From the IMG/VR virus record IMGVR_UViG_3300035661_000012, positions 62,001-126,000 of that record: 64,000 bases of DNA. One strand, written 5' to 3'. A program made the translations under genes and the position numbers. The stretch comes from a virus. This document shows, in pieces, positions 1 to 64,000 of this stretch. Positions within the stretch are counted from its first letter, which is position 1. The number at the start of each line of letters is the position of its first letter. Below the pieces are notes generated by a model, which did not search any database, was not told the DNA's origin, and saw only the letters and a program-made list of their open reading frames with translations.

Positions 1-1533
1 AGTAATTTTGTAAAAGTAAAAGCCGATGCTACGGGATTAGAATTTGTTGATGGATTAAAAACTGCTGAAATGATTGCTAATGCGAATCATCCAGATTATA
101 AGAGTGATCGTGGTATATTATATTATAAAGCTCAATTATCACCAACAAATACTTATACAGAGGGAATTGATAATCAAGTATTGTTATGGATGAATGCCGA
201 AGAATTAGGAAGTTCAGGCCCTATAGATAGGACATCTGTTATTTATGGGACGGCCAGACATACCATAACTCCAGGTTCGTCACTTCAATCTGCTACGGAT
301 AACTTTGGTGGAAAGGCTTATAATACTACTACTGGGGCTTATCAATTAGTTGTAAATGGAAATATTGATGATTGGAATTACGCAAATAAAGCAGAATGGA
401 CTATAGATTTTTGGGGTAATAGTGGTTCTGATGGTGTGACTTTTTTAAATGTCGATAGTTTGTTTTATATAGGTACAGGTTACCAAAATAATAAATTATC
501 CTTTTACGAAACGGTTTCTTCTAATTTGACTCTTCGTGATTCTTGTTCTTTTTCATCTAGTACATGGATTCATGTTGCTATTGAAAAATATAATGGTTCA
601 ATTAGGCTTTATATTAATGGTGTTGCAAGAAATTCAGTTACTTCTTTGTTGCCAGCCAATGCTACAAGCGGTCCATTATCAATGCTTGCTGGTCATGGAT
701 CTATAGATGATCTTCGTATATCAAATGTTGCACGTTACAAAGGTTCAAATTTTACTCCTAGAACTGCTCCTTATGCTTATAGAGCGGTTTCTTCTGATAT
801 TGATACTAGTTTGTATTTCAAAACCAAAGATAATGTAAGATATAATTTACTTGATAAATTATATGCCAATAAAACTATAAATTTTTTACCAACTGATGGA
901 ATTAATACTATCAATACATTATTAGGTAGTGTCCCCAGAGATCTTAATGCCTATACATTAACCTTACAATTTGGAGATGGTAATTATAATTTTTATGCAG
1001 GTTCATTACAGATAGGCGGGTTTAAAAATGGTACAATTTTAATACTGGGCGATACTTCGGAAACTACCGACCTACATACAAACCAAGGAGTAGTCTTTAA
1101 CTGGAGTAATCTTGTAGCTAATCAAGGTGGATTATATATTTGTCAAAATTTTGGATGTATAATATCGGTTAATAGAATCAAATTTCAATCAACCACACCA
1201 GCGAGTGAGGCTAGGGTGTTATTTCTAGATAGAAATCCTGGATCTCAATTTGATATATATGCAAATTATTTTGTCGACAGTACTGCAAATAGTAGACTCC
1301 TTGCTTGTTCGCATGTTGACCATGTAAACGCATTTAATAATTATTTTACCGCTGGGGTTGCTGCTATCACATCTTATAATATGTCGACGGTTTTTTCAAC
1401 TTCAAATTATACGACTGGAACTAGTCCATCTATTGGGCTGAATGCTTTATCTGGTGGGACGATTATTAAAAATGGAGCCCAGCCAAGTGGTTCTACAGCA
1501 GAGTCAACGGTTTCTGGTGGAGTAATTAGATAA
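1..1533 (+). CDS. Tail fibre protein with LamG-like domain, 5'-truncated
   Basis: The reading frame is open from base 1, so the N-terminus lies outside the window. The ATG at 70 is internal: upstream codons read SNFVKVKADATGLEFVDG, the kind of linker seen in phage fibres (compare GQVLKV..GTALEW). A central segment (roughly residues 70-260 of the visible part) resembles a concanavalin/LamG beta-sandwich, with WTIDFW, STWIHVAIE and LYINGVA strands and the ending GSIDDLRISNVARY. The C-terminal third is Gly/Ser/Asn-rich and beta-repeat-like, as in parallel beta-structured receptor-binding tips. Inferred role: host recognition at the distal tail. The following gene is a fibre chaperone-like protein, which fits. 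Confidence 0.75.
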   Translation, partial: SNFVKVKADATGLEFVDGLKTAEMIANANHPDYKSDRGILYYKAQLSPTNTYTEGIDNQVLLWMNAEELGSSGPIDRTSVIYGTARHTITPGSSLQSATDNFGGKAYNTTTGAYQLVVNGNIDDWNYANKAEWTIDFWGNSGSDGVTFLNVDSLFYIGTGYQNNKLSFYETVSSNLTLRDSCSFSSSTWIHVAIEKYNGSIRLYINGVARNSVTSLLPANATSGPLSMLAGHGSIDDLRISNVARYKGSNFTPRTAPYAYRAVSSDIDTSLYFKTKDNVRYNLLDKLYANKTINFLPTDGINTINTLLGSVPRDLNAYTLTLQFGDGNYNFYAGSLQIGGFKNGTILILGDTSETTDLHTNQGVVFNWSNLVANQGGLYICQNFGCIISVNRIKFQSTTPASEARVLFLDRNPGSQFDIYANYFVDSTANSRLLACSHVDHVNAFNNYFTAGVAAITSYNMSTVFSTSNYTTGTSPSIGLNALSGGTIIKNGAQPSGSTAESTVSGGVIR

Positions 1534-1549
1534 AATTAGGAGTGGATTT

Positions 1550-1987
1550 ATGTTAGTGTATTTTTATTTAAATAATGATGGCCAAATTCAAAAAATATCA
1601 GATACAAAAGATACTTTTATTGATGCATTTGAAATAGCGATGGATTTATCTGGCAAACTAGATATTTTTAGCGAGCCAATTGACCCTGATGCTGGTATCG
1701 CTAAAGAACCAGATGCACAAAATAATCTAATTAATGTTCAAACTGTTATTGCTTCGCAAGAATTTCTTTTGAAGTTTTTACGTGCTAAACGTGATAAACT
1801 ATTGAAAGATACCATTTGGATTGCTGAGCGTCATAATTCTCAACCAGATTCTGCAAAAACATTAACTGCAGAACAATATGCTACTTGGCAAATATATTGG
1901 CAGGCATTAAGAGATCTTCCTAATACAGCCAATTTAGAAGGCGTCGATAGAACAACTATCGATAATTTATTTCCAAAACAACCATAA
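1550..1987 (+). CDS. Tail fibre assembly chaperone-like protein
   Basis: A 145-aa protein, 16 bases after the fibre gene, with SD TAGGAG before the ATG. The C-terminal half carries the signature of phage tail assembly chaperones: LRAKRDKLLKDTIWIAERH, then a YATWQIYWQALRDLP segment (the family pattern is R.eRd.lL..tDw ... W..YRqaLRdlP). Family members act transiently in trimerising or folding the fibre encoded just upstream. The N-terminal half is unassigned. Confidence 0.75.
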   Translation: MLVYFYLNNDGQIQKISDTKDTFIDAFEIAMDLSGKLDIFSEPIDPDAGIAKEPDAQNNLINVQTVIASQEFLLKFLRAKRDKLLKDTIWIAERHNSQPDSAKTLTAEQYATWQIYWQALRDLPNTANLEGVDRTTIDNLFPKQP

Positions 1988-2003
1988 AATAAAGAGGTAT
2001 ATC

Positions 2004-2045
2004 ATGGCAAAGAAAAGCACGAAAAGTGGCGGAAAAAAATGCTAA
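2004..2045 (+). CDS. Tiny lysine-rich ORF (13 aa)
   Basis: ATG at 2004 follows an AAAGAGG Shine-Dalgarno at 1991-1997. The ORF encodes a 13-residue basic peptide (MAKKSTKSGGKKC) and stops at 2045, 17 bases before a terminator hairpin. The good SD and placement before the terminator suggest it is translated. It has no recognisable function and could be a leftover of a longer gene. Confidence 0.35.
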   Translation: MAKKSTKSGGKKC

Positions 2046-2061
2046 TCCGCAGTTAGTATGT

Positions 2062-2095
2062 GCCCGATATTAAAAAATCGGGCCTTCTATTCTCT
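2062..2095 (+). terminator. Rho-independent terminator
   Basis: GCCCGAT (2062-2068) pairs with ATCGGGC (2077-2083), followed by a pyrimidine-rich CTTCTATTCTCT tail. It ends the fibre/chaperone transcript. Confidence 0.7.
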
Positions 2096-2121
2096 AAAAA
2101 TCGATCTTAACATAATTACCC

Positions 2122-2150
2122 TTGATTAGCCAAAATCATACTAATATGTT
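2122..2150 (+). promoter_or_regulatory. Candidate sigma70-type promoter
   Basis: TTGATT (2122-2127), a 17-base spacer, then TATGTT (2145-2150), between the terminator and the holin-like gene. Both boxes match consensus at 4 of 6 positions, so this is only a candidate. Confidence 0.3.
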
Positions 2151-2188
2151 TCAATCATAAAATAACAAATTAAATAAAAGGAGTTACT

Positions 2189-2392
2189 ATGAAAACTTTC
2201 TTAGAATGGGTCATCGCAAAAAAGAATTCTATTACTAATGCATTAGGTTTTATTTTTGCTTTGGTTACTGTATTACAACCATTATTCGCTAATGGTTCTG
2301 CACCAGATTTTAAAACAATCGCCACAGCAGTTTTTGGATTTTTGATTGCTTGGTTTACTGGTAAATATCCACAAAATACTATAACAAAATAA
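2189..2392 (+). CDS. Small membrane protein, holin-like
   Basis: A 67-aa protein preceded by AAAGGAG. It has two hydrophobic segments (about residues 17-35 and 45-58) joined by a short polar turn containing NGSAPDF, and a charged C-terminus ending in K. Size and topology fit a small phage holin, and it lies among tail/lysis-type genes. There is no diagnostic motif, so holin is inference; a membrane-anchored structural accessory is the alternative. Confidence 0.45.
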   Translation: MKTFLEWVIAKKNSITNALGFIFALVTVLQPLFANGSAPDFKTIATAVFGFLIAWFTGKYPQNTITK

Positions 2393-2408
2393 ATTAATGG
2401 AGTAACTT

Positions 2409-2837
2409 ATGGTTTTTACAAACGAAGGCCTCAAGATGATGATTTTTTATTCACTTGTCTCTACTAATGCGCCGACGAGTGTTTCCTTGCATTTGTTTCA
2501 GAACGATGTAATGCCTGCTATTACGAATTCTTCTAGCAATAGTCCATTTACTGAATTTATGGGAAACAACTACTCTCCAATTACGATTCCTTCATCTGCA
2601 TGGTCTTTTGCTATTGATGCCAATAATGTTTTATCTGCGACTATGGCAGATCAAACATTTAATTTTACTGCCGATGGTACCGGCCCTGTAACAGCATATG
2701 GATATTATATTACGATTAATTATGGTTCTTATCAGTATATTTTTTGCGCAGATAGATTTTCTCAACCAATTACTATCTCACATACTGGCGATAAAATTAC
2801 TGTTGGAGTTGTTTTATATCCTGCTAATGGAGCTTAA
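2409..2837 (+). CDS. Small putative virion protein
   Basis: A 142-aa protein, SD ATGGAG upstream. It is beta-rich, with an opening VFTNEGLKMMIFY, then SVSLHLFQNDVMP and TEFMGNNYSPI. This reminds me of small phage proteins that start with a '..NEGL..L.....L.LF.N...P' pattern and sit near tail or decoration genes. It ends just before a terminator. Function is not established; a tail or decoration protein is inferred from context. Confidence 0.5.
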   Translation: MVFTNEGLKMMIFYSLVSTNAPTSVSLHLFQNDVMPAITNSSSNSPFTEFMGNNYSPITIPSSAWSFAIDANNVLSATMADQTFNFTADGTGPVTAYGYYITINYGSYQYIFCADRFSQPITISHTGDKITVGVVLYPANGA

Positions 2838-2847
2838 CATGTTTTTG

Positions 2848-2880
2848 AGGGAGAGCCATATCTCTCCCTATTTTATTTAT
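2848..2880 (+). terminator. Rho-independent terminator
   Basis: AGGGAGAG (2848-2855) pairs with CTCTCCCT (2862-2869), followed by ATTTTATTTAT. It closes the 2189-2837 unit. Confidence 0.75.
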
Positions 2881-2897
2881 TAAAATATCGAGAGACA

Positions 2898-4724
2898 ATG
2901 GGTGCTTTATCTACAAATAAATATGGCTTTGATTATAATAGACTTCCTAAAAAAGAGATACTCGAAGAAAATATTCGATTTCTAATTTATGATATCAATA
3001 ATCTTTTTAGGTCTGCTAAGCAAAATGAATTATTATTTGATAACTATGTCAATATTTTAGATGTAGATAAAGTTGATAAGTTGTTCAAAAAGATTCTTAG
3101 GCTTAGAAAAAAGTATGCAGCTTTTTTAGCTTTATATTCCAGAGATGCCAATGATGTCAAGTATTTAAATCTTGATGACCAAACGGATTGGCTTAATCCT
3201 AATCATCCATTATTTTCAAAGTTATTAGCTGATCCAAAAAATTTATCTGCTGATTATACAGATAAAAAAATGGTTATTTCTAAGGGTAAGCTGTCTTTAA
3301 ATTATAAAGATGCTGCTATTGGTGATATACAAAATTTTGAAATAAGCTCTCCTGATATTGAAGCTGGAATTGCAGGTACATATAAGAATAGCTATATTAT
3401 CAAAACATCCCCAGAAGATATTTTTATTGATGTTCGCATTTCGCTAACAAAACGATATTTGCTAAATTATATATCTTTTACCCCAGCATCGTTTAATACA
3501 TTCTATTTATATTCTGGTTTTTATAAAAAGGTCGACGGCACTAAAGAATCCATTCCTGATATTTATAATAATAAAGCCACTAATAAATCATTGTTTTATT
3601 TTTCTCCTGTCTATACAAATGAAATAACTATTAGATTTAAGCTTATTAATTATAAAAGAACAAACAGGATGAAAAATTATACAAATAAAGATCTTGCCGA
3701 ATATTTTTTACAACACCCCTATGATTATCAAACGACAGCCGATACTGAAGGCTATTATTATATATATAATTTTGGTATTTTGGATGCCGCTGTCGGTTAC
3801 AAGGCAGCAGATACGCATGGTATTTTTGTATCTAAATTTATTGATGTTGGAAATATTTCCAGAATATCGTTAGAAAGCGACGTTGTAAAAGATAAAGTGG
3901 ATGTTGAATATTATTTATATTTAATTGATAAAGGCGATTCTATTAGAGAGACTCTTATTCCGATACTTCCGTATGGCACAACAACTATAGAACATGAGGT
4001 TGTTTTTCCTAGAAAAGTGGCAAATAGTTATTTTGCTTATTTATCATTTGTGCCAGATCCAGATTCTCTTACCGTTTATGCAAATGGCATCTCAATGTCT
4101 AAAGGCAGATATATAGTTAATGATAAAGAAATTAAGTTTTTGAACCCGCCACATTCATCTGCAGTTATAACGGCTACCTATAATCCGTTACATGCTACTA
4201 AATCATATCTGGTAGATATTAATGGGGAAACGCAAAAATATACAAAAACCCAGTCATTTAAATTCTACGAGTGTAAAATCTCTGATGTTGACAAAACTTT
4301 ATTTTATGAATTAGATTACTTATTTGATCCGCATGATGTTTCTCTTAAAACATATATTAATGGCGAAGAAATAAACAAAGGACGTATATTGTCACTGAAT
4401 GGACGAATAATTAATATTGATTTGCCATATATAGAAAATGGATATTTGACTGGATGTGATTTTGTGGTTAGTGGAAATTTATATTCGGACGTTCCACCAG
4501 AAGATTCTTCATTTTACTATTCGCAAAATGGAGAAGTTTTTTACAATACAGAGAAACTTCCTTCAAATTATAGTGGTACTCAGGTATCTGTTATTGTTGT
4601 TGCTCATAAATATTCTGGAAATAATTATGATGGCGATTTAGCAATTGATCAATTAAAATTATTCACTGGTAATGCAGACGTTCTAAATGGCACACTGATC
4701 AATTTTACTGGAATACATAAATAA
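2898..4724 (+). CDS. Large putative tail/baseplate protein
   Basis: 608 aa. The N-terminal ~90 residues are helical and charged (heptad-like, LFKKILRLRKKYAAF). The C-terminal half contains two similar beta-sandwich-like units, one around SLTVYANGISMSKGRYIVN and one around SLKTYINGEEINKGRILSL, each of the form 'YxNGxxxxKGR followed by a V/I-rich strand'. Such modules recur in phage tail and baseplate adaptors. It is the first of five consecutive large virion genes. No enzymatic motif is seen. Confidence 0.6.
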   Translation: MGALSTNKYGFDYNRLPKKEILEENIRFLIYDINNLFRSAKQNELLFDNYVNILDVDKVDKLFKKILRLRKKYAAFLALYSRDANDVKYLNLDDQTDWLNPNHPLFSKLLADPKNLSADYTDKKMVISKGKLSLNYKDAAIGDIQNFEISSPDIEAGIAGTYKNSYIIKTSPEDIFIDVRISLTKRYLLNYISFTPASFNTFYLYSGFYKKVDGTKESIPDIYNNKATNKSLFYFSPVYTNEITIRFKLINYKRTNRMKNYTNKDLAEYFLQHPYDYQTTADTEGYYYIYNFGILDAAVGYKAADTHGIFVSKFIDVGNISRISLESDVVKDKVDVEYYLYLIDKGDSIRETLIPILPYGTTTIEHEVVFPRKVANSYFAYLSFVPDPDSLTVYANGISMSKGRYIVNDKEIKFLNPPHSSAVITATYNPLHATKSYLVDINGETQKYTKTQSFKFYECKISDVDKTLFYELDYLFDPHDVSLKTYINGEEINKGRILSLNGRIINIDLPYIENGYLTGCDFVVSGNLYSDVPPEDSSFYYSQNGEVFYNTEKLPSNYSGTQVSVIVVAHKYSGNNYDGDLAIDQLKLFTGNADVLNGTLINFTGIHK

Positions 4725-4753
4725 TATGTTCAATAATTAAAGAATGATATTAA

Positions 4754-7700
4754 ATGGCTTATATTGGTCATATTAAACTCACAAGTAAATCGACTGTTAG
4801 GTCTTATGATAATGCTCCGCATAAGAGCTATGGGCATATTAAACTCACAAGTAAATCGACTGTTAGGTCTTATGATAATGCTCCGCATAAGAGCTATGGG
4901 CATATTAAGCTCACAAGTAAGTCGACTGTTAAGTTTTTAGATAATTCTCCGCGTAGGGGCTATGGGCATATTAAGCTTACAGGTGCGTCGAAAGTTGAGG
5001 TTTATGATACTTCCCCACGTAGAAGTTATGGGCATATTAAACTCATAAGCATATCGACAGTTGAGTCTTATGATAATTCTCCGCATAAAGGATATATCAA
5101 GTTTACAGGTGCATCGAAATATAGTGGCCTTGATAATAATACCACTCCCGATACATTTCATGATATTGGTCTTATTAGTCTTACTGGTACATCGACAACT
5201 AAGTTTTATGATAATTCTCCACATATTGGTCGTATTAAATTTAAGGGCATTTCTACTGTCAAAACTTCCAATAGCCCTCGATATACTGGTAATATTATAC
5301 TCAGAGGTATTTCTACTGTCAAAACTTCTGGCAATCCTATATATGCTGGCAATATTATACTAAGAGGTGCTTCTGTTGTCAAAACCTTTGGTAATCCTAT
5401 ACATGCCGGTCACATTATACTTAGAGGTATTTCTACTGTTAATACCCATGATAATCCTAAGCATATTGGTCATTTCATAGTCAAGGGTGTTTCTACATAT
5501 ATAATTCCTGCTAGTGCATTTAAAATTTCTGATACATCCGATATTCTTTTAAGTGGTATTTCACAAGTCAAAGAATCTATCTTAGATGATTCTGTTCGAT
5601 ATTTTACTTTTGATACTAATGATCCTCCAGTTGCTTCTCAAGTTGAATTGGCAAATGAATATGTTCCTTTAGCGCAATTATTTCCAAAAATGATAAATAC
5701 TGATACCTTTGTGCATAAAGAGCACATTTACGTTGGGGATATTATTGAGCCATTACATTTTAATAGATTTTTTGACAATATAGCTGTTGATTTGGATTTT
5801 ATAGAAACATCTTTGAATAAAATATCGGCCGATATAGAACAATCGCGTTTAGATTTTGAGAACAAAATCAATGATGTTGATTATGGTATTCGCAAAGCCG
5901 ATGCAATTCTTAATGAATTTGCTTTATATGCATATGCGGTTAGCGAAGAAATATCTGGTGTAACAGAAACATTTAATAAACTTACAGATATTGCCGATTC
6001 GCAAAATATATTTATTAATACCGAAGAAGGTATTGCCACACTTCCAATTGAATCTAAGGAATTGATTGAAATAGGTAACGATTTTTATGTTCTTACGGGA
6101 AATGGTGCTTTTACAGATAATCATGATTTAATTAATGCATTTGACGATGATAAAATGTCCTATGCAGAATATGTAGCCTCTGATGTTGATGATATAACAT
6201 TAGAAATAGAAATAAAACTTAAACGCGAAGAAATAATTAACAATATTGTATGTGAATTTCTCGATGAGAATGATGCGGAAACTACATTTATTGAGAGCTT
6301 TTCTATTAGTCGAGATAATATTTCTTATACAAATGTTCCTATCAATGATAATAACTCTATTACCTTTATACCGCATATTGTAAATTATATGCGTTTACGT
6401 TTTAAGAAACATACTAGTAGCTCTGAAATAATATCCATAAGAATAGCAAATATCGCTGTATATAGAATATCGTATAAAGACACTGGCAGTGCAATTATCA
6501 ATAAAACGATACCACCTACAAAAATTGATGAAGTAGCTCTTCATACTAAAAATGCGATTGTAACAGATTCAGCCATATCGGCAAATTTTTCTGTGTCTTT
6601 TGATAATAATCAGTTCGTTGATATTCAACCGGTTCAGGCGAATACCACGGATGAAATTTTATATATTAATTTCCCAGAGAAGAAAAACAATTTATCTGTT
6701 GTAGATAATGAATTTACGAAAATTGCAATTAAAATGGTACTTTCTCGCAATGATGATATTAATGATTTAGCTAAACTTTATACTGATGAGTTATTTGTAC
6801 AAACGGAAATTGTTACGTTTCCATCAAAACCGCCATATGCATTTACATTAAAAAATCGCCCGAAACAAAATACACTTTCTATCCGCGGTATTTCTAATAT
6901 GATCCTTGGAACAAAACAAAATAGCATACCGCTAGGTAATGTCGAAGCCTCTAAATATACTTATGTTTTTGCCCTCCCATTCGACACCAAAGATATGGAA
7001 GAGATTTATATTAAAGATTATAAGCTTACAAAGTTTAGTAATTTTAGCGATTTAATGGACTATGATTTAACTGGTTACTATATTAATCCATCTGCTAATG
7101 TTTTAACGATTAATATCCAAAAGCACGTTATTCGAACTGGAGATGTAGGCTATGGAGACCCATGGATCCAGAATTATTCAGAAAAAACTGCTTATGCCGA
7201 CTATAAATACGAAGATAATGCATTAGCTGGATCACCGATTAGTCTTTATCTTAAAAGCGATATAATTCATGCGCCCCAAAAGAATATATTGCCACTTACA
7301 TTTTATACGGATTTAATAAAAGATGATATTACCATCCAAAGACTTCAACTTGATTCGGATAATAATATACTTACAGAAATTGTTAGTGATATTGTTCCGG
7401 CTGGTCAGAAAAATATCAAACTATCTGCTATTCCCGTTAATCTCGAAGAAATAACGCTTCTAAATAGTGATCGTGTTGAATATGTTGATGGCGTTACAGA
7501 ATTTCAATATGCTACTGAGTTTTCTTATTCTGTTGATATTTCTAATGGTATGTTGTATTTGCGTGATCCATTCCCTGAAGATGTTTCCATATCATATCGC
7601 AAAGAACTTCGTTCTATTATTTCACCAAATCTCTATCATATTGGTCCTGATGGCAAAAGCATTATTCTTGATCCAAGTATTTTTTCAAGTTCATTTGCTT

Positions 7701-7954
7701 ATATGGTTAATTATCGGATGGCTTTTGATATTTCCGCAGATAAATATAATCTTGATATAGACGGCAGAACTGTAACACTTAAAGATAAGGTTATTATCGC
7801 TGATTATATTGGTTTAGAAGATATTACAGATAAAATGTTAATTGTTTCTTATGAAAGCGAATACGATATGCAAAATTATATTCGCTCAATAATGCCCTAT
7901 ATTTCTCCTATTATTCCTGAGGTTTCATTACTTTATTCTAAGGAGATTTCATGA
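4754..7954 (+). CDS. Large tail protein with ~13 tandem GHIKL-type repeats
   Basis: 1066 aa. Residues ~5-280 are a tandem array of 20-26-aa units of the form G-H-I-x-L-x-G-x-S-x-V ... D-N-x-P-H. The first two are identical and later ones drift (GHIKLTSKSTV, GHIKLTGASKV, GNIILRGISTV, GHFIVKGVSTY). The remainder is a non-repetitive structural region with a helical stretch near residues 320-420 and beta-rich C-terminal domains. The repeats look like short beta-hairpin units stacking into a shaft. The end overlaps the next start by ATGA (7951-7954), so the two are translationally coupled. Probable baseplate or fibre-network component; not assignable to a named family by eye. Confidence 0.6.
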   Translation: MAYIGHIKLTSKSTVRSYDNAPHKSYGHIKLTSKSTVRSYDNAPHKSYGHIKLTSKSTVKFLDNSPRRGYGHIKLTGASKVEVYDTSPRRSYGHIKLISISTVESYDNSPHKGYIKFTGASKYSGLDNNTTPDTFHDIGLISLTGTSTTKFYDNSPHIGRIKFKGISTVKTSNSPRYTGNIILRGISTVKTSGNPIYAGNIILRGASVVKTFGNPIHAGHIILRGISTVNTHDNPKHIGHFIVKGVSTYIIPASAFKISDTSDILLSGISQVKESILDDSVRYFTFDTNDPPVASQVELANEYVPLAQLFPKMINTDTFVHKEHIYVGDIIEPLHFNRFFDNIAVDLDFIETSLNKISADIEQSRLDFENKINDVDYGIRKADAILNEFALYAYAVSEEISGVTETFNKLTDIADSQNIFINTEEGIATLPIESKELIEIGNDFYVLTGNGAFTDNHDLINAFDDDKMSYAEYVASDVDDITLEIEIKLKREEIINNIVCEFLDENDAETTFIESFSISRDNISYTNVPINDNNSITFIPHIVNYMRLRFKKHTSSSEIISIRIANIAVYRISYKDTGSAIINKTIPPTKIDEVALHTKNAIVTDSAISANFSVSFDNNQFVDIQPVQANTTDEILYINFPEKKNNLSVVDNEFTKIAIKMVLSRNDDINDLAKLYTDELFVQTEIVTFPSKPPYAFTLKNRPKQNTLSIRGISNMILGTKQNSIPLGNVEASKYTYVFALPFDTKDMEEIYIKDYKLTKFSNFSDLMDYDLTGYYINPSANVLTINIQKHVIRTGDVGYGDPWIQNYSEKTAYADYKYEDNALAGSPISLYLKSDIIHAPQKNILPLTFYTDLIKDDITIQRLQLDSDNNILTEIVSDIVPAGQKNIKLSAIPVNLEEITLLNSDRVEYVDGVTEFQYATEFSYSVDISNGMLYLRDPFPEDVSISYRKELRSIISPNLYHIGPDGKSIILDPSIFSSSFAYMVNYRMAFDISADKYNLDIDGRTVTLKDKVIIADYIGLEDITDKMLIVSYESEYDMQNYIRSIMPYISPIIPEVSLLYSKEIS
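4769..4900 (+). repeat. Perfect 66-bp tandem duplication inside the tail-protein repeat array
   Basis: Bases 4769-4834 and 4835-4900 are identical and in frame, each encoding 22 residues starting HIKLTSKSTVRSYDN. A third, slightly diverged copy starts at 4901, and degenerate copies continue to about 5560. Nucleotide-level identity of the first two copies points to recent duplication by slippage or recombination. Confidence 0.95.
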
Positions 7955-9660
7955 TTCCAGTTCTTAAACAAGAGGCTATAAAGGAAGTTTTGGCCGCCGA
8001 CCAATTATATAAAGGTGAATTGCCTGATATTGTTGATATTTGCGATGTAGCTATTAGCATCTATGGAGCCAAGGATGCATATACATCCTTATTATCTATG
8101 AATGATGTGTCTCCAGATAAGAAGATTTCTTTGAAAGAATTTGATAATATCCGTTCATTATCTCTTATGGATATTAAAACGTTAACTAAATTTGTTACGA
8201 AGCTAAATAATGATTTTGAAAGTTTAAAAACAAATTTGCGCCAGAAATTAAATATCTTATCTGAAACTGTTGATGAAATAAAAGGGTTAGCTTCTGCTAT
8301 GCTTGTGCAGCCAGAAACAGGGGGATTAAATAAATATATCAATTTTACCAATCTTGACGATATAGATATGAGTCTTACAAGTGCTTATATTGATACTGTG
8401 GCTAAAAATGCCACATTATCAAAAAGCGCACATACACCAGTGTCAGATGCTGTATTTAAAATATTGCCGCGATGTACAACATCTGGTTTTATTTCAATTG
8501 TAAATAATGACATTGCTAATTTATATGATACAAATCCCCTGAGTTTATGGAATTACACTGTTAAAATGAACAGTGGATATATTGGATATGTAGAAATAGT
8601 CTTAGATATTACGTTGACTAATAATTTTGATATTAATCATCTCTCGCTTAATTTATCTGACGGGAACCTACAGCATTCATATAACTACAGCTTATATACC
8701 CTTGTTGATGGACAGATGGTGCCTTTAATAGAAGATCAAACGGCAACGGATACACTTGAAGTTTCTTTTAATCCTATTCGCACAGATCGCTTCTTTTTAT
8801 ATCTTAGAAATTCTACGCCGATAATTAATAAAGATTCTTTGGATTATCTGTTTTTTGGCAATAATCTTAGTTTTGGTTTGGTTTCATATCATGATATATC
8901 ATGGATAACATTAAAATCTGTTGAAAAAATGGGGATTAATGGTATAGCTATTGATGTTCAAGGAGTTATTCCAGCAGATACATCTTTTATGATTGATATC
9001 GAAACCGATCAAGGCATCCTACCTGCTAAAAATAATGAACCGGTTATATTAAATGAAATGGTTAAAAACGATATTGATGAGATGGGAGTTGATTTAACAG
9101 TCGTTCATCCATATAATAACGGTATAAATGTTTTCTTTACTTGGAAAAGTGAAACGTATCCAGAAATGATACTTGACAAAACAAAAATATTAAGGAATCT
9201 TAATAATTTTGATGGTTTATCCTGTTGGATTTATATTCCATCGGATACAACGATTGATTTTTCATCGTTTCCTGGTACTTTTGATAAATCTGAAGCTTCT
9301 TTTCCAATGAATATATCTGAGGGTATTTATAAATATACAGCGAAAACCGAAGAATTGTCTATGATTGCCAAACAATATTTCCTTAGTAATAGTATAAAAT
9401 TTGGATCTTCGATATCAAGAATTATTTCTGGTGAACGACAATTTATTGAAGCTGATGCTCATTCTGATTTTGCTGCTATTGTATCAACAGACGATGGCTA
9501 TCGTTTGGTTGCTAAAAAAATATCACTTGATGAAAAAGCGTTATTTATTAAGCGTCGTCTTGAAAGCTCTGAATATAGATATATTAAACCGCGAATTAAA
9601 TTAATAGGCACAGCCTATTCTACTCCAATAATTAAAACAATTAGAATTAAGGTGTCTTAA
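7951..9660 (+). CDS. Large putative tail/baseplate protein
   Basis: 569 aa, coupled to the preceding gene by ATGA and to the next by TAATG. The N-terminal ~100 residues are helical. The middle holds jelly-roll-like beta segments (GYIGYVEIVLDITL). The C-terminus ends in a strand pattern (YIKPRIKLIGTAYSTPIIKTI) seen at the end of phage baseplate-type proteins. No catalytic motif. Role inferred from position between two virion genes. Confidence 0.55.
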   Translation: MIPVLKQEAIKEVLAADQLYKGELPDIVDICDVAISIYGAKDAYTSLLSMNDVSPDKKISLKEFDNIRSLSLMDIKTLTKFVTKLNNDFESLKTNLRQKLNILSETVDEIKGLASAMLVQPETGGLNKYINFTNLDDIDMSLTSAYIDTVAKNATLSKSAHTPVSDAVFKILPRCTTSGFISIVNNDIANLYDTNPLSLWNYTVKMNSGYIGYVEIVLDITLTNNFDINHLSLNLSDGNLQHSYNYSLYTLVDGQMVPLIEDQTATDTLEVSFNPIRTDRFFLYLRNSTPIINKDSLDYLFFGNNLSFGLVSYHDISWITLKSVEKMGINGIAIDVQGVIPADTSFMIDIETDQGILPAKNNEPVILNEMVKNDIDEMGVDLTVVHPYNNGINVFFTWKSETYPEMILDKTKILRNLNNFDGLSCWIYIPSDTTIDFSSFPGTFDKSEASFPMNISEGIYKYTAKTEELSMIAKQYFLSNSIKFGSSISRIISGERQFIEADAHSDFAAIVSTDDGYRLVAKKISLDEKALFIKRRLESSEYRYIKPRIKLIGTAYSTPIIKTIRIKVS

Positions 9661-10265
9661 TGATTATCACAGAATTTAATCAATCGACTTTTCCATTAGA
9701 ACAGATGAATTCTGGTCGTATTAATGCCGAAGAATTAAAGGCATTTACCACAGCTGTAGTCAATGATTTAGAAGCTTTGGCTGCTATATTAAATAATGAT
9801 ATTTCTCCTATTTTACGAACCTTACCAGAGGCAACTGATGTAAATCCTCGCGTTGGTAATTTTGATGGAACCAATATTTATCTTGATAGCAACGCTTCTA
9901 AAGATAAGGATAAAGGTGTTTTTTTTGACACTATTAGTCAACGGCCAATGACGATATATGAAGTGTTGATATTTTTCTTGAGAATTATAGCTGATTTAAA
10001 TAATGGACTCAAAGAAGGTGTTACTATTGGAAATATCGCTTCGCCAATTGTTATTAACGCTGGAAGCACTTATTCTGTTTCATGGCCTTATCTTGATGGC
10101 TTATTTGATTATCAATTGCAAGTATTGAATAATAATATGATATATAAAGCCGCTAATATTACAGTTGGTATTGACACTGTAACTAAAGAGATCAAAATTA
10201 CAAATAATAACAATACAAATATATCTATATTTGGTGTTATTTGGCATCCGGTTTATACTTTTTAA
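9660..10265 (+). CDS. Putative virion protein, small
   Basis: 201 aa, ATG overlapping the previous stop by one base. An N-terminal helical region carries NSGRINAEELKAFTTAVVNDLE, and a C-terminal beta domain starts near IGNIASPIVINAGSTYSV. It sits between a baseplate-like protein and the beta-helix fibre, so a connector or adaptor role is plausible. I do not recognise the family. Confidence 0.5.
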   Translation: MIITEFNQSTFPLEQMNSGRINAEELKAFTTAVVNDLEALAAILNNDISPILRTLPEATDVNPRVGNFDGTNIYLDSNASKDKDKGVFFDTISQRPMTIYEVLIFFLRIIADLNNGLKEGVTIGNIASPIVINAGSTYSVSWPYLDGLFDYQLQVLNNNMIYKAANITVGIDTVTKEIKITNNNNTNISIFGVIWHPVYTF

Positions 10266-10277
10266 TGGAGTTTAAAA

Positions 10278-13274
10278 ATGGGTCTTAAATTCAAAAATAC
10301 AGCGGATATCAAAGCCGCACAATATGAAGGCATTAAGGTTTTACCACGCACACCTAAAAATCCAGAAGATTATCATGCCTTGCAGGATATTTTACGTCAT
10401 AGACAGGTATATTTAGCAAAAGAATTGTATGGCAATGCAAGATTAACTTCAAATCCATATTCTGTTCTTGCCGACGGAACTGTTCGCGTCAATGGTGTTT
10501 GGTATCTCGATGGATATCGTATGGAACTTAATTTACAGGCAGATGGGTATTTACCGCAGCCTCCATTTAATGAAACATATTATCTTGCTCTTTTAATAAA
10601 GTTTGTTACCATAGATTTCACTGAAGATCAAACTATTGCTTTAAAAGATCCATTAACAAAAAAGATTGTTCCTACATCGGAACGTTATAAATTTGTATAT
10701 AGCGCAACTATAATAAACGACCCAAATGTGTTAAGTGGTCTATCTGAATATGATGCCACATATGTGCTTGCCAACATTCAATTTCAAAATGGTCAAATAA
10801 CTTTTTCTGATCCAGACGATATATTCTATATATCTCTCAAATATGCAGAGGCCGCTGAATTAGCAGCATCAGCCATTCATAAGGATAGAGAAGGTTGGGC
10901 AAATATAGATAAATTACGTTCAAGCGATAAGTTACCTGCATATAAAATTTATGAGGACGATCATGAAATTTCCTTTGTTCTTGAAGGTAAAAATGGACGT
11001 CGTTTTGTTTTAAAAGGAACAAAATCTGGGGATGATCTTTTTACTTCACTCAGTTTATATGGTTTTGATCCTAATGAAAATATTACGATTGATTCTAAAT
11101 CGTTATCTCTTAAAAGTGGTCTATATTCTTTTGATGCTAATGATCAAAAATTCCAGCATATTATCGAAGGTGGACATTCATTTGAAACTTCAGCATCTAA
11201 AATGGAATATAAGTCCATACCCTCGAATACATCTGTTAAAGCTGAATTGGTCTATAAAAATTTAGAAAACTGGAGTTCTTCAGTAAATTTAGCGAGTGGT
11301 TCTTCTACCGTTGGAAGCAGCGGATATGGAAAAGCGAGTGCTATATCTTCAAGTAATTTTTCTACATATACTTTTTCTGTCCTTAAAGAAAATCTTCCCC
11401 AGGATTATCTTTTTAAGGTTAATTCGCGTCTATCAAGTGAAGATTTATCAAGTGGTGGCATTTTAGTAACGTTTACATATATAGCTACCAGTGGAGAAGT
11501 ACCTATCCAGAAGAAATTTTATTCATTTGATACTCTTGATAAAGCCGAAGGAGACTATTTTTCCATATATGGAGTAAGTCTCGATAGTCAAGCTACAGAA
11601 CATTCATTTCAATTAAAATATGAGCTTCAATCCACTTCGGGCACTGCTCGTGTTGAATTTAGTAATATGGGCAATGTCGTTTGGAAAAAATATGACAATC
11701 CATTATTATTGTTTAATATACCGAATATGGTTATTGGTGATTTTTTCTTTTTTACCGACAGCAATGGGGCTTTGCGTGTTAAAAGAGTTACCACTGATGT
11801 AGATGCTTTATCTGATGCTCATAACCAACCAGCTGGAAGTAGCGTTGATGATCCTGGTGGTAAATTAGTTGGTTCTGGATCTAGTGCTCCTAGTGGTTCT
11901 GGCGGATTTACAGATTTTGTATATACGACTGACAATGATAAACAATATGGCGTAAGTGTTGATGGTTCTGTTGTTAAATTAAATTTATATGATATTAGCA
12001 AAGCTGGTATTGATGCTAATCTACCTGCTCTTATTAAAAAATCTTATTTTGATGGTGTAGCTGATCAAGTTACTCAATATGGCGTTACTATCCAAAATCA
12101 TACTGACGAATTAGGCGATATAGAAATTAAGCTTAATCAATTAATTAATACTGATCGTAAAGATAATATTCCTGCAAAAGTTGCATATGTTTCACCTTCG
12201 TGGACTGGACAAACGACCCCAGCTTTTCCTTATTTTACAACGATTACTGGTGCTGTTGAGGCATTAAAAAATACTAAAGGTACTGTATTTGTTATGCCGG
12301 GCGAATATACTGAAGATATCGTATTAAGAGATGGTGTTGATATTATAGCATTGGATCCTAATAATACTATTTTACATGGTACAATATCCGATGCAACTAT
12401 TAAAAGTGCTACAATTAGAAGTTCTTTCCCTTATATTTTTGATTCCGATAATGGTTCTGGTGTCAAATGTTATGTAAAATTAAATGTTGATAATGCTAAT
12501 GTTCAAAATTTACCATGTTATTATATAATTCGTCCTGGAAGCGAGATTAAATCTGAAGGATTATTATTAACTAATACGATGTCAACCAGTGGAACCTCAT
12601 ATGGTATTGGCATTGGTATGGGCACTGTTATTGTTACTTCTGGAACTTTTATGCATAAAGGAGATATGGGTAATAAAACAAATTTATGCGGAGGCATTCA
12701 TATCGAAGCTGAAGGTGCTGTTAAGGTTTTTGTCGATGGTAATATTTGGACTAATACGCGTGGAATTTATATTAATAGAGGCAATGGATATGTTCCTGGT
12801 GCATCTTTTGTTCAAGTAAATGGCAATATCTTCCATAATTCTTCTGTAAGGGGATTTAGTAATTTTAATAATGCAATTAATGCTGGGTTAAATTCAACTA
12901 TTGTGGTAAATGGAGATGTTGTAGTAAACGGCACGGGACATGCATGTATAACTGATAGTTCTGGTCAAATGTTTAGTAATGTTTATTTAAATAGTAATAT
13001 AGTATTTTGTAGAAACGATCGAGCTTTTACATCATTCTTAAATAATAGTGGTTCCGATCCTAGTGAATCCAGTCGTAGTGGAAATATTACTGTAAACAAT
13101 GGCAAAGTCATTCAAGCTACTAGCAGCGATGATTATTTTGCTAGTTGTCTTAATTCTCTAACTGGTCCATTAGTATCAAATAAATCAGAACAACATAATG
13201 GTATACTTTGGTCGGTTACGACAGTAAATACTTATCCTTATTTCTATAATCCATACGATACAATTTTCCAATAG
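10278..13274 (+). CDS. Tail fibre/tailspike with pectin-lyase-type beta-helix
   Basis: 998 aa, SD ATGGAG. The N-terminal ~200 residues hold a conserved virion-attachment type region (YGNARLTSNPYSVLADGTVRV, then DGYRMELN). A low-complexity Gly/Ser linker lies near residues 515-545 (GSGSSAPSGSGGF). The C-terminal ~350 residues read as a right-handed beta-helix: FTTITGAVEAL, GTVFVMPGEYTEDIVL and DGVDIIALDPNNTILHG, then repeated VxVNGNI / VVVNGDV rungs, as in pectate lyase-like tailspikes. Whether it depolymerises polysaccharide or only binds cannot be told; no catalytic dyad is evident by eye. Confidence 0.75.
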   Translation: MGLKFKNTADIKAAQYEGIKVLPRTPKNPEDYHALQDILRHRQVYLAKELYGNARLTSNPYSVLADGTVRVNGVWYLDGYRMELNLQADGYLPQPPFNETYYLALLIKFVTIDFTEDQTIALKDPLTKKIVPTSERYKFVYSATIINDPNVLSGLSEYDATYVLANIQFQNGQITFSDPDDIFYISLKYAEAAELAASAIHKDREGWANIDKLRSSDKLPAYKIYEDDHEISFVLEGKNGRRFVLKGTKSGDDLFTSLSLYGFDPNENITIDSKSLSLKSGLYSFDANDQKFQHIIEGGHSFETSASKMEYKSIPSNTSVKAELVYKNLENWSSSVNLASGSSTVGSSGYGKASAISSSNFSTYTFSVLKENLPQDYLFKVNSRLSSEDLSSGGILVTFTYIATSGEVPIQKKFYSFDTLDKAEGDYFSIYGVSLDSQATEHSFQLKYELQSTSGTARVEFSNMGNVVWKKYDNPLLLFNIPNMVIGDFFFFTDSNGALRVKRVTTDVDALSDAHNQPAGSSVDDPGGKLVGSGSSAPSGSGGFTDFVYTTDNDKQYGVSVDGSVVKLNLYDISKAGIDANLPALIKKSYFDGVADQVTQYGVTIQNHTDELGDIEIKLNQLINTDRKDNIPAKVAYVSPSWTGQTTPAFPYFTTITGAVEALKNTKGTVFVMPGEYTEDIVLRDGVDIIALDPNNTILHGTISDATIKSATIRSSFPYIFDSDNGSGVKCYVKLNVDNANVQNLPCYYIIRPGSEIKSEGLLLTNTMSTSGTSYGIGIGMGTVIVTSGTFMHKGDMGNKTNLCGGIHIEAEGAVKVFVDGNIWTNTRGIYINRGNGYVPGASFVQVNGNIFHNSSVRGFSNFNNAINAGLNSTIVVNGDVVVNGTGHACITDSSGQMFSNVYLNSNIVFCRNDRAFTSFLNNSGSDPSESSRSGNITVNNGKVIQATSSDDYFASCLNSLTGPLVSNKSEQHNGILWSVTTVNTYPYFYNPYDTIFQ

Positions 13275-13282
13275 GGTAATTT

Positions 13283-13813
13283 ATGGGCGAAGATATAATA
13301 TCTTTACTGAAAGAAAAAATAGACAAACTTGAAACGCAGTTACGTAGTGTTGAAGAAAAACTTCAAACGCATAATCTTGTGCATATTGAAATAGCAAAGG
13401 AACAAGCTGAAATTATGGAATGGAGACGCAGAATAGAGATTACACTTCAAGAGCTTGATGCAAATGATAAGCATATACGTGCCTCTTTGCATAAATTGTT
13501 AGGTCGCACGCCAGATTTTGCTGTGCAGGTCTCTAAAGATAACGCTGGTCCTAAAAGAATGATGAGCGATGTGGTTTCTGAAATGTATGATTTTTTATCT
13601 ATATTTAAAAAATATCCTAAAGAACAAATTTCCGACTATCTTGACACGGCTACATCAATGATGAATCAATGGAATGTATTAAAAAAATGGAAAGTATTAC
13701 ATATACTTATTGTTTTATTAATTCTAAATTTATTATCAAATTTGAGAATAAATACAGATATGTTCAAAATAATATTTGACCATGTATTGAATATTTTTGG
13801 TGCAAAATTATGA
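13283..13813 (+). CDS. Coiled-coil protein with C-terminal membrane segment
   Basis: 176 aa. Residues ~5-85 form a strong heptad coiled coil (LLKEKIDKLETQLRSVEEKL). Residues ~136-155 are a hydrophobic span (VLHILIVLLILNLL) followed by a short amphipathic tail. This resembles small phage membrane coiled-coil proteins next to holins (XhlA-like in layout). It overlaps the next gene by 4 bases. A lysis-accessory role is inferred only from topology. Confidence 0.45.
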   Translation: MGEDIISLLKEKIDKLETQLRSVEEKLQTHNLVHIEIAKEQAEIMEWRRRIEITLQELDANDKHIRASLHKLLGRTPDFAVQVSKDNAGPKRMMSDVVSEMYDFLSIFKKYPKEQISDYLDTATSMMNQWNVLKKWKVLHILIVLLILNLLSNLRINTDMFKIIFDHVLNIFGAKL

Positions 13814-14199
13814 TAACTGGTGATATTGTTTTTCTTAAAAGCAATGATGAGATTCTTAAATCTTACATTGCATATGATAAAAATCTTGTTGTTGGTACTA
13901 ATTTATTTGGTATCACGCTCGAGACTATTGATTATTTAAGAAAAAAAGGGGATGTATCAATTATGCGTCCTAAAAAAGATCCAAAATATTTTAGACGCAA
14001 TGAATTAGCAAGCTATTTAAGGGAGCTCATCATGAAAACTAAACGGCTTTCTTATAAAGAGCGGATAAACTTTATTAGGTATATTGTTATGCTTTACAAT
14101 CAGATATTTAAGATAGATTTAATAGAGCACCCCGCTATTGAGATTAATAATAAAAATGTTTATAATTCTCCAGAATTAGTTGAGGAATTTTATATATGA
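13810..14199 (+). CDS. Hypothetical protein (129 aa)
   Basis: A mixed alpha/beta, lysine-rich protein coupled by overlap to both neighbours (ATGA-type junctions at 13810 and 14196). A basic central segment (RPKKDPKYFRRNELASYLRE) could contact nucleic acid or membrane. I do not recognise a family. Position inside a four-gene coupled run with two membrane-anchored proteins suggests it works with them. Confidence 0.45.
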   Translation: MITGDIVFLKSNDEILKSYIAYDKNLVVGTNLFGITLETIDYLRKKGDVSIMRPKKDPKYFRRNELASYLRELIMKTKRLSYKERINFIRYIVMLYNQIFKIDLIEHPAIEINNKNVYNSPELVEEFYI

Positions 14200-14939
14200 A
14201 TAATACAAATAAAATATTGTTGTGGGTATCTGCTGGTATTCTTGTAATACTATTATGTGTCGGAGGCTATTTTTTTATCAAATACCGAGATTATGTCTCT
14301 GAGAATCAATCTCTCAGTTGTCAATTTGCTGAACAACAAAAGATAGTTAAACGCGATTCTACAACTTGGGAGCTATTAGCTTTAGAAGTTAAGTCGCTTA
14401 AATATGAAAATGAAACATTAAAGAAGACAATTAGTAAAGCTGAGCGTTCAGCTTATTTGCTTGCAAATATGAAATTTGATTTTAACGGTAAGAAAGACAC
14501 TATCATTACTGTTGTTAAAGATACTGTTTCAAAGGTAAGGATGTTTGCAGGTACATATTTGGATGGTATATATTTGGCGGGAAGCTTTGAACCGTATAAT
14601 CCGTATAGATTATTTATTGATTCATTAAAAGCCTCGTTTGGAATTGATGTTGCTTTATCTGAAGACAATGATAATAAATGGTTTTATGATATAGTTACTT
14701 CTTCAAAATATCTTGTGCCTAAGTATGTCAATGTGCAGGTTAGACCTAAAGAAAAGGTTAAGCGAATAGGATATTATTATGGAGCTGGATTGCATGGTAA
14801 TTTTTCTGGTTCGTTATTTAAGGGTATTACTGTTGATGGCGGTTTTACATATGATACCTATGGTGGTGGAATATATGTTGGTAATTTCGAAAAAAGTGGT
14901 TATTTCGGCATTAAAATATACAAATTTGGAGTGTTCTAA
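14196..14939 (+). CDS. Membrane-anchored protein, spanin-like layout
   Basis: 247 aa. An N-terminal transmembrane helix (residues ~8-28, ILLWVSAGILVILLCVGGYF) is followed by a coiled coil (residues ~40-85) and a beta-rich, Gly/Tyr-rich C-terminus (YYYGAGLHGNFSG..., GGGIYVGNF). A DTIITVVKDTV strand is typical of periplasmic phage proteins. TM + coiled coil + periplasmic domain is the layout of inner-membrane or unimolecular spanins, but no lipobox exists. Function is therefore inference. Confidence 0.4.
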   Translation: MNNTNKILLWVSAGILVILLCVGGYFFIKYRDYVSENQSLSCQFAEQQKIVKRDSTTWELLALEVKSLKYENETLKKTISKAERSAYLLANMKFDFNGKKDTIITVVKDTVSKVRMFAGTYLDGIYLAGSFEPYNPYRLFIDSLKASFGIDVALSEDNDNKWFYDIVTSSKYLVPKYVNVQVRPKEKVKRIGYYYGAGLHGNFSGSLFKGITVDGGFTYDTYGGGIYVGNFEKSGYFGIKIYKFGVF

Positions 14940-15205
14940 TGGATTTAACTCAACTAACAGCTGCTGTTACTCAGCTGCAGAAAGATGTGGTTACTATTAA
15001 TAAAATGATTAGTACCATTTTAGAAACCATCACCTCTCTTCCAAACACATATGCTAGCAAGCTGGAATTTAAACAATTGGATATGTTTAGAGGCGAACAG
15101 ATACAAAGTATCTTAGATGAATTAAATGGTACCCCGGATATTACCGGACTATCTGAAAGAGTTGCAAATCTTGAACGGATTCTCTCTCAGCCTCCCAAAT
15201 CCTAA
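14939..15205 (+). CDS. Small coiled-coil protein (88 aa)
   Basis: Starts on the TAATG of the previous gene. Almost entirely heptad-patterned (LTAAVTQLQKDVVTINKMI, LSERVANLERIL), so likely an oligomerising rod. It is the last plus-strand gene of the tail block before the convergent junction. Family unknown. Confidence 0.5.
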   Translation: MDLTQLTAAVTQLQKDVVTINKMISTILETITSLPNTYASKLEFKQLDMFRGEQIQSILDELNGTPDITGLSERVANLERILSQPPKS

Positions 15206-15248
15206 CATCACCTCTTAGCAATAACCATTATCTCTCTCGATAAATATA

Positions 15249-15289
15249 GCCACCCAAAGATTAAGACACAAGTTTAATCTTCAGGTGGC
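15249..15289. terminator. Stem-loop at the convergent junction
   Basis: GCCACCCAAAGATTAA (15249-15264) is nearly complementary to TTAATCTTCAGGTGGC (15274-15289), with a small internal mismatch. It lies between the converging plus and minus operons, so it probably terminates both, although no strong T-run follows on either side. Confidence 0.55.
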
Positions 15290-15303
15290 AAATAAACGTC
15301 GCA

Positions 15304-15738
15304 CTATATGACGATTACGCGATTTATATCTTTCTCAATTACAAAATTGGCAGCTGTTTGTATGTATTCTGGCGAATACTCTATTTTATCTTGAACTAAT
15401 ATCACAATATCATATAAACGGCCTCTGAATACCTCTCCAAGAGTCGCATTTTTAATATCTACAGGAACAAACGTCCACTGCCCTGCTCGATTGTAGATTC
15501 CATTCTCAGCGAATGAATTTGACATCGGATATCCATTATCTGCGAATACTTTCTTTAATTTGAAATGCATATATTCTAGCATAACATCATTTCCAATAAC
15601 CATTCCATGAAATTTTGGCGTTGTCTTGCGTAATTCTGCATCGTCCATCGTTAGCCAATTATCTGGGAGACGGTTTACCTCCCAGTATGGCTGAAAATAT
15701 TCGAGTATTCGCTCTTCAAATGTTTGAATTTTGTCCAT
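15304..15738 (-). CDS. Hypothetical protein (144 aa)
   Basis: Last gene of the long leftward operon, starting on a TAATG overlap with the dNMP kinase. A WEVNRLPDNWLTMDDAELR motif lies near the N-terminus and a DIVILVQDKIEYSPEYI segment near the C-terminus. No family recognised. Coupling suggests co-expression with the kinase. Confidence 0.45.
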   Translation of the reverse strand: MDKIQTFEERILEYFQPYWEVNRLPDNWLTMDDAELRKTTPKFHGMVIGNDVMLEYMHFKLKKVFADNGYPMSNSFAENGIYNRAGQWTFVPVDIKNATLGEVFRGRLYDIVILVQDKIEYSPEYIQTAANFVIEKDINRVIVI

Positions 15739-16472
15739 TAGACCGCCTTTTTATTGTCGGACCAAATATTAATAATATTATCAAAAGTTTCAAGCGATGA
15801 TGCACGAAGTTTATCTATATCCTTGTCCATGCAATCAATTGTAAAATCAGCTTTTATTTTATCCAGCTCAATTTCTGATGGATGCTTGGGGTCTCTGTCT
15901 GTAGCTAAATATTGAGTTCCATCCTGCTTCCATCTATTAACTCTGACGAAAAAGCCATTTATTGATTTTATGAATTTGTATTCATTTAGGAATCGCGTAT
16001 CTGGAATTAAAATAATAGCATTTGGATCCATATCTTCTATTTGCTTTTTAATAATATTGACCCAATAATTGCCGCCAAAGTATGTTCTGCGATAATCAGT
16101 TCCCCAAAACTGTAAAATCTCAGCGTCTTTCTCTTCCATCCGATGATATACGTCTATGTTTCTATCTTCGAATATTTTATGAAGTCGGGGAACTTCTTCA
16201 ATAGAATAATGTCCATAAATAGCTGTTGATTTATCTGCTTTAAAATATTTCTCAAAGATCATGTATTCGTTTACTTGTTTGCGCGTGTTAAATATGCGTA
16301 TAGCAAGAGGATTATTTTCATCTTCTCTTGACACCTCTGCATATAAAGCATCTGCCCAATGCATAATAATAACATCGCCGTAAACATCTTTTATGTATCT
16401 AGCCGCATAATCTTTACCCTGTCTAGCTTTGTTTCCAAAGCCTATTACTAGTGGATATTGTTTATTTTTCAT
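15738..16472 (-). CDS. Deoxynucleoside monophosphate kinase
   Basis: Phosphorylates dNMPs to dNDPs for phage DNA synthesis. The protein has a variant P-loop near the N-terminus (IGFGNKARQGKD), the family's LQFWGTD-R-R segment with YWVN, and IPDTRFLNE, matching T4 gp1-type dNMP kinases. I chose the ATG at 16472 (244 aa) because TGAGGACG precedes it; an in-frame TTG lies 12 bases upstream. It overlaps the upstream gene by 11 bases. It works with the ribonucleotide reductase at 35-37.8 kb. Confidence 0.8.
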   Translation of the reverse strand: MKNKQYPLVIGFGNKARQGKDYAARYIKDVYGDVIIMHWADALYAEVSREDENNPLAIRIFNTRKQVNEYMIFEKYFKADKSTAIYGHYSIEEVPRLHKIFEDRNIDVYHRMEEKDAEILQFWGTDYRRTYFGGNYWVNIIKKQIEDMDPNAIILIPDTRFLNEYKFIKSINGFFVRVNRWKQDGTQYLATDRDPKHPSEIELDKIKADFTIDCMDKDIDKLRASSLETFDNIINIWSDNKKAV

Positions 16473-16812
16473 CTGCGTCCTCAAATAATTCTAATTGCTG
16501 GGGATCTTTAAAATTAATATCTTGTATTCCCCCGAGTTTCATACGTAGTTTAATTAAATAACTGATTGCTAGTTCTATTTTGTCAAAAGCCCCTGCCTCA
16601 TCTCCCTTCTCTGCTAATTCTTCTGCCTCAAGTAATTGCGTATTAACATAAAATCTCCGTATATGCCTAATCTCTTGATGCAATAAATGTTTTGAGCTAG
16701 GAAGTTCTTCATCTGCGGTATTTAGCAAGCTTTCATATTTGAATATATGTTTAAGCTTCGGCAAAATGATTTCTTTGATATAGTCTAATTTCATTGCGTG
16801 ATAATCTATCAT
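16462..16812 (-). CDS. Hypothetical helical protein (116 aa)
   Basis: AAGGAG precedes the ATG. Mostly alpha-helical with charged heptads (HLLHQEIRHIRRFYVN, LLEAEELAEKGDEAGAF), and an acidic tail ending LELFEDADEK. Its position between a Cas4-like protein and dNMP kinase suggests a small replication or recombination accessory. No family recognised. Confidence 0.45.
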   Translation of the reverse strand: MIDYHAMKLDYIKEIILPKLKHIFKYESLLNTADEELPSSKHLLHQEIRHIRRFYVNTQLLEAEELAEKGDEAGAFDKIELAISYLIKLRMKLGGIQDINFKDPQQLELFEDADEK

Positions 16813-16842
16813 AGTTACTCCTTATGCGACGAAGACAACCAT

Positions 16843-17850
16843 TTAGGTTGTCTTCTCTACTCGCTTATGTTTCTTTTGTGGTTTTTGTCCTTTGACGCCA
16901 AGATGGTCTGCAATAGCTTCTTGTGTCCAGCATATATCTTTGAATCCGCAATAGCTACAATTCCAATCGCCAGGACGTTCATTAGGCTTTTTCTTAAAAT
17001 CATCGTATTTTGATTTTGATAGGCGACCAGCAGCATATTCTGCTTCTATTTTGTCATCTGTATAGACTAATTCGTAATCTCTTGGTGGCAATTCTAATTC
17101 TTCTTTTGCCTTGCCAGAGCTTAATTCTTTAACAGCGTTTTTTACATAGTTTCCTAATAGCTCGAAACGTTCTATAACATTTTCATAATAGAAGCGCATA
17201 TCAGGAACTCCATCTACAACTACACGATGTCTTCCTGTTGCATCTGGTTCTAATGTTATATCAAATTCAATGCGACTCATATTATCCCTTAAAAGATATA
17301 CAAGTTTGCCGCCGACCAAATCTTCATCATCTTTGAAATTCCATAGGTAAGTGCTCAATTGAAGCACATGTTCAATCATTGGTCTACCTTTGGTTTCATT
17401 TCGTCCTCCGAATAGCTCCCTTTCTTTTATGTATCCATATGTAGATTTACATTCTATGAATATTTTTCCTCCTCCATCAGGATGCCGTGCTATAATATCT
17501 ATTTCGCCAGACACCATTGTTTTGGGGTCCCAAAATTTGACAGAGCGGTTATCATATATGCCGGCTATTTTAACTAATTCTGCAATAAAATCTTCTATTT
17601 GCCGTCCAAATTCAAAAATAAACTCTGCTTTTATTCCATTTGGGGCCTCTGGGAAGCCAAATATTCTGTAGAACGATTTTCTATGGCATCCACCAGCTAT
17701 TGAGGCTGTATTCGTTTCTGGATCTATTAAAACAACGCTTGCTTCAGATGGATAGAGAGAAATACGTCTATTGCCTTCGAATCGATCTCTTACTAAAGCG
17801 TTATCTAGCGTTTCCCAAAACTTGAAACTATTCAATAGTTTCTGATTCAT
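16843..17850 (-). CDS. Cas4/RecB-type PD-(D/E)XK nuclease with Fe-S cysteines
   Basis: 335 aa from the ATG at 17850 (SD GGAGA; an in-frame TTG lies upstream). Active-site elements are visible: GEIDIIA (Asp), IFIECKSTYG (ExK), then a QLSTYLWNF helix (QxxxY). A Cys in GGCHRKSFYR near residue 55 and a C-terminal CSYCGFKDIC cluster give the four-cysteine pattern of Cas4/AddB Fe-S nucleases. Likely an ssDNA-end-processing exonuclease for recombination. No CRISPR array or other Cas gene is present. Confidence 0.8.
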   Translation of the reverse strand: MNQKLLNSFKFWETLDNALVRDRFEGNRRISLYPSEASVVLIDPETNTASIAGGCHRKSFYRIFGFPEAPNGIKAEFIFEFGRQIEDFIAELVKIAGIYDNRSVKFWDPKTMVSGEIDIIARHPDGGGKIFIECKSTYGYIKERELFGGRNETKGRPMIEHVLQLSTYLWNFKDDEDLVGGKLVYLLRDNMSRIEFDITLEPDATGRHRVVVDGVPDMRFYYENVIERFELLGNYVKNAVKELSSGKAKEELELPPRDYELVYTDDKIEAEYAAGRLSKSKYDDFKKKPNERPGDWNCSYCGFKDICWTQEAIADHLGVKGQKPQKKHKRVEKTT

Positions 17851-18001
17851 AATTGTCTCCGTGTTGAAATCCAATTGGATATTTATTGTTAATAATAACT
17901 TCTGTTAATTTAGATTGGGCTTCAGCCATATTGAATAATCCGCGCAATTGTTCAATAGGCTGATTTGCCCGATTATTTCCAACGCCAGATCGATCAGCCA
18001 T
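17828..18001 (-). CDS. Hypothetical small protein (57 aa)
   Basis: Starts at MADRSGVGNNRA (ATG 18001; an in-frame TTG at 18025 is possible, and no SD is ideally placed for the ATG). Overlaps the nuclease start by 23 bases. The N-terminus is polar and the central helix hydrophilic (LRGLFNMAEAQSKLTEVI). Function unknown. Confidence 0.4.
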   Translation of the reverse strand: MADRSGVGNNRANQPIEQLRGLFNMAEAQSKLTEVIINNKYPIGFQHGDNYESETIE

Positions 18002-18027
18002 CTGCAGATAAGAGATAATCCTCAAGT

Positions 18028-18720
18028 TTATTCGGAACGTTGGTTTTTAATTTTACTTAGCTTTCCGATTAGTTGTTTTTTAATACGTGTAATATTATGC
18101 GGCAATCTTAATTGTTCATGTGTAAACTCAAATGTTGTCAATAACGTTTCCCATATGCTATCTCCGTTACACAATGCATTATAGCAGATGCGTCTTTCAA
18201 CGGGATTGAGTTGCATTGGCGCAATTAAGAAAAGCCAGCCGTCATCTAAAAGCCATCTTTCATCAATAACAAATGTTTCTTCAAAAGACACTTGTGGTTC
18301 TTCTTCAATGGCTTCGTATTTGAATTCGTTAATACTAAGCTTCTTGATTTCGTTGGCCACTGCAAAGATCGTTTGTCTTTGTAATATTTCTCTAAGAGGA
18401 TTCTTCGGATGTCTTAATTTTATATACCATTCGGCATATTCTTTATATGCAATAAACAGTATTGACTCAAAATGGTCAATCGAGTAGATATTAATTATGC
18501 TTTGACATAGATCGATGGTTTTTGTTACATCTAATTTATAATCAAATCTGCCTCGCATTACATTAATGAAGAATTTTGCCGTTTGTACTGATGTATCCAT
18601 TGATAGAAAGGTTTCTAAATAGCTTCTAAAAATATGACGGCGTTTTATATAAAACTTGTTGATTCCCTCGTTTTCGATAACTGGCGTAAGATGGTATTCT
18701 AAACTACTAAGGCTTAGCAT
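18028..18720 (-). CDS. Hypothetical protein with possible sigma-like C-terminal HTH
   Basis: 230 aa, helical throughout. Residues ~170-225 read LNPVERRICYNALCNG... followed by a LPHNITRIKKQLIGKLSKI helix. This loosely matches the 'R-E-R ... L-x-x-V-x-R-I-x-x-R-A-L-x-K-L' architecture of sigma70 region 4. No region 2 (-10 recognition) is evident. It could be a highly diverged phage sigma factor or simply a DNA-binding protein. It overlaps the RusA-like gene by 14 bases. Confidence 0.35.
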   Translation of the reverse strand: MLSLSSLEYHLTPVIENEGINKFYIKRRHIFRSYLETFLSMDTSVQTAKFFINVMRGRFDYKLDVTKTIDLCQSIINIYSIDHFESILFIAYKEYAEWYIKLRHPKNPLREILQRQTIFAVANEIKKLSINEFKYEAIEEEPQVSFEETFVIDERWLLDDGWLFLIAPMQLNPVERRICYNALCNGDSIWETLLTTFEFTHEQLRLPHNITRIKKQLIGKLSKIKNQRSE

Positions 18721-19291
18721 TGTAAAAGAATATCTCCGTGCGCGGAAATTCTGTATCGTATCTTACTCTAGAATCTGAATGGTGCGATGCAATAATACCG
18801 CAGTGATCGTCTTTTATGATACCAGCTCTGACTAAAATATCTTGTGGTGCTTCGTAAAGGTTAGAGATATCAACTCTTCGCTTAGAATCACGATAGAAAT
18901 TAAATTTCAAAGTATATGGCGGATCATTTGGTATAAATGCGGGGAAATATTTTTGGAAATATGCTAGATAGTATTCTTCAAAAGGAGCATATCTTTTATT
19001 TGGTAATCTCATTCCATGGAAGTTTGTCTGCGAATTTTTCTTTATCACAGGATTACCCATTAATATAAAGAAGCAGATAGCTCCTGTTTCTATTGAGTTT
19101 TTTAATGCGGCCGAATGTATTTCTTCGGGTACTATTGTATAAACATCATTTTTAATCATATGCTTAACAATTGTGCTTTCAGAAACATCAGCTAATTTAG
19201 CTATTGCTCCATACCAAAGGCCTTTATCGGCATATTTTTTTAACCATTCTGCGTCTCTATAAGATCGATCTAACGTCTTGGTTTTTGCCAT
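18707..19291 (-). CDS. RusA-like Holliday junction resolvase with N-terminal HTH
   Basis: 194 aa, SD AAGG. Residues ~14-48 form a helix-turn-helix-like segment (GAIAKLADVSESTIVKHMI). Residues 70-190 are RusA-like: a GNPVIKKNS entry strand, then VDISNLYEAPQDILV...IIKDDH, equivalent to the D-x-D-N ... DD catalytic face of RusA. The second Asp of the first pair is Ser here, a change also seen in other family members as I recall. Predicted to resolve branched DNA before packaging. Confidence 0.75.
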   Translation of the reverse strand: MAKTKTLDRSYRDAEWLKKYADKGLWYGAIAKLADVSESTIVKHMIKNDVYTIVPEEIHSAALKNSIETGAICFFILMGNPVIKKNSQTNFHGMRLPNKRYAPFEEYYLAYFQKYFPAFIPNDPPYTLKFNFYRDSKRRVDISNLYEAPQDILVRAGIIKDDHCGIIASHHSDSRVRYDTEFPRTEIFFYNAKP

Positions 19292-19619
19292 ATACCTTGC
19301 GTCCTCCTATTAGATATGCTTTGATAAAACCCATGGCTACCTGATTTGAATAAGACATAATTTCTTGGGTTTCTAGTTTAAGTTTCATTTCTGGAAAGGG
19401 AGCAACATAATTAAATGCTGATGGGTCAAAGTCTTCTGGGTTTGCTACCATATCTTCAAAAATAACTTTTGGTTCAGCATATATCTTTTTTTCTCCATCA
19501 TCTGCTGCTCCCCATCCGATTTCTTTAAATAAATCTGTGGCCATTAATAGAGCGCTTACAGTTTGGACTATTCTTTCTTCATCCGATGTTAAGGTTGGTT
19601 TTTGTGCGTTGGCTTCCAT
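19257..19619 (-). CDS. Hypothetical protein (120 aa)
   Basis: Overlaps both neighbours (35 bases into RusA-like, 31 bases with the amidase-like gene); SD AGGAT. Contains an N-terminal helix (DEERIVQTVSALLMATDLF) and aromatic/Pro stretches. Conserved domain not recognised. Confidence 0.4.
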   Translation of the reverse strand: MEANAQKPTLTSDEERIVQTVSALLMATDLFKEIGWGAADDGEKKIYAEPKVIFEDMVANPEDFDPSAFNYVAPFPEMKLKLETQEIMSYSNQVAMGFIKAYLIGGRKVYGKNQDVRSIL

Positions 19620-20509
19620 AAATCATATCCTTTTTTAATTGCTTTAATGTTTTTTCTATTATACAATTTATTAATAATTCCTGAGTTAAAATCTCTCAAA
19701 GCCTGAATTGTTCTTTCGTCGAATTTAGAATCAATATTAGCTTTGAAATCCGAATAATATTTTAGTTTCTTTTTTACCATGATTGCCGTTTCTCTGCGGA
19801 TATTATCCATAGAAATTAATGGACCAGGAGATTCCTTTGGAATATGTTTATGTCCTTTTGAGTCAAATAAACAGAATTGTCCCAATGCCTCTGCTTGGCC
19901 TAATATTGCGTTATATGGATTTAGCTTAAATTGCAAACTTAATATTGTAAGCGTTCTAATTAATGCTTGTATAAGCTTACTTTGAGGTGGCGCTGAGTTT
20001 TTAGAAACCGAATATTGTAATAATATGCCGATTGACCTTATGTTATTACATGCTGTATTATATGTAATTTTATCAAAGTCCACTATCTTCTCAATTAGCC
20101 CATTTGAATTTATGAAAATATGATAGCTGAAACCTGGCAATGGCTTGCCTGGGGTAACATCGTTCTTTTCTGATGTATCAAGTTTCATTAAGTCGAATGA
20201 AGACCATTGAGAATGATCGCTTGCGGCGATTATTATTGTATCGATTATCTCAGTATCTCTTGTTGGCCATTCGTTTGGATAGTCTTCTGCTATATCTTCG
20301 ATTATCCATTGCTCGATTCGTGTTTTGCGCAATAAGCTTATTTCTAATTCGTCAATTTGTTGTTGTGTCGGATTGAGAAGTAGATGTCCCTTCCTTTTTA
20401 TTATCGCTGGAGCTGGTGGGTTGAATAAGTTCGTAACTTTTCGTTTTGAAAAGCCCAGTTTTTGCGCGATACGTATCAAGATTTCGTATAATTTCAGACC
20501 AATGTTCAT
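19589..20509 (-). CDS. Amidase_2/PGRP-like fold, apparently lacking zinc ligands
   Basis: 306 aa. The N-terminal ~90 residues are an extension (SKRKVTNLFNPPAPAIIKRK). Residues ~90-250 follow the order of phage N-acetylmuramoyl-L-alanine amidases (T7 lysozyme-like): IIDTIIIAASD, FSYHIFINSNGLIEKIVDF, IRSIGILLQY, ILGQAEALGQ, KESPGPLISM. The usual ligands (first His after the beta-strand, His of GHxD, Cys of CPG) appear as Ala, Gln and Ser, so hydrolysis seems unlikely. SD CGGAG precedes the ATG at 20509. The start lies 158 bases inside the preceding gene. Confidence 0.5.
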   Translation of the reverse strand: MNIGLKLYEILIRIAQKLGFSKRKVTNLFNPPAPAIIKRKGHLLLNPTQQQIDELEISLLRKTRIEQWIIEDIAEDYPNEWPTRDTEIIDTIIIAASDHSQWSSFDLMKLDTSEKNDVTPGKPLPGFSYHIFINSNGLIEKIVDFDKITYNTACNNIRSIGILLQYSVSKNSAPPQSKLIQALIRTLTILSLQFKLNPYNAILGQAEALGQFCLFDSKGHKHIPKESPGPLISMDNIRRETAIMVKKKLKYYSDFKANIDSKFDERTIQALRDFNSGIINKLYNRKNIKAIKKGYDLWKPTHKNQP

Positions 20510-20966
20510 TTATTATTCTCCGTATGTTTTCGGTGCTTATTTTTTCATCATAATTGATGTGGATTAAATGAATGTTATTTTCTTTAGCAAGGCAAATTTT
20601 ATTTTCATCACGCTCTATTTGTTCTGCGAAATTAACGTGCCGTGAGAAATCAGTCTTGCCATGGAAAAAGGGAGTGATCTTTGTATGTTGTATTCCTTGA
20701 ACCTCTACGCCTAATCGAATATCTTTGATATAATAATCAAGTCTATAGGGGCCGATAGGATGTTGAGGGATTATTTTTAATTTCGGAAATATTTGTTTTA
20801 GGCAATCTCCTACGCTTTTCTCTAAATCTGACTTATTATGACGCTTTACTCCTTTTAATGCAAATTCAACAGCCTCTGGAGTTAAATCTAGCTCTTTCAT
20901 AATATCAGCTTCAGATTTCTTATTTACTAAGTATTCGTACTTAATTAAATTTACCAGCGTCTTCAT
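20352..20966 (-). CDS. Vsr-like/EDxHD-type endonuclease
   Basis: 204 aa. N-terminal helices (SEADIMKELDLTPEAVEFAL) look like a DNA-binding HTH. The central domain has YRLDYYIKDIRLGVEVQGIQH, then a KTDFSRHVNFAEQIERDENK segment and IHLIHINYDE. This is the strand-D / E-x-x-G-x-x-H / D-x-x-K layout of very-short-patch-repair-type PD-(D/E)XK nucleases. The C-terminus is a low-complexity Ser/Thr tail (TSSSDNKKEGTSTSQSD), in the part that overlaps the next gene. Could be a repair or homing-related nuclease. Confidence 0.65.
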   Translation of the reverse strand: MKTLVNLIKYEYLVNKKSEADIMKELDLTPEAVEFALKGVKRHNKSDLEKSVGDCLKQIFPKLKIIPQHPIGPYRLDYYIKDIRLGVEVQGIQHTKITPFFHGKTDFSRHVNFAEQIERDENKICLAKENNIHLIHINYDEKISTENIRRIINEHWSEIIRNLDTYRAKTGLFKTKSYELIQPTSSSDNKKEGTSTSQSDTTTN

Positions 20967-21240
20967 CTTTGATGAGCCCTTCTTTTTTAGCGATATTCAT
21001 TAATGTGATCCATAGAATATCATCGTCAACAAAACGAACGCTCGATGGATTAATGATGTCGCTCTTTTGATCGATTAATTCTTCAATATAATTCTCTTTG
21101 GTTGCGTATACATGATAAACAATGAACTTTCTATTTTTGTATTCGATAGTTCCTAAATGTCTATATTTAACGCCATTGCTTTCATAGTCTCTAAGTTCTG
21201 AAGTGTAATTAAACACTTTTGCACTGATAATTTTACTCAT
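20941..21240 (-). CDS. Hypothetical protein (99 aa)
   Basis: Coupled to the Cas4-like gene upstream (4-base overlap) and overlapping the Vsr-like gene by 26 bases. Beta strands (RKFIVYHVYATKENYIEEL) then helices. Unrecognised family, likely a replication-cluster accessory by position. Confidence 0.45.
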   Translation of the reverse strand: MSKIISAKVFNYTSELRDYESNGVKYRHLGTIEYKNRKFIVYHVYATKENYIEELIDQKSDIINPSSVRFVDDDILWITLMNIAKKEGLIKDEDAGKFN

Positions 21241-21956
21241 AATTTACAGCTCCTGATATATTTGCAGTTCGAACAATGATATGTGTTTGATATTTTTGCG
21301 CCAGAATCCATTCTTATCATAATATTTCGTAGCTCATTAAGGGCCCGTTCCATCTCTCCTTTGGAGAATTTATAATTCAAAAGAGATAGTACGCCATTAG
21401 AAGTCTCCGAAAAATAGAGTATCATATATTGCTTGATTTCAATATTTAATTTGTGCTGCAATACCGCAGAGGTGAATCTTATTTGATTTTCTCTTGCGAT
21501 GTCATCAACTTCCCATGAAAAAAACATAGGCATTATTGTTTTCTGTGGTGTTGTAAAAACAATAGGAATTGTATCATTATAATAAAGTCCGCCAACTTGA
21601 TATGTCACGGGAAAATTGAAGCCGATAGGTCTATATCCTTTTTCTGCATATTCGCCTACATATTGGTCTAAATAATATTTCTTGATTAGCATAAAGAAAT
21701 TATTTAGCCTTATGCGATTCCAATTAAGCTCCTTTACTAACTCTTTTCTCGCTTTACCAATAATGACGCTTAACGATCCAAATGCTGGCGGATAACCTAA
21801 TTCCATTTCTCTAAAGAACATATACATGATTATCCGCCTTATTATTTTTGTCCTTAGTCTTATTGGTTGGCTTTCTGAAACATCGGAGTTGAAATTATAA
21901 TAAAGCAGCGGACAAATTAAATATGCTTTGATATTTTCATATTTAATCTGTGTCAT
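21237..21956 (-). CDS. Cas4-like Fe-S protein without a visible nuclease core
   Basis: 239 aa, SD AGGAT. It begins MTQIKYENIKAYLICPLLYY, matching the N-terminal Cys helix (S-x-x-x-C-P-x-x-Y) of Cas4/AddB proteins, and ends with YHCSNCKYIRSC, the C-x2-C-x5-C cluster. The intervening ~200 residues lack the D ... ExK pair by eye. The Fe-S scaffold therefore seems kept while catalysis is lost or strongly diverged. It lies directly downstream of primase-helicase, suggesting a structural or DNA-tethering role at the fork. Confidence 0.55.
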   Translation of the reverse strand: MTQIKYENIKAYLICPLLYYNFNSDVSESQPIRLRTKIIRRIIMYMFFREMELGYPPAFGSLSVIIGKARKELVKELNWNRIRLNNFFMLIKKYYLDQYVGEYAEKGYRPIGFNFPVTYQVGGLYYNDTIPIVFTTPQKTIMPMFFSWEVDDIARENQIRFTSAVLQHKLNIEIKQYMILYFSETSNGVLSLLNYKFSKGEMERALNELRNIMIRMDSGAKISNTYHCSNCKYIRSCKL

Positions 21957-21957
21957 A

Positions 21958-24474
21958 TTATCCTATCTTTTTATTTAGATACGCTATATTTGTTGGTTTT
22001 GAATTATAAATATTTGCCATCATATCTCTTATGCCTTCGTGACACATATTTACATTAGCCGCATTTACCTCTGAATACATAGCTCTTGATGGATGAAAGA
22101 AATAATGGTTTTTACCTTTAAGATCGGTAAGCTTGTTTTTCCCTGTGACTAAAGAAATGATTGGCATTTTTTTATTACTGCCTTCTTCTACGAAATACAT
22201 ATCGGTATCTTCATTGGTGTGCATTGGATTAAGCAAGTGACCTATCCAATCTGCATCATATTCTACACCTTTGCTTTCTCTCATCATTTCATTGAGATTT
22301 TGATATCCGCCTTCCATCTTTCCCTTTCTATATTCAACGGTATAGAAAGAGGTTATTCCGTGTCGTTTTGATAAATCTTTAGCGGCATTTGACAATTCAG
22401 CTATTCTTTTATTATCATCGGCGGCATTTGCAAAATCTTTTAGCTTATACATATTGTCACAGAAATACCATATTTTTCTATCTGGAAAGTTTTGACGAGC
22501 AATATCAATCATCATATCGGCAGATGATAGATTTTTACCTTGCTCGCTGCCTTTTAATATTAGGCGACCTTCTTTTGTCCACATCATTAATTTATTATAA
22601 GCTTCTTCTCTTGCTATGAGGAAGTCTTCTCTATCTGGCGCATCATATTTCCATGGGAATGCAACATGATTGATTGTCGCTTTTTTGAAAGATTCATATG
22701 CTAATGATGCAACAAAACGTGGGATAATTTTATTGCGCGGATCATCTAGTGTATGAAAAATGATAGTTATATCATTAAAGCGTTCGTCGTCATATGGAGT
22801 GCCTAGCGTAACATCTCCTTCATGAGCATCGAGTATATTTCTTATGAGATTAATGATGAAGCTTGTTTTTCCAGAATTTGGCTGTCCACCTAACAATAGT
22901 ACAGCTTCTGATATCATACCATCTATCATTCGTTCAAAATATGGCCAGCTCTTTAGATATACAGATCTAAATGCATCTGGTTGCTCTGATAGCATTTTGA
23001 ACTTTCTGATATAATCATATGATTCGCTGTGGTCAAATGAAAAGCGTTCATATTGTTGAGTGATATTGCGAATATTTGATAGGCCTTCGTGCAAAATAAC
23101 TGAGGCATCGTTGGGATTTTTCTTTAGCTTAACAATGATATTGTCAACCAATGCATCGGTTTCCATTTTGAGCTTAATTTGTCTTTCATTGCTAAGCATT
23201 GCAATATCTTTGCGAATAGATTCTAATGGAATATCTGTGATTTCAGAAAGGATTTTGGCCATTCGATCACGTTCGATATTCGATTTCTCATTGATTATGA
23301 GAGGAATGGTTTGCTCTGCAATTTCATAACCAGTGAGATCTGTCTGTTCTTTTAATTGCTTGATTCTCCATTCAAAAGTTGTAAAATGCGGCAAATTCAT
23401 AATTCCCTTTTTGCCCTCTTTACGAACTAATTCATCTGGATCCATTCCTTCTGGCATCAAGGCAATACGCACTCTAAAATTACGAATACCTTCCATTAGC
23501 TTTGTTACCATATCGCCGGCTTTCTTTTTACCAACTTCGTCGCCATCAAGCAGAATTACTATATCATTTATTCCAACTGATTGCAATTTTGCAATATGTC
23601 CATTGGTTAATTCTGTGCCATTTAATGCGACGGCCTTGATTCCTGCTAAATCTAAAGCTATGGCATCTGTTTGACCTTCAACAATATAAACCGATCCGAA
23701 ATGACTTTTTGTTTTAATAACTCTATGTAGGTTATAGAGTAATTCGCTTTTAATGAAAAAGTCTGTGGTTTTTGTATTGTAGTATTTTGAGCTGCCATCT
23801 TCTTTGTTATAAACGCAGTTTCTCGCAGAAAATCCTCTGGGCACTCCATATTCATCTGCTATCGTAAATATTAAGTTATCTTTAGCAAATAGTTTGGGTA
23901 CAATGCCAGCTTTTTCTATGAGTTTTTCGCTATAACCTGCTTTTATAAGTTTGCGAATTAATGTTTCATAGCTTCCAGATACTCCGATTCCATATGTTAT
24001 TAAATATTCTGCTTTTGTTAGCATTTTGCTACGCATATATTTTTCAACACTTTCGGAAATATTCTCTGGATTATATGCATTAGAAACGATAAGATTCTTG
24101 GTGAAGGTAAGTAATTCGCGAAGATTCATTCTTTCGACTTCTTCTGGAGTCATTGGCCGTAGTTCTAGATCTATTCCGAAATGCTCGGCTAATTTAGCAA
24201 TATTATCGGTAATGAATTCATAACCAACGATTGGCGCACCATTAATATGGTGGTTAACGTGAAATATATCATAGCTAGCACCGCATCCAAAACAATGAGC
24301 TATTTTTGTTCCATCTTGCAAGCTATATATACTCATTGATGGAGAAGAATCTTCGTGATCTGGATTAATGCATTTGAACTTACCGCTATGCTTTTTTATT
24401 AATCCTAAATCTTTAAGATAATCTGGTAGCTTGCTTTTTAACTCTCGTTTAACAGATTCTAGATCTTTAGCCAT
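21958..24474 (-). CDS. Bifunctional DnaG-type primase / DnaB-type helicase
   Basis: 838 aa, SD GGAG. Zinc-binding CHC2 module: C35, H40, C61, C64. TOPRIM core: VEGQTD with E266 and LLDGDEVG with D310/D312. C-terminal RecA-like helicase: Walker A GGQPNSGKTS at ~529-538 and Walker B IWYFCDNM with D673. Order and size fit T7 gp4-like fusions, though with a DnaG-like zinc finger. It makes primers and unwinds DNA at the phage fork, next to the polymerase and metallophosphoesterase genes. Confidence 0.9.
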   Translation of the reverse strand: MAKDLESVKRELKSKLPDYLKDLGLIKKHSGKFKCINPDHEDSSPSMSIYSLQDGTKIAHCFGCGASYDIFHVNHHINGAPIVGYEFITDNIAKLAEHFGIDLELRPMTPEEVERMNLRELLTFTKNLIVSNAYNPENISESVEKYMRSKMLTKAEYLITYGIGVSGSYETLIRKLIKAGYSEKLIEKAGIVPKLFAKDNLIFTIADEYGVPRGFSARNCVYNKEDGSSKYYNTKTTDFFIKSELLYNLHRVIKTKSHFGSVYIVEGQTDAIALDLAGIKAVALNGTELTNGHIAKLQSVGINDIVILLDGDEVGKKKAGDMVTKLMEGIRNFRVRIALMPEGMDPDELVRKEGKKGIMNLPHFTTFEWRIKQLKEQTDLTGYEIAEQTIPLIINEKSNIERDRMAKILSEITDIPLESIRKDIAMLSNERQIKLKMETDALVDNIIVKLKKNPNDASVILHEGLSNIRNITQQYERFSFDHSESYDYIRKFKMLSEQPDAFRSVYLKSWPYFERMIDGMISEAVLLLGGQPNSGKTSFIINLIRNILDAHEGDVTLGTPYDDERFNDITIIFHTLDDPRNKIIPRFVASLAYESFKKATINHVAFPWKYDAPDREDFLIAREEAYNKLMMWTKEGRLILKGSEQGKNLSSADMMIDIARQNFPDRKIWYFCDNMYKLKDFANAADDNKRIAELSNAAKDLSKRHGITSFYTVEYRKGKMEGGYQNLNEMMRESKGVEYDADWIGHLLNPMHTNEDTDMYFVEEGSNKKMPIISLVTGKNKLTDLKGKNHYFFHPSRAMYSEVNAANVNMCHEGIRDMMANIYNSKPTNIAYLNKKIG

Positions 24475-24491
24475 TATAATTCTCCGTTGCT

Positions 24492-25538
24492 CTAATCTTT
24501 AAAATAAACAGTGATAATTTTCTTAAGTTTTCGCTCTTTAGAAACAGACAAGATCATTTGAGATGCTTGGCTGTATGGAGCTGCAATCGTATCGGCAAAA
24601 TCATCATATCCGCACATAGAAGAGGAACGAACAACTGTAGTTTTTCCAACTTCTACTATTAACTGATAATGGTAATGGCCCGTTAGTACAACGTCTGCAT
24701 TATGTATTCCATGCAATACAAAAGCTTCTCTATCACTGGATGGTGTTCCCGCAGATTTTTTCATAATATGTCTGAGATGAAAATTCCATCCTTTGATATT
24801 TATATTTATTGACTGTGAATCGCCAAGATTTGTTTTGTATTCATTGGTAACATTTTTCATTATATTCGGGTCATGCAATTGCAAACTTCTGATTGTCGTT
24901 TCCCACGCTTTGGCTACGCCTTTGTCCCAATTGTCATCGGGATGACGTGAGAGTTTTGATTTTGGCGTTCCGTGGTTACCTGGAACCCAATGAAAATCAA
25001 CGGGCAATAATTTATCGTATTTTTCTATGAAAAAGTCATTAAGCTTCTTCATATTTTTATTCAACGATGTAATAAATGCCGCAGTTTGCGCATGTACAAT
25101 ATCATCGGTTAAAAATCCTTGCGTCGGATATGTTGAACCATCGCCTTCTATATGGTCTCCAAGCATGCATATTTTAACCTGATCGTATGTATCTGGATTG
25201 TTATTAATTTCTTCGATTGCTTCATCAAAGAGCTGTGACATTCTTTTATCCGCAATCTTGAGATTAAATACCTCTTTGTATGGCGGTTTTAGAGAATGCC
25301 TTATTTTACCGAAATGGTTATCTGAAATTACTATTACTAAAGCTTCTTTATCGTCGGATATTGGTATTTTAGGATGATATATTTTTTTATGATCTCTTAA
25401 AAGTGTCTCTAATACATCGAGCCAATTACGACGGATTCTTGTTTTTGAAGCATTATTTTGTATTTCTAAATTAGAAAGAGTGGAGACAAAGTCGCACTCT
25501 TCCTCATTAAGTGGCTCTAATAATTCATTTTCATTCAT
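24492..25538 (-). CDS. Calcineurin-like metallophosphoesterase
   Basis: 348 aa. The five metal-binding blocks are visible: VISDNHFGK (D-x-H), CMLGDHIEGDG (G-D), WVPGNHGTPK (G-N-H), VLHGIH (H) and VVLTGHYHYQ (G-H-x-H). The family includes Mre11/SbcD-type nucleases and other DNA-end phosphoesterases, and the context (between primase-helicase and DNA polymerase) favours a DNA role. No SbcC-like ATPase partner is seen nearby. Start overlaps the polymerase stop by 4 bases. Confidence 0.8.
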   Translation of the reverse strand: MNENELLEPLNEEECDFVSTLSNLEIQNNASKTRIRRNWLDVLETLLRDHKKIYHPKIPISDDKEALVIVISDNHFGKIRHSLKPPYKEVFNLKIADKRMSQLFDEAIEEINNNPDTYDQVKICMLGDHIEGDGSTYPTQGFLTDDIVHAQTAAFITSLNKNMKKLNDFFIEKYDKLLPVDFHWVPGNHGTPKSKLSRHPDDNWDKGVAKAWETTIRSLQLHDPNIMKNVTNEYKTNLGDSQSININIKGWNFHLRHIMKKSAGTPSSDREAFVLHGIHNADVVLTGHYHYQLIVEVGKTTVVRSSSMCGYDDFADTIAAPYSQASQMILSVSKERKLKKIITVYFKD

Positions 25539-27964
25539 ATTGCTTCCATGTTATAAAGTGGATCTTTGATTTTTGCCAGTCCTAACAAGTATTCAGCTGT
25601 ATAACTTTGTCCGATGAATTTACCATATATTTGGTATTTGCCATTTGTTTTAGACAATTTATTATATAGCTGGTCTAATAACGGAATTGACCGTATCTCT
25701 AAAGGAATATCGTATTTTGTTTGCTCATTCCTTTCTGGCAACTTGATGACTGACATACTATTTAACCAATATGATTCTTCAGGGTCGTCCGTTCTTATAC
25801 CGCTAACTCCAACTGCAGATCCTTCTAGAGTTTTAATCATATTTTTATAACTGGACATTTTTCGGCTTGTTATTATATATTTTGATTCTTTGTTATTTAA
25901 GGTGCGTACAATAACTAAAGCACCTTTTCCAGATTTGAAAGCAATCACCTTTTTTACAATGCCATAGGTCATATTCTCGTTCTTTTTCTTGGCTTCTGCA
26001 ATTGCTAAGCGATAACGTTCAAATGGATCATATTTAATATTCAAACCGAGAGTTTCTAATTCGAATGCTGCAAGCTTTTCATCATCATACTCCAGCATTT
26101 CAGGAAATGAAATCCATTCCTTTTTGAATGGTAGTAATGACCATTCTTTTGTTTTGTAATGTTTAATGAATTTAAGCAAATAATCGATATAACGAGTTTC
26201 TCCTTCTTTGATTGCAAATACTTGTGATATTTTAATCATTGAAGAAAATGCGCCCGATTTTATCATTTGCTCAAGTACATTAGATTTAACATCTGTTCTA
26301 TATATAAAATCTGACAATGATTTAAATAGCCCGTGTTTTTGTCTTTCTGCCATGAAGGCTTCTGCTGATTGCACGCCTACATTTTTAATACCGCCTAATC
26401 CAAATAATATTGTTTTGTCATCAATAACTCTGAAATTAGCATAACTTCTATTGATATCTGGGGGATATAGTTTAATTCCGTAATATTCGGCTTCTTTTAA
26501 GAATGCTGTAACGCTTTCTTGATCGCCTATGTCAGTAATAATATTTGCGGTATAAAATTCTGCTCTATAATGTGTTTTCAAATATGCTGTTTTAACAGCT
26601 AACACTGAGTAAGCAAGAGCATGGGACTTATTAAACGCGTAATTTGAAAAGGATTCCATTTCACTCCAAAGAGCATTGATATCATCAAGGGACATCCCTT
26701 TTTGCATTGCTTTTTCTGTGAAACGAACCTTTTCTTTGGCCATTTTCTCTGTAATCTTTTTAGCAACGATCTTTCTAAATTCGTCTCCTTCATGGTCAGA
26801 ATAACCTGCTAAATCTTGCACTAGCCTTTGAATTTGTTCTTGATATATGAAATATCCATAGGTATCTTTGAAGATATCTTTTACCAAAGGAAATCTTTCG
26901 CCATGCGGCAGAATATGTGTTGGTTGGCCGCCATTGCGGATAATGATTATTTCCTTTAAGAATTCCATCGGGCCTGGTCGAAAAGCCGCATTGATAAGTG
27001 TGATGTCATTTAAATTTGTTGGCTGAAAATCTCTTACAACTCTTGAAATGCCATCTCCTTCAAATTGGAAAATACCAAGCAATCTACCTTCGGCCATAAA
27101 TTTATATGTCGCCGGATCATCTAATGGAATATCGTCCAATGTTAACTTTATTCCTCTGTTCTCTTCTATCAGCTCAAGACATGTTTTTATCACGTTTAAT
27201 GTAGATAATCCGAGAAAATCCATTTTTATTAAACCAAGCTCTTCAGCTTCTTGCATCGTGAATTCGACTATAGGTATGTCGATGCCATCAACAGTTTTAT
27301 CTTGTTGCCTCCAAACTGGTGCAACTTCGTTGATTGGCACCGATGATATTACATACCCTGCCGCATGCTGCGAAGGAGATTTTATGAGACCTTCTAGTTT
27401 AATAGCGTGGTCAACAATTCTTTTGAGATCTTCATCTTTCTCATATGCTTTTTGGAATTCCTTGAGCCCTCCTTTAGGGTCCATTATTTTCTTGAACGTC
27501 CAAGCTCGACCTAAAATGGCTGCGGGTATTAGTTTAGCATATTGATCTGCTTTAGCAAAATCATAGCCTAAAACTCTTGCTGCTGTACGAAGGGCATTTT
27601 TAGCCCATATGTAATTTCTTGCGGATAAACCAGCTACTTTGTCACTGCCATACTTATCAATAACATATTGAAGCACATGCAGTCTATCGGCATCTGGAAA
27701 ATCAATATCTATATCAGGTATTGTTCCGCCTTTGTATTTTACTGAACCTAATGGTTTTTCTTCAGCTATGCCAATTAGATAGGCTACCATTGAATTAACC
27801 TGCCGATTATCAACAGTAATTCTTTTTTCTAATATTTCAAGGAAATAGTCTTCCATCTCGGCTATTTCAATAGCACCTATTTCTTTTTTGTAAGCTTGAT
27901 ATTCAATGTCATTGAGTTGTTTGAGTCTGGGGCTCTGTTGACATATCTGTCTTAGCTTCTGCAT
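25535..27964 (-). CDS. dnaE: DNA polymerase III alpha (DnaE-type), C-terminal half
   Basis: 809 aa with its own SD (GAGGAAAACA-ATG). After a ~75-aa unrelated N-terminal lead it enters the DnaE palm at TIPDIDIDFPDADR (residues ~81-94; catalytic Asp pair). It continues through LGLIKMDFLGLSTLNV (third catalytic Asp), AAFRPGPMEF, IYQEQIQRLVQDLAGYS, YAFNKSHALAYSVLA (fingers) and a helix-hairpin-helix region near GLGGIKNVG, ending with an OB-like segment. The PHP domain and first palm segment are in the separate gene at 28318-29655. The two products must associate to make an active polymerase. Confidence 0.9.
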   Translation of the reverse strand: MQKLRQICQQSPRLKQLNDIEYQAYKKEIGAIEIAEMEDYFLEILEKRITVDNRQVNSMVAYLIGIAEEKPLGSVKYKGGTIPDIDIDFPDADRLHVLQYVIDKYGSDKVAGLSARNYIWAKNALRTAARVLGYDFAKADQYAKLIPAAILGRAWTFKKIMDPKGGLKEFQKAYEKDEDLKRIVDHAIKLEGLIKSPSQHAAGYVISSVPINEVAPVWRQQDKTVDGIDIPIVEFTMQEAEELGLIKMDFLGLSTLNVIKTCLELIEENRGIKLTLDDIPLDDPATYKFMAEGRLLGIFQFEGDGISRVVRDFQPTNLNDITLINAAFRPGPMEFLKEIIIIRNGGQPTHILPHGERFPLVKDIFKDTYGYFIYQEQIQRLVQDLAGYSDHEGDEFRKIVAKKITEKMAKEKVRFTEKAMQKGMSLDDINALWSEMESFSNYAFNKSHALAYSVLAVKTAYLKTHYRAEFYTANIITDIGDQESVTAFLKEAEYYGIKLYPPDINRSYANFRVIDDKTILFGLGGIKNVGVQSAEAFMAERQKHGLFKSLSDFIYRTDVKSNVLEQMIKSGAFSSMIKISQVFAIKEGETRYIDYLLKFIKHYKTKEWSLLPFKKEWISFPEMLEYDDEKLAAFELETLGLNIKYDPFERYRLAIAEAKKKNENMTYGIVKKVIAFKSGKGALVIVRTLNNKESKYIITSRKMSSYKNMIKTLEGSAVGVSGIRTDDPEESYWLNSMSVIKLPERNEQTKYDIPLEIRSIPLLDQLYNKLSKTNGKYQIYGKFIGQSYTAEYLLGLAKIKDPLYNMEAI

Positions 27965-28325
27965 TGTTTTCCTCGCTCAATTCTCTAATAACCGACATAA
28001 TTTCTGTTTCTTTTTCTGGTGGATAGTTTCCGCGAGAACGCTTTGTAGAAAATAATGTTTTGTTATTTTTCTCTTTAGCGCTGTATTGAAATGAGCACCC
28101 TGTGGTTTTGTGAAACTTTTCAAATAGTTTACGATATTCCTTGTCATTAAATGACCATTGACCACCGCATTGTTTACAATAGTATGTATAGGGGCCTTTT
28201 TCAAAGCCTTCAGTTGTGGCCGCTTTTAGAAAGTCCAAAAGTGTTTTTTCGCCAAACTCTTTTGATAGGTCATTTAATTTGCCGGTAAATATTAGTTCAC
28301 CAATGTGTGCGTTGTTATTATCCAT
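27909..28325 (-). CDS. Small zinc-finger protein between the two polymerase halves
   Basis: 138 aa, SD GAGGAACAC. Overlaps the N-terminal polymerase gene by 8 bases and the C-terminal one by 56 bases. Contains YYCKQCGGQWSFNDKE...HKTTGC, a CxxC ... H/C putative zinc site around residues 48-77, and a Glu/Thr/Gln-rich disordered tail. No homing-endonuclease motif is visible. Its placement suggests either an insertion that split the polymerase or a subunit that bridges the halves; both are inference. Confidence 0.6.
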   Translation of the reverse strand: MDNNNAHIGELIFTGKLNDLSKEFGEKTLLDFLKAATTEGFEKGPYTYYCKQCGGQWSFNDKEYRKLFEKFHKTTGCSFQYSAKEKNNKTLFSTKRSRGNYPPEKETEIMSVIRELSEENNAEAKTDMSTEPQTQTTQ

Positions 28326-29655
28326 GTGTTCCTCGGTGTTTCATCCATTGCTCAAATGGATATTCTGGAAAAGATATTAGTGGTATTGCGCTTCTGCCTT
28401 TATTTAGAAATCGGCCAAAGCTTAAATCGTATTTTATTGGGTCTATATCTGTTATTCTAAGCGCATAAGATACAAGGCTTCCAGCTGCAGAGCCTCTGCC
28501 TGGTCCTACTAGAATTCCATGAGTCTTAGCCCATACAACATAATCAGAAACTATTAAGAAATAGCTAGCAAAGTTCATCTGAGTGATTATTTGAATCTCA
28601 TATAGCAATCGATTTTTATATTCCGCGGGAACTTTATTTGTCCCCATTCGTTTAATAAGACCTTCTATTGCTCGTTTGCGAAATAGTTCGTCTTCATGAC
28701 GAATATTTCCAAACGTCGGAATTTTATAATTACCGAACTCGAATTCAAAGCTTACTCTATCTGCTATCTCTAATGTATTATTTATAGCTTCTGGATATTG
28801 TGAAAATCTCTGTTTTAAATATTCCTCGTCGGGCAGATAGTAACCATCTCCCGGATATTTTCCAAAATCTGGATCATCTAAGGTTGTTTTCTTTCTATCG
28901 GCTAACATCATATCGTGTATAGTCACATCTTGGTCAAGCACCATATGTGTGTCGCCGGTTGCAACTGTTTTAATTTTATATTTGTCGGCGAATTCTAATA
29001 TTGCTTCTCTAATAATAGCTTCCTGTCTTAACCCATGGTTCATAATCTCTAAATAAAATCTGTCGCCGAAAATTTCCTTATGCCATTTAATTACATCTTC
29101 TGGACTTTCTTTACGATGTTTATCGCAAATATGTCCATCGCTACAATCAGCGCATTCTATAGCCGTTAGTGTTTCATAGCCATCTTCGTCTTTGAATGAG
29201 ATATTTCTTTGGTCCATAATAGTTTTTGATAAATTAGAGGCAAGGCATCCAGATAATACTATTAAGCCTTCATTGTATCTGCGTAATAATTCTCTATCTA
29301 TGCGAGGCTTACGATAAAACGATTCAGCTTTAAATGATTCGTTTACTAAAGTGCATAAATTCTGCCAGCCCTTTTTATTCATAGCTATCAATGTTAAATG
29401 ATAGTAATGGTCTATCTTATTCTCTTTATCAAATCGCGAACGATTAGCAACATAAGCTTCCATTCCTAAAATAGGCTTAATATCAACGGCTTTCATTGTT
29501 TTGTAAAATTCAACTGCTCCAGATAATGTTCCATGATCAGTTAAAGCAATTGCCGGGTATTTTAGTTCTTTTGCTCGTTTTGCTAAATCTGGAATCTTGG
29601 CAACACTATCCATCGTAGAGAATGTCGTGTGCTGATGTAGATTTACGAAGTTCAT
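28318..29655 (-). CDS. dnaE: DNA polymerase III alpha (DnaE-type), PHP + N-terminal palm
   Basis: 445 aa, SD AGGAAA. PHP domain ligands are intact: H7-x-H9, D40-H41, E66, C137, D235-x-H237, so a metal-dependent exonuclease/phosphatase activity is possible. A Cys-containing insertion (C168, C171, C177) sits in the PHP domain. The palm begins with GPGRGSAAGSLV (384-395) and SYALRITDIDPIKYDLSFGRFLN, after which normal DnaE continues into PDxDxDF. Here the chain instead runs ~28 unrelated residues and stops. The catalytic Asp pair is on the other polypeptide. Confidence 0.9.
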   Translation of the reverse strand: MNFVNLHQHTTFSTMDSVAKIPDLAKRAKELKYPAIALTDHGTLSGAVEFYKTMKAVDIKPILGMEAYVANRSRFDKENKIDHYYHLTLIAMNKKGWQNLCTLVNESFKAESFYRKPRIDRELLRRYNEGLIVLSGCLASNLSKTIMDQRNISFKDEDGYETLTAIECADCSDGHICDKHRKESPEDVIKWHKEIFGDRFYLEIMNHGLRQEAIIREAILEFADKYKIKTVATGDTHMVLDQDVTIHDMMLADRKKTTLDDPDFGKYPGDGYYLPDEEYLKQRFSQYPEAINNTLEIADRVSFEFEFGNYKIPTFGNIRHEDELFRKRAIEGLIKRMGTNKVPAEYKNRLLYEIQIITQMNFASYFLIVSDYVVWAKTHGILVGPGRGSAAGSLVSYALRITDIDPIKYDLSFGRFLNKGRSAIPLISFPEYPFEQWMKHRGTHG

Positions 29656-29669
29656 TGTTATTTCCTAGT

Positions 29670-30119
29670 TTATGCTTCTATATCTGACTGATTGTCATAA
29701 ATGATATGATGTCTAAATACACTTTTGCATTCGTTTAATGTTGGAAAGCAATTATGTGTGCGGATAATATTGAATTTTTCTATCCAATATGGTTGTATGT
29801 ATTCAACTCTTGTTGATAAGGTATAGAATACCTCTTTTTTACCATTGTGCTTGATGAATTTGTCTTTAGTAGTTTCTATTATCTTTTCTTTAGACAGAAA
29901 TGACTTTTTGTTAATCAAATATCTCTTGTACACCGGTGTAACAGCAAGTAGCTTTCTGTCAAGAATCATCTCTGAATTTAATAATTCATTTAATTCTTGC
30001 TCCGATGATAAAAGAAAATATCTGATCTCGCCTTTTATTGTTACTTTGAGTATAGTGTAATCATTACTAAAGACCATTTCTTCTGACGGCGATAATTCTT
30101 TAGTTTCTGCTTGGTTCAT
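29670..30119 (-). CDS. Hypothetical protein (149 aa)
   Basis: Overlaps the UDG-like gene by 20 bases. Beta-rich with many Tyr/Lys residues (KLLAVTPVYKRYLINKKSF, YWIEKFNIIRTHNCF). No family recognised; lies in the replication operon between UDG-like and polymerase genes. Confidence 0.45.
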   Translation of the reverse strand: MNQAETKELSPSEEMVFSNDYTILKVTIKGEIRYFLLSSEQELNELLNSEMILDRKLLAVTPVYKRYLINKKSFLSKEKIIETTKDKFIKHNGKKEVFYTLSTRVEYIQPYWIEKFNIIRTHNCFPTLNECKSVFRHHIIYDNQSDIEA

Positions 30120-30741
30120 GTAGTTGTTCTCTTATAGTGTATGTGCGTGAATAGATATAGCGTAAGCTACTTTGATAATCTCTTTGTTTAATGTCAGAAA
30201 ATAAGCCGACTATATCAGGATCTTCGATTGGATAAATTTCAAATAGCCCGTTATGAAAAATTGTTGGGGATTCCAACATCATATTATAATTCCACCGGTC
30301 CATTTTTTCTCCTAACGATAGTACAAATGATTCATATCCTAAAGGAATAATTAGCGATGGGTGAAGACTTTCTATGATTTCTTCATAGATCCATAGTAAC
30401 TTATTTATCTCGTCTAATTCGAATTTACTATTGCCTAAGCGGGTAAATGGGACGATATTGATAAAAAGGAAGTCATCTTCTTTGAATCCGTTCCGCAAAG
30501 CCATAGCTTTAAAAGTTGCTCCTGTAGGGCATTGAAAAGCACAGTTATGCACGTTATTATATTTCGCCCAAAATAATTCTGTAAAATCAGCGTTTATTTT
30601 ACAAACTATGATGGGACTATCTGCATTGCCTCCCCATATAATATGGTGGTCGTCATATAGCCTCTGTGGTTGATTAGATTTTTTAGATATAAATTTGCCT
30701 ATTTCATCAGATAGGCCGTTTAGAATCGCTTCTTTGTCCAT
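30100..30741 (-). CDS. Uracil-DNA glycosylase superfamily protein
   Basis: 213 aa, SD GAGG. The fold signature of family 4/5-like UDGs is recognisable: a SPIIVCKI first strand, FQCPTGATFKAMALRNGF (the aG..L...L...gf helix), DDFLFINIVPFTRLGN (yitNvv.yrP loop), and LHPSLIIPLGYESFVLSL (p..ii.LG..a...l). The canonical first motif (GEAPG-type) is not clear, so catalytic competence is uncertain. May repair uracil or act as a DNA-bound accessory. Confidence 0.6.
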   Translation of the reverse strand: MDKEAILNGLSDEIGKFISKKSNQPQRLYDDHHIIWGGNADSPIIVCKINADFTELFWAKYNNVHNCAFQCPTGATFKAMALRNGFKEDDFLFINIVPFTRLGNSKFELDEINKLLWIYEEIIESLHPSLIIPLGYESFVLSLGEKMDRWNYNMMLESPTIFHNGLFEIYPIEDPDIVGLFSDIKQRDYQSSLRYIYSRTYTIREQLHEPSRN

Positions 30742-30768
30742 CTGGACCTCTAAATAATATGTAAATAT

Positions 30769-31320
30769 TTAGCGATTCAGCTTTATTTGCATTATAAATT
30801 CATCGCTGAATTCACCATTATTGTATTTGGTACAACATTTAGCGCATGCAGCGTTTACAATTCGAGAGGTTTTATTTTGAAACTGGTAGGTGTATCCGCA
30901 TTTTGGACATGTGGCAACATATCGTTTTTGTGGCTGCTTGATATGTGGCAATGCTAATTTTGACGGCGTTACATCAAGCCACTCGCACATTTTAAAAAAT
31001 ATCTCATTATGAGCTGATTGCTCTGACAAGATATGTGCGAATTCATGTTTAATAATATCAGCTACGGCTTTCTCGTTGTTTATTTTAATAACCGGCTCTG
31101 ATATTTCAAATCTTTTCTCTCTAAAAAATGTAATTCCCGCTGAGTTAATGCGTTTGTTAAGGCTGAACGTCCAGCCCATTTCGGAGATCCCGAATTCATC
31201 CATGAGTTCTTGGATTAATTTCTTAGCTTTATCAATATTCATTGTTATCTCTGGAAATATATCCTGCAAATATAAATTTGCAGGATACTTGGGTTTAGTA
31301 TCCATGTCAATATATGACAT
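30769..31320 (-). CDS. SprT-like zinc metallopeptidase
   Basis: 183 aa from the ATG at 31320; an ATG at 31242 that begins exactly at the SprT domain is equally possible. The catalytic motif HEFAH with a downstream SAHNEIFFKMCEWL (third ligand His and helix) is followed by a C-terminal zinc ribbon CPKCGYTYQF ... CAKCCTKY. SprT/Spartan proteins cleave protein-DNA crosslinks; in a phage this could clear blocked forks. Directly follows recA in the same operon. Confidence 0.85.
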   Translation of the reverse strand: MSYIDMDTKPKYPANLYLQDIFPEITMNIDKAKKLIQELMDEFGISEMGWTFSLNKRINSAGITFFREKRFEISEPVIKINNEKAVADIIKHEFAHILSEQSAHNEIFFKMCEWLDVTPSKLALPHIKQPQKRYVATCPKCGYTYQFQNKTSRIVNAACAKCCTKYNNGEFSDEFIMQIKLNR

Positions 31321-31327
31321 AGTAGCA

Positions 31328-32425
31328 TTATGATTCAACGTCTAGAAGTTCGCCGGTTTGCAAATCGACTTTTTCTAGCAGATAAGGGCGAGTTTTTTGC
31401 CAAATCTCTTCTAAAAGCTCAGGCTTCGCTTTTAATTTAAGCCGCGCCATATTCAATCCATTACCTAACGATTGCTCTCCATAATAGTAGTAGTTACCTT
31501 TCATTATAACAACGCCTGTTTTAACAGCGAGATTTAGTTTATCAGCTTCAATAGAAAATCCTTCGCCGGGTATAAATAAAAACGACTCTTTGAGAAACGG
31601 AACACCAAGTTTATTCTTGTCGCCGAAAATTGTTACTATCAAACCAATAAATTGATCCTTGCTATCATATAATTCTTTGTCGATGGAGAATTTCAATGCA
31701 GTGTGCGGATAGAATTTCATTGCGTTACCACCGGTATATTTTCTGCCGATGGATTTCATCATTCCACCCATGCTGACGATATTTTCGCGCATTTGATTAA
31801 TATAAATAATAGAGCATTTATTATCATTAGCCGGGCCAACAATTCCTTCTAAATGTCTAGATAGCCTACGTGCTAATTCTCCCACTGAATCCTTACCATT
31901 CTCAGCTTCATATGTGCGCTGAGTCCCTAAAGCAGATACAGAGTCACAGACTACTATGTTAACTGCTCCGCTTTTAACATAGATATTGATAGCATCGAAA
32001 GCTTGTTCTCCGTAGTCTGGAATGATCAGATGAAATAGATCTTCGCGTGTATAGTCAATGCCAAACGCTTTTTTAGCGTATTTTGCATCGAAGGATCGTT
32101 CAGCATCGCACCACATGCCTGGCATGTTATCGGCGTTTAGCCAGCCTACTATTTGCTCAGCTAATGATGATTTGCCGCATGATTCCATGCCGAAGAAGTT
32201 ATATAGTTTTCCGAGAGCAAAGCCACTATCTGGCCCCGTGTATCTACCGGATAAGATATAGTTAAGACTCGGTAACGGTAACTCTTTTCTTGAGACCACC
32301 ATATCTTCTACGCGATCATAGTATAGAGTAGCCTCTGTGTGTAAGTTTAGCAATTCTGCTTTGGCGAGGGCCAAAGCAGAATTATTCGCGGTTGCTGTAG
32401 TTTCTTTGTTTGTTCTCTTAGCCAT
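31328..32425 (-). CDS. recA: RecA-type recombinase
   Basis: 365 aa. Walker A GMESCGKSS (residues 79-87), Walker B-like INIVVCDSVSALG, loop motif NQMRENI, and GGNAMKFYPH are all RecA hallmarks. C-terminal residues resemble bacterial RecA rather than T4 UvsX. Start taken at the ATG 32425 (upstream CGGAATCACA). An upstream in-frame TTG at 32491 would place the start inside the leader repeat and is less likely. Its own promoter and structured ~180-base leader lie upstream. Confidence 0.9.
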   Translation of the reverse strand: MAKRTNKETTATANNSALALAKAELLNLHTEATLYYDRVEDMVVSRKELPLPSLNYILSGRYTGPDSGFALGKLYNFFGMESCGKSSLAEQIVGWLNADNMPGMWCDAERSFDAKYAKKAFGIDYTREDLFHLIIPDYGEQAFDAINIYVKSGAVNIVVCDSVSALGTQRTYEAENGKDSVGELARRLSRHLEGIVGPANDNKCSIIYINQMRENIVSMGGMMKSIGRKYTGGNAMKFYPHTALKFSIDKELYDSKDQFIGLIVTIFGDKNKLGVPFLKESFLFIPGEGFSIEADKLNLAVKTGVVIMKGNYYYYGEQSLGNGLNMARLKLKAKPELLEEIWQKTRPYLLEKVDLQTGELLDVES

Positions 32426-32489
32426 TGTGATTCCGTTGGAGTGAATATCGTATATAATTTGTTTGCTGAGGTTAGTGACTAGTCTTTTC

Positions 32490-32524
32490 AATCACTTTAA
32501 TCTCCTATCTCTAGGGGAGTCGGC
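32490..32524 (-). repeat. Leader element copy 1 (before recA)
   Basis: Minus-strand GCCGACTCCCCTAGAGATAGG followed by AGATTAAAGTGATT. It matches the copy at 33069-33102 at about 31 of 35 positions. It contains a CCTA-GAGA-TAGG hairpin with a GNRA-type loop, directly abutting an AGGAG-like SD and a GTG. Confidence 0.85.
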
Positions 32525-32608
32525 GTTGTCTAGTCGTCGGTTGTTATAACGCGAGGGCTTTAGACGAAAACTAGCGAACGCGTCGACTTTCGTAAACCTT
32601 ATTACTTA

Positions 32609-32638
32609 AATATAATGAAAACCCGTAATACGTGTCAA
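32609..32638 (-). promoter_or_regulatory. sigma70-type promoter for recA
   Basis: Minus strand TTGACA (32638-32633, perfect -35), 18-base spacer, TATATT (32614-32609, 5 of 6). Predicted start near 32602. Confidence 0.75.
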
Positions 32639-32684
32639 GTAAAAAATTATAAGTTATTACAAGACAATAAGTTACAGAGGTGAA

Positions 32685-32728
32685 TCGGACACGATGTCTT
32701 TGAGTTTTCCGAGGACTTGTGTGTCCGA
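32685..32728. promoter_or_regulatory. Inverted repeat upstream of the recA promoter
   Basis: TCGGACAC at 32685-32692 and GTGTCCGA at 32721-32728 are perfectly complementary, separated by 28 bases. A related CTTGTGTGTC direct repeat follows on the plus strand. It could be a hairpin in the upstream transcript or a DNA site. Confidence 0.5.
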
Positions 32729-32835
32729 TTAAGCCTTGTGTGTCGCAGTAAAAAAGGGGGCGCTCTTAAAAATACTCCCACCATTTCATAATGATCCCAC
32801 CACCTAAAAAGGCTGCCGGGACCTAATAAAAATTC

Positions 32836-33042
32836 TTAGTCTTTACTTTTTTCTTCGACTTTTATAAGTTCATTTACATAATTGATAATCTCTTCATCAG
32901 TATCAAAGGAATCAATTACCGTTGGTTCTGTATCTGCGTCTGTTGGTAATTCAGTTAGTGTATATTTGCGATTTTCGTATACACTTATATTAAACTTTTC
33001 CTTTAATACATTGATTGCTTCTTCGAATGTTGTAATTTCCAT
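32836..33042 (-). CDS. Small acidic protein (68 aa)
   Basis: SD TGGAG before the ATG. Very acidic in its second half (DTEPTVIDSFDTDEEIINYV). No family recognised. It has its own promoter with a palindrome in the spacer and shares the leader element with recA, so it may be co-regulated with it. Confidence 0.6.
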   Translation of the reverse strand: MEITTFEEAINVLKEKFNISVYENRKYTLTELPTDADTEPTVIDSFDTDEEIINYVNELIKVEEKSKD

Positions 33043-33068
33043 AATATGTCTCCATTTATTTATTTTCT

Positions 33069-33102
33069 AATCACTTTAATTCCTATAACTAGGGGTGTCG
33101 GC
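33069..33102 (-). repeat. Leader element copy 2 (before the 68-aa gene)
   Basis: Minus-strand GCCGACACCCCTAGTTATAGG followed by AATTAAAGTGATT, in the 5' leader of the 68-aa gene. See copy at 32490-32524. The CCTA-GTTA-TAGG hairpin is retained with a different loop, which suggests RNA structure is conserved. Confidence 0.85.
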
Positions 33103-33120
33103 TTAGCAACTGAATTTAAA

Positions 33121-33149
33121 ATCATTAGTCAGCGTTAGCTGACATTCAA
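33121..33149 (-). promoter_or_regulatory. Promoter with palindromic operator in its spacer
   Basis: Minus strand TTGAAT (33149-33144), 17-base spacer, AATGAT (33126-33121). The spacer contains GTCAGC-TAAC-GCTGAC, a perfect 6-bp palindrome at 33128-33143, well placed for a repressor. Confidence 0.5.
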
Positions 33150-33156
33150 CTTGACT

Positions 33157-33182
33157 AAAAAACAGCCCTCTTGTCAGAGCTG
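33157..33182 (-). terminator. Rho-independent terminator
   Basis: Minus strand CAGCTCT / AGAGGGCTG stem (one G-U) followed by TTTTTT. It would stop transcripts running leftward antisense through hsp20, insulating the promoter just downstream. Confidence 0.7.
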
Positions 33183-33311
33183 TAATTAGCATTGGTAAAA
33201 ATGCCATTTTGTGGGACAGAAATGCTGTTTTTTACGATTGGCATGGATTTTGGTAATTGCGAGATACAAAACAACTAATTAAATAACAAACTAATCAAAA
33301 GGAGGTTACTT

Positions 33312-33653
33312 ATGATACACAAATATTTCTACGCATTTTCTTCTTCTAATTTTAATTATCCAGCAACCTTTTCTCCAAAAATAGATGTTTCTGAGGAAGA
33401 AGACAAAATCAACATTATTGCCGAAATTCCTGGCGTAAAGAAACAAGATGTTAAAATTACATTAGAGGATGATATTTTAACTATCGAGGGAGAAAAGAAA
33501 CAAGGATCTGAAAAGTCTCTTAGCTTCAAACGTAGCTTTACTCTGCCTGCAGAAGTTGACGGGGAAAAAGTAGAAGCTAAGATTGAAGATGGAATATTGA
33601 ATATCTCGTTTAAAAAATTAGAACCGCGTAGAAAAATAATAGAGCTGGTTTAA
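33312..33653 (+). CDS. Small heat-shock protein (Hsp20/alpha-crystallin)
   Basis: 113 aa, strong SD AGGAGG. Alpha-crystallin domain spans most of the protein: PKIDVSEEEDKINIIAEIPG, KKQDVKITLEDDILTIEGEK, SFKRSFTLP, and VEAKIEDGILNISFKK (the A-x-x-x-n-G-v-L pattern). ATP-independent holdase for unfolded or assembling proteins. It is the only plus-strand gene within the minus-strand half and has its own terminator, so it is an independently controlled unit. Confidence 0.9.
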   Translation: MIHKYFYAFSSSNFNYPATFSPKIDVSEEEDKINIIAEIPGVKKQDVKITLEDDILTIEGEKKQGSEKSLSFKRSFTLPAEVDGEKVEAKIEDGILNISFKKLEPRRKIIELV

Positions 33654-33663
33654 TTCCAGCTCT
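33641..33663. terminator. Bidirectional terminator after hsp20
   Basis: AGAGCTGG (33641-33648) pairs with CCAGCTCT (33656-33663). TTATTTGTT follows on plus, and an A/T-rich tract follows on minus, at the convergent hsp20 / receiver junction. Confidence 0.75.
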
Positions 33664-33669
33664 TATTTG

Positions 33670-34041
33670 TTATTCATTTTTATGTTTGTATTTATATAAT
33701 TCAATTATAATTTTTGGCAATTCGTGTCCATACACATCAGATTTGCAATATATTTTATCAAAACAATTACAATCTTCTGGTAATTGCTCCATTAAATATG
33801 CCGTATATCCTACTATTAAGCTTTTAACATCTCTGCTCTTTAATTCATTTGCAATAGTACAACCATCGTTTTTTGGCATATTAATATCACTAATTATCAC
33901 ATCGTAGTCATTAGTTAGCGATAGTTCAATTCCTTCTTCAACATCTTTAGCAAAATCTGGTTTGATATCATATTTTCTAAATGCTAATCGAAGCATCATT
34001 AACATTGATTCATCGTCGTCAATTATTAGCACTTTTATCAT
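33670..34041 (-). CDS. Stand-alone response-regulator receiver domain
   Basis: 123 aa from MIKVLIIDDDESM (ATG 34041). Acidic pocket IDDDES, phosphoacceptor Asp in VIISDINMPKNDG, the Thr position in VGYTA, and Lys in YCKSD are all present, so it could be phosphorylated. There is no output domain, CheY/Spo0F-like. No histidine kinase is nearby, so it probably taps into host signalling. Overlaps the zinc-finger gene upstream by 23 bases. Confidence 0.8.
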   Translation of the reverse strand: MIKVLIIDDDESMLMMLRLAFRKYDIKPDFAKDVEEGIELSLTNDYDVIISDINMPKNDGCTIANELKSRDVKSLIVGYTAYLMEQLPEDCNCFDKIYCKSDVYGHELPKIIIELYKYKHKNE

Positions 34042-34219
34042 GTTTATTAGACCTGCATTGTTTATGATATGATTGATATTCAGTATCTTGATCATCACCT
34101 ATTATTTCGCGTATATGTTCTTCATTGCTTCTAATCCACGTGTGGCATATAGAACATTTACGAGCTAATGGGCTTTTTACCAAAAGTAAGTTTTTATTTA
34201 TCTTTTTTATTATTTGCAT
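34019..34219 (-). CDS. Small zinc-finger protein (66 aa)
   Basis: Start assigned to the ATG at 34219, because the longer ORF would begin inside a terminator hairpin. There is no SD, but a TATAAT sits immediately before the ATG, so a leaderless transcript is possible. CSICHTWI ... YHKQC gives a CxxC/HxxC putative zinc site. Function unknown. Confidence 0.45.
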   Translation of the reverse strand: MQIIKKINKNLLLVKSPLARKCSICHTWIRSNEEHIREIIGDDQDTEYQSYHKQCRSNKHDKSANN

Positions 34220-34242
34220 TATACAATAGCCATTGATTTGAG

Positions 34243-34273
34243 AAAAAAAACTAAGTGGCATATAGCCACTTAG
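34243..34273 (-). terminator. Strong rho-independent terminator
   Basis: Minus strand CTAAGTGGC / GCCACTTAG, a perfect 9-bp stem with a 5-base loop, followed by TTTTTTTT. It ends the 34339-34560 gene. Confidence 0.9.
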
Positions 34274-34338
34274 CAGGAGATGTCAGTTAAGGTTGGGGAG
34301 AACCATATGAAAGCACTGACAAAATGATGAACATGTGT

Positions 34339-34560
34339 TCAATAAATATTTAATTCTTTAATGTAAGCTAAATCTTCATCGCTAATATTAATATTGATTT
34401 CGTCAATATTAATATCGATGCCGATTGTACCTCTATCGGCTTTATTGTCTATTACCGCTATTTCGTTAATTGCTTTATGTACGGCCTCTCTTAGTGAATT
34501 CGCTTCAACAGCTAATACAACTGACCGCTCATATTTAATTGGAATATTGTAAAATCTCAT
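34339..34560 (-). CDS. Hypothetical protein (73 aa)
   Basis: Two-layer alpha/beta pattern: IPIKYERSVVLAVEANSLREAVHKAINEIA, then an acidic C-terminus (INIDEININISDEDL). The strand / 'A-x-S-x-x-E-A' helix resembles DpnD/PcfM-like small domains, weakly. Lies downstream of the structured RNA region and before a strong terminator. Confidence 0.5.
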   Translation of the reverse strand: MRFYNIPIKYERSVVLAVEANSLREAVHKAINEIAVIDNKADRGTIGIDINIDEININISDEDLAYIKELNIY

Positions 34561-34648
34561 AGTATTTCTATATTAGTTAAAATGTAATTTATTTTTTTTT
34601 GGTGTATTTTCAATGTAAACGCCAAAGGTTTAAACTTATTTTCGTCTT

Positions 34649-34691
34649 AAAAAGTTCCTTTATACCCCGATTTCTCGGGGTTTAAAAGGAA
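34649..34691 (-). terminator. Terminator of the nrdJ / structured-RNA transcript
   Basis: Minus strand TTCCTTT ... CCCCGA-GAAA-TCGGGG ... AAAGGAA then CTTTTT: a two-part stem with a GNRA tetraloop and a T-run. Confidence 0.85.
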
Positions 34692-34994
34692 GACCGTGAT
34701 ACGGCTATTCGCCCTTATGGGCTCTAACAAGCCAGTTATACCACACAGCAGCAGCCGTTGCTGGCATTTATGACAGCAACAGCCGCTGCTGTTAATTGCT
34801 AAGCCATTATTGTTTAATGGTTTCCTCTTAGGCTCCTTTGCAGGAGCCCATCAAAGGAATCGTGCGACGCACTGTTACTACCAGGACTCTTCGAATCCAT
34901 CGTGCGGTGTCCATGGTAGAGATCTAGATCCAATGCATCCTATACAGCTACAACTACGGTTGTAGCTGTTGCTGATTATGTCTCAGATGTTCTG
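34649..34994 (-). ncRNA. Hairpin-rich non-coding region downstream of nrdJ
   Basis: The 463 bases between 34561 and 35023 hold no gene. On the minus strand there is a run of stem-loops: 34980-34994 (CTCAGA/TCTGAG), 34944-34969 (11-bp stem ACAGCTACAAC), 34878-34919 (CTACCA/TGGTAG plus GGAC/GTCC), 34862-34872 (GTGCG/CGCAC), 34831-34848 (GGCTCCT/AGGAGCC), 34745-34792 (19-bp stem with two G-U-type substitutions) and a terminator at 34649-34691. It is GC-richer than its flanks. Either a structured 3' UTR of nrdJ or a free-standing RNA. Confidence 0.6.
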
Positions 34995-35023
34995 AGTTTT
35001 TCATTTTCTTTAATAATTCATTT

Positions 35024-37807
35024 TCAACCACAGCCTGTTGTTTCACCACAGCTTAAACATGTATTGCATTTACCGGTCTTTACCATCAAGCCGCCACAGA
35101 TATGGCAAACTTCACCAGTGTGGATGCTTTTTTGTTCTTCGTGTTTTTCTTGTATTTCAGGCTGAATTGATATTTGTTCTTCGCTTACTTTATCCTGGCT
35201 ATCTGGGTTTTCTTGTTTATCGAGATAATTGAACATTAAGAATTTGCTTATGTAATCAATAACACTCGTAGCAAAGCGGATATCGGCGTTTGTTGTAATT
35301 CCTGATGGTTCAAATTTAGTGTTTAAGAATTTCTGGGTCATAAATTCTAATGGTACACCATATTGTAGTGCAATACTAAACATCGTTGCCCAGCTATCCA
35401 TGAGTCCAGAAATTGTTGAGCCTTCTTTAGACATATTAACAAATATTTCGCCAGGTTTATTATCGTCATAGAATCCAACTGTTAAGAATCCTTTGAATCC
35501 GCCGATACTAAATTTATGCGTAATTGACTTTCTAGTATTTGGCAGCTTCTTTCTTATTGGTTTTGGTCTTCCATTTGATAATCCGTCTTGGACTATTTCC
35601 ACGGTTTGTTTTTCGCTTTTTGTATTTAATGGTTGACTGGATTTACAGCCGTCTCTATAAATTGCTAAAGCTTTTAGATCTTTGTGATATGCCATTTTAT
35701 AGGCTTCCATGACATCTTCTATGGTTGCCGAATTTGGCATATTAACAGTTTTGCTAATAGCACCAGACAAGAATGGTTGAATGGCTGCCATCATATTAAT
35801 ATGGCCTTGCCATGGTATATTTTCACCAGTTCCAAATGATGTGGCAAATATACTTCTATGTTCTGGTGCTATTGCTGTATCGCTAACTAATTTATTTTTC
35901 TCAATATCTGTAAGTATCGATTGTATAGTTTTTTCTTCATATCCTAATGTTTCTAAGGCGTATCTTATTGATGGGATTGTTAAGATTAATTCTCCGCCGC
36001 CGACTAATTTTTTATAGCTTACTAAACCTAATACTGGTTCAACTCCTGTTGTTTCACAATCCATCATAAAACTAATTGTTCCCGTCGGTGCTAACACTGT
36101 TACTTGAGCATTTCGCATTGGTATAAAATTGCCCGAAGCATCACGCTCTGTAACTGTTTTAATTTGTTCTATTGCTTTATCTGTAATATCAGATAAATAT
36201 TTGTCATCGGGGTGCAAAATTGATATTCTATTTTGTAAAACTAGTGTAGCATCATAATGTTTACGTAAAACATTAGCCATTGCTTCTGCATTTTTCTCCC
36301 ATTCTTCAAATGCACCTAATTCTTTGCCTAACTCACCAGATGTTGCATATGAAGTATTATGTATAAGTGCAGAAATTGCTGCTGCTAAATTTCTTGCTTT
36401 ATGCGAATCATATGGTAATCCATAACTTAATAATAGAGCACCTAAATTTGTAAAACCTAAGCCGATAGTACGATATTTCTTAGTTTCGGTGGCTATTTTC
36501 TCTGTAGGATATGCTGCTTCGCTGATCCATATATCTTTGGCCACAGTTGCTATACGAGATGCATGTATTAGGCCATCAATATCGAAACTATTAATCCAAG
36601 CGTTATCTACTTTTTTATGTGAGAAAAACTTCATTAAATTTAATGAGCCTAAATTACATGATGTATCGTCTAAAAACATGTATTCGCTACATGGATTTGA
36701 AGCAGTGATTGTTCCGCTATTTGGGCATGTATGCCATTCGTTAATCGTATCGTGAAATTGAATGCCTGGATCTCCTGTTAGCCATGCGCATTCTGCTGCT
36801 TCTTTAAATAGATTTTTGGCCTTTAGCCATTCAATAACTTTATATCCGCCTTCTTTTTTCAGGAGCCAAGAATCATCTTTGCTTCTATAAAATTGTCCTT
36901 GTGCATTTGCATAATTTGGATCAAATTCCACTGCCGTTGGATATCTTTCTAATAAAGCCCAATCTTGATCTTTTTCTACAGCTTCCATAAAAGCATTTGT
37001 AGCTCTTATTGATTGATTGCTGTTCTGAAAATATACGCTGCCATAAGCACCTTTTGGATCGTCAAATCTATTATTCCAACCAGCTGCAATTAGTGCTTGA
37101 ACTTTCTTCTCTTCTTCTGCTTTTTGCCAAATGAATTCTCTAATATCTCCATGATCCACATTAAGAATTTCCATTTTGGCTGCTCGTCTATTTTTGCCTC
37201 CAGACTTAGTTACATTAGCTACGGCATCATAAATTTTCATAAAACTATTAGGTCCAGAAGCTTTTCCGCCGCCAGATACACCTTCTCTTGAGCTTCTAAG
37301 TTTGCTTCTGTTGCTGCCAGCGCCTGAGCCGCCACGGAATACCTGCATTTCAACAGCTGCATTTGCACCTATTGATTCAATTGTATCTTCTGCTGATATA
37401 ATAAAGCAAGCGGATACTTGTTGTCTAGACCATGGGTTTCCTATGTTAAACCATACAGGAGAATTAAATGAATACATTTGATATAAAAGCATATACGTTA
37501 ATTCTTCTGCATAGATTGTCTTATCTTCATCGCTTGTAAAATAACCTTGCTTTTGTCCCCATTGGACATTTGTATTTACTACGCGATTTATTAATTGTTT
37601 AAGAGAATATTCTCTTTCTTCTGTGTTTAATTTCCCGCAAAAATATTTACTTGCTATAATATTTATTGCGTTTTGCGAATAGAAATCTGGGAATTCTACC
37701 TTTTCTTGTTTGAATTGAGATCCAGGAATTTCTGCATCTACTGTTATCCAATTCACTGTGTCAAATGGATGAACTCCTTCTTTAGTAAATCGACGATTAA
37801 ACTGCAT
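35024..37807 (-). CDS. nrdJ: Class II (adenosylcobalamin-dependent) ribonucleotide reductase
   Basis: 927 aa. Reduces ribonucleotides to deoxyribonucleotides. Class II/NrdJ hallmarks: HPFDTVNW start, SPVWFNIG, SACFI (active-site Cys), the FRGGSGAGSNRSKLR and GPNSFMKIYD loops, NPCSEYMFLDDTSCNLGSLNL (N-x-C-x-E), PTGTISF, and a Cys-rich C-terminal tail (CHICGGLM ... CNTCLSCGETTGCG) for re-reduction. No NrdB-like small subunit is present, consistent with B12 dependence. Feeds dNTPs with the dNMP kinase. Host or medium B12 would be needed. Confidence 0.9.
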   Translation of the reverse strand: MQFNRRFTKEGVHPFDTVNWITVDAEIPGSQFKQEKVEFPDFYSQNAINIIASKYFCGKLNTEEREYSLKQLINRVVNTNVQWGQKQGYFTSDEDKTIYAEELTYMLLYQMYSFNSPVWFNIGNPWSRQQVSACFIISAEDTIESIGANAAVEMQVFRGGSGAGSNRSKLRSSREGVSGGGKASGPNSFMKIYDAVANVTKSGGKNRRAAKMEILNVDHGDIREFIWQKAEEEKKVQALIAAGWNNRFDDPKGAYGSVYFQNSNQSIRATNAFMEAVEKDQDWALLERYPTAVEFDPNYANAQGQFYRSKDDSWLLKKEGGYKVIEWLKAKNLFKEAAECAWLTGDPGIQFHDTINEWHTCPNSGTITASNPCSEYMFLDDTSCNLGSLNLMKFFSHKKVDNAWINSFDIDGLIHASRIATVAKDIWISEAAYPTEKIATETKKYRTIGLGFTNLGALLLSYGLPYDSHKARNLAAAISALIHNTSYATSGELGKELGAFEEWEKNAEAMANVLRKHYDATLVLQNRISILHPDDKYLSDITDKAIEQIKTVTERDASGNFIPMRNAQVTVLAPTGTISFMMDCETTGVEPVLGLVSYKKLVGGGELILTIPSIRYALETLGYEEKTIQSILTDIEKNKLVSDTAIAPEHRSIFATSFGTGENIPWQGHINMMAAIQPFLSGAISKTVNMPNSATIEDVMEAYKMAYHKDLKALAIYRDGCKSSQPLNTKSEKQTVEIVQDGLSNGRPKPIRKKLPNTRKSITHKFSIGGFKGFLTVGFYDDNKPGEIFVNMSKEGSTISGLMDSWATMFSIALQYGVPLEFMTQKFLNTKFEPSGITTNADIRFATSVIDYISKFLMFNYLDKQENPDSQDKVSEEQISIQPEIQEKHEEQKSIHTGEVCHICGGLMVKTGKCNTCLSCGETTGCG

Positions 37808-37818
37808 TATTTCTCCTT

Positions 37819-38352
37819 TTAATCTTGAGTTGGTAATATCCGAGTGATATTTTTCATTTCACTCATAGTTGCGTTCGCTAACACTTCAAGATTTGAAGCA
37901 ATAGAGCGAAGTTTTTTTAGCTGTAACTCAAAGAATTCAACTGTTATTTTGCCAAGTTCAACCTCTACATAGTCATTTACGTATTCACCTCTGGCTAGAG
38001 ATTCTGCCTTGGTTCTGGTTTTTATCGTTCTATCACTACTTAATAACCTCGCAGATTTATCTTCGATTTGTTTAGTAACAAAAGCAGATAGAGTTTCTGA
38101 ACTGAATTTTAATTCAGAATGTATATCAGCACACATTTCTATTTTTCTAGATATATCGCTGATAAGATATTTAAGTGTGGCAAAATCTGGTTTTTCTGGA
38201 ATTGGCACAGAAAAATATAGTGTCCACTCTCTAATGCTTTTGCCTTTGAATTTAATTTGCGTTGTAAAAAACTGCGAGTTTCTACCAAAATTCTCGAAAT
38301 GAGCTATGTTGGTTTCGCTTATGGCTGTATTTAAATTTTTATTTTCTTCCAT
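37819..38352 (-). CDS. Hypothetical protein upstream of nrdJ (177 aa)
   Basis: ATG at 38352 with AGAGG upstream; a GTG at 38385 is possible but lies in the leader hairpin. Long helices (LKYLISDISRKIEMCADIH, LQLKKLRSIASNLEVLANA). Eleven bases before nrdJ, so co-transcribed. Function unknown; not an NrdB-type ferritin protein by motif. Confidence 0.5.
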   Translation of the reverse strand: MEENKNLNTAISETNIAHFENFGRNSQFFTTQIKFKGKSIREWTLYFSVPIPEKPDFATLKYLISDISRKIEMCADIHSELKFSSETLSAFVTKQIEDKSARLLSSDRTIKTRTKAESLARGEYVNDYVEVELGKITVEFFELQLKKLRSIASNLEVLANATMSEMKNITRILPTQD

Positions 38353-38585
38353 TGTAAAATCCTCTGTTTTCCAACATGCCTCCACTTTGCGATGGAGGCT
38401 TATGGACTACCTCATCTCTGTTGTCTTTTAAACGAGAAGTCCTTTCTCGTTTTAGTCGCTTGAATGAATTTGCATTCAAGTGAGCATCAGCGTTAGTTCC
38501 CTATGCTCGTTCTTCCCTAGCGTCGTGAACTAATTATATAGCCAGCACGAGCAATTTCGTGAACAGACCATATAATTAGCACGCG
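38353..38585 (-). other. Structured intergenic leader of the nrdJ operon
   Basis: No gene. Minus-strand structure: a three-part stem (GCGCGTG, CTAATTATAT, inner CACGA paired with TCGTG, ATATAATTAG, CACGACGC) at ~38520-38587, then GAGCAT/ATGCTC, CTTGAATG/CATTCAAG, AAACGAGAA/TTCTCGTTT and GCCTCCA/TGGAGGC hairpins. The last ends ~30 bases before the ATG at 38352. A TATAAT at 38533-38538 could be a -10 box. Confidence 0.55.
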
Positions 38586-39170
38586 CTATTTAATTTCATA
38601 GAAATGAGCTTTGTCGAATTCAAATAATTGTCTTGCATATATCAAGACTATGAATTCCTCGTATGTTAAAGAGAAATCTTCGGTTGGATTTAATTCTTCT
38701 GGGCGAATTTCAAGTACTATATTTGCTGGTTTTAACCGAAGTTTAATAACTTGACGTTTTGTTTTCTTCTTAAATAAATTACCTAAAGCTTTTTCTAATG
38801 TCGGCGGAAAAAATTTCATGTCTATTTCTGAAGATATAAAATGCTTAGCTTTATATTCTTGCAATTTCTCAATTAATTCATTCTTCAGATTTGTTGACGA
38901 CATATATACTTTAGGCGTTGGAATAACAAACTCTGGCTTATATTTATCTTGTATAAACTCTTTACCATAGATTTTTTCTACTTTGCTAACAATCGCTGCC
39001 TTGCTTTTAACTTGATCATGTACCCAAAAAATATCATGCTGACTAGCACTATCTTTATCTGGTAAATTACTAACATCATATAATCCAAATGGAATTCCGA
39101 TATTTTCAAATGTTTGTCTTACGGTATCCATGTCAATATCGGATAAATTACTTGTAAATACTAGTATCAT
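38586..39170 (-). CDS. Hypothetical protein (194 aa)
   Basis: N-terminal Rossmann-like strand (MILVFTSNLSDIDMDTVRQTF, then FWVHDQVKSKAAIVSKVEKIYG) and a basic middle (LFKKKTKRQVIKLRLKP). Last gene of the operon that starts at the RNA polymerase. SD GGTGG, overlapping the upstream stop by one base. Family unknown. Confidence 0.45.
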   Translation of the reverse strand: MILVFTSNLSDIDMDTVRQTFENIGIPFGLYDVSNLPDKDSASQHDIFWVHDQVKSKAAIVSKVEKIYGKEFIQDKYKPEFVIPTPKVYMSSTNLKNELIEKLQEYKAKHFISSEIDMKFFPPTLEKALGNLFKKKTKRQVIKLRLKPANIVLEIRPEELNPTEDFSLTYEEFIVLIYARQLFEFDKAHFYEIK

Positions 39171-40003
39171 TATTCCACCGTATTAAATATTTCGACCATA
39201 GTAACGCTTAACATCTTACCTAAAATAGCTCTATAAACAGCCTCTGGATTATTGTATTTGTCCACAGTTGGTATTCTAAAATCATATACAGGCCTGTTTA
39301 CAATAACCGGAGCTGGAGTTTTTCTTGTTCTTTTACTTGTTTTCTTTTGAATAGTTTGTATTTCGACGGATTCTGCTGTTTCTTTCTCTAAAGTTGTTTC
39401 TTCGCTTAAATTCTCAATTTCGGTTTTCAATGATACTCCAAATAATGTCGTTAATCCATCCCAAGTTCTAAATTTTAGATTTTCTAGTTTTAGCACCTCT
39501 GCACTAATTGATTTTGGCAGGTTTGAATAATACTCCCATATCCCATTTGCAAACATTTCTTCTGTGCCATTTGGATCCTTAAAGGTTGGAATAAGGCCTA
39601 AGTCGATATCAAGGCCAAGAGTACCGCCGATTACATTAATATGATTTGTTAAGAATTGGTCGGTATTTTCAAATGTAATAGCTTGTATATATTCAGGATC
39701 GATTTTTCCTATTACACGGTAATACTCAATATCGCCTATTTCAGTTGGTTCGATTGATAACTTTAGCTGCGGGAAATTAATATTATTCCATACATTTTGA
39801 TTAGCATTATCATTGTAGTTTACAAGGTTTAATTTCTTTCCTTCAATCATAATGCGAACAATAGATTCATAAATCTTTTGTCGGTTATTTTTTGTTGCAC
39901 CTGAAAGATAGAAGCCAAAACGCTTTGTATCATCATGGTATTTTATGCTATATCTTCCTGGAGTAATTTCTCCTGCTCTATCTGCGACTCTGCATTTATA
40001 CAT
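39170..40003 (-). CDS. Hypothetical protein (277 aa)
   Basis: ATG 40003 chosen (SD GGAG). Beta-rich N-terminus (YSIKYHDDTKRFGFYLSGA), a Glu/Thr-rich linker and a basic KKTSKRTRKTPAP patch before a C-terminal helix. The basic patch suggests nucleic-acid contact. Overlaps the next upstream gene by 61 bases. Part of the Whirly-like / reverse-transcriptase operon. Confidence 0.45.
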   Translation of the reverse strand: MYKCRVADRAGEITPGRYSIKYHDDTKRFGFYLSGATKNNRQKIYESIVRIMIEGKKLNLVNYNDNANQNVWNNINFPQLKLSIEPTEIGDIEYYRVIGKIDPEYIQAITFENTDQFLTNHINVIGGTLGLDIDLGLIPTFKDPNGTEEMFANGIWEYYSNLPKSISAEVLKLENLKFRTWDGLTTLFGVSLKTEIENLSEETTLEKETAESVEIQTIQKKTSKRTRKTPAPVIVNRPVYDFRIPTVDKYNNPEAVYRAILGKMLSVTMVEIFNTVE

Positions 40004-40374
40004 TGTTGGCTCCAAAAATTAATTAATATTTGTGCTTGTATTTGCGCAACTCTTATTATACTTGCATCTATATCTAAAACAAAGTTTGTGGCAATGACAA
40101 TTATATCGTCTTCTTTTGCTCTAGCAATATCATTTTTAACGATATTAAGCAAAGACTCTTTGTCTGAAGATATTTTTAATTCTTCGCCTACACGATATAG
40201 ATAATACTTGTTTCCGTCTTCTGTTTCTTCTTCGAAGAATATATAATAAGTTGCTTTTCGATCGCCTATTAGCGTATTTACTATAGAATTAAAAAGCCGA
40301 GGATTTTCTCGGCCTTTGAATTCCATTAATTGCTCAAAATACGCCCACATAGGCATATTAATAAGAGCATTCAT
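39943..40374 (-). CDS. Hypothetical protein (143 aa)
   Basis: SD GGAG. Alternating strands and helices (ATYYIFFEEETEDGNKYYLY, DDIIVIATNFVLDIDASII). Directly downstream of the Whirly-like gene with 1 base between them. No named family recognised. Confidence 0.45.
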   Translation of the reverse strand: MNALINMPMWAYFEQLMEFKGRENPRLFNSIVNTLIGDRKATYYIFFEEETEDGNKYYLYRVGEELKISSDKESLLNIVKNDIARAKEDDIIVIATNFVLDIDASIIRVAQIQAQILINFWSQQCINAESQIEQEKLLQEDIA

Positions 40375-40375
40375 T

Positions 40376-40849
40376 TTAATCTCCTTCTACAATAGCATTT
40401 TCTACGCCAAGGATAATATTTTGGTTATCTTCAATAAAACGCTTTAACATCAAAAATTCTCCCATTGTTAATGGCACTGATACTTTAAGATCACCAGAGA
40501 AGAATGTTATAAAAAATGTTCCCGGATTTTGTCCTGATGCTATCATTAATTTTTTGTAAATAGCTTGTTCGTCTGCTTTGCCTGCATTTGGATTATGCAC
40601 TAAGTCTAATTTCATTTCTTGTCCGCGTTGATAATTATATATAGCATTATAGAATAGCGGATAGTCATTTGAACTAAAAGCAAATGTTATTTTTTTGCTC
40701 CAATCATAGACTTTGTCTTTTCCTGGTATTGCGTTTGCGACATTAAATAATAAAGCACCTTGTTTTTGTAGAAAGCCATTATTTGCTTTGGCTCTTATAA
40801 TATCGCATTGTAAGGCTGCACTTTTTTTGTAGATTTGAAAATGATTCAT
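40376..40849 (-). CDS. Whirly-like single-stranded DNA-binding protein
   Basis: 157 aa, SD AAGGA. The sequence follows the Whirly/p24 family pattern in order: GALLFNVANAIPGKD, VYDWSKKITFAFSS (the 'DWs-K-x-x-F-x-L-S' block, residues 48-60), LVHNPNAGKADE (the 'HDP..G' block, 83-93), IYKKLMI, GTFFITFF, and VPLTMGEFLMLKRFIE...ILG. Whirly proteins are ssDNA binders in plastids and related folds occur in some phages. Probable phage SSB. It lies in the reverse-transcriptase/ubiquitin-like operon. Confidence 0.65.
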   Translation of the reverse strand: MNHFQIYKKSAALQCDIIRAKANNGFLQKQGALLFNVANAIPGKDKVYDWSKKITFAFSSNDYPLFYNAIYNYQRGQEMKLDLVHNPNAGKADEQAIYKKLMIASGQNPGTFFITFFSGDLKVSVPLTMGEFLMLKRFIEDNQNIILGVENAIVEGD

Positions 40850-40850
40850 C

Positions 40851-41111
40851 TTATTCTTCCTTATTTGTATTATCTTGTTTATAGCTATCGGGTCCCATTA
40901 ATTTATATAAGTTTTCATGTGGGACTGGTTCTCTTTTGCCTGTGAATTTTCCTCGTTTTTCTGGATCTAAATGATCACGAGAATAGAAGATAGCGCCACA
41001 ATTTAGACAAGCTTCATCTGCGTCAAAAGCTTTCCATATTTTGTTAACTTTGTCGCTACCACAAAACGGGCATTTGTTATCGAGAATATTTGGTGTTGTG
41101 TCAGTTGTCAT
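40851..41111 (-). CDS. Zinc-ribbon protein (86 aa)
   Basis: SD GGAG; the start overlaps the reverse transcriptase by 11 bases. CPFCGSDKVNKIW ... EACLNCGAIFY is a classic two-knuckle (CxxC...CxxC) zinc ribbon, followed by a charged tail. Possibly a nucleic-acid-binding partner of the reverse transcriptase or of the polymerase upstream. Confidence 0.6.
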   Translation of the reverse strand: MTTDTTPNILDNKCPFCGSDKVNKIWKAFDADEACLNCGAIFYSRDHLDPEKRGKFTGKREPVPHENLYKLMGPDSYKQDNTNKEE

Positions 41112-41949
41112 TTAAGATTCTCCGTGCAAGTTTTTGTAAATAAAAATAGTTTTTCTTGTTATCTGCTAGATTAAGTTGTTCGATTTTTCCACGTATATGC
41201 GGATTGATCTGACGAATATTAATTAGCTCTTTGATAATGTTCTGAATATATTGACGCTCAATATTTCGTTTAACATTAACCACGATGCCTAAAACTAATT
41301 GTCTTTGATAATAAGGCATCACTTTACTTTTTCGTAAGTTTAGTTCGAAACCATATCGCTTACAAATATCGTTAATAATCGATATAGTTTCTTTTGGAAC
41401 AGAGTTACCAGAGATATATAGATTATCTCCATAATTTGAATAACTCCATTGGTTTCGATCGCATATTTCCTGTATACTAACATCAATCGGTTGTCGTATA
41501 GCATTAGCGATATGTGGAGATGTTATGAAACCTTGTGGAAGTTTTCCATTGTACGTTAATAATTCAATAAAATCTTGTAAATCAATGTTAAGCAAATTAA
41601 GTAACTCGGGGATTTTCTGATTATAAACAAATAGCCCGATTAGATGATCTTTCGTAATGTTATCATAGAAATTCTTAATATCGGCTTCTAAAACGTATCG
41701 TTTGCCAACATGAATATTAGCACAGTCTCCCCTTGATCTTCCTTTTATCCAAGCATAGCTTGCATGATGAATATTAAAAACATTGTTATCAATGAAATAG
41801 TCAAGAATATATTTCTGTGCCTTTTTATATTCTGAATTTGGAGCAATAATATGACGACGTTTTATTTTGCCTTTCTTTTTTCTATGCTGCACATACGTTG
41901 ATACATAATTTGCTTTATTGGCAAGTATATTCTTTATAAGCTGACGCAT
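41101..41949 (-). CDS. Reverse transcriptase (retron/Abi-like), YGDN motif
   Basis: 282 aa. RT blocks in order: RRHIIAPNSEYKKAQKYIL (entry), CANIH at 76-80 (compare the retron NAxxH), VLEADIKNFYDNI with catalytic D90 (motif A), LPQGFITSPHIANAI at 137-151 (motif B), YSNYGDNLYIS with Y173-G-D175-N176 (motif C; YADD is usual, second Asp replaced by Asn), FELNLRKSKVM (motif D), and LVLGIVVN at 218-225 (compare retron VTG). It starts 5 bases after the E1 stop, without an SD, so is translationally coupled. No room for an upstream msr-msd RNA. No maturase, endonuclease or protease domain. Confidence 0.85.
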   Translation of the reverse strand: MRQLIKNILANKANYVSTYVQHRKKKGKIKRRHIIAPNSEYKKAQKYILDYFIDNNVFNIHHASYAWIKGRSRGDCANIHVGKRYVLEADIKNFYDNITKDHLIGLFVYNQKIPELLNLLNIDLQDFIELLTYNGKLPQGFITSPHIANAIRQPIDVSIQEICDRNQWSYSNYGDNLYISGNSVPKETISIINDICKRYGFELNLRKSKVMPYYQRQLVLGIVVNVKRNIERQYIQNIIKELINIRQINPHIRGKIEQLNLADNKKNYFYLQKLARRILNDN

Positions 41950-41954
41950 GTTAT

Positions 41955-42761
41955 TTACGATGCTTTTTGTAATAAAGTTGCTAAATCAAACTCTTTTTCC
42001 ACGAATGGGTTAGTATTCCATTCAATAAATCTCACTTTGCCGGTTCTATTAAATAATACCATGTCATATTTAAGGTCGTTGTCAACATACATAGAATAGA
42101 CCATATTAGTTATCAGTGTTCCGGCGAGTAAATTTACAGCAAGAGATTGTGGATTGAGTAATGCATTGACGGCACAATTTTGTCTTTGTTCTCTTTCGAC
42201 TGCTTCTTCTTTCTCTGCTTCTTCATTATTAAATTCATGCGGATAAACATCAACAACTGTTCTTGACTTAGTAATTAACGAGTCATAATAAACTATTTGT
42301 CCAAATGTATCGGTATTTCCGCAGCTTAACCATGCTATTGATTGAGAATTAGTAAACCGATTTCTTGATCTAACAAATTCATTAATTATTAAGCGTGTAC
42401 GGATATTATCTACAGTATCTATAATCAAATATGTGTCTGGATTGCTATAATATCCTGATCTATATGGATCGCAGATAGAATAGATATTATCTTTATCTAA
42501 AAAGCTATTTATATATGATACCTTTACTCCAAAAGCAAAGCCATAGCGTTTAGCTAATACTTCTGCTTTATATTCTCCAATATCATCGACAACAAAATTT
42601 TGCCGATTACAATTTTTCTCTTCTACTTTATCTGCGTCCATAATTATAATATCCGGAGCATTAGGAAGATGACTAGCCATTCTAATGATATTTGGTATAG
42701 CATATCCTCCTGTTCCGCCAGCACCAACAAATAATATTGTGCTTCTTTTTGAGACGACCAT
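41955..42761 (-). CDS. ThiF/E1-like activating enzyme (PRTRC-ThiF type)
   Basis: 268 aa, SD AGGAG. Adenylation motifs: VGAGGTGGY (13-20), MDADKVEEKN (D42/D44 region), CNRQNF (R53) and DIGEYKAEVLAKRYG, matching E1/ThiF/MoeB. A Cys at 196 (RQNCAVNALLNPQSLAVNLLAG) is in the region where E1-like proteins keep their thiolating Cys. No MoeZ-type CxxC zinc pairs, as in the PRTRC ThiF subgroup. Predicted to adenylate the C-terminus of the small Ubl encoded at 45279-45467. Confidence 0.85.
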   Translation of the reverse strand: MVVSKRSTILFVGAGGTGGYAIPNIIRMASHLPNAPDIIIMDADKVEEKNCNRQNFVVDDIGEYKAEVLAKRYGFAFGVKVSYINSFLDKDNIYSICDPYRSGYYSNPDTYLIIDTVDNIRTRLIINEFVRSRNRFTNSQSIAWLSCGNTDTFGQIVYYDSLITKSRTVVDVYPHEFNNEEAEKEEAVEREQRQNCAVNALLNPQSLAVNLLAGTLITNMVYSMYVDNDLKYDMVLFNRTGKVRFIEWNTNPFVEKEFDLATLLQKAS

Positions 42762-42763
42762 AT

Positions 42764-43708
42764 TTATCTTCTCCTGTTTTTGTAATAATCCTCGTATCCG
42801 AAGCCATATTGCATTGGATCTAAATAAGTGTGTATGCTTTCACTTGCAGGTGGATCTCCATAGATTGGTCTTGTGGATATTATTTCGTCGTCAAATAAAT
42901 CGCCTTGAATAACTCTATCTTTAGTTTTGTAATCATTATTATTTGCTAGCCATTCGTTTACTCTATTTTCATAGAGACGATTAGACAACTTGTTTTCATA
43001 ATCACCAAACATAGTAATATCAAATTCGTGTTTCCACAAAGGCTCAAAAACATCTTCTAAATTAAGATCAACTTTTTTATTTCCGAGTGCAAATCTTATT
43101 TGATATGTCGGATATATTTTAAATATATCGCCAATTACTAAGTGAATACTTTCTAAATTTCGATGATCGGCATCATCAACTGCTGAAAATCTACCAGTCA
43201 TTGTATGATGAGAATGTGCTTGTACTACTAAAATATTATCTTTATCCGACGGAAAATTATCATGTTCTATATCCCATTCTACAAGAGCGCCTGAGATAAT
43301 TTGTTTTGGAATCCAGAAAAAGAATTCTTGTCTTATTTTATTCCAATAAATTCGCACATAAACTTCTGTCTTATATTTTTGATATACCACACGGAACCAT
43401 TCCAATATATCTAAAAACATTTTAGCTGGAACTTTTGGCACCTTTAATTGTATGCCTTCTTTTTGGTATTCGCCATTTACTATTCCCTTAAAATCATAAC
43501 TAACTTCTTTAATAACAAAACGAGCTAAATCAGTTTCTTTAACAGTATATATACCGTCGTTTTGAATAAGCGTAGTTGAATTTACTCCCGGTTGAAAAGT
43601 ATATGTTCCAATTTGTAGTACATGGCTATTATTTATTTGATTCCGTAGTTCATTTATTGCTTGAAGTTCACTATCTGTGAAACCATTGTTTTGATTTTTC
43701 TTAGCCAT
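42764..43708 (-). CDS. JAB/MPN (JAMM) isopeptidase, PRTRC protein A-like
   Basis: 314 aa from MAKKNQ (AAGGAG SD; an earlier in-frame ATG at 43729 lacks an SD). The JAMM motif is perfect: AHSHHTMTGRFSAVDDAD gives H165-x-H167-x7-S175-x2-D178. Preceding strands (VRIYWNKIRQEFFFWIP) and a long N-terminal region fit PRTRC protein A. JAMM enzymes cleave Ub-like tags or process their C-termini. Sits between the E2-like and E1 genes in one operon. Confidence 0.85.
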   Translation of the reverse strand: MAKKNQNNGFTDSELQAINELRNQINNSHVLQIGTYTFQPGVNSTTLIQNDGIYTVKETDLARFVIKEVSYDFKGIVNGEYQKEGIQLKVPKVPAKMFLDILEWFRVVYQKYKTEVYVRIYWNKIRQEFFFWIPKQIISGALVEWDIEHDNFPSDKDNILVVQAHSHHTMTGRFSAVDDADHRNLESIHLVIGDIFKIYPTYQIRFALGNKKVDLNLEDVFEPLWKHEFDITMFGDYENKLSNRLYENRVNEWLANNNDYKTKDRVIQGDLFDDEIISTRPIYGDPPASESIHTYLDPMQYGFGYEDYYKNRRR

Positions 43709-43722
43709 ATTTTGTTCTCCTT

Positions 43723-44382
43723 TTACCATAATTTTATTGCTTCTTTAATTGTTTTTCCTGACATTTGTCCACTTCTTAATATGTGAGAGGCCTCAACCCA
43801 TTCTTGCTCTGATTGAAATGTAATGTTATTGACACGGCGGATATCATCCATATTAACCAAATCCGTATTTCTTTCGGCATTAAACCACATATTAATAATT
43901 GTATTTAGTTCATGTAAACCATGAATACTTCTTAATTCTCTAGTTAAAACATCTCCCCAGCACAAACGTGCATCACCATAAACATTATTTAAGCGAACTT
44001 GGTATATTCTGGTATTTTCTCGTGGCGGATTAAAACTACTAAATATCGACGTATTAATAACTTTATACATATTATTCTCTACCCGCAAATCAAATAAGAA
44101 ATACAGATACGGATAGTGTAAATGATATTGTATATTAGAATATGTAAAATCAAGATATTGCGTATTTCTACACACTAATACCTTCATGTTTACATCTTTA
44201 ACTTCATACCATACTATCCATAGAGGCATAATCATACTTGATTCTTCTTTAATACTAAATAATTGCCTAAGCTCATCTATGGAAACTATTTTAGGTTCGT
44301 AAATATTGGCGCTTCCTTGTTTATTGATATTGTCTATAATCGCTATACGATCATATACTGTTATATTAGCTATTTTGTTCAT
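43723..44382 (-). CDS. PRTRC protein B-like, E2-type fold with candidate catalytic Cys
   Basis: 219 aa, SD GGGAG. Central block: HYPYLYFLFDL, then FNPPRENTRIYQVRLNNVYG and DARLCWGDVL. This matches the PRTRC B signature 'YhaP.fNVY.dGrvCWG'. It also parallels E2 enzymes, where 'HPNvY..G.iCL..L' places the catalytic Cys eight residues after Asn; here N133 and C141. I infer a ubiquitin-conjugating (E2-like) role. Overlaps its upstream neighbour by 17 bases. Confidence 0.75.
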   Translation of the reverse strand: MNKIANITVYDRIAIIDNINKQGSANIYEPKIVSIDELRQLFSIKEESSMIMPLWIVWYEVKDVNMKVLVCRNTQYLDFTYSNIQYHLHYPYLYFLFDLRVENNMYKVINTSIFSSFNPPRENTRIYQVRLNNVYGDARLCWGDVLTRELRSIHGLHELNTIINMWFNAERNTDLVNMDDIRRVNNITFQSEQEWVEASHILRSGQMSGKTIKEAIKLW

Positions 44383-45001
44383 CTGATAACTCCCTGATTA
44401 AAATCTTATGTATAAAATCCAGCGCTATGAAATATGATAATAAAGAAAAAGCAACCCTATGATTCCATATTGGAGATGAAGTAATAATAAGCGGATATCG
44501 AGTCTGCTCTTCTAATCCTGCATTTACAATTTGTATTAAGTAATTTGGTGCAGTATTATCATCGCCGATATATTTCATAAAATCATTACGCAGAACATTC
44601 CATGCTTCTGCATATTTTGCTTTACCTTCACTTGTATCAACGATATTGTAAAATGTTGATGCTATAAAATTAGTAATAAAACGTGATAGCACTAATTGTA
44701 GCTCATAGCCCCTAGCTCGTGTTGTTGTTGCAGATGTTGAAAATGAACATCCGCCAATATTTAAGACTGTTTGATGATGAGCTGCTGAATATTGTTCAAT
44801 AAGAGGATTCATATTTTCTCTATAATATTTTTCAACAGCTTTAATAATTGTAAACATTATTCTTCTGTTGTAACTTGCGGTTAATTGCCATTGGTTGCGT
44901 GTAGTAATAAATCTTTTATCTAATGCGTATTTAACCAGCAGCAATAGCCGTAAGTTTGTTGATACGTTTTGCATGTTAGCAATTACTTTGTCGTCATACA
45001 T
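44366..45001 (-). CDS. Hypothetical protein of the Ubl operon (211 aa)
   Basis: Helical, with a CSFSTSATTTRARGYELQLVL segment containing a single Cys at ~85 and a C-terminal hydrophobic helix (HRVAFSLLSYFIALDFIHKIL). Overlaps the E2-like gene (17 bases) and the 75-aa gene (8 bases). It may be the target, adaptor or an extra PRTRC component; I cannot match it to PRTRC D, E or F by eye. Confidence 0.5.
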   Translation of the reverse strand: MYDDKVIANMQNVSTNLRLLLLVKYALDKRFITTRNQWQLTASYNRRIMFTIIKAVEKYYRENMNPLIEQYSAAHHQTVLNIGGCSFSTSATTTRARGYELQLVLSRFITNFIASTFYNIVDTSEGKAKYAEAWNVLRNDFMKYIGDDNTAPNYLIQIVNAGLEEQTRYPLIITSSPIWNHRVAFSLLSYFIALDFIHKILIRELSDEQNS

Positions 45002-45221
45002 AGTTTTTACTCATTTTAAATGTTGATTGAACATAACGTAATCTATCAGTAATAATATAATTGTAGTTTATTTCAAAATTAGTTAGACTTTTTGCTTCTT
45101 CCGCTGTCATTTCTGCGATTCTCCGTAATGATGGATCAGCACATAACTCATATAAGAGTTTAAGTTGAGGATTATCTTGTAATCCTGCGAATTTGGTTAA
45201 AATATCTTGTCCGGTTAACAT
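44994..45221 (-). CDS. Hypothetical protein of the Ubl operon (75 aa)
   Basis: ATG at 45221 (SD GGAG) is preferred; the longer ORF starts inside the terminator hairpin. Helical, with DPSLRRIAEMTAEEAKSLTN. First gene after the Ubl terminator. Family unknown. Confidence 0.5.
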   Translation of the reverse strand: MLTGQDILTKFAGLQDNPQLKLLYELCADPSLRRIAEMTAEEAKSLTNFEINYNYIITDRLRYVQSTFKMSKNYV

Positions 45222-45234
45222 AAGATCTCCGTAA

Positions 45235-45268
45235 TAAAAAAGCCCCTCCACATAACGTAGAGGGACTT
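45235..45268 (-). terminator. Terminator after the Ubl gene
   Basis: Minus strand AAGTCCCTC / GAGGGGCTT stem (one T-G pair, 11-base loop) followed by TTTTT. It separates the Ubl gene from the E2/JAB/E1/RT genes; read-through would lower the latter relative to the Ubl. Confidence 0.85.
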
Positions 45269-45278
45269 TGGTTGTGGA

Positions 45279-45467
45279 TTATTTACCAAGTTTGCCAGCT
45301 TTCATTTTGAAATTGATAACTTTGTTTCCAGAATCATCTGTATAAACTTCTGCTACTGTGTCATCAATTTCTGGTGCATGACCACGCAATGCAGCTTTAG
45401 CAGCATCTACACTAATGTCACCTGGAACTGTTGCTGTCATATCAGCATATTTTACGATTGTTGCCAT
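45279..45467 (-). CDS. Small ubiquitin-like protein, PRTRC protein C-like
   Basis: 62 aa, SD AAGGAG. Beta-grasp-like order: strand ATIVKYADMTATVPG, helix SVDAAKAALRGHAPEI, strand VAEVYTDDSGNKVINFKMK, tail AGKLGK. PRTRC C proteins end similarly (YTFKRA-x-GTKG, from memory). A terminal ...LG-K could be trimmed by the JAB enzyme to leave a C-terminal Gly for E1 activation. The gene is followed by its own terminator, so it should be the most abundant product of the set. Confidence 0.65.
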   Translation of the reverse strand: MATIVKYADMTATVPGDISVDAAKAALRGHAPEIDDTVAEVYTDDSGNKVINFKMKAGKLGK

Positions 45468-45481
45468 GGATACGTTACTCC

Positions 45482-45778
45482 TTAATTTTGTGCGTTATTA
45501 ATTAATGATTGAAATACGCTTGCTGTTAACGGTTCTCTTCTTGGTTGTTGAGATTCCGTTTGCTCACGTTGTACGTAATTATTTAAGATATCTTGGAATG
45601 TTTCCTGAGTTAAGACAAGGGTGTCATTAAGCTGATCGTTGACATTATTCAAATTGTCTTCCGACATTTGATCATTGTCGTCAAGACGATATTCTACTGT
45701 TTCAACGCCGCTGAATTCGAGTACGCCACCTGGAACGTATAACTCAAGAACGCTTCCTTCTAATCTGAAGCTAATCAT
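45482..45778 (-). CDS. Hypothetical acidic protein before the Ubl (98 aa)
   Basis: SD GGAGG. N-terminal beta-hairpins (MISFRLEGSVLELYVPGG, LEFSGVETVEYRL), then an Asn/Asp/Gln-rich helical region. It could be a second beta-grasp or PRTRC E-like component; not recognisable. Fourteen bases upstream of the Ubl gene, so co-expressed. Confidence 0.5.
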   Translation of the reverse strand: MISFRLEGSVLELYVPGGVLEFSGVETVEYRLDDNDQMSEDNLNNVNDQLNDTLVLTQETFQDILNNYVQREQTESQQPRREPLTASVFQSLINNAQN

Positions 45779-45830
45779 TTGTTACCTCCGATAATATTGG
45801 ATTTGTTAATTAGATTTTTTTTACTGTATT

Positions 45831-48800
45831 TTAATAATCCACATCTTCTTCGGCGAATTCTGCCTCTTCTTCATCTATTTCTTCAATAACTGAAGATGAT
45901 TCAAGAATATCGTTGATATACGGGCGAATTATTTTACAGTATCCTATTTTAGATAGATGATTATCATCTATGTTGTTTAGATTATCAACAAGGCCTGCTA
46001 TATATTCTGAATCTCCGCCTGAATGAATTCTAGAAATTGTAATTATGGTTTTATCCTCTTTCGCTAATTTCATGGCTTGTAAATATAAATCAGCATCTTC
46101 AGGAGTCATATCTAGCATATTTGTTAATATAGGCTTGATTAACTCTACTTGCTCTTCTCCAAAATTAGATAAAGCAAATACATCATAACCAGAAGCCCCA
46201 CCTTCTATATGTTTAACTCCTTCAATAACCGTATCTTGCAGAATGCGCGAAGTGATATGCTGTAGGTACATCATCTTATGTTTATTGATATTACCATTAG
46301 CATACATCCATTCAATTGCAGTATGGATTCTCCATAAGTCTACAGTCCCCATTCCTATTCTTGTTTTGGCTATTGCTGCGTCAGCTAATATATCAGCAAA
46401 TTTATCGCGTGAAATTTCATAATATTTGAATGGTTTCTCTTCAACATCTAGAAATTTCTCGTTTTTGCTAATTTCGCTTTTGATATATTGTGTTATCCAA
46501 CGTTTTTCATAACCTAACAAATAGTCAGGATTAGCAGAATATTTAGCTAATTCTTGTTGAATAGATTGATGCAGAGGCACAGCAATAGGATATAAGTCGC
46601 CATCTGTATCTGATTTGTCAAGCAGGATATCTATCGTATTACGCAGAACAGCGCCGGCAGTATATTCTGGCAACACAATCTGATTGATATCCATTTTGTA
46701 TTCTTTCTTAAGATATTTAGCAAACTGATTAAGCGTAAGAACTTCTCTTGTATGGAATTGAAATCGCCAAATAACTGGGTTTCTCACTCCAATTTCATAG
46801 ATACGTTTAAGACCCGTTTGCTTTTTGAATGCTTGGATTTGTTTAATGAGTCTTTGGTCAAGAACAACTGTCGTTCTTCTTGGCACATAGACACTTGCTA
46901 GTTGTTTGAGATTTCCTCCAGGTAATTCTGGGGAAGTAACTTGAGATAATGCGGCTCTTTTAGAAAATATCTCATGATTGATATAAAAGATATACTTCTT
47001 GAGATTTTCTAAAAGCTGTTCTTTTGTCGCTTCTCGTTTGTAAAGTTTTCGAAGGGTCATTAATATAAATTGAGAAAATGTAACAAATTGCGGATAAGTA
47101 ACTGTACCCGCCCCAACATATGTCATTTGCTCAATAATATTAAAGCTTGGAAATCTTATATATCTATTCTCATATTTTACATAGAATCCTTGGTTAAATG
47201 GATTAAGTAGGATATTATTAGTATTATATGAGACACTCCATGACGATGGATTAAAATAACTCCTCGATATTTTATCTTGAAAAACTGGGTCGTCCCATTG
47301 ATATACTGGAGTTCCATCATTATATCGGTTGAAAGATCTCAATTTGAGGAGTTGCTTTAAAATTCCTTTGTTTGATCCGTTTATGTAATTGTCATAGATT
47401 AGATTTGCGGCTTTTTCAAGATGATGATTATTTGCATTATACATATATTTCATCGTTTCTTGCATTACACGTACACCATTACTTTTACAATCATTACTAA
47501 GATCGGTAACGCCAAAACTCATAAGACCAAAGTAAACCTTATAAGTTTTGCCCATATAGACCCAGTCAACTTGTTGTAATTCTTGGCACATAATGTTGAC
47601 TTCATCTTCGGGATAATCATTAGCATTTAATGTGATAGAATCGTCTGGGCCATTTTCTGATAAAACAAAGTTTAACCAGCTCATTTTAATGCCATTGTGT
47701 CCGCTTTTAAGGGAAGTTGGACCAATGACCATCTGGACTGGTATTTTATCTTTGCCGAATTGTTTTGGTGGTATAATATATCCTAGATCCTCTCTTGGAT
47801 GCGTAACACCTTTAAGTCCATAATCTGATATTAATCTAGCAACTCCCATTTTGGCTACAATCTTCACGATAATTTTATAAGAGTTGTACATGGGGATTAT
47901 ATCTTCGATCACTCCACCTTTGTAATTAATATCATATATAACTGCAGGGAATCCTTCGAGATCATAAGCTATTATATCACCAGGATTTAATACATCGCCT
48001 TTTTGAGCTAAAATGACATCTTTGTTGGGAGTCATAAAAGTGCGGCGAACAAAGAATTCTTTTTCGGCTAATTGCTTATTAATGAGTATCTCGCCAACGG
48101 ATAATGTAAATTTACCTAGCGGCGATTGATCTTCAGTTTTGTCTGTTGTTATTGGTATAAAAACAGTATAAGCATTAATCTTTTCTTTATTATTACTTTC
48201 AAATAAATGATCCTGTTCTGGCTCTAATGGCTGTAATAATTCACTGGTATAGTGCAATCTTAGTCTTTCTGGCAAAGATGACTTAGGCTCATATATTGAA
48301 GTAATTGCGTTATCTGTAGAAGAATATCCTGCGGCTTGTATTTGCTTACCAAACAAGTTACAGTAAATTCCTTCGGATAATTCATCTACGCGAATTGGAT
48401 CATTAAATAGCTTAGAATATTTCCTAATATCTTCTTCGGATTTTGGAATAGCGGATTCCCATAATGCTCTACCAATACAATCGTAATATTCCTTTTTATT
48501 ATTCTTTTGTCTGAATGTTTTTACTATGCGAATACGATGCTCAATTTTTAGACGATTATTATAACTGACAGGCTCTATTTTCATTAAGCCATCCAAAACT
48601 TTAGAAACATCTTTTCTAAGGAATTTATGATGTATATATTTATAGTCAGATCGCCTGAAATATTCTAGTCTATCCATTACAACAAGGATTAGCATTTTAT
48701 CTACATCAAGAATGCATTCATCGTCGTCTAAATAGAAATATGGAGATAAACGAATATCGTCTGCTGTCAATTTTGGAATGATAACTGGAGAATTAAACTG

Positions 48801-48923
48801 ATTATTAAAAATTAACTCATAATGATCTCCGTTACGCATACGGAATAAAGATCCCGCATAAAAATTTAATACATTATCCAAGCTATTAATTTTATCTAAA
48901 CGTTCGAGTATTTTTTTATACAT
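45831..48923 (-). CDS. Predicted compact single-chain DNA-dependent RNA polymerase (beta/beta' fusion)
   Basis: 1030 aa, SD GAGGAG. Beta-like barrel: VKIVAKMGVARLISDYGLKG (353-372, compare RHGNKGV; K371), then EDLGYI (compare EDMPY) and PVQMVIGPTSLKSGHNG (395-411, compare vDiilNPlGvPSRMN.GQ). Beta'-like region: GGNLKQLASVYVPRRTTVV (669-687, compare GKRVD.SgRsVI), RNPVIWRFQFHTRE (714-727, compare LNRAPTLHR) and DKSDTDGDLYPIAVPLH (769-785, compare NADFDGDQMAVHVPLS; metal-binding D772/D774/D776). Blocks occur in RNAP order in one chain, about a third of the size of bacterial beta+beta'. C-terminus acidic. First gene of the operon with the Ubl set. Confidence 0.8.
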   Translation of the reverse strand: MYKKILERLDKINSLDNVLNFYAGSLFRMRNGDHYELIFNNQFNSPVIIPKLTADDIRLSPYFYLDDDECILDVDKMLILVVMDRLEYFRRSDYKYIHHKFLRKDVSKVLDGLMKIEPVSYNNRLKIEHRIRIVKTFRQKNNKKEYYDCIGRALWESAIPKSEEDIRKYSKLFNDPIRVDELSEGIYCNLFGKQIQAAGYSSTDNAITSIYEPKSSLPERLRLHYTSELLQPLEPEQDHLFESNNKEKINAYTVFIPITTDKTEDQSPLGKFTLSVGEILINKQLAEKEFFVRRTFMTPNKDVILAQKGDVLNPGDIIAYDLEGFPAVIYDINYKGGVIEDIIPMYNSYKIIVKIVAKMGVARLISDYGLKGVTHPREDLGYIIPPKQFGKDKIPVQMVIGPTSLKSGHNGIKMSWLNFVLSENGPDDSITLNANDYPEDEVNIMCQELQQVDWVYMGKTYKVYFGLMSFGVTDLSNDCKSNGVRVMQETMKYMYNANNHHLEKAANLIYDNYINGSNKGILKQLLKLRSFNRYNDGTPVYQWDDPVFQDKISRSYFNPSSWSVSYNTNNILLNPFNQGFYVKYENRYIRFPSFNIIEQMTYVGAGTVTYPQFVTFSQFILMTLRKLYKREATKEQLLENLKKYIFYINHEIFSKRAALSQVTSPELPGGNLKQLASVYVPRRTTVVLDQRLIKQIQAFKKQTGLKRIYEIGVRNPVIWRFQFHTREVLTLNQFAKYLKKEYKMDINQIVLPEYTAGAVLRNTIDILLDKSDTDGDLYPIAVPLHQSIQQELAKYSANPDYLLGYEKRWITQYIKSEISKNEKFLDVEEKPFKYYEISRDKFADILADAAIAKTRIGMGTVDLWRIHTAIEWMYANGNINKHKMMYLQHITSRILQDTVIEGVKHIEGGASGYDVFALSNFGEEQVELIKPILTNMLDMTPEDADLYLQAMKLAKEDKTIITISRIHSGGDSEYIAGLVDNLNNIDDNHLSKIGYCKIIRPYINDILESSSVIEEIDEEEAEFAEEDVDY

Positions 48924-49299
48924 TTAGACTCCTCAAAGCATTTTGAATTATTTTTATAAATTCATAGGATACTAGTCCAGAATATTCACGATCAATAATT
49001 ACATCCTTATGCGTGTATTTGCCAGAGAATTTGTTGTTGAATAGATTAGAAAAATAGTCGGCATTTGTTCCGAGAAATATAAACGAACCAACAAATCCGG
49101 CTTGTATTTGAGCATTACTGAAAGCTTTCGTAACAACATTATTGTTGCGGTATTCGAAAGTTAAGCCTTTGAATACGATCAAATGTCCTATAGTTTCTCC
49201 ATTGCCATATTCGTTTAGAATAGGAGTGATAATTTTAACGGCCTTGCTATCCTTAATAAATGGAGCTATAAGTTTTACTTTGTCTCCCTCGACGATCAT
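48916..49299 (-). CDS. Hypothetical protein coupled to the RNA polymerase (127 aa)
   Basis: SD AAAGGAG; overlaps the RNAP start by 8 bases. Beta-rich N-terminus (GDKVKLIAPFIKDSKAVKIITP), C-terminal helix. Coupling suggests a partner or regulator of the polymerase, but no family is recognised. Confidence 0.5.
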   Translation of the reverse strand: MIVEGDKVKLIAPFIKDSKAVKIITPILNEYGNGETIGHLIVFKGLTFEYRNNNVVTKAFSNAQIQAGFVGSFIFLGTNADYFSNLFNNKFSGKYTHKDVIIDREYSGLVSYEFIKIIQNALRSLNV

Positions 49300-49318
49300 A
49301 ATGACTCCTTTAGATTAA

Positions 49319-49519
49319 TTAAATATCTTCTTCCATTGAAGGTATTTGCCCGTCAATTTCATAATCTTCTGGTTCTGGTACAGTAGAAAAGAATAAAACC
49401 ATATCCGTTTTGGTATTTTTATCTTTGAACCAAACTGCTCCTGTAGATGTAGATATATCTATTGGTTCGATATTATGGTTTTGCATAATTTTTTTAACGG
49501 CGTCTAAAAATTCTTGCAT
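49319..49519 (-). CDS. Small hypothetical protein (66 aa)
   Basis: I take the ATG at 49519 (SD AAGGAG). Longer ORF versions would run through the terminator hairpin upstream. N-terminal helix MQEFLDAVKKIMQNHNI, then strands, acidic end SMEEDI. Unknown function. Confidence 0.55.
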   Translation of the reverse strand: MQEFLDAVKKIMQNHNIEPIDISTSTGAVWFKDKNTKTDMVLFFSTVPEPEDYEIDGQIPSMEEDI

Positions 49520-49543
49520 GATAATCTCCTTTGCTTTAATTAG

Positions 49544-49573
49544 TAAAACAAAGCCCCTCGCAATAAGGGGCTT
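49544..49573 (-). terminator. Rho-independent terminator
   Basis: Minus strand AAGCCCCT / AGGGGCTT, perfect 8-bp stem, then TTGTTTTACTA. Ends the 49596-49796 gene. Confidence 0.85.
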
Positions 49574-49595
49574 CTCCTTCGCGCAAACCAAGTTG

Positions 49596-49796
49596 TTAAA
49601 CAAGTACGGCAGATACACTGGCAATAGCCTGAACGACTCTTGCAGCGATAACAAATCCGGATGCAAAGGCTGGTGATACAAGTCCGATTAAGAGAAGAGC
49701 TGCTATTAAAAGCGCCCATTTCTTCATATTTGATGGTAATGGCCCATGAACTTGATTTACTAAGCCTTTCATTCCGAGTGTTTGTTGATTGTGCAT
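49596..49796 (-). CDS. Small membrane/secreted peptide (66 aa)
   Basis: SD TGGAGG. A 23-residue polar leader (MHNQQTLGMKGLVNQVHGPL...) is followed by MKKWALLIAALLLIGLVSPAFA, a textbook signal peptide with an AxA site, then a hydrophobic SGFVIAARVVQAIASVSAVLV tail. Could be a membrane-inserted lysis or exclusion peptide, or a bacteriocin-like peptide. It has its own terminator directly after it. Function not known. Confidence 0.55.
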   Translation of the reverse strand: MHNQQTLGMKGLVNQVHGPLPSNMKKWALLIAALLLIGLVSPAFASGFVIAARVVQAIASVSAVLV

Positions 49797-49819
49797 CTAA
49801 CCTCCATATAGTTTGCGGG

Positions 49820-50296
49820 TTAAATGCTTATTTCTTTTATCTTTTCTATATCATCGAGATTTATTCGCTTTTGAGTCTCTACGTTTTTGATCTGTCTAAT
49901 TTTTTCATCCTTGCCAAGTGATTTTATTTCATAGCCATTTTTCTCAATATTATGAAAGACCACCACTTCAAAACGTTGAGGCATAGTAAATTTATCTTCT
50001 TCGGTTTTGATAAGCACATTTATATAGAATTCGGCGTATGTAAATGGCATAAAGCCCTTATACATATCTAAGCATGGAACTAATTCTTTGATGTATTCTT
50101 TAAATTCAGGAACTGTCAAAATTGTAGATCTTTTCTTGAATACTCCTTTAATAAATGGACCGCTATCATAATTTCCAAACGAATATATTCCCATGCTAAT
50201 ATTGTATTTATTCGCCAAATCCAATATCTTTGTTTCGTAACCCGGTGCAACAAGCATTCTATTAGCTAATAAGAGTGTGGTTATTTGCTGTTCCAT
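49820..50296 (-). CDS. Hypothetical protein (158 aa)
   Basis: SD GAGG. Alpha/beta, with LLLANRMLVAPGYETKIL near the start and a charged C-terminal helix (DDIEKIKEISI). No family recognised. Confidence 0.45.
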   Translation of the reverse strand: MEQQITTLLLANRMLVAPGYETKILDLANKYNISMGIYSFGNYDSGPFIKGVFKKRSTILTVPEFKEYIKELVPCLDMYKGFMPFTYAEFYINVLIKTEEDKFTMPQRFEVVVFHNIEKNGYEIKSLGKDEKIRQIKNVETQKRINLDDIEKIKEISI

Positions 50297-50328
50297 AGAG
50301 CCTCACAAGTTTGAAATTCATTAATAAT

Positions 50329-50547
50329 TCATTTATCAAGCTCGGCTCCGCAGACTTCACATTCAAGAAAAGAAAGCGGATCATTCGGGTCCTTTTCTGT
50401 AACTATTGGATGCGGACAAGCTTGACGTAAATCTGATAGTCTTTGATATAATGACTGCTTAGCTTTACGAGCGTTTTCATCGATTTCTCTGATTTCTGAT
50501 TCGATTTTATATCGCTCGACAAATATTTCATATGCTTTTCGTGTCAT
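50329..50547 (-). CDS. Small coiled-coil/zinc protein (72 aa)
   Basis: SD AAAGGAG. N-terminal coiled coil (ESEIREIDENARKAKQSLYQR), then ACPHP ... ECEVCGAEL, a probable C/H-C-C zinc site. Coiled coil plus a mini zinc knuckle is common in small phage regulators. Role unknown. Confidence 0.5.
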   Translation of the reverse strand: MTRKAYEIFVERYKIESEIREIDENARKAKQSLYQRLSDLRQACPHPIVTEKDPNDPLSFLECEVCGAELDK

Positions 50548-50559
50548 GGATTATCTCCT

Positions 50560-51033
50560 TTAATGTTGCGGTTCTATAAAACTTGCGTCTTTTATAATCT
50601 TCCCATCTGCATCTTTTTTACTACCCTTAGCATCATTATGATCGCAAATTCTTTTTAATACAATTGCCGGATCCATTTCTAATTTATAGTTTGTACCAAC
50701 TGATATGAATTGTATATCTCCAATTGCATCAACTAATGCGGATCTTGTAATTTTGCGTATTTTTGGCTCTCCTGTTGCTGGATCAATAGATGTTATTGTT
50801 AATATATCATTCTTCATTTCTGTTTGTTTACTAGAGTGTTTATTTGCAAATTCAACAGCCATAGCTTTTGCTTCTTTATTACTATATCCGCAGAATTCAA
50901 ATAATTCTTCGGCTAGCATTCTGGTTTCTAAATAATGATCAAAATTGTCATTGTTACGGATATGATTCCATCTCATTATTCTGATAAATAAATCTTGTGA
51001 TGTTTCGTTTGTATTTGTAATCTCTTGTTTCAT
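50560..51033 (-). CDS. MazG-like nucleotide pyrophosphohydrolase
   Basis: 157 aa, SD GGAG. MLAEELFEFCG supplies the E-E-x-x-E type metal helix. VDAIGDIQFISVGTNYKLEMDP (D-A-x-x-D-I) and the C-terminal VLKRICDHNDAKG, then FIEPQH, match MazG/PRA-PH-like phage enzymes. Hydrolyses NTP/dNTP to monophosphate; may lower alarmone or clean nucleotide pools. Confidence 0.8.
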   Translation of the reverse strand: MKQEITNTNETSQDLFIRIMRWNHIRNNDNFDHYLETRMLAEELFEFCGYSNKEAKAMAVEFANKHSSKQTEMKNDILTITSIDPATGEPKIRKITRSALVDAIGDIQFISVGTNYKLEMDPAIVLKRICDHNDAKGSKKDADGKIIKDASFIEPQH

Positions 51034-51061
51034 GAATGCTCCATTTTATTATATTATTTAA

Positions 51062-51445
51062 TTAGCTCGTAAATAATTTTTTGGCTCTTTCTGCTCTTTC
51101 TTCAAATAAAGATTTTTGCGGCTTTTGTATTTGATCAAGAACCTCGTCTTCATTTAATTCAGGATTATCTGCAATCGCCATTACTAATGTAGCAATTAAA
51201 GAAATCTCCTGAATTTGCATATTATCAATAACCTTTGATTTTTCATTCATATAACCGTCAACAATAACAAATTGATTTTCTAAGCCTTCAAATTTAGATG
51301 CATTTTCACGAAAGGCAATAACGTTTAAATATTTGTTATTTTTATATTTAATTCTCGCACGACACATTAATCCTTTGCTATCATTGTTTATGATATCAAC
51401 GGATTCAACTTTACCAACTATTGAGAATGACGCTTTTCCTTCCAT
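51062..51445 (-). CDS. OB-fold (SSB-like) protein
   Basis: 127 aa, SD GGAG. FSIVGKVESVDIINNDSKGL, CRARIKYKNNKYLNVIAF, FEGLENQFVIVDGYMNEKS: the five-strand order of an OB fold of the SSB/DUF type. Acidic/helical C-terminus. Probable ssDNA or RNA binding. Forms a pair with the acidic-tailed 230-aa protein upstream (1 base apart). Confidence 0.55.
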   Translation of the reverse strand: MEGKASFSIVGKVESVDIINNDSKGLMCRARIKYKNNKYLNVIAFRENASKFEGLENQFVIVDGYMNEKSKVIDNMQIQEISLIATLVMAIADNPELNEDEVLDQIQKPQKSLFEERAERAKKLFTS

Positions 51446-51446
51446 A

Positions 51447-52139
51447 TTAAGCTCCTATTTCTGCATTTTCTTCATCTTCTAAGACCTCGAAATCTAATTC
51501 TGGATCGTTATCATTTGCATCATTTATAATTTCTTCTTTTATTTCTGGTTGTTTTTCTGCAAAAATGTCGCCAGCAAATTCTTTCTCCATTTCTTCATTG
51601 CGTTCAACTTTAACGATTGGTTCGTTTTCGATCGCAACTGTGTCAGCTTTCTTGCTTGTAATAACTTTGATTGTTTTGCCATTGACATCAAGATTATTTG
51701 TTATTGTTTTATTTTTCGCAGAATGATGTATTTGCATTGTTTGAACTAATAGTTTGAAAGAGGTGAGATTGCGACATTCTGTAACATTGAAAATATTATC
51801 ATAGATCACCTGTGCGGTAACATCGCCGCCTATATTGTAAATAATAATTCCGCCCAAATAGCTTACAGCGATTGTTTTTGATATAGCATCAAAAGAAATA
51901 ATCATATTATCGTCATTGATATGGATTGGATCAATTTCTGTAACCATACCAATATATTTAGTTTGCGATGTACTGACTACGAGTTTTATGAATTCTTGGT
52001 ATTTCTGTTCATCTGTATATTCCTTTTGCTTTTTGATGAACGTTCTGATGGTTTTGAGCAGATAATCCATGTAATGCATGGGCTCAAATTCTATGAAAGC
52101 CACCATGCCATTACTGATTAGATAAATATTGCGTTTCAT
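51447..52139 (-). CDS. Hypothetical protein with acidic C-terminal tail (230 aa)
   Basis: SD AAGG. Ordered N-terminal ~165 residues, then a long Glu/Asp-rich tail ending DPELDFEVLEDEENAEIGA. Acidic tails of this type recruit partners in SSBs. Translationally adjacent to the OB-fold gene. Family unknown. Confidence 0.5.
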   Translation of the reverse strand: MKRNIYLISNGMVAFIEFEPMHYMDYLLKTIRTFIKKQKEYTDEQKYQEFIKLVVSTSQTKYIGMVTEIDPIHINDDNMIISFDAISKTIAVSYLGGIIIYNIGGDVTAQVIYDNIFNVTECRNLTSFKLLVQTMQIHHSAKNKTITNNLDVNGKTIKVITSKKADTVAIENEPIVKVERNEEMEKEFAGDIFAEKQPEIKEEIINDANDNDPELDFEVLEDEENAEIGA

Positions 52140-52195
52140 TTTATTACCTTAGCTTTGTTGTTAATTTGTTTATTTTCGCCGAAAACAATTCATGG

Positions 52196-52801
52196 TTATA
52201 ATTCTTTGAGTAATAAGCTTTGGAATTTCTTTTTCTTAAAGAATAACTCAAGTAGCTGAATGACATCCCAGGCATCAGCTAATGCTTCATGCTTAACTGT
52301 ATTGCCAAGATTTGCCCTTTGCTTGCAAATTTCGGTTCCTGGAAGGCTGTCATCTTTTTCAGGATCAAAGTATAATATTGCCGGGTCTAATGCCCGATGG
52401 CGTACATTGATCTTCTTTTCAAAGTTTGGCAGCCTTTTAAGGAACTGTAAATCGAAGGAGAGGACGTTTTTACCAGCTAATGTTATCCATAATTGATCAT
52501 CATCTTTGACGTCTTGATATTTGCGAAGAAATGTTTCTAATCTATCAACAGCTTCTTCTGGGGAGCAAAATAAATCGGACTTATTCTTATCTGCCATCAT
52601 ACTAATAATTCTGTTGTTTAAATTCAATGCATATGGTTCGCCGACAATAGGAAAATGGCGAATATATGTATGGAACTTCGGAGATTCTTCATAACTCTTA
52701 GGATTAGTCGTATCATAAATGATAGCACCAATTTCTAAGACTTGACAATATTCAGGGTTTAATCCTGTTGTTTCTATATCTAAGCTTACTATGATAGCCA
52801 T
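52196..52801 (-). CDS. DnaQ-like 3'-5' exonuclease (DEDDh)
   Basis: 201 aa. Exo I: VSLDIETTGL (D-E). Exo II: VLSFDLQFLKRLP. Exo III: HEALADAWDVIQLL (H-x4-D). All four acidic residues and the His are in place. Probable proofreading partner for the split DnaE polymerase, or RNase T-like processing. Confidence 0.85.
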   Translation of the reverse strand: MAIIVSLDIETTGLNPEYCQVLEIGAIIYDTTNPKSYEESPKFHTYIRHFPIVGEPYALNLNNRIISMMADKNKSDLFCSPEEAVDRLETFLRKYQDVKDDDQLWITLAGKNVLSFDLQFLKRLPNFEKKINVRHRALDPAILYFDPEKDDSLPGTEICKQRANLGNTVKHEALADAWDVIQLLELFFKKKKFQSLLLKEL

Positions 52802-52810
52802 ATTTTATTC

Positions 52811-53251
52811 CTAAAAAGGGGCAATATCGCAAATGATAAATCGCCCATCGTTTAAAATTTCATTGATTACGGGATAAACTTCTCCCCAAAACAATCCTCC
52901 ATTTCCGCATCCAACATGAGGAAGATAAACTCTCTCTAAGCCTATTTTATCAGCCAATATTCTTAGGTTATAAGCGCTTTGCTTTATTAAATGTATATCT
53001 GATTTCTGTTGTGGATTGTGTTTTGTTGGAAAGGATACTAAATTAAATTCTTTGACATAAAATGGAAAGTTTCCATGTTCTCTAACCATGCTCCCAAGTC
53101 TTAATGGAAGAGATGGATATCTCTCCTTAGCTTCAAGAGCTAATCCGCGTCCCATAATTAACTCACCATTAACAGTTACACCATTTGTTGGAATTGCTAT
53201 TGTTTGATCTCTTGAATGCAGTATCCATATATCGCCGATTAAATGTTTCAT
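52811..53251 (-). CDS. Macro-domain protein
   Basis: 146 aa from MKHLIGDIW (SD GGAG; an upstream in-frame start is unlikely). Motifs: IAIPTNGVTVNGELIMGRGLA (ADP-ribose loop 1, N and G-rich), and VYLPHVGCGNGGLFWGEV (loop 2). Similar to ADP-ribose-1''-phosphatase/Poa1-like macro domains. May remove or bind ADP-ribose or its signalling derivatives. Confidence 0.85.
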   Translation of the reverse strand: MKHLIGDIWILHSRDQTIAIPTNGVTVNGELIMGRGLALEAKERYPSLPLRLGSMVREHGNFPFYVKEFNLVSFPTKHNPQQKSDIHLIKQSAYNLRILADKIGLERVYLPHVGCGNGGLFWGEVYPVINEILNDGRFIICDIAPF

Positions 53252-53286
53252 TTTAACTCCAATAGATAACCATAGCTTAAAATACA

Positions 53287-53688
53287 TTAATAATTCATTG
53301 GTTCCGGAGGTATGATTTTGACTTCATTGTTGACTATATTACGGTTGTAGCGTATTGGTATTGGTTTATCCAATAATTTATCCCCGATTTTTATTATTGA
53401 GGCACATTCTCTAGAATATGCGAATGGTTCTTTTTCATCTAATTCAAGAATATCATTGGTAAAATTTATTTCCTGCTCTAAAAATATCGATGTATTGCGT
53501 TTATTTAAGCCATATTCTTGACCGCGCATTAATTGTCTGCGTAAATGTATTTGTGCACGTAGAACGTCCAGTGTTACAGAAATAGCCTTTTTTAGTGTAT
53601 TAAATGCTGTCTTTCTTTTGCATTTGTCACTAACTGATAAAAGCATCATTCTTTTAGCTAAAGACCAATGAGATGATATAACTGACAT
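53287..53688 (-). CDS. Hypothetical protein (133 aa)
   Basis: SD TGGAG. N-terminal helices rich in Arg/Leu (FNTLKKAISVTLDVLRAQI), a charged middle (LELDEKEPFAYSRE) and a proline-containing end. It sits between macro and SLOG-like genes. No family recognised. Confidence 0.4.
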   Translation of the reverse strand: MSVISSHWSLAKRMMLLSVSDKCKRKTAFNTLKKAISVTLDVLRAQIHLRRQLMRGQEYGLNKRNTSIFLEQEINFTNDILELDEKEPFAYSRECASIIKIGDKLLDKPIPIRYNRNIVNNEVKIIPPEPMNY

Positions 53689-53701
53689 GTTTTCTCCAAT
53701 T

Positions 53702-54241
53702 TTATAAACTTCTGCGTATTAAATCGCGGATAGCAAATCTTCCTTTTGGGGTGAGTTCTCTACTTCCTATACCTGCAAAATTATCTTCTGTAATAAATAA
53801 ATTGTTAAGCGGATTCCAAATATTTTCATCGTATAAATATTTATACCATATATCATCGTTCTGATCATAAACGTAAACTGGGCATTTTTTTAATAATATC
53901 GCCATACTAACTGCCCATCCAGTTCCGCCTTTAACAAGTCCTTCTTCATCAATTGTAGATACTGCATATATAGCATCAGAATTTGTTACTTGAAACCAAT
54001 TACGAGATATTAGTTGTCTAACATACAATGATGATGGTGTATTCCGCTTTAGATACTTTCTTACTTTCTCTAAAGCATTGTATCCCTCTTGCAACTGTTC
54101 TTGGCTGATAATAACACGATTAGTGCTTGCTGTATTGTGACCAACGAAAGAATATGCTTTAACTTTCCAGCCCATTCTAATCGATTCTTTTTCAAAGACT
54201 GTATCAGCACCAGTTGCACCACCAGAATGACATATTTTCAT
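53702..54241 (-). CDS. SLOG-like (DprA/YspA-type) Rossmann protein
   Basis: 179 aa from MKICHSGGATGAD (SD GGAG). ICHSGGATGADTVFE is the SLOG phosphate-binding loop. GGTGWAVSMAILLKKCPVYVYD is the second glycine-rich loop with helix. A repeat-like FAGIGSRELTPKG follows. SLOG domains bind or make nucleotide-derived signals. Adjacent to the macro gene, suggesting nucleotide-sugar/NAD chemistry. Confidence 0.7.
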   Translation of the reverse strand: MKICHSGGATGADTVFEKESIRMGWKVKAYSFVGHNTASTNRVIISQEQLQEGYNALEKVRKYLKRNTPSSLYVRQLISRNWFQVTNSDAIYAVSTIDEEGLVKGGTGWAVSMAILLKKCPVYVYDQNDDIWYKYLYDENIWNPLNNLFITEDNFAGIGSRELTPKGRFAIRDLIRRSL

Positions 54242-54253
54242 AGTTATCTCCAT

Positions 54254-54280
54254 AAAAAAAAGAGAGACCGAAGTCTCTCT
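54254..54280 (-). terminator. UUCG-capped terminator
   Basis: Minus strand AGAGAGAC-TTCG-GTCTCTCT followed by TTTTTTTT. Very strong. The transglycosylase stop codon (54279) falls in its first bases. Confidence 0.95.
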
Positions 54281-55001
54281 AGTTATTTACATTTAATATT
54301 TGACCGAGCCTAATGTTGTCATTCGCATTATACTCGGTTGGTATTTGCTTTGTTCGTTTCGTTCGTATTATTTCTTTGGCTATTCTTTTCATCCATAAAT
54401 CCGAGGTAACCAGTTCCATTTTGTTTAGATATGTATTAGAATATGCTCCATAATATCTTCGTATAACGTTATCTAAAATGGTGTACTCTGATTGAGTATA
54501 TTTGCTCATTTCGTCATTAATTAAATAACGCAGAATATATCCAGAAGCTTTAATTGACACATCGGGCAAATACAGATCCATTTCAGTTTCGGCTATTTTA
54601 TGAGCTTTTAGACTATCGCCCCAAAAAACCCACATAACGCCGCCTAAACCAACTGCATTAGTGGTTATAGATTTTCCCTTAGCAACAACGTTTACTGTAG
54701 GATGCGTAATCATAAATCTATAATCTGATTCTACGCGGAAGATTGCATGCATTAGACCAACAGGCAATTTATATTCTTTTGAAGTTTGCTCTATTGCTTC
54801 TAATATAATTTTTCTAACATGCGCAGAATAACCATATGTTAGTAAATCGTCATTAACTAATCTTAGCTCATAGGAAGTATCATCTGTATTTGTATTTGCT
54901 AATGTATTAGTTGATGGTCGTGTTTTTAAAAATACCACAAGTGATATTAAAATCACAGCTATTACAAAACCAAAAATATATATTTTGTTGATTTTGTTCA
55001 T
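54279..55001 (-). CDS. Membrane-anchored lytic transglycosylase (SLT-like)
   Basis: 240 aa from MNKINKIYIFGF (SD AGGAGG; longer versions are unlikely). N-terminal TM helix (IYIFGFVIAVILISLVVFL). Catalytic region: LPVGLMHAIFRVESDYRF with the active-site Glu in VES-D-Y, then AVGLGGVMWVFWGDSLK, VSIKASGYILRYL and VIRRYYGAYS, matching the SLT fold (E-S, G-x-x-Q/G-x-x-x-x-x, A-x-x-Y-L). Cleaves peptidoglycan, for lysis or infection. Confidence 0.8.
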   Translation of the reverse strand: MNKINKIYIFGFVIAVILISLVVFLKTRPSTNTLANTNTDDTSYELRLVNDDLLTYGYSAHVRKIILEAIEQTSKEYKLPVGLMHAIFRVESDYRFMITHPTVNVVAKGKSITTNAVGLGGVMWVFWGDSLKAHKIAETEMDLYLPDVSIKASGYILRYLINDEMSKYTQSEYTILDNVIRRYYGAYSNTYLNKMELVTSDLWMKRIAKEIIRTKRTKQIPTEYNANDNIRLGQILNVNN

Positions 55002-55014
55002 TAAGCCTCCTATT

Positions 55015-55227
55015 TTATTTTTTACCATAATCGGTAGCGTGAAATCCACTGCCTTTAAACTTATGTCCAACATGGCCGTTCCACACTCTTTTCATAGGTT
55101 GTGAACAAGCTGGACATTTAAACGAGTCTTTTAACTGCTCGTATTCATTACTGCCAAGTAATTCGGTGATTGTTTTGTTATAATTTAGGCAATCTGGATT
55201 CTTGCATATAAAATCATATAAGGGCAT
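55015..55227 (-). CDS. FmdB-like zinc-ribbon protein
   Basis: 70 aa, SD AAGGAGG. MPLYDFICKNPDC ... FKCPACSQPMKRVW ... GSGFHATDYGKK matches FmdB family putative regulators (MPlY-y-C ... C..C ... G-G-ff.tD). Small regulatory zinc-ribbon. Precedes the transglycosylase. Confidence 0.85.
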   Translation of the reverse strand: MPLYDFICKNPDCLNYNKTITELLGSNEYEQLKDSFKCPACSQPMKRVWNGHVGHKFKGSGFHATDYGKK

Positions 55228-55245
55228 AGTTCCTCCTTTTCTTGT

Positions 55246-56262
55246 TTATTTTTGGTTTAATAAGTATTGATTACTAATAACTTTGAATGAAACTCTGCCT
55301 TCATGAGGATCAATAGTTTCTTCTTTGCATTTTATTACAATGCCTTCTCTATATTGAGAGCTTTGAATAGCTGATTTACCATCTGCAAATTGCAGGATTG
55401 CTTCTAATTTATCTGCGTTTTGGGCAATGTCATTAATGGATTTGTCTTCTGAAATAATAGGCGCTGTTGGAATTGCTAATCGTTTGGCTATATTGACAAA
55501 TTCGTTCCACTCGATATATCGTTGCTTATCAATATCATAAATATCAAATAGTCTTAGCTCTGGTGATATGCGTTGATAAACATTTTTCTGAATGCCAGGG
55601 CCAATAATTTCCCCTTGTATAGCTAAGTTTCTATTGAGATCGCGTAATTTATTCTCAATATCATATTTCTTAGCTATTTGCCAATATAAGCTATTTGATT
55701 CTTTTAATTCTAAATTACGAGAACATACACCAAATTCATTATTATTAATATAGTAAGTGCTTGATGTTCCGTCTAATTTTTCAGTAATGACAACTATATT
55801 AGATGCATATTTATCAAGAAAGTTCGGGATATTTTGAATACGCGGCTGATCTGTTTTTGGAATAAAAGAAGGGAAGCCACCTTTTGCTTCTCCGTTAATC
55901 TTTGTTTCTTCTTCATATAAAGTTATTCCAAGTATATCCGTTACATCAACTCCAGGCTTTAAAACGAAGCCATCCATCTTTGGTAATATACTAAGTGGGA
56001 AAATAATTCCCTGCGATATTTGACCGCGTAATTTAATTGTGCGAATACGATAATTTTTATCTTTCAGAAAGGCAAATTCTTCTTTCGGCGGCAAAATTGA
56101 ATCTATTTCGCAGTATATACATAACTCTCCTGGTTGAAATTCACCTTTCTTTACAACTACCCGCCATCCAGAATCTACCATAGTAGCGAGCTCAATATTA
56201 TCAGCATTTTCAATAGGATATAGTTTATCAATGACCTTTAGAGTAGCTAAGGCTCTTTCCAT
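55246..56262 (-). CDS. RNA ligase, DraRnl/Rnl5 type
   Basis: 338 aa, SD GAGG. N-terminal OB-like domain (LATLKVIDKLYPIENADNIE, GDLC-like GELCIYCEID), then the nucleotidyltransferase core: TEKLDGTSS with K162-x-D-G, FGVCSRNLEL, IQGEIIGPG, REGIVIK and FKVIS (motifs I, III, IIIa, IV, V). OB-first order is that of Deinococcus-type Rnl rather than T4 Rnl1/Rnl2. Could reseal host- or phage-cut RNA (for example tRNA restriction). Confidence 0.85.
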   Translation of the reverse strand: MERALATLKVIDKLYPIENADNIELATMVDSGWRVVVKKGEFQPGELCIYCEIDSILPPKEEFAFLKDKNYRIRTIKLRGQISQGIIFPLSILPKMDGFVLKPGVDVTDILGITLYEEETKINGEAKGGFPSFIPKTDQPRIQNIPNFLDKYASNIVVITEKLDGTSSTYYINNNEFGVCSRNLELKESNSLYWQIAKKYDIENKLRDLNRNLAIQGEIIGPGIQKNVYQRISPELRLFDIYDIDKQRYIEWNEFVNIAKRLAIPTAPIISEDKSINDIAQNADKLEAILQFADGKSAIQSSQYREGIVIKCKEETIDPHEGRVSFKVISNQYLLNQK

Positions 56263-56278
56263 TATTACCTCTTGTTAT

Positions 56279-56650
56279 TTAATTAGCTTTGTCAGAAACG
56301 AAGGTTATTCCTTGTATTTTTAGTTCGCTAACTTTACCTTCTTTTACTTTTTCTTTTAATATTCCCTTAGTGATATTATTCCGCTCGCAATATTCTTCTT
56401 CTGTGTACCAATCTGCTGATAAATCTTGCGTATGCGTTCTAATAGTATCAGTTTTAAGTTTATCGAAATCAATTTTATATGGATCAATTATCATAGCGAG
56501 TAAATCATATTCATCCTCGCATGTAATTTTAGATGCTTCGACAAGTACTTGCCTATCATCAAGATCTATAATCTCACGATCATGATACCAGGCGAGAGAA
56601 TATCTATTATTGTCTAATTTCTTGATTACTATTTTTCTGTGATGTAACAT
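56279..56650 (-). CDS. Hypothetical protein, HTH-like C-terminus (123 aa)
   Basis: Start MLHHRK (ATG 56650). Strand-rich N-terminus with LDDRQVLVEASKI and a C-terminal region (YTEEEYCERNNITKGILKEKV) similar to excisionase/MerR-type HTH with wing, then GKVSELKIQGITF. Could be a small DNA-binding regulator. Confidence 0.5.
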   Translation of the reverse strand: MLHHRKIVIKKLDNNRYSLAWYHDREIIDLDDRQVLVEASKITCEDEYDLLAMIIDPYKIDFDKLKTDTIRTHTQDLSADWYTEEEYCERNNITKGILKEKVKEGKVSELKIQGITFVSDKAN

Positions 56651-56683
56651 AATTATTACCAATTTAGTTTAATTAAAAACGGA

Positions 56684-56917
56684 TTACGGCTCTTTAATTG
56701 GAAGGCCTTTTTCTAGCATTGATCTAAAATTCACTTCCTTAACCTTGTCAAGATTTGCAAGAGCTTCGTGTATTGTATCTCCATCTGCCATAAAAGCTTC
56801 TCTGCCAAGCATTGGTATGCAGGCGCAATAACCACCACCTTCATCTTTTGGTATTTTAGTAATACCGATAGGATATTTGATTCTCATATAGTATTCTAGC
56901 TTTTCCTGAATACTCAT
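56684..56917 (-). CDS. HicB-like (type II antitoxin fold) protein
   Basis: 77 aa. YPIGITKIPKDEGGGYCACIP-x-LG, then GDTIHEALANLDKVKE and KGLPIKEP: the HicB-like partial RNase H fold (Y-P...E-GGGY-A-IP...GdT-eEAl...G...P-P). No HicA toxin gene neighbours it. Overlaps the next gene by ATGA. Confidence 0.75.
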   Translation of the reverse strand: MSIQEKLEYYMRIKYPIGITKIPKDEGGGYCACIPMLGREAFMADGDTIHEALANLDKVKEVNFRSMLEKGLPIKEP

Positions 56918-57114
56918 TTTTCTTCGTCCTTAAAGTTCTCTAAGTTATTGAGAAATTCATTGAATTGCTTTAGCGTTGCAGTGTATATTTCTGCAAGCCT
57001 CTCAATAAGCTCCTTTTGTTTTGCAATAAGCTTATTTTGCGCATCCATTTTTATAGCCATTATTAAAGCAACATCCACAGCTATGATAAGTAAAATTTGC
57101 CATATTGAAAGCAT
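56914..57114 (-). CDS. Small membrane/coiled-coil protein (66 aa)
   Basis: ATG at 57114 (AAGGA upstream). N-terminal TM (LSIWQILLIIAVDVALIMAI), then coiled coil (LIAKQKELIERLAEIYTATLK). Coupled to the HicB-like gene. Role unknown. Confidence 0.5.
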   Translation of the reverse strand: MLSIWQILLIIAVDVALIMAIKMDAQNKLIAKQKELIERLAEIYTATLKQFNEFLNNLENFKDEEK

Positions 57115-57125
57115 TTTATTATTCC

Positions 57126-57287
57126 TTAGATTAAAATTAATATTATTGGCAATAAAATACCAATGATTAATATAATTCCACTGATGTATTGCAGACCGCT
57201 TTTTCTGTATGGGCAATCTTCTTCTTCGCAAATTTCACAGTCATAATGCATCGCACTTTCATAGTTTCCATTACAAGCTTTGTTCAT
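57126..57287 (-). CDS. Small cysteine-rich, C-terminal TM protein (53 aa)
   Basis: ATG 57287 with GGAG 10 bases upstream; overlaps the upstream gene end by 17 bases. Sequence: MNKACNGNYESAMHYDCE, then ICEEEDCPYRKSG, then a hydrophobic C-terminus (IILIIGILLPIILILI). Five cysteines before a single TM segment suggest a metal-binding membrane protein. Confidence 0.55.
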   Translation of the reverse strand: MNKACNGNYESAMHYDCEICEEEDCPYRKSGLQYISGIILIIGILLPIILILI

Positions 57288-57666
57288 TTTCTTCTCCGCT
57301 TATTCTTTTGACTATTTCGTTTACTATAGTAGTCGACGCATAGCACATACCATTTTTAACTGGTAGAACTTTTGCAAATTCTGTATCCTTTCTTACTTGA
57401 AGCACCCTTCCTGTGCAATATGGATCATTTCTGTCATCAGTTTTAGCTTCGTCAAATTCAAGGATGATATTATATTCATCCATTCGGAATTTCTCTTTGC
57501 AGTCATCGCATGGTTCTTCTAAGAAGCCTACCACTTTTCCATGATATTGCGATAAGTCTGTCAATGGTTCGCCATTAAAATATCTTGTGGCTACTACTAT
57601 TTCTGCATCAACTTCTTTATGACAAACTCTGCATACTCGTTTTACTAAAGCTACATGTTCTGCCAT
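57271..57666 (-). CDS. Zinc-ribbon-like protein (131 aa)
   Basis: SD AAGG. CRVCHKEVDAE ... EEPCDDCKEK gives two CxxC pairs. Remainder mixed alpha/beta, acidic. Unassigned. Confidence 0.5.
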   Translation of the reverse strand: MAEHVALVKRVCRVCHKEVDAEIVVATRYFNGEPLTDLSQYHGKVVGFLEEPCDDCKEKFRMDEYNIILEFDEAKTDDRNDPYCTGRVLQVRKDTEFAKVLPVKNGMCYASTTIVNEIVKRISGEENEQSL

Positions 57667-57687
57667 GTTATTACCTTTGTATTATTT

Positions 57688-57918
57688 TTAAGATTCGTTA
57701 TTATGCTTTATATAATATTCTTTAATTCTCTGAAATAGATCTGGCTTATAATATTTGCATTCGCCATCAAGATTAGGATAATCAGAGTCAAGAATATGAA
57801 CAGTTTTTCTAAATTTGCCCGCTATATAATTTTCTTCCACCCCTAGCTGTGGAGCTACACAATAAACTTCGTGCCTAAAAAACTTGCAATTCTTACAATA
57901 GACTTTCATTGTTTCCAT
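57688..57918 (-). CDS. Small cysteine-motif protein (76 aa)
   Basis: Starts at ATG 57918, or ATG 57909 with SD GGAA. YCKNCKFFRHEVYCVAP ... GECKYY: CxxC...C...C pattern as in small phage zinc proteins. Function unknown. Confidence 0.5.
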   Translation of the reverse strand: METMKVYCKNCKFFRHEVYCVAPQLGVEENYIAGKFRKTVHILDSDYPNLDGECKYYKPDLFQRIKEYYIKHNNES

Positions 57919-57948
57919 CTTTTTATTGAGTTAATTTGATATTTAAGA

Positions 57949-58194
57949 CTACGATTGTGCTTCATCGTTAAGTTCCTTTGCATTATTAAGCATGTATCTG
58001 CTTAATTTCCGATAGGCTTCTTCGACGCTCTTGTTGTCAAAGCCTCTGAATTTAACCCTTGCGGGATAAATATTCTTAATCTTATCGTTTTCAATATCAA
58101 ATACCAAAGCCCATCCAAAAATGTGGAGTATTTGATTAACGATCAACACTAATCCTGTATCTCTAAATTCCGACCACTCTTTCTTGGTTATCAT
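57949..58194 (-). CDS. Hypothetical protein (81 aa)
   Basis: ATG 58194 (SD GGAG). KKEWSEFRDTGLVLIVNQILHIFGWALVF, then IYPARVKFRGFDNKSVEEAY. Small alpha/beta protein; a similar small phage-protein type is familiar but unnamed. Follows 58196-58411 by one base. Confidence 0.5.
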   Translation of the reverse strand: MITKKEWSEFRDTGLVLIVNQILHIFGWALVFDIENDKIKNIYPARVKFRGFDNKSVEEAYRKLSRYMLNNAKELNDEAQS

Positions 58195-58195
58195 C

Positions 58196-58411
58196 TTATT
58201 CTCCGTTTTCTTTATTGTTTTTAAGTGTAAAGTTCTTTTCATAGGATAGCTCGAAGTCATAATGCGTACTTTCTGATGTACCTTGCATAATTGCATAGCG
58301 TATCACATTTGGTAAAATAATCAACGCGGTTATTATTCTCTCCGATTGTGTTTCATCGGTTTTTAAATAAACCACGTCACCGATATTAAACTTATTTTCG
58401 ATTATCATCAT
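58196..58411 (-). CDS. Hypothetical small beta protein (71 aa)
   Basis: KFNIGDVVYLKTDETQSERIITALIILPNVIRY and HYDFELSYEKN: an SH3-like barrel order (GDvVyLkTD-x-x-Q-x-R-iv). Two adjacent ATGs give alternative starts. Coupled to the 81-aa gene. Confidence 0.5.
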   Translation of the reverse strand: MMIIENKFNIGDVVYLKTDETQSERIITALIILPNVIRYAIMQGTSESTHYDFELSYEKNFTLKNNKENGE

Positions 58412-58434
58412 TATTATTGATTTCCCTTTTTTGG

Positions 58435-58809
58435 TTAATCATTATCTGCATTTTCCTTCATACTCATCTGTTTCAACTTTTTTACGAATAATTTGAAATC
58501 AGTACTTTCTGTTACAACTGAGTTTAGACAGCGATTACCCGCTGGACGTTTTTCTACAAGAGAATATGTTAATACACGTTTAGTTTCTCTAGTTCCGTGT
58601 GATTTTGTGTCATTATGTTTTGTTATATAATCAACGTATTCTACCTTTTCTATCCATTGCCCCGTTGAAGAATGAAGGTGCGGACTCCCGGGGAGTGAAA
58701 CGTAACCAAGGCGTCGAAGTATATTTTTCTCTGATTTAGTGAAATCCGGCATAAAATCAATATATCCCTTCAAATCTTTTTTTGGCACCAATTGACGTTC
58801 TATTTTCAT
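58435..58809 (-). CDS. Hypothetical protein, paralog A (124 aa)
   Basis: SD GAGG. Shares with the next gene (58826-59191) GYxxFxPxFTKSEKxxLRRxGY, LPGSxxLHSSxGxWIxKxExVDY, ETxRxLxYxLxExRP and TDFKLFxKxLKxM. Tandem duplicate, strongly diverged in the C-terminus. Function unknown. Confidence 0.6.
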   Translation of the reverse strand: MKIERQLVPKKDLKGYIDFMPDFTKSEKNILRRLGYVSLPGSPHLHSSTGQWIEKVEYVDYITKHNDTKSHGTRETKRVLTYSLVEKRPAGNRCLNSVVTESTDFKLFVKKLKQMSMKENADND

Positions 58810-58825
58810 TTTTTATCCTCATTAT

Positions 58826-59191
58826 TTATTTTTTTTCTTGATCATACATCTTTTTTAATCTTTTCGCGAATAATTTGAAATCAGTATTCTCTAGTATTAT
58901 TGTGTTTGAATAGCTACCTGGGCGTCTTTCTGCAAGAGCATATACCAAGATACGATTAGTTTCTGTAACGCCTGTTAATTTTGTATCTTCATAGTTTACT
59001 ACATAATCAACACGCTCTATTTTTTGAATCCACTTTCCTTGCGAAGAATGGAGAAATTGGCTTCCAGGGAGTGGGGCATAGCCAAAACGGCGAAGCATGC
59101 TCTTTTCTGATTTTGTGAATTCTGGTACAAAATTAACATATCCTGTTATTGAATCATTTTCTAATATCAATCGTTGTGGTAATGTTTTCAT
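58826..59191 (-). CDS. Hypothetical protein, paralog B (121 aa)
   Basis: SD AAAGGAAG. Paralog of 58435-58809 (see there); about half of aligned positions look identical. The shared block FTKSEKSMLRRFGYAPLPGS suggests a compact alpha/beta domain. Function unknown. Confidence 0.6.
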   Translation of the reverse strand: MKTLPQRLILENDSITGYVNFVPEFTKSEKSMLRRFGYAPLPGSQFLHSSQGKWIQKIERVDYVVNYEDTKLTGVTETNRILVYALAERRPGSYSNTIILENTDFKLFAKRLKKMYDQEKK

Positions 59192-59241
59192 TTCTTCTTC
59201 CTTTTGATTATTATTTAATGGGCAAATATAAGGTTTTCTTC

Positions 59242-59607
59242 CTATTTCTTATCTGCCTGTTTATCTAAGGTAGTATCTATAATACCATTGATTTCATCAA
59301 ATTCAACGAAATCGACTGTCGCTATTTTTGCATAAAAAGTGAATGGTGTTTCTAAATATCCCGAATTTGAGACAATATTGTGCTTCTGTTTATATTGTTC
59401 AAAATTATAATATCCGAATCTTTCTTTTTTGGTATTTCCATTAGGAAACACATGCAATGGAAATCTGCTTTCCATTAATTCTAAAAGCTTATTCCCCATG
59501 TCACAGGCATTTTCATATGTATCATACATACCTAAAGCTACAGTTTTATCGTCATAGCTAAAGGGGGACCGTGGTCTAATTTCAAATGTTAGCAAATATT
59601 TTTTCAT
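59242..59607 (-). CDS. Hypothetical protein (121 aa)
   Basis: SD GGAG. YLLTFEIRPRSPFSYDDKTVALGMYDTYENACDMGN resembles small phage proteins with a ferredoxin-like fold and a helix carrying ENAxxxGN. No name. Confidence 0.45.
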   Translation of the reverse strand: MKKYLLTFEIRPRSPFSYDDKTVALGMYDTYENACDMGNKLLELMESRFPLHVFPNGNTKKERFGYYNFEQYKQKHNIVSNSGYLETPFTFYAKIATVDFVEFDEINGIIDTTLDKQADKK

Positions 59608-59611
59608 AAGG

Positions 59612-60175
59612 TTATTCTCCTTTTACATAATAAAAATCAAATTCATCTTCAATTTCATTTTCTGCAGGTTCTCTATCAAAAGATTTTTTGTAACTTGATC
59701 TTACTAAATATGCGGAGTACCATCTTCCATTCTGCATACTGCTTGTGCCATTATCCCATACAATGACATATGGTAATTCGCTTATCTCATCAAATAGTTC
59801 TGTGTTGATAGTCTCTCCATCGAAAATCTTCTTGAAGAACTTAAATTCTTCTTTTGATTCATCGTATAATTTTTTATTTTTATTCGCCAGATTTTTCAAA
59901 TACAATCTTATTGCTTTATTAATTCCTTGATAAAATCTATATTCATTCATATCATGCATATCATTAAAGATTTTATCAGTTTCTTCTTTTGATAGGTATT
60001 CGTTTTCAAGTTTGACATTATCTTCTTTTTTGGCTGCGAACCTACTACAATAAAATCCCTCAATATCTTGATCGGGGATTTCATCTTCCAGCACTGTACA
60101 TGTCGCAAAACAAACACCTTCAGCAGTTTCAAAAACAATGTGCTTGCAATTTGCACAACATTTATTAGTTTTCAT
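59612..60175 (-). CDS. Hypothetical protein with N-terminal CxxC (187 aa)
   Basis: MKTNKCCANCKHIVFETAEGVCFATC begins with a probable zinc site (CxxC ... C ... C). Then a helical body (LYLKNLANKNKKLYDESKEEF) and an acidic end. Unknown. Confidence 0.5.
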   Translation of the reverse strand: MKTNKCCANCKHIVFETAEGVCFATCTVLEDEIPDQDIEGFYCSRFAAKKEDNVKLENEYLSKEETDKIFNDMHDMNEYRFYQGINKAIRLYLKNLANKNKKLYDESKEEFKFFKKIFDGETINTELFDEISELPYVIVWDNGTSSMQNGRWYSAYLVRSSYKKSFDREPAENEIEDEFDFYYVKGE

Positions 60176-60186
60176 TTATTAGCTTC

Positions 60187-61338
60187 CTAATGTTTTTTCC
60201 AATATTGTTTTGCCAGATTAATCCATTTGCCTGTTTTATCAATCTCCGAAAGTTTTTCAAGTCCTTGCTTATGATTAAATCGCTTCCAATGTCTACCTGC
60301 ATAATATATCCATTCGCCAACCTTATCAATTTCTAAAAGCTTTTCAAGTCCTAGCTTATAATCAAAGCGTTTCCAACGTGTTCCTGCATGATATATCCAT
60401 CTGCCCGTATTATCAATCTTCGAAAGTCTTTGAAGACCTGACTTGTAATCAAAGTTTTTCCAATCATTTCCTGCATAATATATCCAGCGTCCAGTTTGGT
60501 CAACTTGTATTAATCTTTGCGCTGCCAGCTTATAATTAAATTTATCCCAATAGACGCCCGCATAATATATCCAATCACCATTTCTGTCAGCTTTTAAAAG
60601 TCCTTCAAGTCCTAAGTCATAATCAAATTCAGTCCAATCAATCCCCGCATAATATATCCGTTGTCCAGTTGGGTCAACTTTTGATAATTTTTGAATTCCC
60701 AGCTTATAGTCGAATTTATCCCAATAGATTCCTGCGTAATAAATCCATTCGCCAGTTTTATCAATTTTAAGGAGTCCTTTAAGTCCTAAGTCATAGTTAA
60801 ACTGTTTCCAATGCTTACTAGCGGAGCAAATCCATTGACCAGTTTTATCCACTTCTAATAACTTTTTAAGCCCAAGCTCATAATCAAAAAAATCCCAATA
60901 TGCTCCGGCATTGAATATCCATTCTCCGTTTTTATCAACTTCAAGCAGCCTCTTAAAACCTAATGCGTAATCAAATTGCTCTAAATATTCTCCGGCGGAA
61001 GATATCCAGTCGCCGGTCTTATCGTATTTGGATAAAATCTTAAAATCATCTGGCAGGAATTCTAATATTTTGATTTTATTCCCAACGGCTTTTTTGTCAT
61101 CTTTGTCAACCACATCAAGCTCAACAATACCATAATGAGACTTTTTTATATTATGATAAAAGAGAGTCTCTGATATGTCGAAATTGGCTGAAGCGTGAAA
61201 TCCCGCCTCGCGTAATTTAACATCTTTCTTATTCATTCTATAGGTTTTGCCTTCTTTGTAGTAAAACTTAGCTTTATCAAAATCAGGCTGGCAATAATAA
61301 CCTTTTTCATCTCTATAGAAAGCTTTGATAGTTCGCAT
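60187..61338 (-). CDS. Repeat protein, DUF7666-like N-terminus + nine 29-aa repeats
   Basis: 383 aa, SD GGGAGG. The N-terminal ~110 residues (MRTIKAFYRDEKGYYC, FYYKEGKTY, AGFHAS, KIKILEFLPDDF) match a phage N-terminal domain that I recall as DUF7666-like (Y-x-x-G-x-x-Y ... C-x-x-GFH). From ~118 on come nine units of 29 aa, pattern F-D-Y-x-L-G-x-x-x-L-x-x-x-D-x-x-G-x-W-I-Y-x-A-G-x-x-W-K-x. Repeats likely form a solenoid. Paralogs at 61736 and 62405. Confidence 0.75.
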   Translation of the reverse strand: MRTIKAFYRDEKGYYCQPDFDKAKFYYKEGKTYRMNKKDVKLREAGFHASANFDISETLFYHNIKKSHYGIVELDVVDKDDKKAVGNKIKILEFLPDDFKILSKYDKTGDWISSAGEYLEQFDYALGFKRLLEVDKNGEWIFNAGAYWDFFDYELGLKKLLEVDKTGQWICSASKHWKQFNYDLGLKGLLKIDKTGEWIYYAGIYWDKFDYKLGIQKLSKVDPTGQRIYYAGIDWTEFDYDLGLEGLLKADRNGDWIYYAGVYWDKFNYKLAAQRLIQVDQTGRWIYYAGNDWKNFDYKSGLQRLSKIDNTGRWIYHAGTRWKRFDYKLGLEKLLEIDKVGEWIYYAGRHWKRFNHKQGLEKLSEIDKTGKWINLAKQYWKKH

Positions 61339-61356
61339 TGGTCCTCCCTTATTTGG

Positions 61357-61716
61357 TTATCTTATTGATTTAAGGATGTTATGTAATGCCCAGTATTCGG
61401 GATTAAAGATGGCATCGATCGTTTCTGGTAAGAGATTCACTGTTATAACGATTATAAAAACTAATATAACCACAAATAAAAGCATGGCTATAGATTCAAA
61501 ATCACCTTTGGTATTCTTGAGGTTCTTGTCTTTATTATGTTTAAAGGCATATTTGAACATTAATGTATCTGCGATTATAAAAAAGACAATCGTCGCTATA
61601 TTTTTAAATGCTTCAATATGAGCTTGATGCATGAGTACATTCCACAAATGATCAGTTGTTGTACCAAGCTTATTTGCTAATCCTTCCAATAGATTTGTAA
61701 TTTTGTTATCTAACAT
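61357..61716 (-). CDS. Two-TM membrane protein (119 aa)
   Basis: SD AAGGG. Hydrophobic segments at ~39-57 (NIATIVFFIIADTLMFKYAF) and ~75-96 (IAMLLFVVILVFIIVITV). N-terminus amphipathic. Sits between paralogs, so may be part of the same accessory block. Function unknown. Confidence 0.5.
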   Translation of the reverse strand: MLDNKITNLLEGLANKLGTTTDHLWNVLMHQAHIEAFKNIATIVFFIIADTLMFKYAFKHNKDKNLKNTKGDFESIAMLLFVVILVFIIVITVNLLPETIDAIFNPEYWALHNILKSIR

Positions 61717-61735
61717 TGTTTTATTCCCTTTTTTA

Positions 61736-62386
61736 TTATTTAATTAATGTATTTTGATATTTAGATAAAGGCTCTTTCCAATTTTCTTCTGCCCTACGTA
61801 ACCATTTTGTTGCGTTAAGTTCCAAAAGTCGTTCATATCCAAGTTTGTAGTTGAACTCTTTCCAATGAAATCCAGCACGATAAATTCGTTCTCCATGCTC
61901 ATCAACTTCTAAGAGCTTTTTAACCCCGAGCTCGAAATCAAACTTCTTCCAGTTGAGTCCGGCGTTATATATCCACTTGCCGGTTTTATCGGCTTCTAAG
62001 AGCTTTTGAAAACCTACTTGGTAATCAAAATCCTTCATGCTGCATTCCGCGAAGAATGTCCATGCGCTAGTCTTGTCATATTGAATTAGGATGTTAAAAT
62101 CTCTTGGTAGGAATTCTAATATTTTGATTTTGTAACCAACAGCCTTTTCGTCATCAGATTCCGTTGCTTTTAAATCAACGATTCCATAGTATGTATCTTC
62201 TACAGTATAGGAAGTAAGAGTTTCGGATATATCGAAATTCGCTGAGGCATGAAAGCCCGAGTGGCACAACTTAACTTTGCTCTTATCCATTGCGTAAGTT
62301 TTACCTTCTTCGTAATAAAACTTCTCTGTGTAGGGCTTGCAATAATACCCTTTTTCATCTTTGTTAAAAGCTTTTATTGTTCGCAT
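61736..62386 (-). CDS. Repeat protein paralog 2 (three repeats)
   Basis: 216 aa, SD AAGGAG. Same N-terminal domain as 60187-61338 (MRTIKAFNKDEKGYYC, FYYEEGKTY, SGFHAS, KIKILEFLPRDF) and about three 29-aa repeats (FDYQVGFQKLLEADKTGKWI...). Shorter family member; loss or gain of repeats explains length differences. Confidence 0.7.
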   Translation of the reverse strand: MRTIKAFNKDEKGYYCKPYTEKFYYEEGKTYAMDKSKVKLCHSGFHASANFDISETLTSYTVEDTYYGIVDLKATESDDEKAVGYKIKILEFLPRDFNILIQYDKTSAWTFFAECSMKDFDYQVGFQKLLEADKTGKWIYNAGLNWKKFDFELGVKKLLEVDEHGERIYRAGFHWKEFNYKLGYERLLELNATKWLRRAEENWKEPLSKYQNTLIK

Positions 62387-62404
62387 CTATTACTCCTTTT
62401 AATC

Positions 62405-63040
62405 TTAATACGAGAATGTTTTGGAATCAAATTGTTTCCAAGTTCTTCCCGCATAATATATTACTTCACCAGTTTGGTCAACTTCTAATAATCTCTCTAA
62501 TCCTAATTTGTGATCGAATTGCTTCCAAGTTTTGCCAGCCCAATAAATATAAAGCCCTTTCTTATCAACTTCTAAAAGCTTTCTAAAAGCTGTTTTATAG
62601 TCAAAGCGTTTCCAATTTCTACCCGCTTCATATATCCATCTACCAATTTCATCAATTTGTAAAAGCTTTTGGAATCCTAATTCATAGTTGGATATTTCCC
62701 GATAAACTTTATTATAAATCCACTCGCCAGTTCTGTCATATGCGGATAGGATATTAAAATCGTCGGGTAAAAACTCTAATATTTTTATCTTATCACCAAC
62801 GCATTTTCCATTGCTTGATTCGATTACATTTAAATCCACTATTCCATAGCGTGCATGTGCTATATCATAGTAGTCAATGGTATCAGATATATCGAAATGA
62901 CTTGAAGCGTGGAACCCTGATAAGCATAATTTAATATCATCAGCTTTATAAATCTCGCCTTTCTCATAGTAGAATTTCTTATCATTGGGCTTACAATAAT
63001 AGCCCTTCTTATCTCTATAGAAGGCTTTGATTGTTTTCAT
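62405..63040 (-). CDS. Repeat protein paralog 3 (three repeats plus stub)
   Basis: 211 aa from MKTIKAFYRDKKGYYC (AAGGG upstream; an earlier in-frame start is less likely). N-terminal domain as in paralogs 1 and 2 (GFHASSHFDIS, KIKILEFLPDDF). Three 29-aa repeats, then a truncated one ending FDSKTFSY. Overlaps the upstream gene by 26 bases. Confidence 0.7.
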   Translation of the reverse strand: MKTIKAFYRDKKGYYCKPNDKKFYYEKGEIYKADDIKLCLSGFHASSHFDISDTIDYYDIAHARYGIVDLNVIESSNGKCVGDKIKILEFLPDDFNILSAYDRTGEWIYNKVYREISNYELGFQKLLQIDEIGRWIYEAGRNWKRFDYKTAFRKLLEVDKKGLYIYWAGKTWKQFDHKLGLERLLEVDQTGEVIYYAGRTWKQFDSKTFSY

Positions 63041-63407
63041 CTGTTCGCCCTTTATTTTCTTTCCAATTCGGCTCATACTCGTTTAATAATTGTTTTGCTA
63101 AATCTTTCCAACTTTGTCCCCAAGTTCGCAAATTTGCATTGGCTTCTCTTAATTCTTCAAGCTCTTTCTCAAGTCCAGTCAATTCATATTGTATATCGTA
63201 GAATTTATCTTCGTGTCCACATCCATCGCCAATTTCACGGCATTCGCATTTTGATTGATATGCTATGTTATACACTTTATTTATCGCTCTAATTATACTG
63301 TCTATATCTGGACAAGTGTTTTCAGGAGGTTTTTGGAGACCCAAGATTTCTTCGCTTGTTTTTGGCTTCGGCTTAATCTGGCCGTTGATATTTATTACTT
63401 CTCCCAT
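63015..63407 (-). CDS. Coiled-coil/cysteine protein (130 aa)
   Basis: SD AAGGAG. KCECREIGDGCG Cys/Gly cluster in mid-protein and a heptad helix (LTGLEKELEELREANANLR), ending with an Asn-rich tail. Upstream of the paralog trio. Unknown. Confidence 0.45.
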   Translation of the reverse strand: MGEVININGQIKPKPKTSEEILGLQKPPENTCPDIDSIIRAINKVYNIAYQSKCECREIGDGCGHEDKFYDIQYELTGLEKELEELREANANLRTWGQSWKDLAKQLLNEYEPNWKENKGRTDENNQSLL

Positions 63408-63431
63408 TTTTGTTCTCCTTGTTTTTAAGGC

Positions 63432-63671
63432 TTATAGATTTATTAGTAAAACAAGTTTTGCAACTTCCAATAATTGTTGAGCCAAATTAGCTTTGCCTTT
63501 CTTGGATTCATCTATTTTGAACGTTACATTCAGTTTAATTTCACCTAATTGTATTTCTATATCATGCACTAGATAAAGTTTATCGACAGCAATACCTTCG
63601 TTTTCAAAAGCGAAAGGTTCTTTGCTAACTTTATGTTTGATTTCAACATTCTCTTTCTTTGTCGTTGTCAT
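63432..63671 (-). CDS. Hypothetical protein (79 aa)
   Basis: Beta-rich: VDKLYLVHDIEIQLGEIKLNVTFKIDES, then a C-terminal hydrophobic helix (LAQQLLEVAKLVLLINL). SD ACGGAA. Unknown. Confidence 0.45.
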   Translation of the reverse strand: MTTTKKENVEIKHKVSKEPFAFENEGIAVDKLYLVHDIEIQLGEIKLNVTFKIDESKKGKANLAQQLLEVAKLVLLINL

Positions 63672-63672
63672 A

Positions 63673-63885
63673 TTATTTCCGTCTTAATTCATCTATCATT
63701 TCCATTGGATTTTCAGCTTCCAATAGTTTTATAATCCAAGCGCTGATATTTATAGAAGCTATATGCTCCCAGCCTTTTTTAATCAATTTGTCATGTTCAG
63801 CTTCTGCAGAAATTAAGTCAAGAACTTTCATCTTTTTTTTCTTTCGATAGATAAAAATTAATATAGGTTCATTGTATTCTGTCAT
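63673..63885 (-). CDS. Hypothetical protein (70 aa)
   Basis: SD AGAG. Strand-helix-strand-helix: NEPILIFIYRKKKKMKVLDL..., GWEHIASINISAWIIKLLE, ending MIDELRRK. One base upstream of the 79-aa gene. Unknown. Confidence 0.45.
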   Translation of the reverse strand: MTEYNEPILIFIYRKKKKMKVLDLISAEAEHDKLIKKGWEHIASINISAWIIKLLEAENPMEMIDELRRK

Positions 63886-63901
63886 TTTATTCTCTTTTTA
63901 T

Positions 63902-64000
63902 CTATAATTCGCATTCTTCTAACTTGAATTTCTTGATTTTATACCCAGCCTTCTTGGCCTCTTTCCAAGTAAGGAGAGAATTACCTGTAAATTCAAAGAA
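63902..64000 (-). CDS. C-terminus of a gene running in from beyond the window
   Basis: The minus frame is open from the window end to TAG at 63902-63904. 32 residues visible (FFEFTGNSLLTWKEAKKAG, then YKIKKFKLEECEL). Too short to identify. Confidence 0.6.
   Translation of the reverse strand, partial: FFEFTGNSLLTWKEAKKAGYKIKKFKLEECEL

Follow-up and report, generated by a model that had tools for sequence, protein, structure and literature searches.

A divergent retron-lineage reverse transcriptase encoded in a phage ubiquitin-like conjugation operon and its recurrence in other phages

A gene encoding a reverse transcriptase (RT) of the retron lineage was identified within a ubiquitin-like conjugation operon of a large phage, and RT genes recur next to such conjugation genes in several unrelated phages. 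This arrangement suggests a link between synthesis of DNA from RNA and protein tagging. The DNA analyzed, referred to as the window, comprises 64,000 nt of a phage record of 154,304 bp, which may itself be a fragment. The pairing had been called unfamiliar in the original prediction, and no report of an RT paired with PRTRC or ThiF/JAB conjugation genes was found in the open-access literature searched, a scope which leaves most subscription papers and preprints outside. The partners of the RT-msDNA complex in known retrons are toxins or nucleases. If a retron-type RT were indeed linked to E1, E2-like, and JAB proteins, two systems that have so far been studied apart would be joined.

The reverse transcriptase and its motifs

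The RT gene (41101-41949, minus strand) is an intact reading frame of 282 aa. The TAA stop codon of the preceding E1-like gene is separated from the RT start codon ATG by a spacer of five bases (ATAAC) without a Shine-Dalgarno sequence, and the RT gene overlaps the following zinc-ribbon ORF by 11 nt. Direct reading of the DNA confirmed the original prediction of an RT with a YGDN motif placed five bases behind the E1 stop without a Shine-Dalgarno sequence; the predicted lack of an msr-msd-sized space directly upstream of the gene was verified as well.

Profile searches placed the protein with the retron RTs. The PADLOC models retron RT_III-A (2e-44) and retron RT X (2e-42) matched, as did NCBIfam retron_St85 (5e-39) with 134 bits, which is below the curated score of 235; weaker NCBIfam matches were obtained for group II (1.8e-12) and Drt3a (1.8e-6). 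The match to Pfam RVT_1 (5.5e-18) exceeded the gathering score. In a comparison with PDB sequences retron RTs came first (solved Ec67, Ec86, Ec83, and Ec78), and motifs A, B, and C were correctly placed by sequence alignment to these solved retron RTs. DRT/Abi and group II-like RTs have the RT domain and the YxDD region in common with the window RT, but its profiles are far closer to retrons. Because the NCBIfam scores remained under the curated cut-offs, the protein is, as judged from its sequence, a divergent member of the retron lineage and no named retron RT.

The motifs were located at residues 76-80 (CANIH, region X), D90 (motif A), 137-140 (LPQG), Y173-G-D175-N176 (motif C), and in the segment LVLG ending at G221 (region Y). 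CANIH and LVLG, described beforehand as retron-like segments, are both present as stated. As compared to the region X pattern NAXXH, CANIH retains Ala and His and has the Asn replaced, as do 2 of 16 validated retron RTs. Region Y (VTG) reads VLG in the window RT and VTG in the RTs of two further phage records, L027 and L098; again, two of the 16 validated retron RTs deviate. Motif A Asp90, LPQG, Asp175, and GIVVN of region Y are all retained; furthermore, a signature MPY[YF]QRQ.V.GIVVN, its first part reading MPYYQRQ in the window, is common to the RTs of the window, L027, and L098.

In an alignment of 29 RT sequences, hardly any variation was seen at T171, R172, A174, and D176 outside the window RT, in which all four are changed and the motif C consensus YTRYADD has become YSNYGDN. 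A lone sequencing error is unlikely since several positions of motif C depart from the consensus. The catalytic tetrad YADD serves as a criterion for retron RTs (PMC6868368); it is present in the RTs of L027, L098, L059, L068, and L103 and replaced by YGDN in the window RT. Known variants of motif C in retron RTs, for example YCDD, retain both Asp residues. The same D to N change occurs naturally in a further RT, that of phage record L026 (5798-6733), where the motif is YADN. Such variants offer a way to probe the role of the third carboxylate of RTs. Activity of the window RT is perhaps reduced, because D90 and D175 are kept and the third carboxylate is gone; catalysis may be reduced, altered, or lost, or the protein may serve mainly as an RNA-binding scaffold. 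Two additional features of record L026 were recorded, a structured 294-nt gap upstream of its RT (5134-5427, z -7) and a HEARO RNA (14900-15111) next to an ORF judged by eye to be IscB-like.

It has to be considered that the window RT is catalytically dead or decays under relaxed selection, in which case the gene would encode a scaffold or would be in the process of being lost. We regard this as unlikely. The departures at several nearly invariant positions in motif C and in regions X and Y fit such a decay, and so do the end branch of the window RT in the RT tree, which has a length of 1.78 as compared to a median of 0.58, and the outcome of an insensitive search near this RT in which no msr-msd was found. 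However, the ORF is intact and tightly packed between its neighbors, and motif A, LPQG, D175 of motif C, MPYYQRQ, and GIVVN are all kept. Furthermore, L026 provides a second D to N variant, and a GDN motif is used by the polymerases of Mononegavirus.

The conjugation operon surrounding the RT gene

All operon genes described here are located on the minus strand. The E1-like adenylyltransferase (PRTRC ThiF-like; 41955-42761) matched TIGR03736 PRTRC_ThiF at 4.4e-24 and contains the invariant residues C196, a candidate catalytic Cys, G13, G15, D42, and D44. The JAB/JAMM peptidase (PRTRC A-like; 42764-43729; TIGR03735 PRTRC_A, 3.6e-11) has an intact HSH...SxxD motif with invariant H172, H174, S182, and D185. 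The PRTRC B/E2-like protein (43723-44382) gave weak profile matches of 0.016-0.018; its Cys141, part of a CxG motif, is invariant among six phage homologues. Hence, the candidate catalytic residues of the E1, E2-like, and JAB proteins are all intact in the window. An operon protein named p44366 (44366-45001) has a counterpart at the equivalent place in L027 (6473-7063), a match that is not independent because the search profile was built from the window and L027 sequences. Row 6d of a published table (PMC1779556) lists an "alpha-helical protein" for operons of this type, and p44366 may correspond to it.

An ORF of 62 aa (45279-45467) ending with GKLGK aligns with ORFs at the equivalent place in L027 and L098, the latter of which matched PRTRC_C at 0.001, below the cut-off. 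From these sequences the ORF is tentatively assigned as a ubiquitin-like protein (Ubl). A strong terminator-like hairpin (45239-45269) lies behind this ORF; the putative Ubl could therefore be made in excess. ClpP-type protease genes were observed upstream of the putative Ubl in L027 (4850-5419) and L098 (1820-2485), and none was found in the record of the window.

On the other side of the RT, a zinc-ribbon protein (40851-41111; weak zinc-ribbon matches), the start of which overlaps the RT stop, and a Whirly-family protein (40376-40849; PF08536, 2.1e-13) are encoded. As originally predicted, gene order and profiles place the RT in the same operon as the E1, JAB, and Whirly genes. The Whirly search profile was, like that of p44366, built from the window and L027, so that matches there occur by construction; PF08536 independently confirmed the Whirly protein, above its cut-off, in the window, L027, and L098. 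Plant members of this family bind single-stranded DNA. The Whirly gene in these three records, together with the RecA gene of the window, is in favor of a role of the RT in phage DNA repair or recombination, and PMC12337344 gives a precedent for RTs acting in repair. Nevertheless, such a role appears very unlikely: the window RT is of retron lineage and not group II-like (5e-39 for the retron profile vs 1.8e-12 for group II), and its steady neighbors are the E1, E2-like, and JAB genes, whereas no Whirly match was obtained in the records L059, L068, L119, and L097.

Operons of the 6d type have the composition Ub-JAB-E1-E2 (Iyer et al. 2006, PMC1779556). The window holds JAB, E1-like, and E2-like genes, the last with a conserved Cys, in one operon, the combination by which the 6d type is recognized. 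With PRTRC and 6d operons (PMC1779556) it shares the putative Ubl, the E2-like protein with its conserved Cys, JAB, and ThiF/E1, but differs from them by its location in a phage, by scores below the cut-offs, by ParB not being found, and by the added RT. Bit scores as compared to the curated PRTRC cut-offs were 85 vs 145 for ThiF, 43 vs 102 for A, and 15 vs 131 for B; PRTRC_C had no match in the window by profile search. ParB (PF02195) had no match in the 154-kb record, which is possibly incomplete, nor in the L027 and L098 records; the same search was positive in 10 of 14 control genomes. Since the scores are under the cut-offs and ParB was not found, the cassette is, by its sequences, PRTRC-like and of the 6d type, not PRTRC proper.

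Cassettes of this kind also occur in large phages without an RT. In Bacillus phage vB_BauM_KLEB27-3 (record L003) E2-like, JAB, and E1 genes are present in the same order, and neither an RT nor a Whirly gene was detected in this record, unlike in the window.

Recurrence of the neighborhood in phages

Phage loci were gathered by alignment scans with RT and E1, by gene lists, and by profile searches; E-values of the locus scans are relative to the candidate stretches, and the virus records may be fragments. Alignments were required for these scans, as viral scans with single proteins (RT, E1, or a 1030-aa protein) found nothing. The 1030-aa protein (window 45831-48923, minus strand) has no Pfam family and contains a DKSDTDGD stretch that recalls the DxDGD motif of RNA polymerases.

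A check for an RT-E1-JAB neighborhood in related genomes had been proposed together with the original prediction; this neighborhood recurs in the records L027, L098, L059, L068, L119, and L097. Record L027 (204 kb) contains the p44366 counterpart, E2-like, JAB, E1, RT, and Whirly in the order of the window, and its RT start overlaps the E1 stop; the RT of L066 is near-identical to that of L027 across their overlap. In L098 (120 kb) the order is E2-like, JAB, E1, HNH, RT, SpoVG-like, and Whirly, with one HNH gene separating E1 from RT. L097 has an RT overlapping the E2-like gene, with JAB and E1 next. The order JAB, E1, RT was found in L059, L068, and L119, where the JAB of L068 is truncated by the contig end and those of L059 and L119 were called by eye from the HSH...SxxD motif, without a Pfam match. 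L103 contains JAB and E1, with the RT about 5 kb further on. An RT located near an E1 in L113 is of a different type and was left out of the support.

On a tree of 66 RTs, association with conjugation genes required five changes, at least three of which are forced by well-supported branches. A single clade of all association RTs was borderline (AU p 0.051), and a clade of the window, L027, and L098 was not rejected (p 0.286); the placement of the window RT on its long branch is unsure. Among the ten RT-scan records holding an E1, the two genes lay no more than 4.5 kb apart in four, and random placement gave this in 801 of 200,000 draws (0.4%); this statistic is supportive only, since the limit was picked post hoc and the four records include two related ones. 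An E1 was present somewhere in 13 of 39 RT-bearing records, and some of these may be ordinary proteins of the ThiF/MoeB type. Among 28 bacterial RT loci, none had an E1 or JAB nearby.

The RT was missing from 19 of the 24 phage records found via E1. Because of this proportion and the repeated association, the RT is an accessory that was repeatedly gained and does not belong to the core of the cassette. A lack of the RT in most homologs of the operon, named with the original prediction as a finding that would speak against it, thus applies to the cassette generally; it does not apply to the version with a Whirly gene, as the records concerned (window, L027, and L098) all have an RT. Conjugation thus does not need the RT, and this counts against a functional wiring of the two.

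The main rival to a coupled reading is that RT and conjugation cassette are separate anti-defense or inter-phage weapons, carried together in a shared accessory operon and without mechanistic coupling. The RT would then make a decoy or competing RNA-DNA product directed against host retrons, and conjugation would have targets of its own. Accessory genes tend to cluster in phages, RT and cassette occur apart in many of them, and the two lie about 5-9 kb apart in L103 and in the L106 record (G043) and more than 10 kb apart in six other records. However, tight adjacency recurs with overlapping or nearly overlapping frames and in different RT lineages, which is more than sharing of an operon predicts; we consider separate weapons somewhat unlikely.

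Structured RNAs and a possible RT-conjugation complex

Loci were searched for msr-msd RNAs by pattern and fold, with a threshold that recovers Ec86-like controls and is reached by none of 103 control segments. The strongest candidate among 61 RT loci was found in L059 (11553-11787), where one additional ORF separates it from the upstream JAB-E1-RT genes. In this retron-like RNA, a 9-bp a1/a2 repeat (TACGCAATA/TATTGCGTA) has AGC immediately behind a1 and is accompanied by short msr-like hairpins and a single long stem of the msd kind (about 46 bp). Near the window RT, the search revealed no canonical msr-msd; as no more than about 10% of the viral RT loci are caught by it, this null result is no evidence of absence. 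Immediately behind its RT, L068 contains an extremely structured stretch of 439 nt (2276-2714, z -14.6). A long hairpin and a GAACA...stem-CUAAG-stem motif in three copies were observed in this RNA, but no clear a1-AGC-a2 was found. L119, L027, and L098 yielded no convincing msr-msd candidate. Two gaps considered as RNA candidates were rejected: 1933-2389 of L027 contains tRNA genes, and 11336-11860 of L098 is a tmRNA. The tmRNA gene of this phage record was located by Rfam at 11409-11814 (1.5e-33).

Within the window, which belongs to a 95%-coding genome, two candidate structured intergenic RNAs led the gaps tested, both located downstream of the RT on the same strand (minus). The top one, nc2 (34561-35023), is a 463-nt candidate with many hairpins (MFE -166.8, z -12.5) and lies 3' of a ribonucleotide reductase gene; nc1 (38351-38585, z about -6.4 to -6.7) separates two parts of the operon and doubles as 5' leader of the ORF 37819-38349. 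From position alone, it is a guess that nc1 or nc2 is the RNA partner of the window RT. Long inverted repeats of the kind present in L059 and L068 are absent from the window, and no convincing relatives of nc1 and nc2 were found in the phage records searched. Apart from chance miRNA matches on long hairpins, Rfam searches with nc1, nc2, and the RNAs of L059 and L068 yielded no family.

An effector is controlled in retrons by a complex of the RT, its RNA, and the cDNA copied from this RNA. The window RT resembles those of bacterial retrons (types II-A/III-A by profile; Ec86 and Ec67) in its RT domain and has segments at regions X and Y that deviate partly from theirs, and its relative in L059 has an msr-msd-like RNA, but downstream of the RT instead of upstream; furthermore, a ubiquitin-like conjugation cassette in a phage operon is present here in place of a known effector, and YGDN replaces YADD. 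The simplest reading puts the conjugation module in the effector position, because the neighborhood is repeated and L059 contains an msr-msd.

Hence, we tentatively favor, as a real possibility though one short of probable, that an RT of the retron lineage was recruited into a phage PRTRC-like/6d conjugation operon and works in the fashion of retrons with the conjugation module as partner. The RT would bind a structured phage RNA to form a nucleoprotein, including cDNA where the RT is active; E1, E2-like protein, and JAB would replace the toxic effector as partner of this complex, which would control or localize the activity of the conjugation module or its choice of target. A possible role of the Whirly protein is to bind the nucleic acid. 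Physical coupling of the RT to the conjugation module, as well as any cDNA synthesis, is what we infer from these observations. Against such a wiring we count the YGDN motif of the window RT, its long and unsure branch, and the lack of a canonical msr-msd found near it by the insensitive search. More far-reaching, and somewhat unlikely, is the idea of a new class of three-part phage system, assembled more than once in evolution, whose retron-type RT-RNA(-cDNA) complex would serve the conjugation module as sensor or guide, with protein tagging being directed by the synthesis or sensing of nucleic acid. The recognizable msr-msd in the L059 operon makes the question of RT and conjugation directly testable, and a coupling, if true, would provide a handle on the poorly understood PRTRC-like cassettes of phages in the form of an RNA or DNA product that can be sequenced.

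Additionally, two other regions of the window, both on the minus strand, showed unusual features. DNA polymerase III alpha (25535-29655) is apparently encoded by two ORFs, split near the active-site motif PDIDIDFPD, with a small CxxC ORF between them. The region 60187-63076 encodes three paralogous proteins made of DKTGEWIYYAGxxWKxFDY-type repeats.

Follow-up and report, generated by a model that had tools for sequence, protein, structure and literature searches.

The window, the 64,000-nucleotide stretch of viral DNA analysed here, comes from the record of a 154-kb contractile-tailed phage (IMGVR_UViG_3300035661_000012). On its minus strand lies a cassette with genes for a ubiquitin-like protein (Ubl), an E2-like protein, a JAB/JAMM peptidase and an E1-like ThiF protein (Table 1), all four of which are present in the interval given by an initial annotation. 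They had been described as adjacent, but two co-directional genes, for proteins of 75 and 211 residues, sit between Ubl and E2, and a terminator-like hairpin sets the Ubl gene apart from the remaining cassette genes. The residues named at that stage are numbered correctly in the E2-like protein (N133, C141) and in the E1 (G13-G18, R53). Likewise, the JAMM motif H165/H167/S175/D178 is correct when counted from the second methionine of the JAB frame (ATG at 43708, preceded by AAAGGAG; 314 residues); it becomes H172/H174/S182/D185 in the longest ORF. To these residues we add the putative catalytic cysteine of the E1, C196, and the JAMM glutamate, E122 (E115 in the short numbering).

Table 1. Positions of the cassette genes, the hairpin and the flanking genes in the window
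Feature	Position	Strand	Remarks
Ubl, 62 aa	45279..45467	-	AAGGAG ribosome site; family member, E=1.1e-10 (window protein left out of HMM)
Terminator-like hairpin, immediately 3' of Ubl gene	45239..45269	-	14 bp, dG -19.6, then TTTATTA
Small cassette protein, 75 aa, ATG after GGAGATCTT	44994..45221	-	85 aa if GTG 45251; C-terminus -SKNYV
Alpha-helical cassette protein, 211 aa	44366..45001	-	occupies PRTRC F place; position conserved
E2-like protein, 219 aa	43723..44382	-	N133 + C141, spacing 8
JAB/JAMM peptidase, 314 aa	42764..43708	-	PRTRC A relative; 321 aa if upstream ATG at 43729 used
E1-like ThiF, 268 aa	41955..42761	-	ATP loop G13-G18, R53, K65, D118, catalytic-type C196
Retron-type reverse transcriptase, immediately downstream of ThiF	41101..41949	-	motif C = YGDN; recurrent neighbour
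98-aa protein, upstream of Ubl, PRTRC E place	45482..45778	-	without family match
1030-aa protein, SDTDGD motif	45831..48923	-	RNA-polymerase-like by motif alone

The flanking genes agree in part with what had been proposed. The reverse transcriptase on the downstream side is confirmed as retron-type and recurs near the cassette in relatives; an Rfam search around it found no RNA family, and its being part of the system is uncertain. The 1030-aa protein, which is also found upstream in the three nearest relatives, had been read as an RNA polymerase; it does carry a conserved DxDGD motif, but no Pfam or PDB profile matches it. The 98-aa protein at the place of PRTRC E matches no NCBIfam model.

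The proposed kinship with the PRTRC proteins C, B, A and ThiF is borne out by profile-profile comparison and by gene order, which is C-F-B-A-ThiF in plasmids and Ubl-(helical, small)-E2-JAB-ThiF in phages. Compared with plasmid PRTRC alignments in hhalign, ThiF (E=2e-35, probability 99.9%), JAB (9e-20, 99.2% to A), E2 (6e-12, 97.5% to B) and Ubl (9e-9, 95.7% to C) all find their counterparts; cross controls, in which the C, helical and small proteins were compared with C, E and F, stay at <=0.4%. HMMs built from the relatives, with the window protein excluded, pick exactly these four among the 304 ORFs of the window (Ubl 1.1e-10, E2 5e-19, JAB 8e-50, ThiF 3e-59), and HMMs of the plasmid proteins recover ThiF (6e-27), JAB (6e-12) and E2 (4e-4); that of PRTRC C does not pick the Ubl. 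In direct library searches, the window E2 gives weak matches (PRTRC_B, E=0.016; Pfam Prok-E2_D, E=0.018) and the window Ubl none, so that both are assigned through their relatives, of which 37/49 for E2 match Prok-E2_D (best 3e-29) and 9/30 for Ubl match PRTRC_C (best 5e-12). Judged by their sequences, the four genes belong to the PRTRC or 'row 6d' prokaryotic ubiquitin-like family. Since all scores fall below the curated NCBIfam cut-offs (ThiF 85 vs 144.75 bits, A 43 vs 101.8, B 14.6 vs 131.45; no window protein matches the C model), we refer to the cassette as a phage variant and not as a PRTRC system. In a ThiF tree, the phage cassettes stand apart from seven of the eight plasmids.

The reported absence of a ParB partner holds for the 154-kb record, which is possibly incomplete: neither PRTRC_parB nor ParB_N has a match there, with positive controls. 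A search for the actin-like PRTRC_D found no match in the record, and the control genomes were silent as well. The helical protein has no detectable similarity to plasmid F (hhalign probability 0.4%), and an identity of the small protein with C, E or F of PRTRC is likewise rejected by hhalign. The small gene sits at the same place in most phage cassettes, and its product ends in [FY][VI] in 39 of 55 cases, compared with 16 of 1892 background ORFs.

The predicted active sites are conserved throughout the relatives, at identities of 11-35%. In the E2-like protein, N133, C141 and G143 are each invariant in 47/47 phage relatives, and C141, whose conservation had been named as decisive, is also retained in 49/49 aligned E2s. 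The HPN-type asparagine precedes the catalytic-type cysteine by eight residues, which is the classical E2 spacing, as in UbcH5. The phage proteins are without the histidine of the classical HPN motif, and where hhalign aligns the downstream histidine of plasmid E2s they have N, D, S or T, with histidine in just 2/47; D174, beside it, is conserved in 44/47. The proposed E2 fold of the 219-aa protein is supported by the family's matches to Prok-E2_D and by a Foldseek search with its model, in which 34 of the 50 highest-ranking matches are eukaryotic E2s, but none of these structural matches is individually significant (best E=0.2, TM 0.32-0.45). The JAMM residues E122/H172/H174/S182/D185 (longest-ORF numbering) are present in 47/47 ungapped rows of the JAB alignment; the peptidase has a long N-terminal region. 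The JAB of type 6d (Iyer 2006) carries a conserved tryptophan and arginine in an N-terminal alpha+beta domain; one candidate for this tryptophan in the phage protein, W129, is W in 37/50 and Y in 8/50. In the E1, R53 and K65 are retained in 46/46 ungapped rows, and D118 and C196 in 47/47. A frameshift in the ThiF gene of phage D69, apparent from the deposited annotation, was rejected, as the longer frame is open.

The Ubl is modelled with a beta-beta-alpha-beta-beta topology and a disordered tail (pLDDT 84.5). Its nearest structures are beta-grasp proteins, as had been expected, but the best match is not significant (E=0.06, TM 0.38). G61 is the sole invariant column in an alignment of 30 Ubl sequences, and the mature C-terminus is predicted at G61, so that K62, the single residue beyond it, would have to be removed. 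The tail is GTKG or GNKG in 52/64 Ubl ORFs, whereas that of the window Ubl is GKLG-K. In 13 of these 64 ORFs, all from relatives, the Ubl is repeated in tandem in 2-6 units; such repeats require a processing peptidase, and the same cassette holds the JAMM peptidase. A hairpin follows the Ubl gene in 30/46 phage-type loci, compared with 4.4 expected from shuffles (maximum 8). An alternative to partial read-through is that these hairpins mark a second promoter.

The loci that we collected contain 79 distinct E2 sequences, including those of the isolates Arash, KLEB27-3, ME3 and D69, whose reported hosts are Salmonella, Bacillus, Acinetobacter and Vibrio, respectively. The cassette is thus found in dozens of distant large phages with essentially invariant predicted active-site residues, and an E2-like protein with the asparagine and cysteine accompanies Ubl, ThiF and JAB in nearly all loci. 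The cassette forms a conserved branch among phages and is not a peculiarity of the window phage. Its detection required alignments: single-sequence searches of viral contigs with the window ThiF or the 1030-aa protein returned no relative, the window E2 gave no phage match in tblastn although E2 genes exist there, and a search at the DNA level revealed no near relative. We found no publication describing the phage cassette. In particle preparations of Arash, Gp246-Gp249 were detected by mass spectrometry (PMC10585845 Table 2); mapped via GenBank locus tags, these are the E1, JAB, E2 and small protein, and the cassette is therefore expressed. As the preparation comprised 116 proteins, enzymes among them (PMC10585845), this detection is no proof of packaging. 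Arash Gp251 is annotated in a different frame across the Ubl bases, and its mass-spectrometry count was left out.

We consider it probable that the cassette encodes a cascade of Ubl conjugation and deconjugation of the PRTRC type (row 6d of Iyer 2006), in a form particular to phages and with the Ubl in excess. The course of reactions that we infer would begin with JAB cutting the Ubl precursor behind its terminal glycine, i.e. before K62 in the window and at the linkers of the tandem repeats in relatives. ThiF would adenylate this glycine, take the Ubl onto C196 and hand it to C141 of the E2-like protein, where N133 would support catalysis. The E2 would then attach the Ubl to amino groups of target proteins, from which JAB would later release it. 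Two features, the terminator behind the Ubl gene and, in relatives, the poly-Ubl genes, would keep the amount of modifier above that of the enzymes, a dosage suggestive of stoichiometric tagging of abundant proteins in the course of infection; the helical and 75-aa proteins are likely adaptors or first targets of conjugation. More tentatively, and with less than even confidence, we propose that large tailed phages run a ubiquitin economy of their own, in which the JAMM peptidase matures an excess of poly-Ubl or terminator-boosted modifier and E1 and E2 attach it in large amounts to abundant phage or host proteins (virion, replication or transcription complexes), which the small [FY][VI]-tailed protein would select as an adaptor.

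Other readings appear less convincing. The cassette could serve counter-defence, either by conjugation to host antiviral proteins (CBASS, Bil) or by JAB stripping their modifiers. Bacteria do deploy E1-E2-JAB sets of a related kind against phages (PMC10097602, PMC11153139; likewise Hor 2024, as cited in PMC11364771), and opposing them would benefit a phage, but retention across phages of Salmonella, Vibrio, Acinetobacter and Bacillus makes a single host target unlikely, and the surroundings of the cassette contain no recognisable cluster of counter-defence genes; we regard this as improbable. Still less probable is a sulfur carrier, in which ThiF and a ThiS/MoaD-like Ubl thiocarboxylate would thiolate a nucleotide, tRNA or small molecule and JAB would merely mature the carrier. 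Sulfur transfer also uses ThiF, JAB and small proteins with C-terminal glycine (PMC1779556), and sulfur-pathway ThiF/MoeB models are the second-best profile matches of the E1. Against it speak the near-constant company of an E2-like protein with invariant asparagine and cysteine, an E1 without a rhodanese domain, the lack of a sulfurtransferase gene among the neighbours of ThiF, and the poly-Ubl dosage, which would be unexpected for a carrier that acts catalytically. Action of E1 and E2 on a non-Ubl substrate, for instance the [FY][VI] C-terminus of the small protein, in the manner of MccB or CBASS Cap2, which act on non-Ubl C-termini, would suit the E1 profile, whose top PDB match is MccB, and the strongly kept C-terminal motif; we find it very unlikely, given that the cassette retains a Ubl with an invariant terminal glycine and that E1 enzymes do not usually adenylate a bulky hydrophobic C-terminal residue. 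Lastly, a decayed, functionless PRTRC cassette of plasmid origin would account for divergent sequences below all curated cut-offs, but is hardly credible, contradicted as it is by intact ORFs, ribosome sites and catalytic residues that are invariant over very divergent phages.

So far, Ubl conjugation in prokaryotes has been encountered mostly in the defence of hosts against phages. In the present case a complete set belongs to the phages themselves: its predicted active sites are intact, it is retained over very divergent genomes, and in some of these it is accompanied by poly-ubiquitin-like genes. The culturable lytic phages KLEB27-3, Arash, D69 and ME3 offer a direct route to what such systems modify.

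Among known systems, the phage cassette shares with PRTRC of plasmids and chromosomes the homologues of C, B, A and ThiF in the same order and a helical protein at the place of F. It differs in having neither ParB nor a recognisable E or F, in the additional 75-aa protein, in the terminator after the Ubl gene and poly-Ubl in relatives, and in not keeping the downstream histidine of plasmid E2s. We found no function assigned to PRTRC in the literature searched. Type 6d of Iyer, Burroughs and Aravind (2006), listed from bacteria, likewise combines a Ub-like protein with C-terminal glycine, a JAB, which in type 6d has an N-terminal domain, an E1, an E2 without the classical histidine and a helical protein, but its downstream E2 histidine, 'absolutely conserved' there, is not kept in the phage E2s; for phages, that survey described only Ub-like and JAB tail-assembly genes (PMC1779556). 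Bil (BilABCD) and CBASS Cap2/Cap3 are similar as prokaryotic E1-E2-JAMM conjugation systems with a deconjugase, and BilA carries two Ubl units and is processed by BilC (PMC11354881). Both, however, are host defences against phages, whereas the present cassette is phage-encoded; BilD has two adenylation domains, one inactive and one active, where the phage E1 is a single ThiF domain in 268 aa, and Cap2 is an E1-E2 fusion, whereas the phage E2 is separate. Finally, the tandem genes resemble multi-ubiquitin operons (type 6e) and eukaryotic polyubiquitin genes in their head-to-tail Ubl repeats parted at a terminal glycine, but while in type 6e the E2-like domain is inactive and JAB is fused to E1, phage poly-Ubl, with up to six repeats, is accompanied by separate enzymes of active type.

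The window, positions 62001-126000 of the virus record, carries a set of genes resembling a ubiquitin-conjugation system. The genes of this region lie on the minus strand in the order 1030-aa protein, 98-aa protein, ubiquitin-like protein (Ubl), small protein, helical protein, E2-like protein, JAB peptidase, E1-like ThiF and reverse transcriptase. Genes for a portal protein (5e-38), major head protein (8e-13), tail sheath (1e-63) and baseplate wedge protein (9e-38) elsewhere in the record, together with DNA polymerase and primase-helicase genes inside the window, identify the bearer as a contractile-tailed phage. The Ubl, E2, JAB and ThiF genes of the initial annotation are present and carry the residues it named, but they are not all adjacent, as the Ubl gene sits two genes from E2. 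In the library, ThiF matches PRTRC_ThiF (4e-24), JAB matches PRTRC_A (4e-11), and the E2 matches PRTRC_B (0.016) and Prok-E2_D (0.018); the Ubl alone has no library match, and all PRTRC matches lie under the curated cut-offs. HMMs of the relatives, with the window sequence left out, single out exactly these four among 304 window ORFs. Further along the window, three adjoining proteins appear by eye to be built of repeated GxWIYxAGxxWxxFxY-like units.

Features of the cassette, of its surroundings and of related loci (L numbers: cassette loci fetched from phages, contigs and plasmids)
Feature	Sequence	Position	Strand	Remark
Ubl	window		minus	62 aa
Small protein	window	44994-45221	minus	75 aa
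Helical protein	window		minus	211 aa
E2-like	window		minus	219 aa
JAB	window		minus	314 aa from Met with ribosome site
ThiF	window		minus	268 aa
Reverse transcriptase, retron-type	window	41101-41949	minus	close to ThiF
1030-aa protein	window	45831-48923	minus	SDTDGD
Terminator-like hairpin after Ubl gene	window	45269-45239	minus
Repeat-unit proteins	window	60187-63076
Reverse transcriptase	L014	7800-8693		close to ThiF
Reverse transcriptase	L015	7993-8835		close to ThiF
Reverse transcriptase	L021, L032, L033, L062, L097, L103			close to ThiF
Poly-Ubl	L036			6 repeats
Poly-Ubl	L058			5 repeats
Poly-Ubl	KLEB27-3 (L002), L108, L113			4 repeats each
Poly-Ubl	D69			3 repeats
Ubl	Arash (L003)	107-307		66 aa, ends GTKG
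Interrupted JAB gene	ME3 (L006)	2751-5861
DnaN-like gene	MT835919 (L001)	1679-2761
DNA polymerase III beta gene	plasmid (L142)	14177-15292
DNA polymerase III beta gene	plasmid (L144)	12539-13645
Ubl and 83-aa gene	cyanobacterial plasmid (L147)	4314-4774

Among named phages, tblastn retrieved ThiF and JAB relatives from Salmonella phage Arash, Bacillus phage KLEB27-3, Acinetobacter phage ME3 and Vibrio phages D69, D148 and D181, where most of them bear the label 'hypothetical' or 'structural'; IMG/VR scans with five-sequence alignments as queries added 102 ThiF and 46 JAB relatives. E2, JAB and ThiF co-occur in 120 of 133 loci found with iterated HMMs, some of them overlapping, and 79 E2 sequences are distinct. 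The relatives share the order Ubl, helical and small protein (either first), E2, JAB, ThiF. Contigs with the small gene are mostly long, often 100-340 kb; the form without it occurs on other IMG/VR contigs of 15-60 kb, which group with plasmids and may be non-phage. The JAB gene of ME3 is in two parts, between which lie a tRNA-Met and apparently homing-endonuclease-like genes. In MT835919, a contig of a gut phage, ThiF has a gene beside it that looks DnaN-like by eye, and two plasmids carry genes annotated as DNA polymerase III beta close to their PRTRC genes.

E2 residues N133, C141 and G143 are kept in 47/47 phage-type sequences, as are ThiF D118 and C196; ThiF R53 and K65 are kept in all 46 ungapped phage-type rows, and JAB E122, H172, H174, S182 and D185 (longest-ORF numbering) in all 47 ungapped rows of an alignment of 50. 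C141, on whose conservation the conjugation-set reading had been made to depend, is also invariant in all 49 aligned E2s (11-23% identical to that of the window), a property shared only by P91 and N133. The Asn stands eight residues ahead of the Cys, the same distance as in the HPN...C motif of eukaryotic E2s such as UbcH5, although the H-P-N of classical E2s is mostly F-P-N in the phage family. E2 enzymes make up 34 of the 50 best PDB matches of the E2 model (49 sequences, pLDDT 80.9), but the best E is 0.2 and the TM scores are 0.32-0.45. In the Ubl model (30 sequences, pLDDT 84.5), a beta-beta-alpha-beta-beta arrangement ends in a disordered tail, residues 59-62; protein G and L domains head its PDB matches, ubiquitin comes lower, and none is significant. 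The family matches are stronger evidence than these models: 37 of 49 E2 relatives match Prok-E2_D (best 3e-29), and PRTRC_C matches, at best 5e-12, were obtained for nine of the 30 Ubls.

From these conserved parts we infer each step of the most likely mechanism, in which JAB would mature the Ubl, ThiF would activate it and transthiolation would move it to the E2 for attachment to targets, from which JAB could again remove it. Sulfur transfer is less likely because the E2 is invariant. Tandem arrays of two to six domains, each terminating in a GTKG-like tail, occur in 13 of 64 distinct Ubl ORFs; such precursors would require cleavage after the terminal glycine, with JAB as the expected cutter. 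The window Ubl is a single unit whose G61 is followed by K62. A terminator-like hairpin lies 3' of the Ubl gene in 30 of 46 phage-type loci versus 4.4 (maximum 8) in dinucleotide shuffles, and those with dG <= -13 number 26 versus 0.3. Hairpins follow ThiF, the cassette end, in 26 of 47 cases and the helical, small and E2 genes in 1, 1 and 2, where close downstream genes leave little room. Poly-Ubl and the terminator-like hairpin after Ubl both point to much modifier and few enzymes. Such an excess would suggest abundant targets, for which virion proteins, complexes of replication or transcription, and proteins of the host are candidates.

Arash particle preparations yielded unique peptides of Gp246 (5), Gp247 (3), Gp248 (2) and Gp249 (5) (PMC10585845, Table 2), which we assign through their GenBank tags to ThiF, JAB, E2 and the small protein. 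Since the list totals 116 proteins, we take it as evidence of cassette expression rather than packaging; ThiF and PRTRC do not appear in the paper (PMC10585845). The Arash Ubl is unannotated, and the deposited gp251 overlaps it in another frame. Counter-defence is a possible purpose of the cassette, but a general role is favored by its spread across hosts that are not related.

The small protein is barely conserved outside its C-terminus, which reads [FY][VI] in 39 of 55 position-defined cases versus 16 of 1892 background ORFs; that of L014 deviates, ending KIFG. A retron-type reverse transcriptase (PADLOC RT_III-A, 2e-44) is a recurrent neighbor and possible member of the system: nine loci, the window among them, have it directly or <1 kb downstream of ThiF, and in six more it lies 3.9-5.4 kb downstream. 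In the window it directly follows ThiF, at the operon end where it had been placed, and in the window, L014, L015 and L033 its motif C is YGDN or YVDN, not YxDD. The RNA polymerase proposed for the operon start does have the SDTDGD motif, but this 1030-aa protein has no Pfam or PDB match, so that the motif alone speaks for a polymerase. L014 (40% identity) and L109 (27%) have homologs on the 5' side of their cassettes, and ME3 has a partial one.

GenBank already annotates pieces of the cassette: ME3 has an entry for PRTRC A, and KLEB27-3 one for a PRTRC_A domain. In the literature searched, whose coverage excluded most subscription journals and preprints, we found no report joining them; searches for phage-borne Ubl sets returned only host defences or reviews, and no PRTRC paper, by title and abstract, concerned its function or phages. 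Given this coverage, earlier reports of the phage cassette may exist.

The plasmid gene order ParB-E-C-F-B-A-ThiF (C, Ubl; F, helical-position protein; B, E2; A, JAB) was found, whole or in part, at six loci. Profile-profile comparison of phage and plasmid alignments bears out the proposed relationship to PRTRC (ThiF 2e-35, A 9e-20, B 6e-12, C 9e-9), and by this method the helical protein gave nothing against plasmid F. In a ThiF tree built by a quick method and containing many long branches, a 99% branch separates all 47 phage cassettes that have the small gene from 7 of the 8 plasmids. Neither PRTRC ParB nor generic ParB was found in the 154,304-bp record, in agreement with the initial annotation. 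Given the tree split and the missing ParB, the cassette is a phage branch of a wider family and, strictly speaking, not a PRTRC system. Plasmid PRTRC E2s have a downstream His where the phage family has N-x-D-L. A small gene at its position in the cassette is not strictly phage-only, since in a cyanobacterial plasmid set the Ubl, ending AGTKG-TT, precedes an 83-aa gene that ends -RGF. Lastly, the phage cassette shares its layout with type 6d of Iyer et al. (2006), which was listed there from bacteria (PMC1779556).
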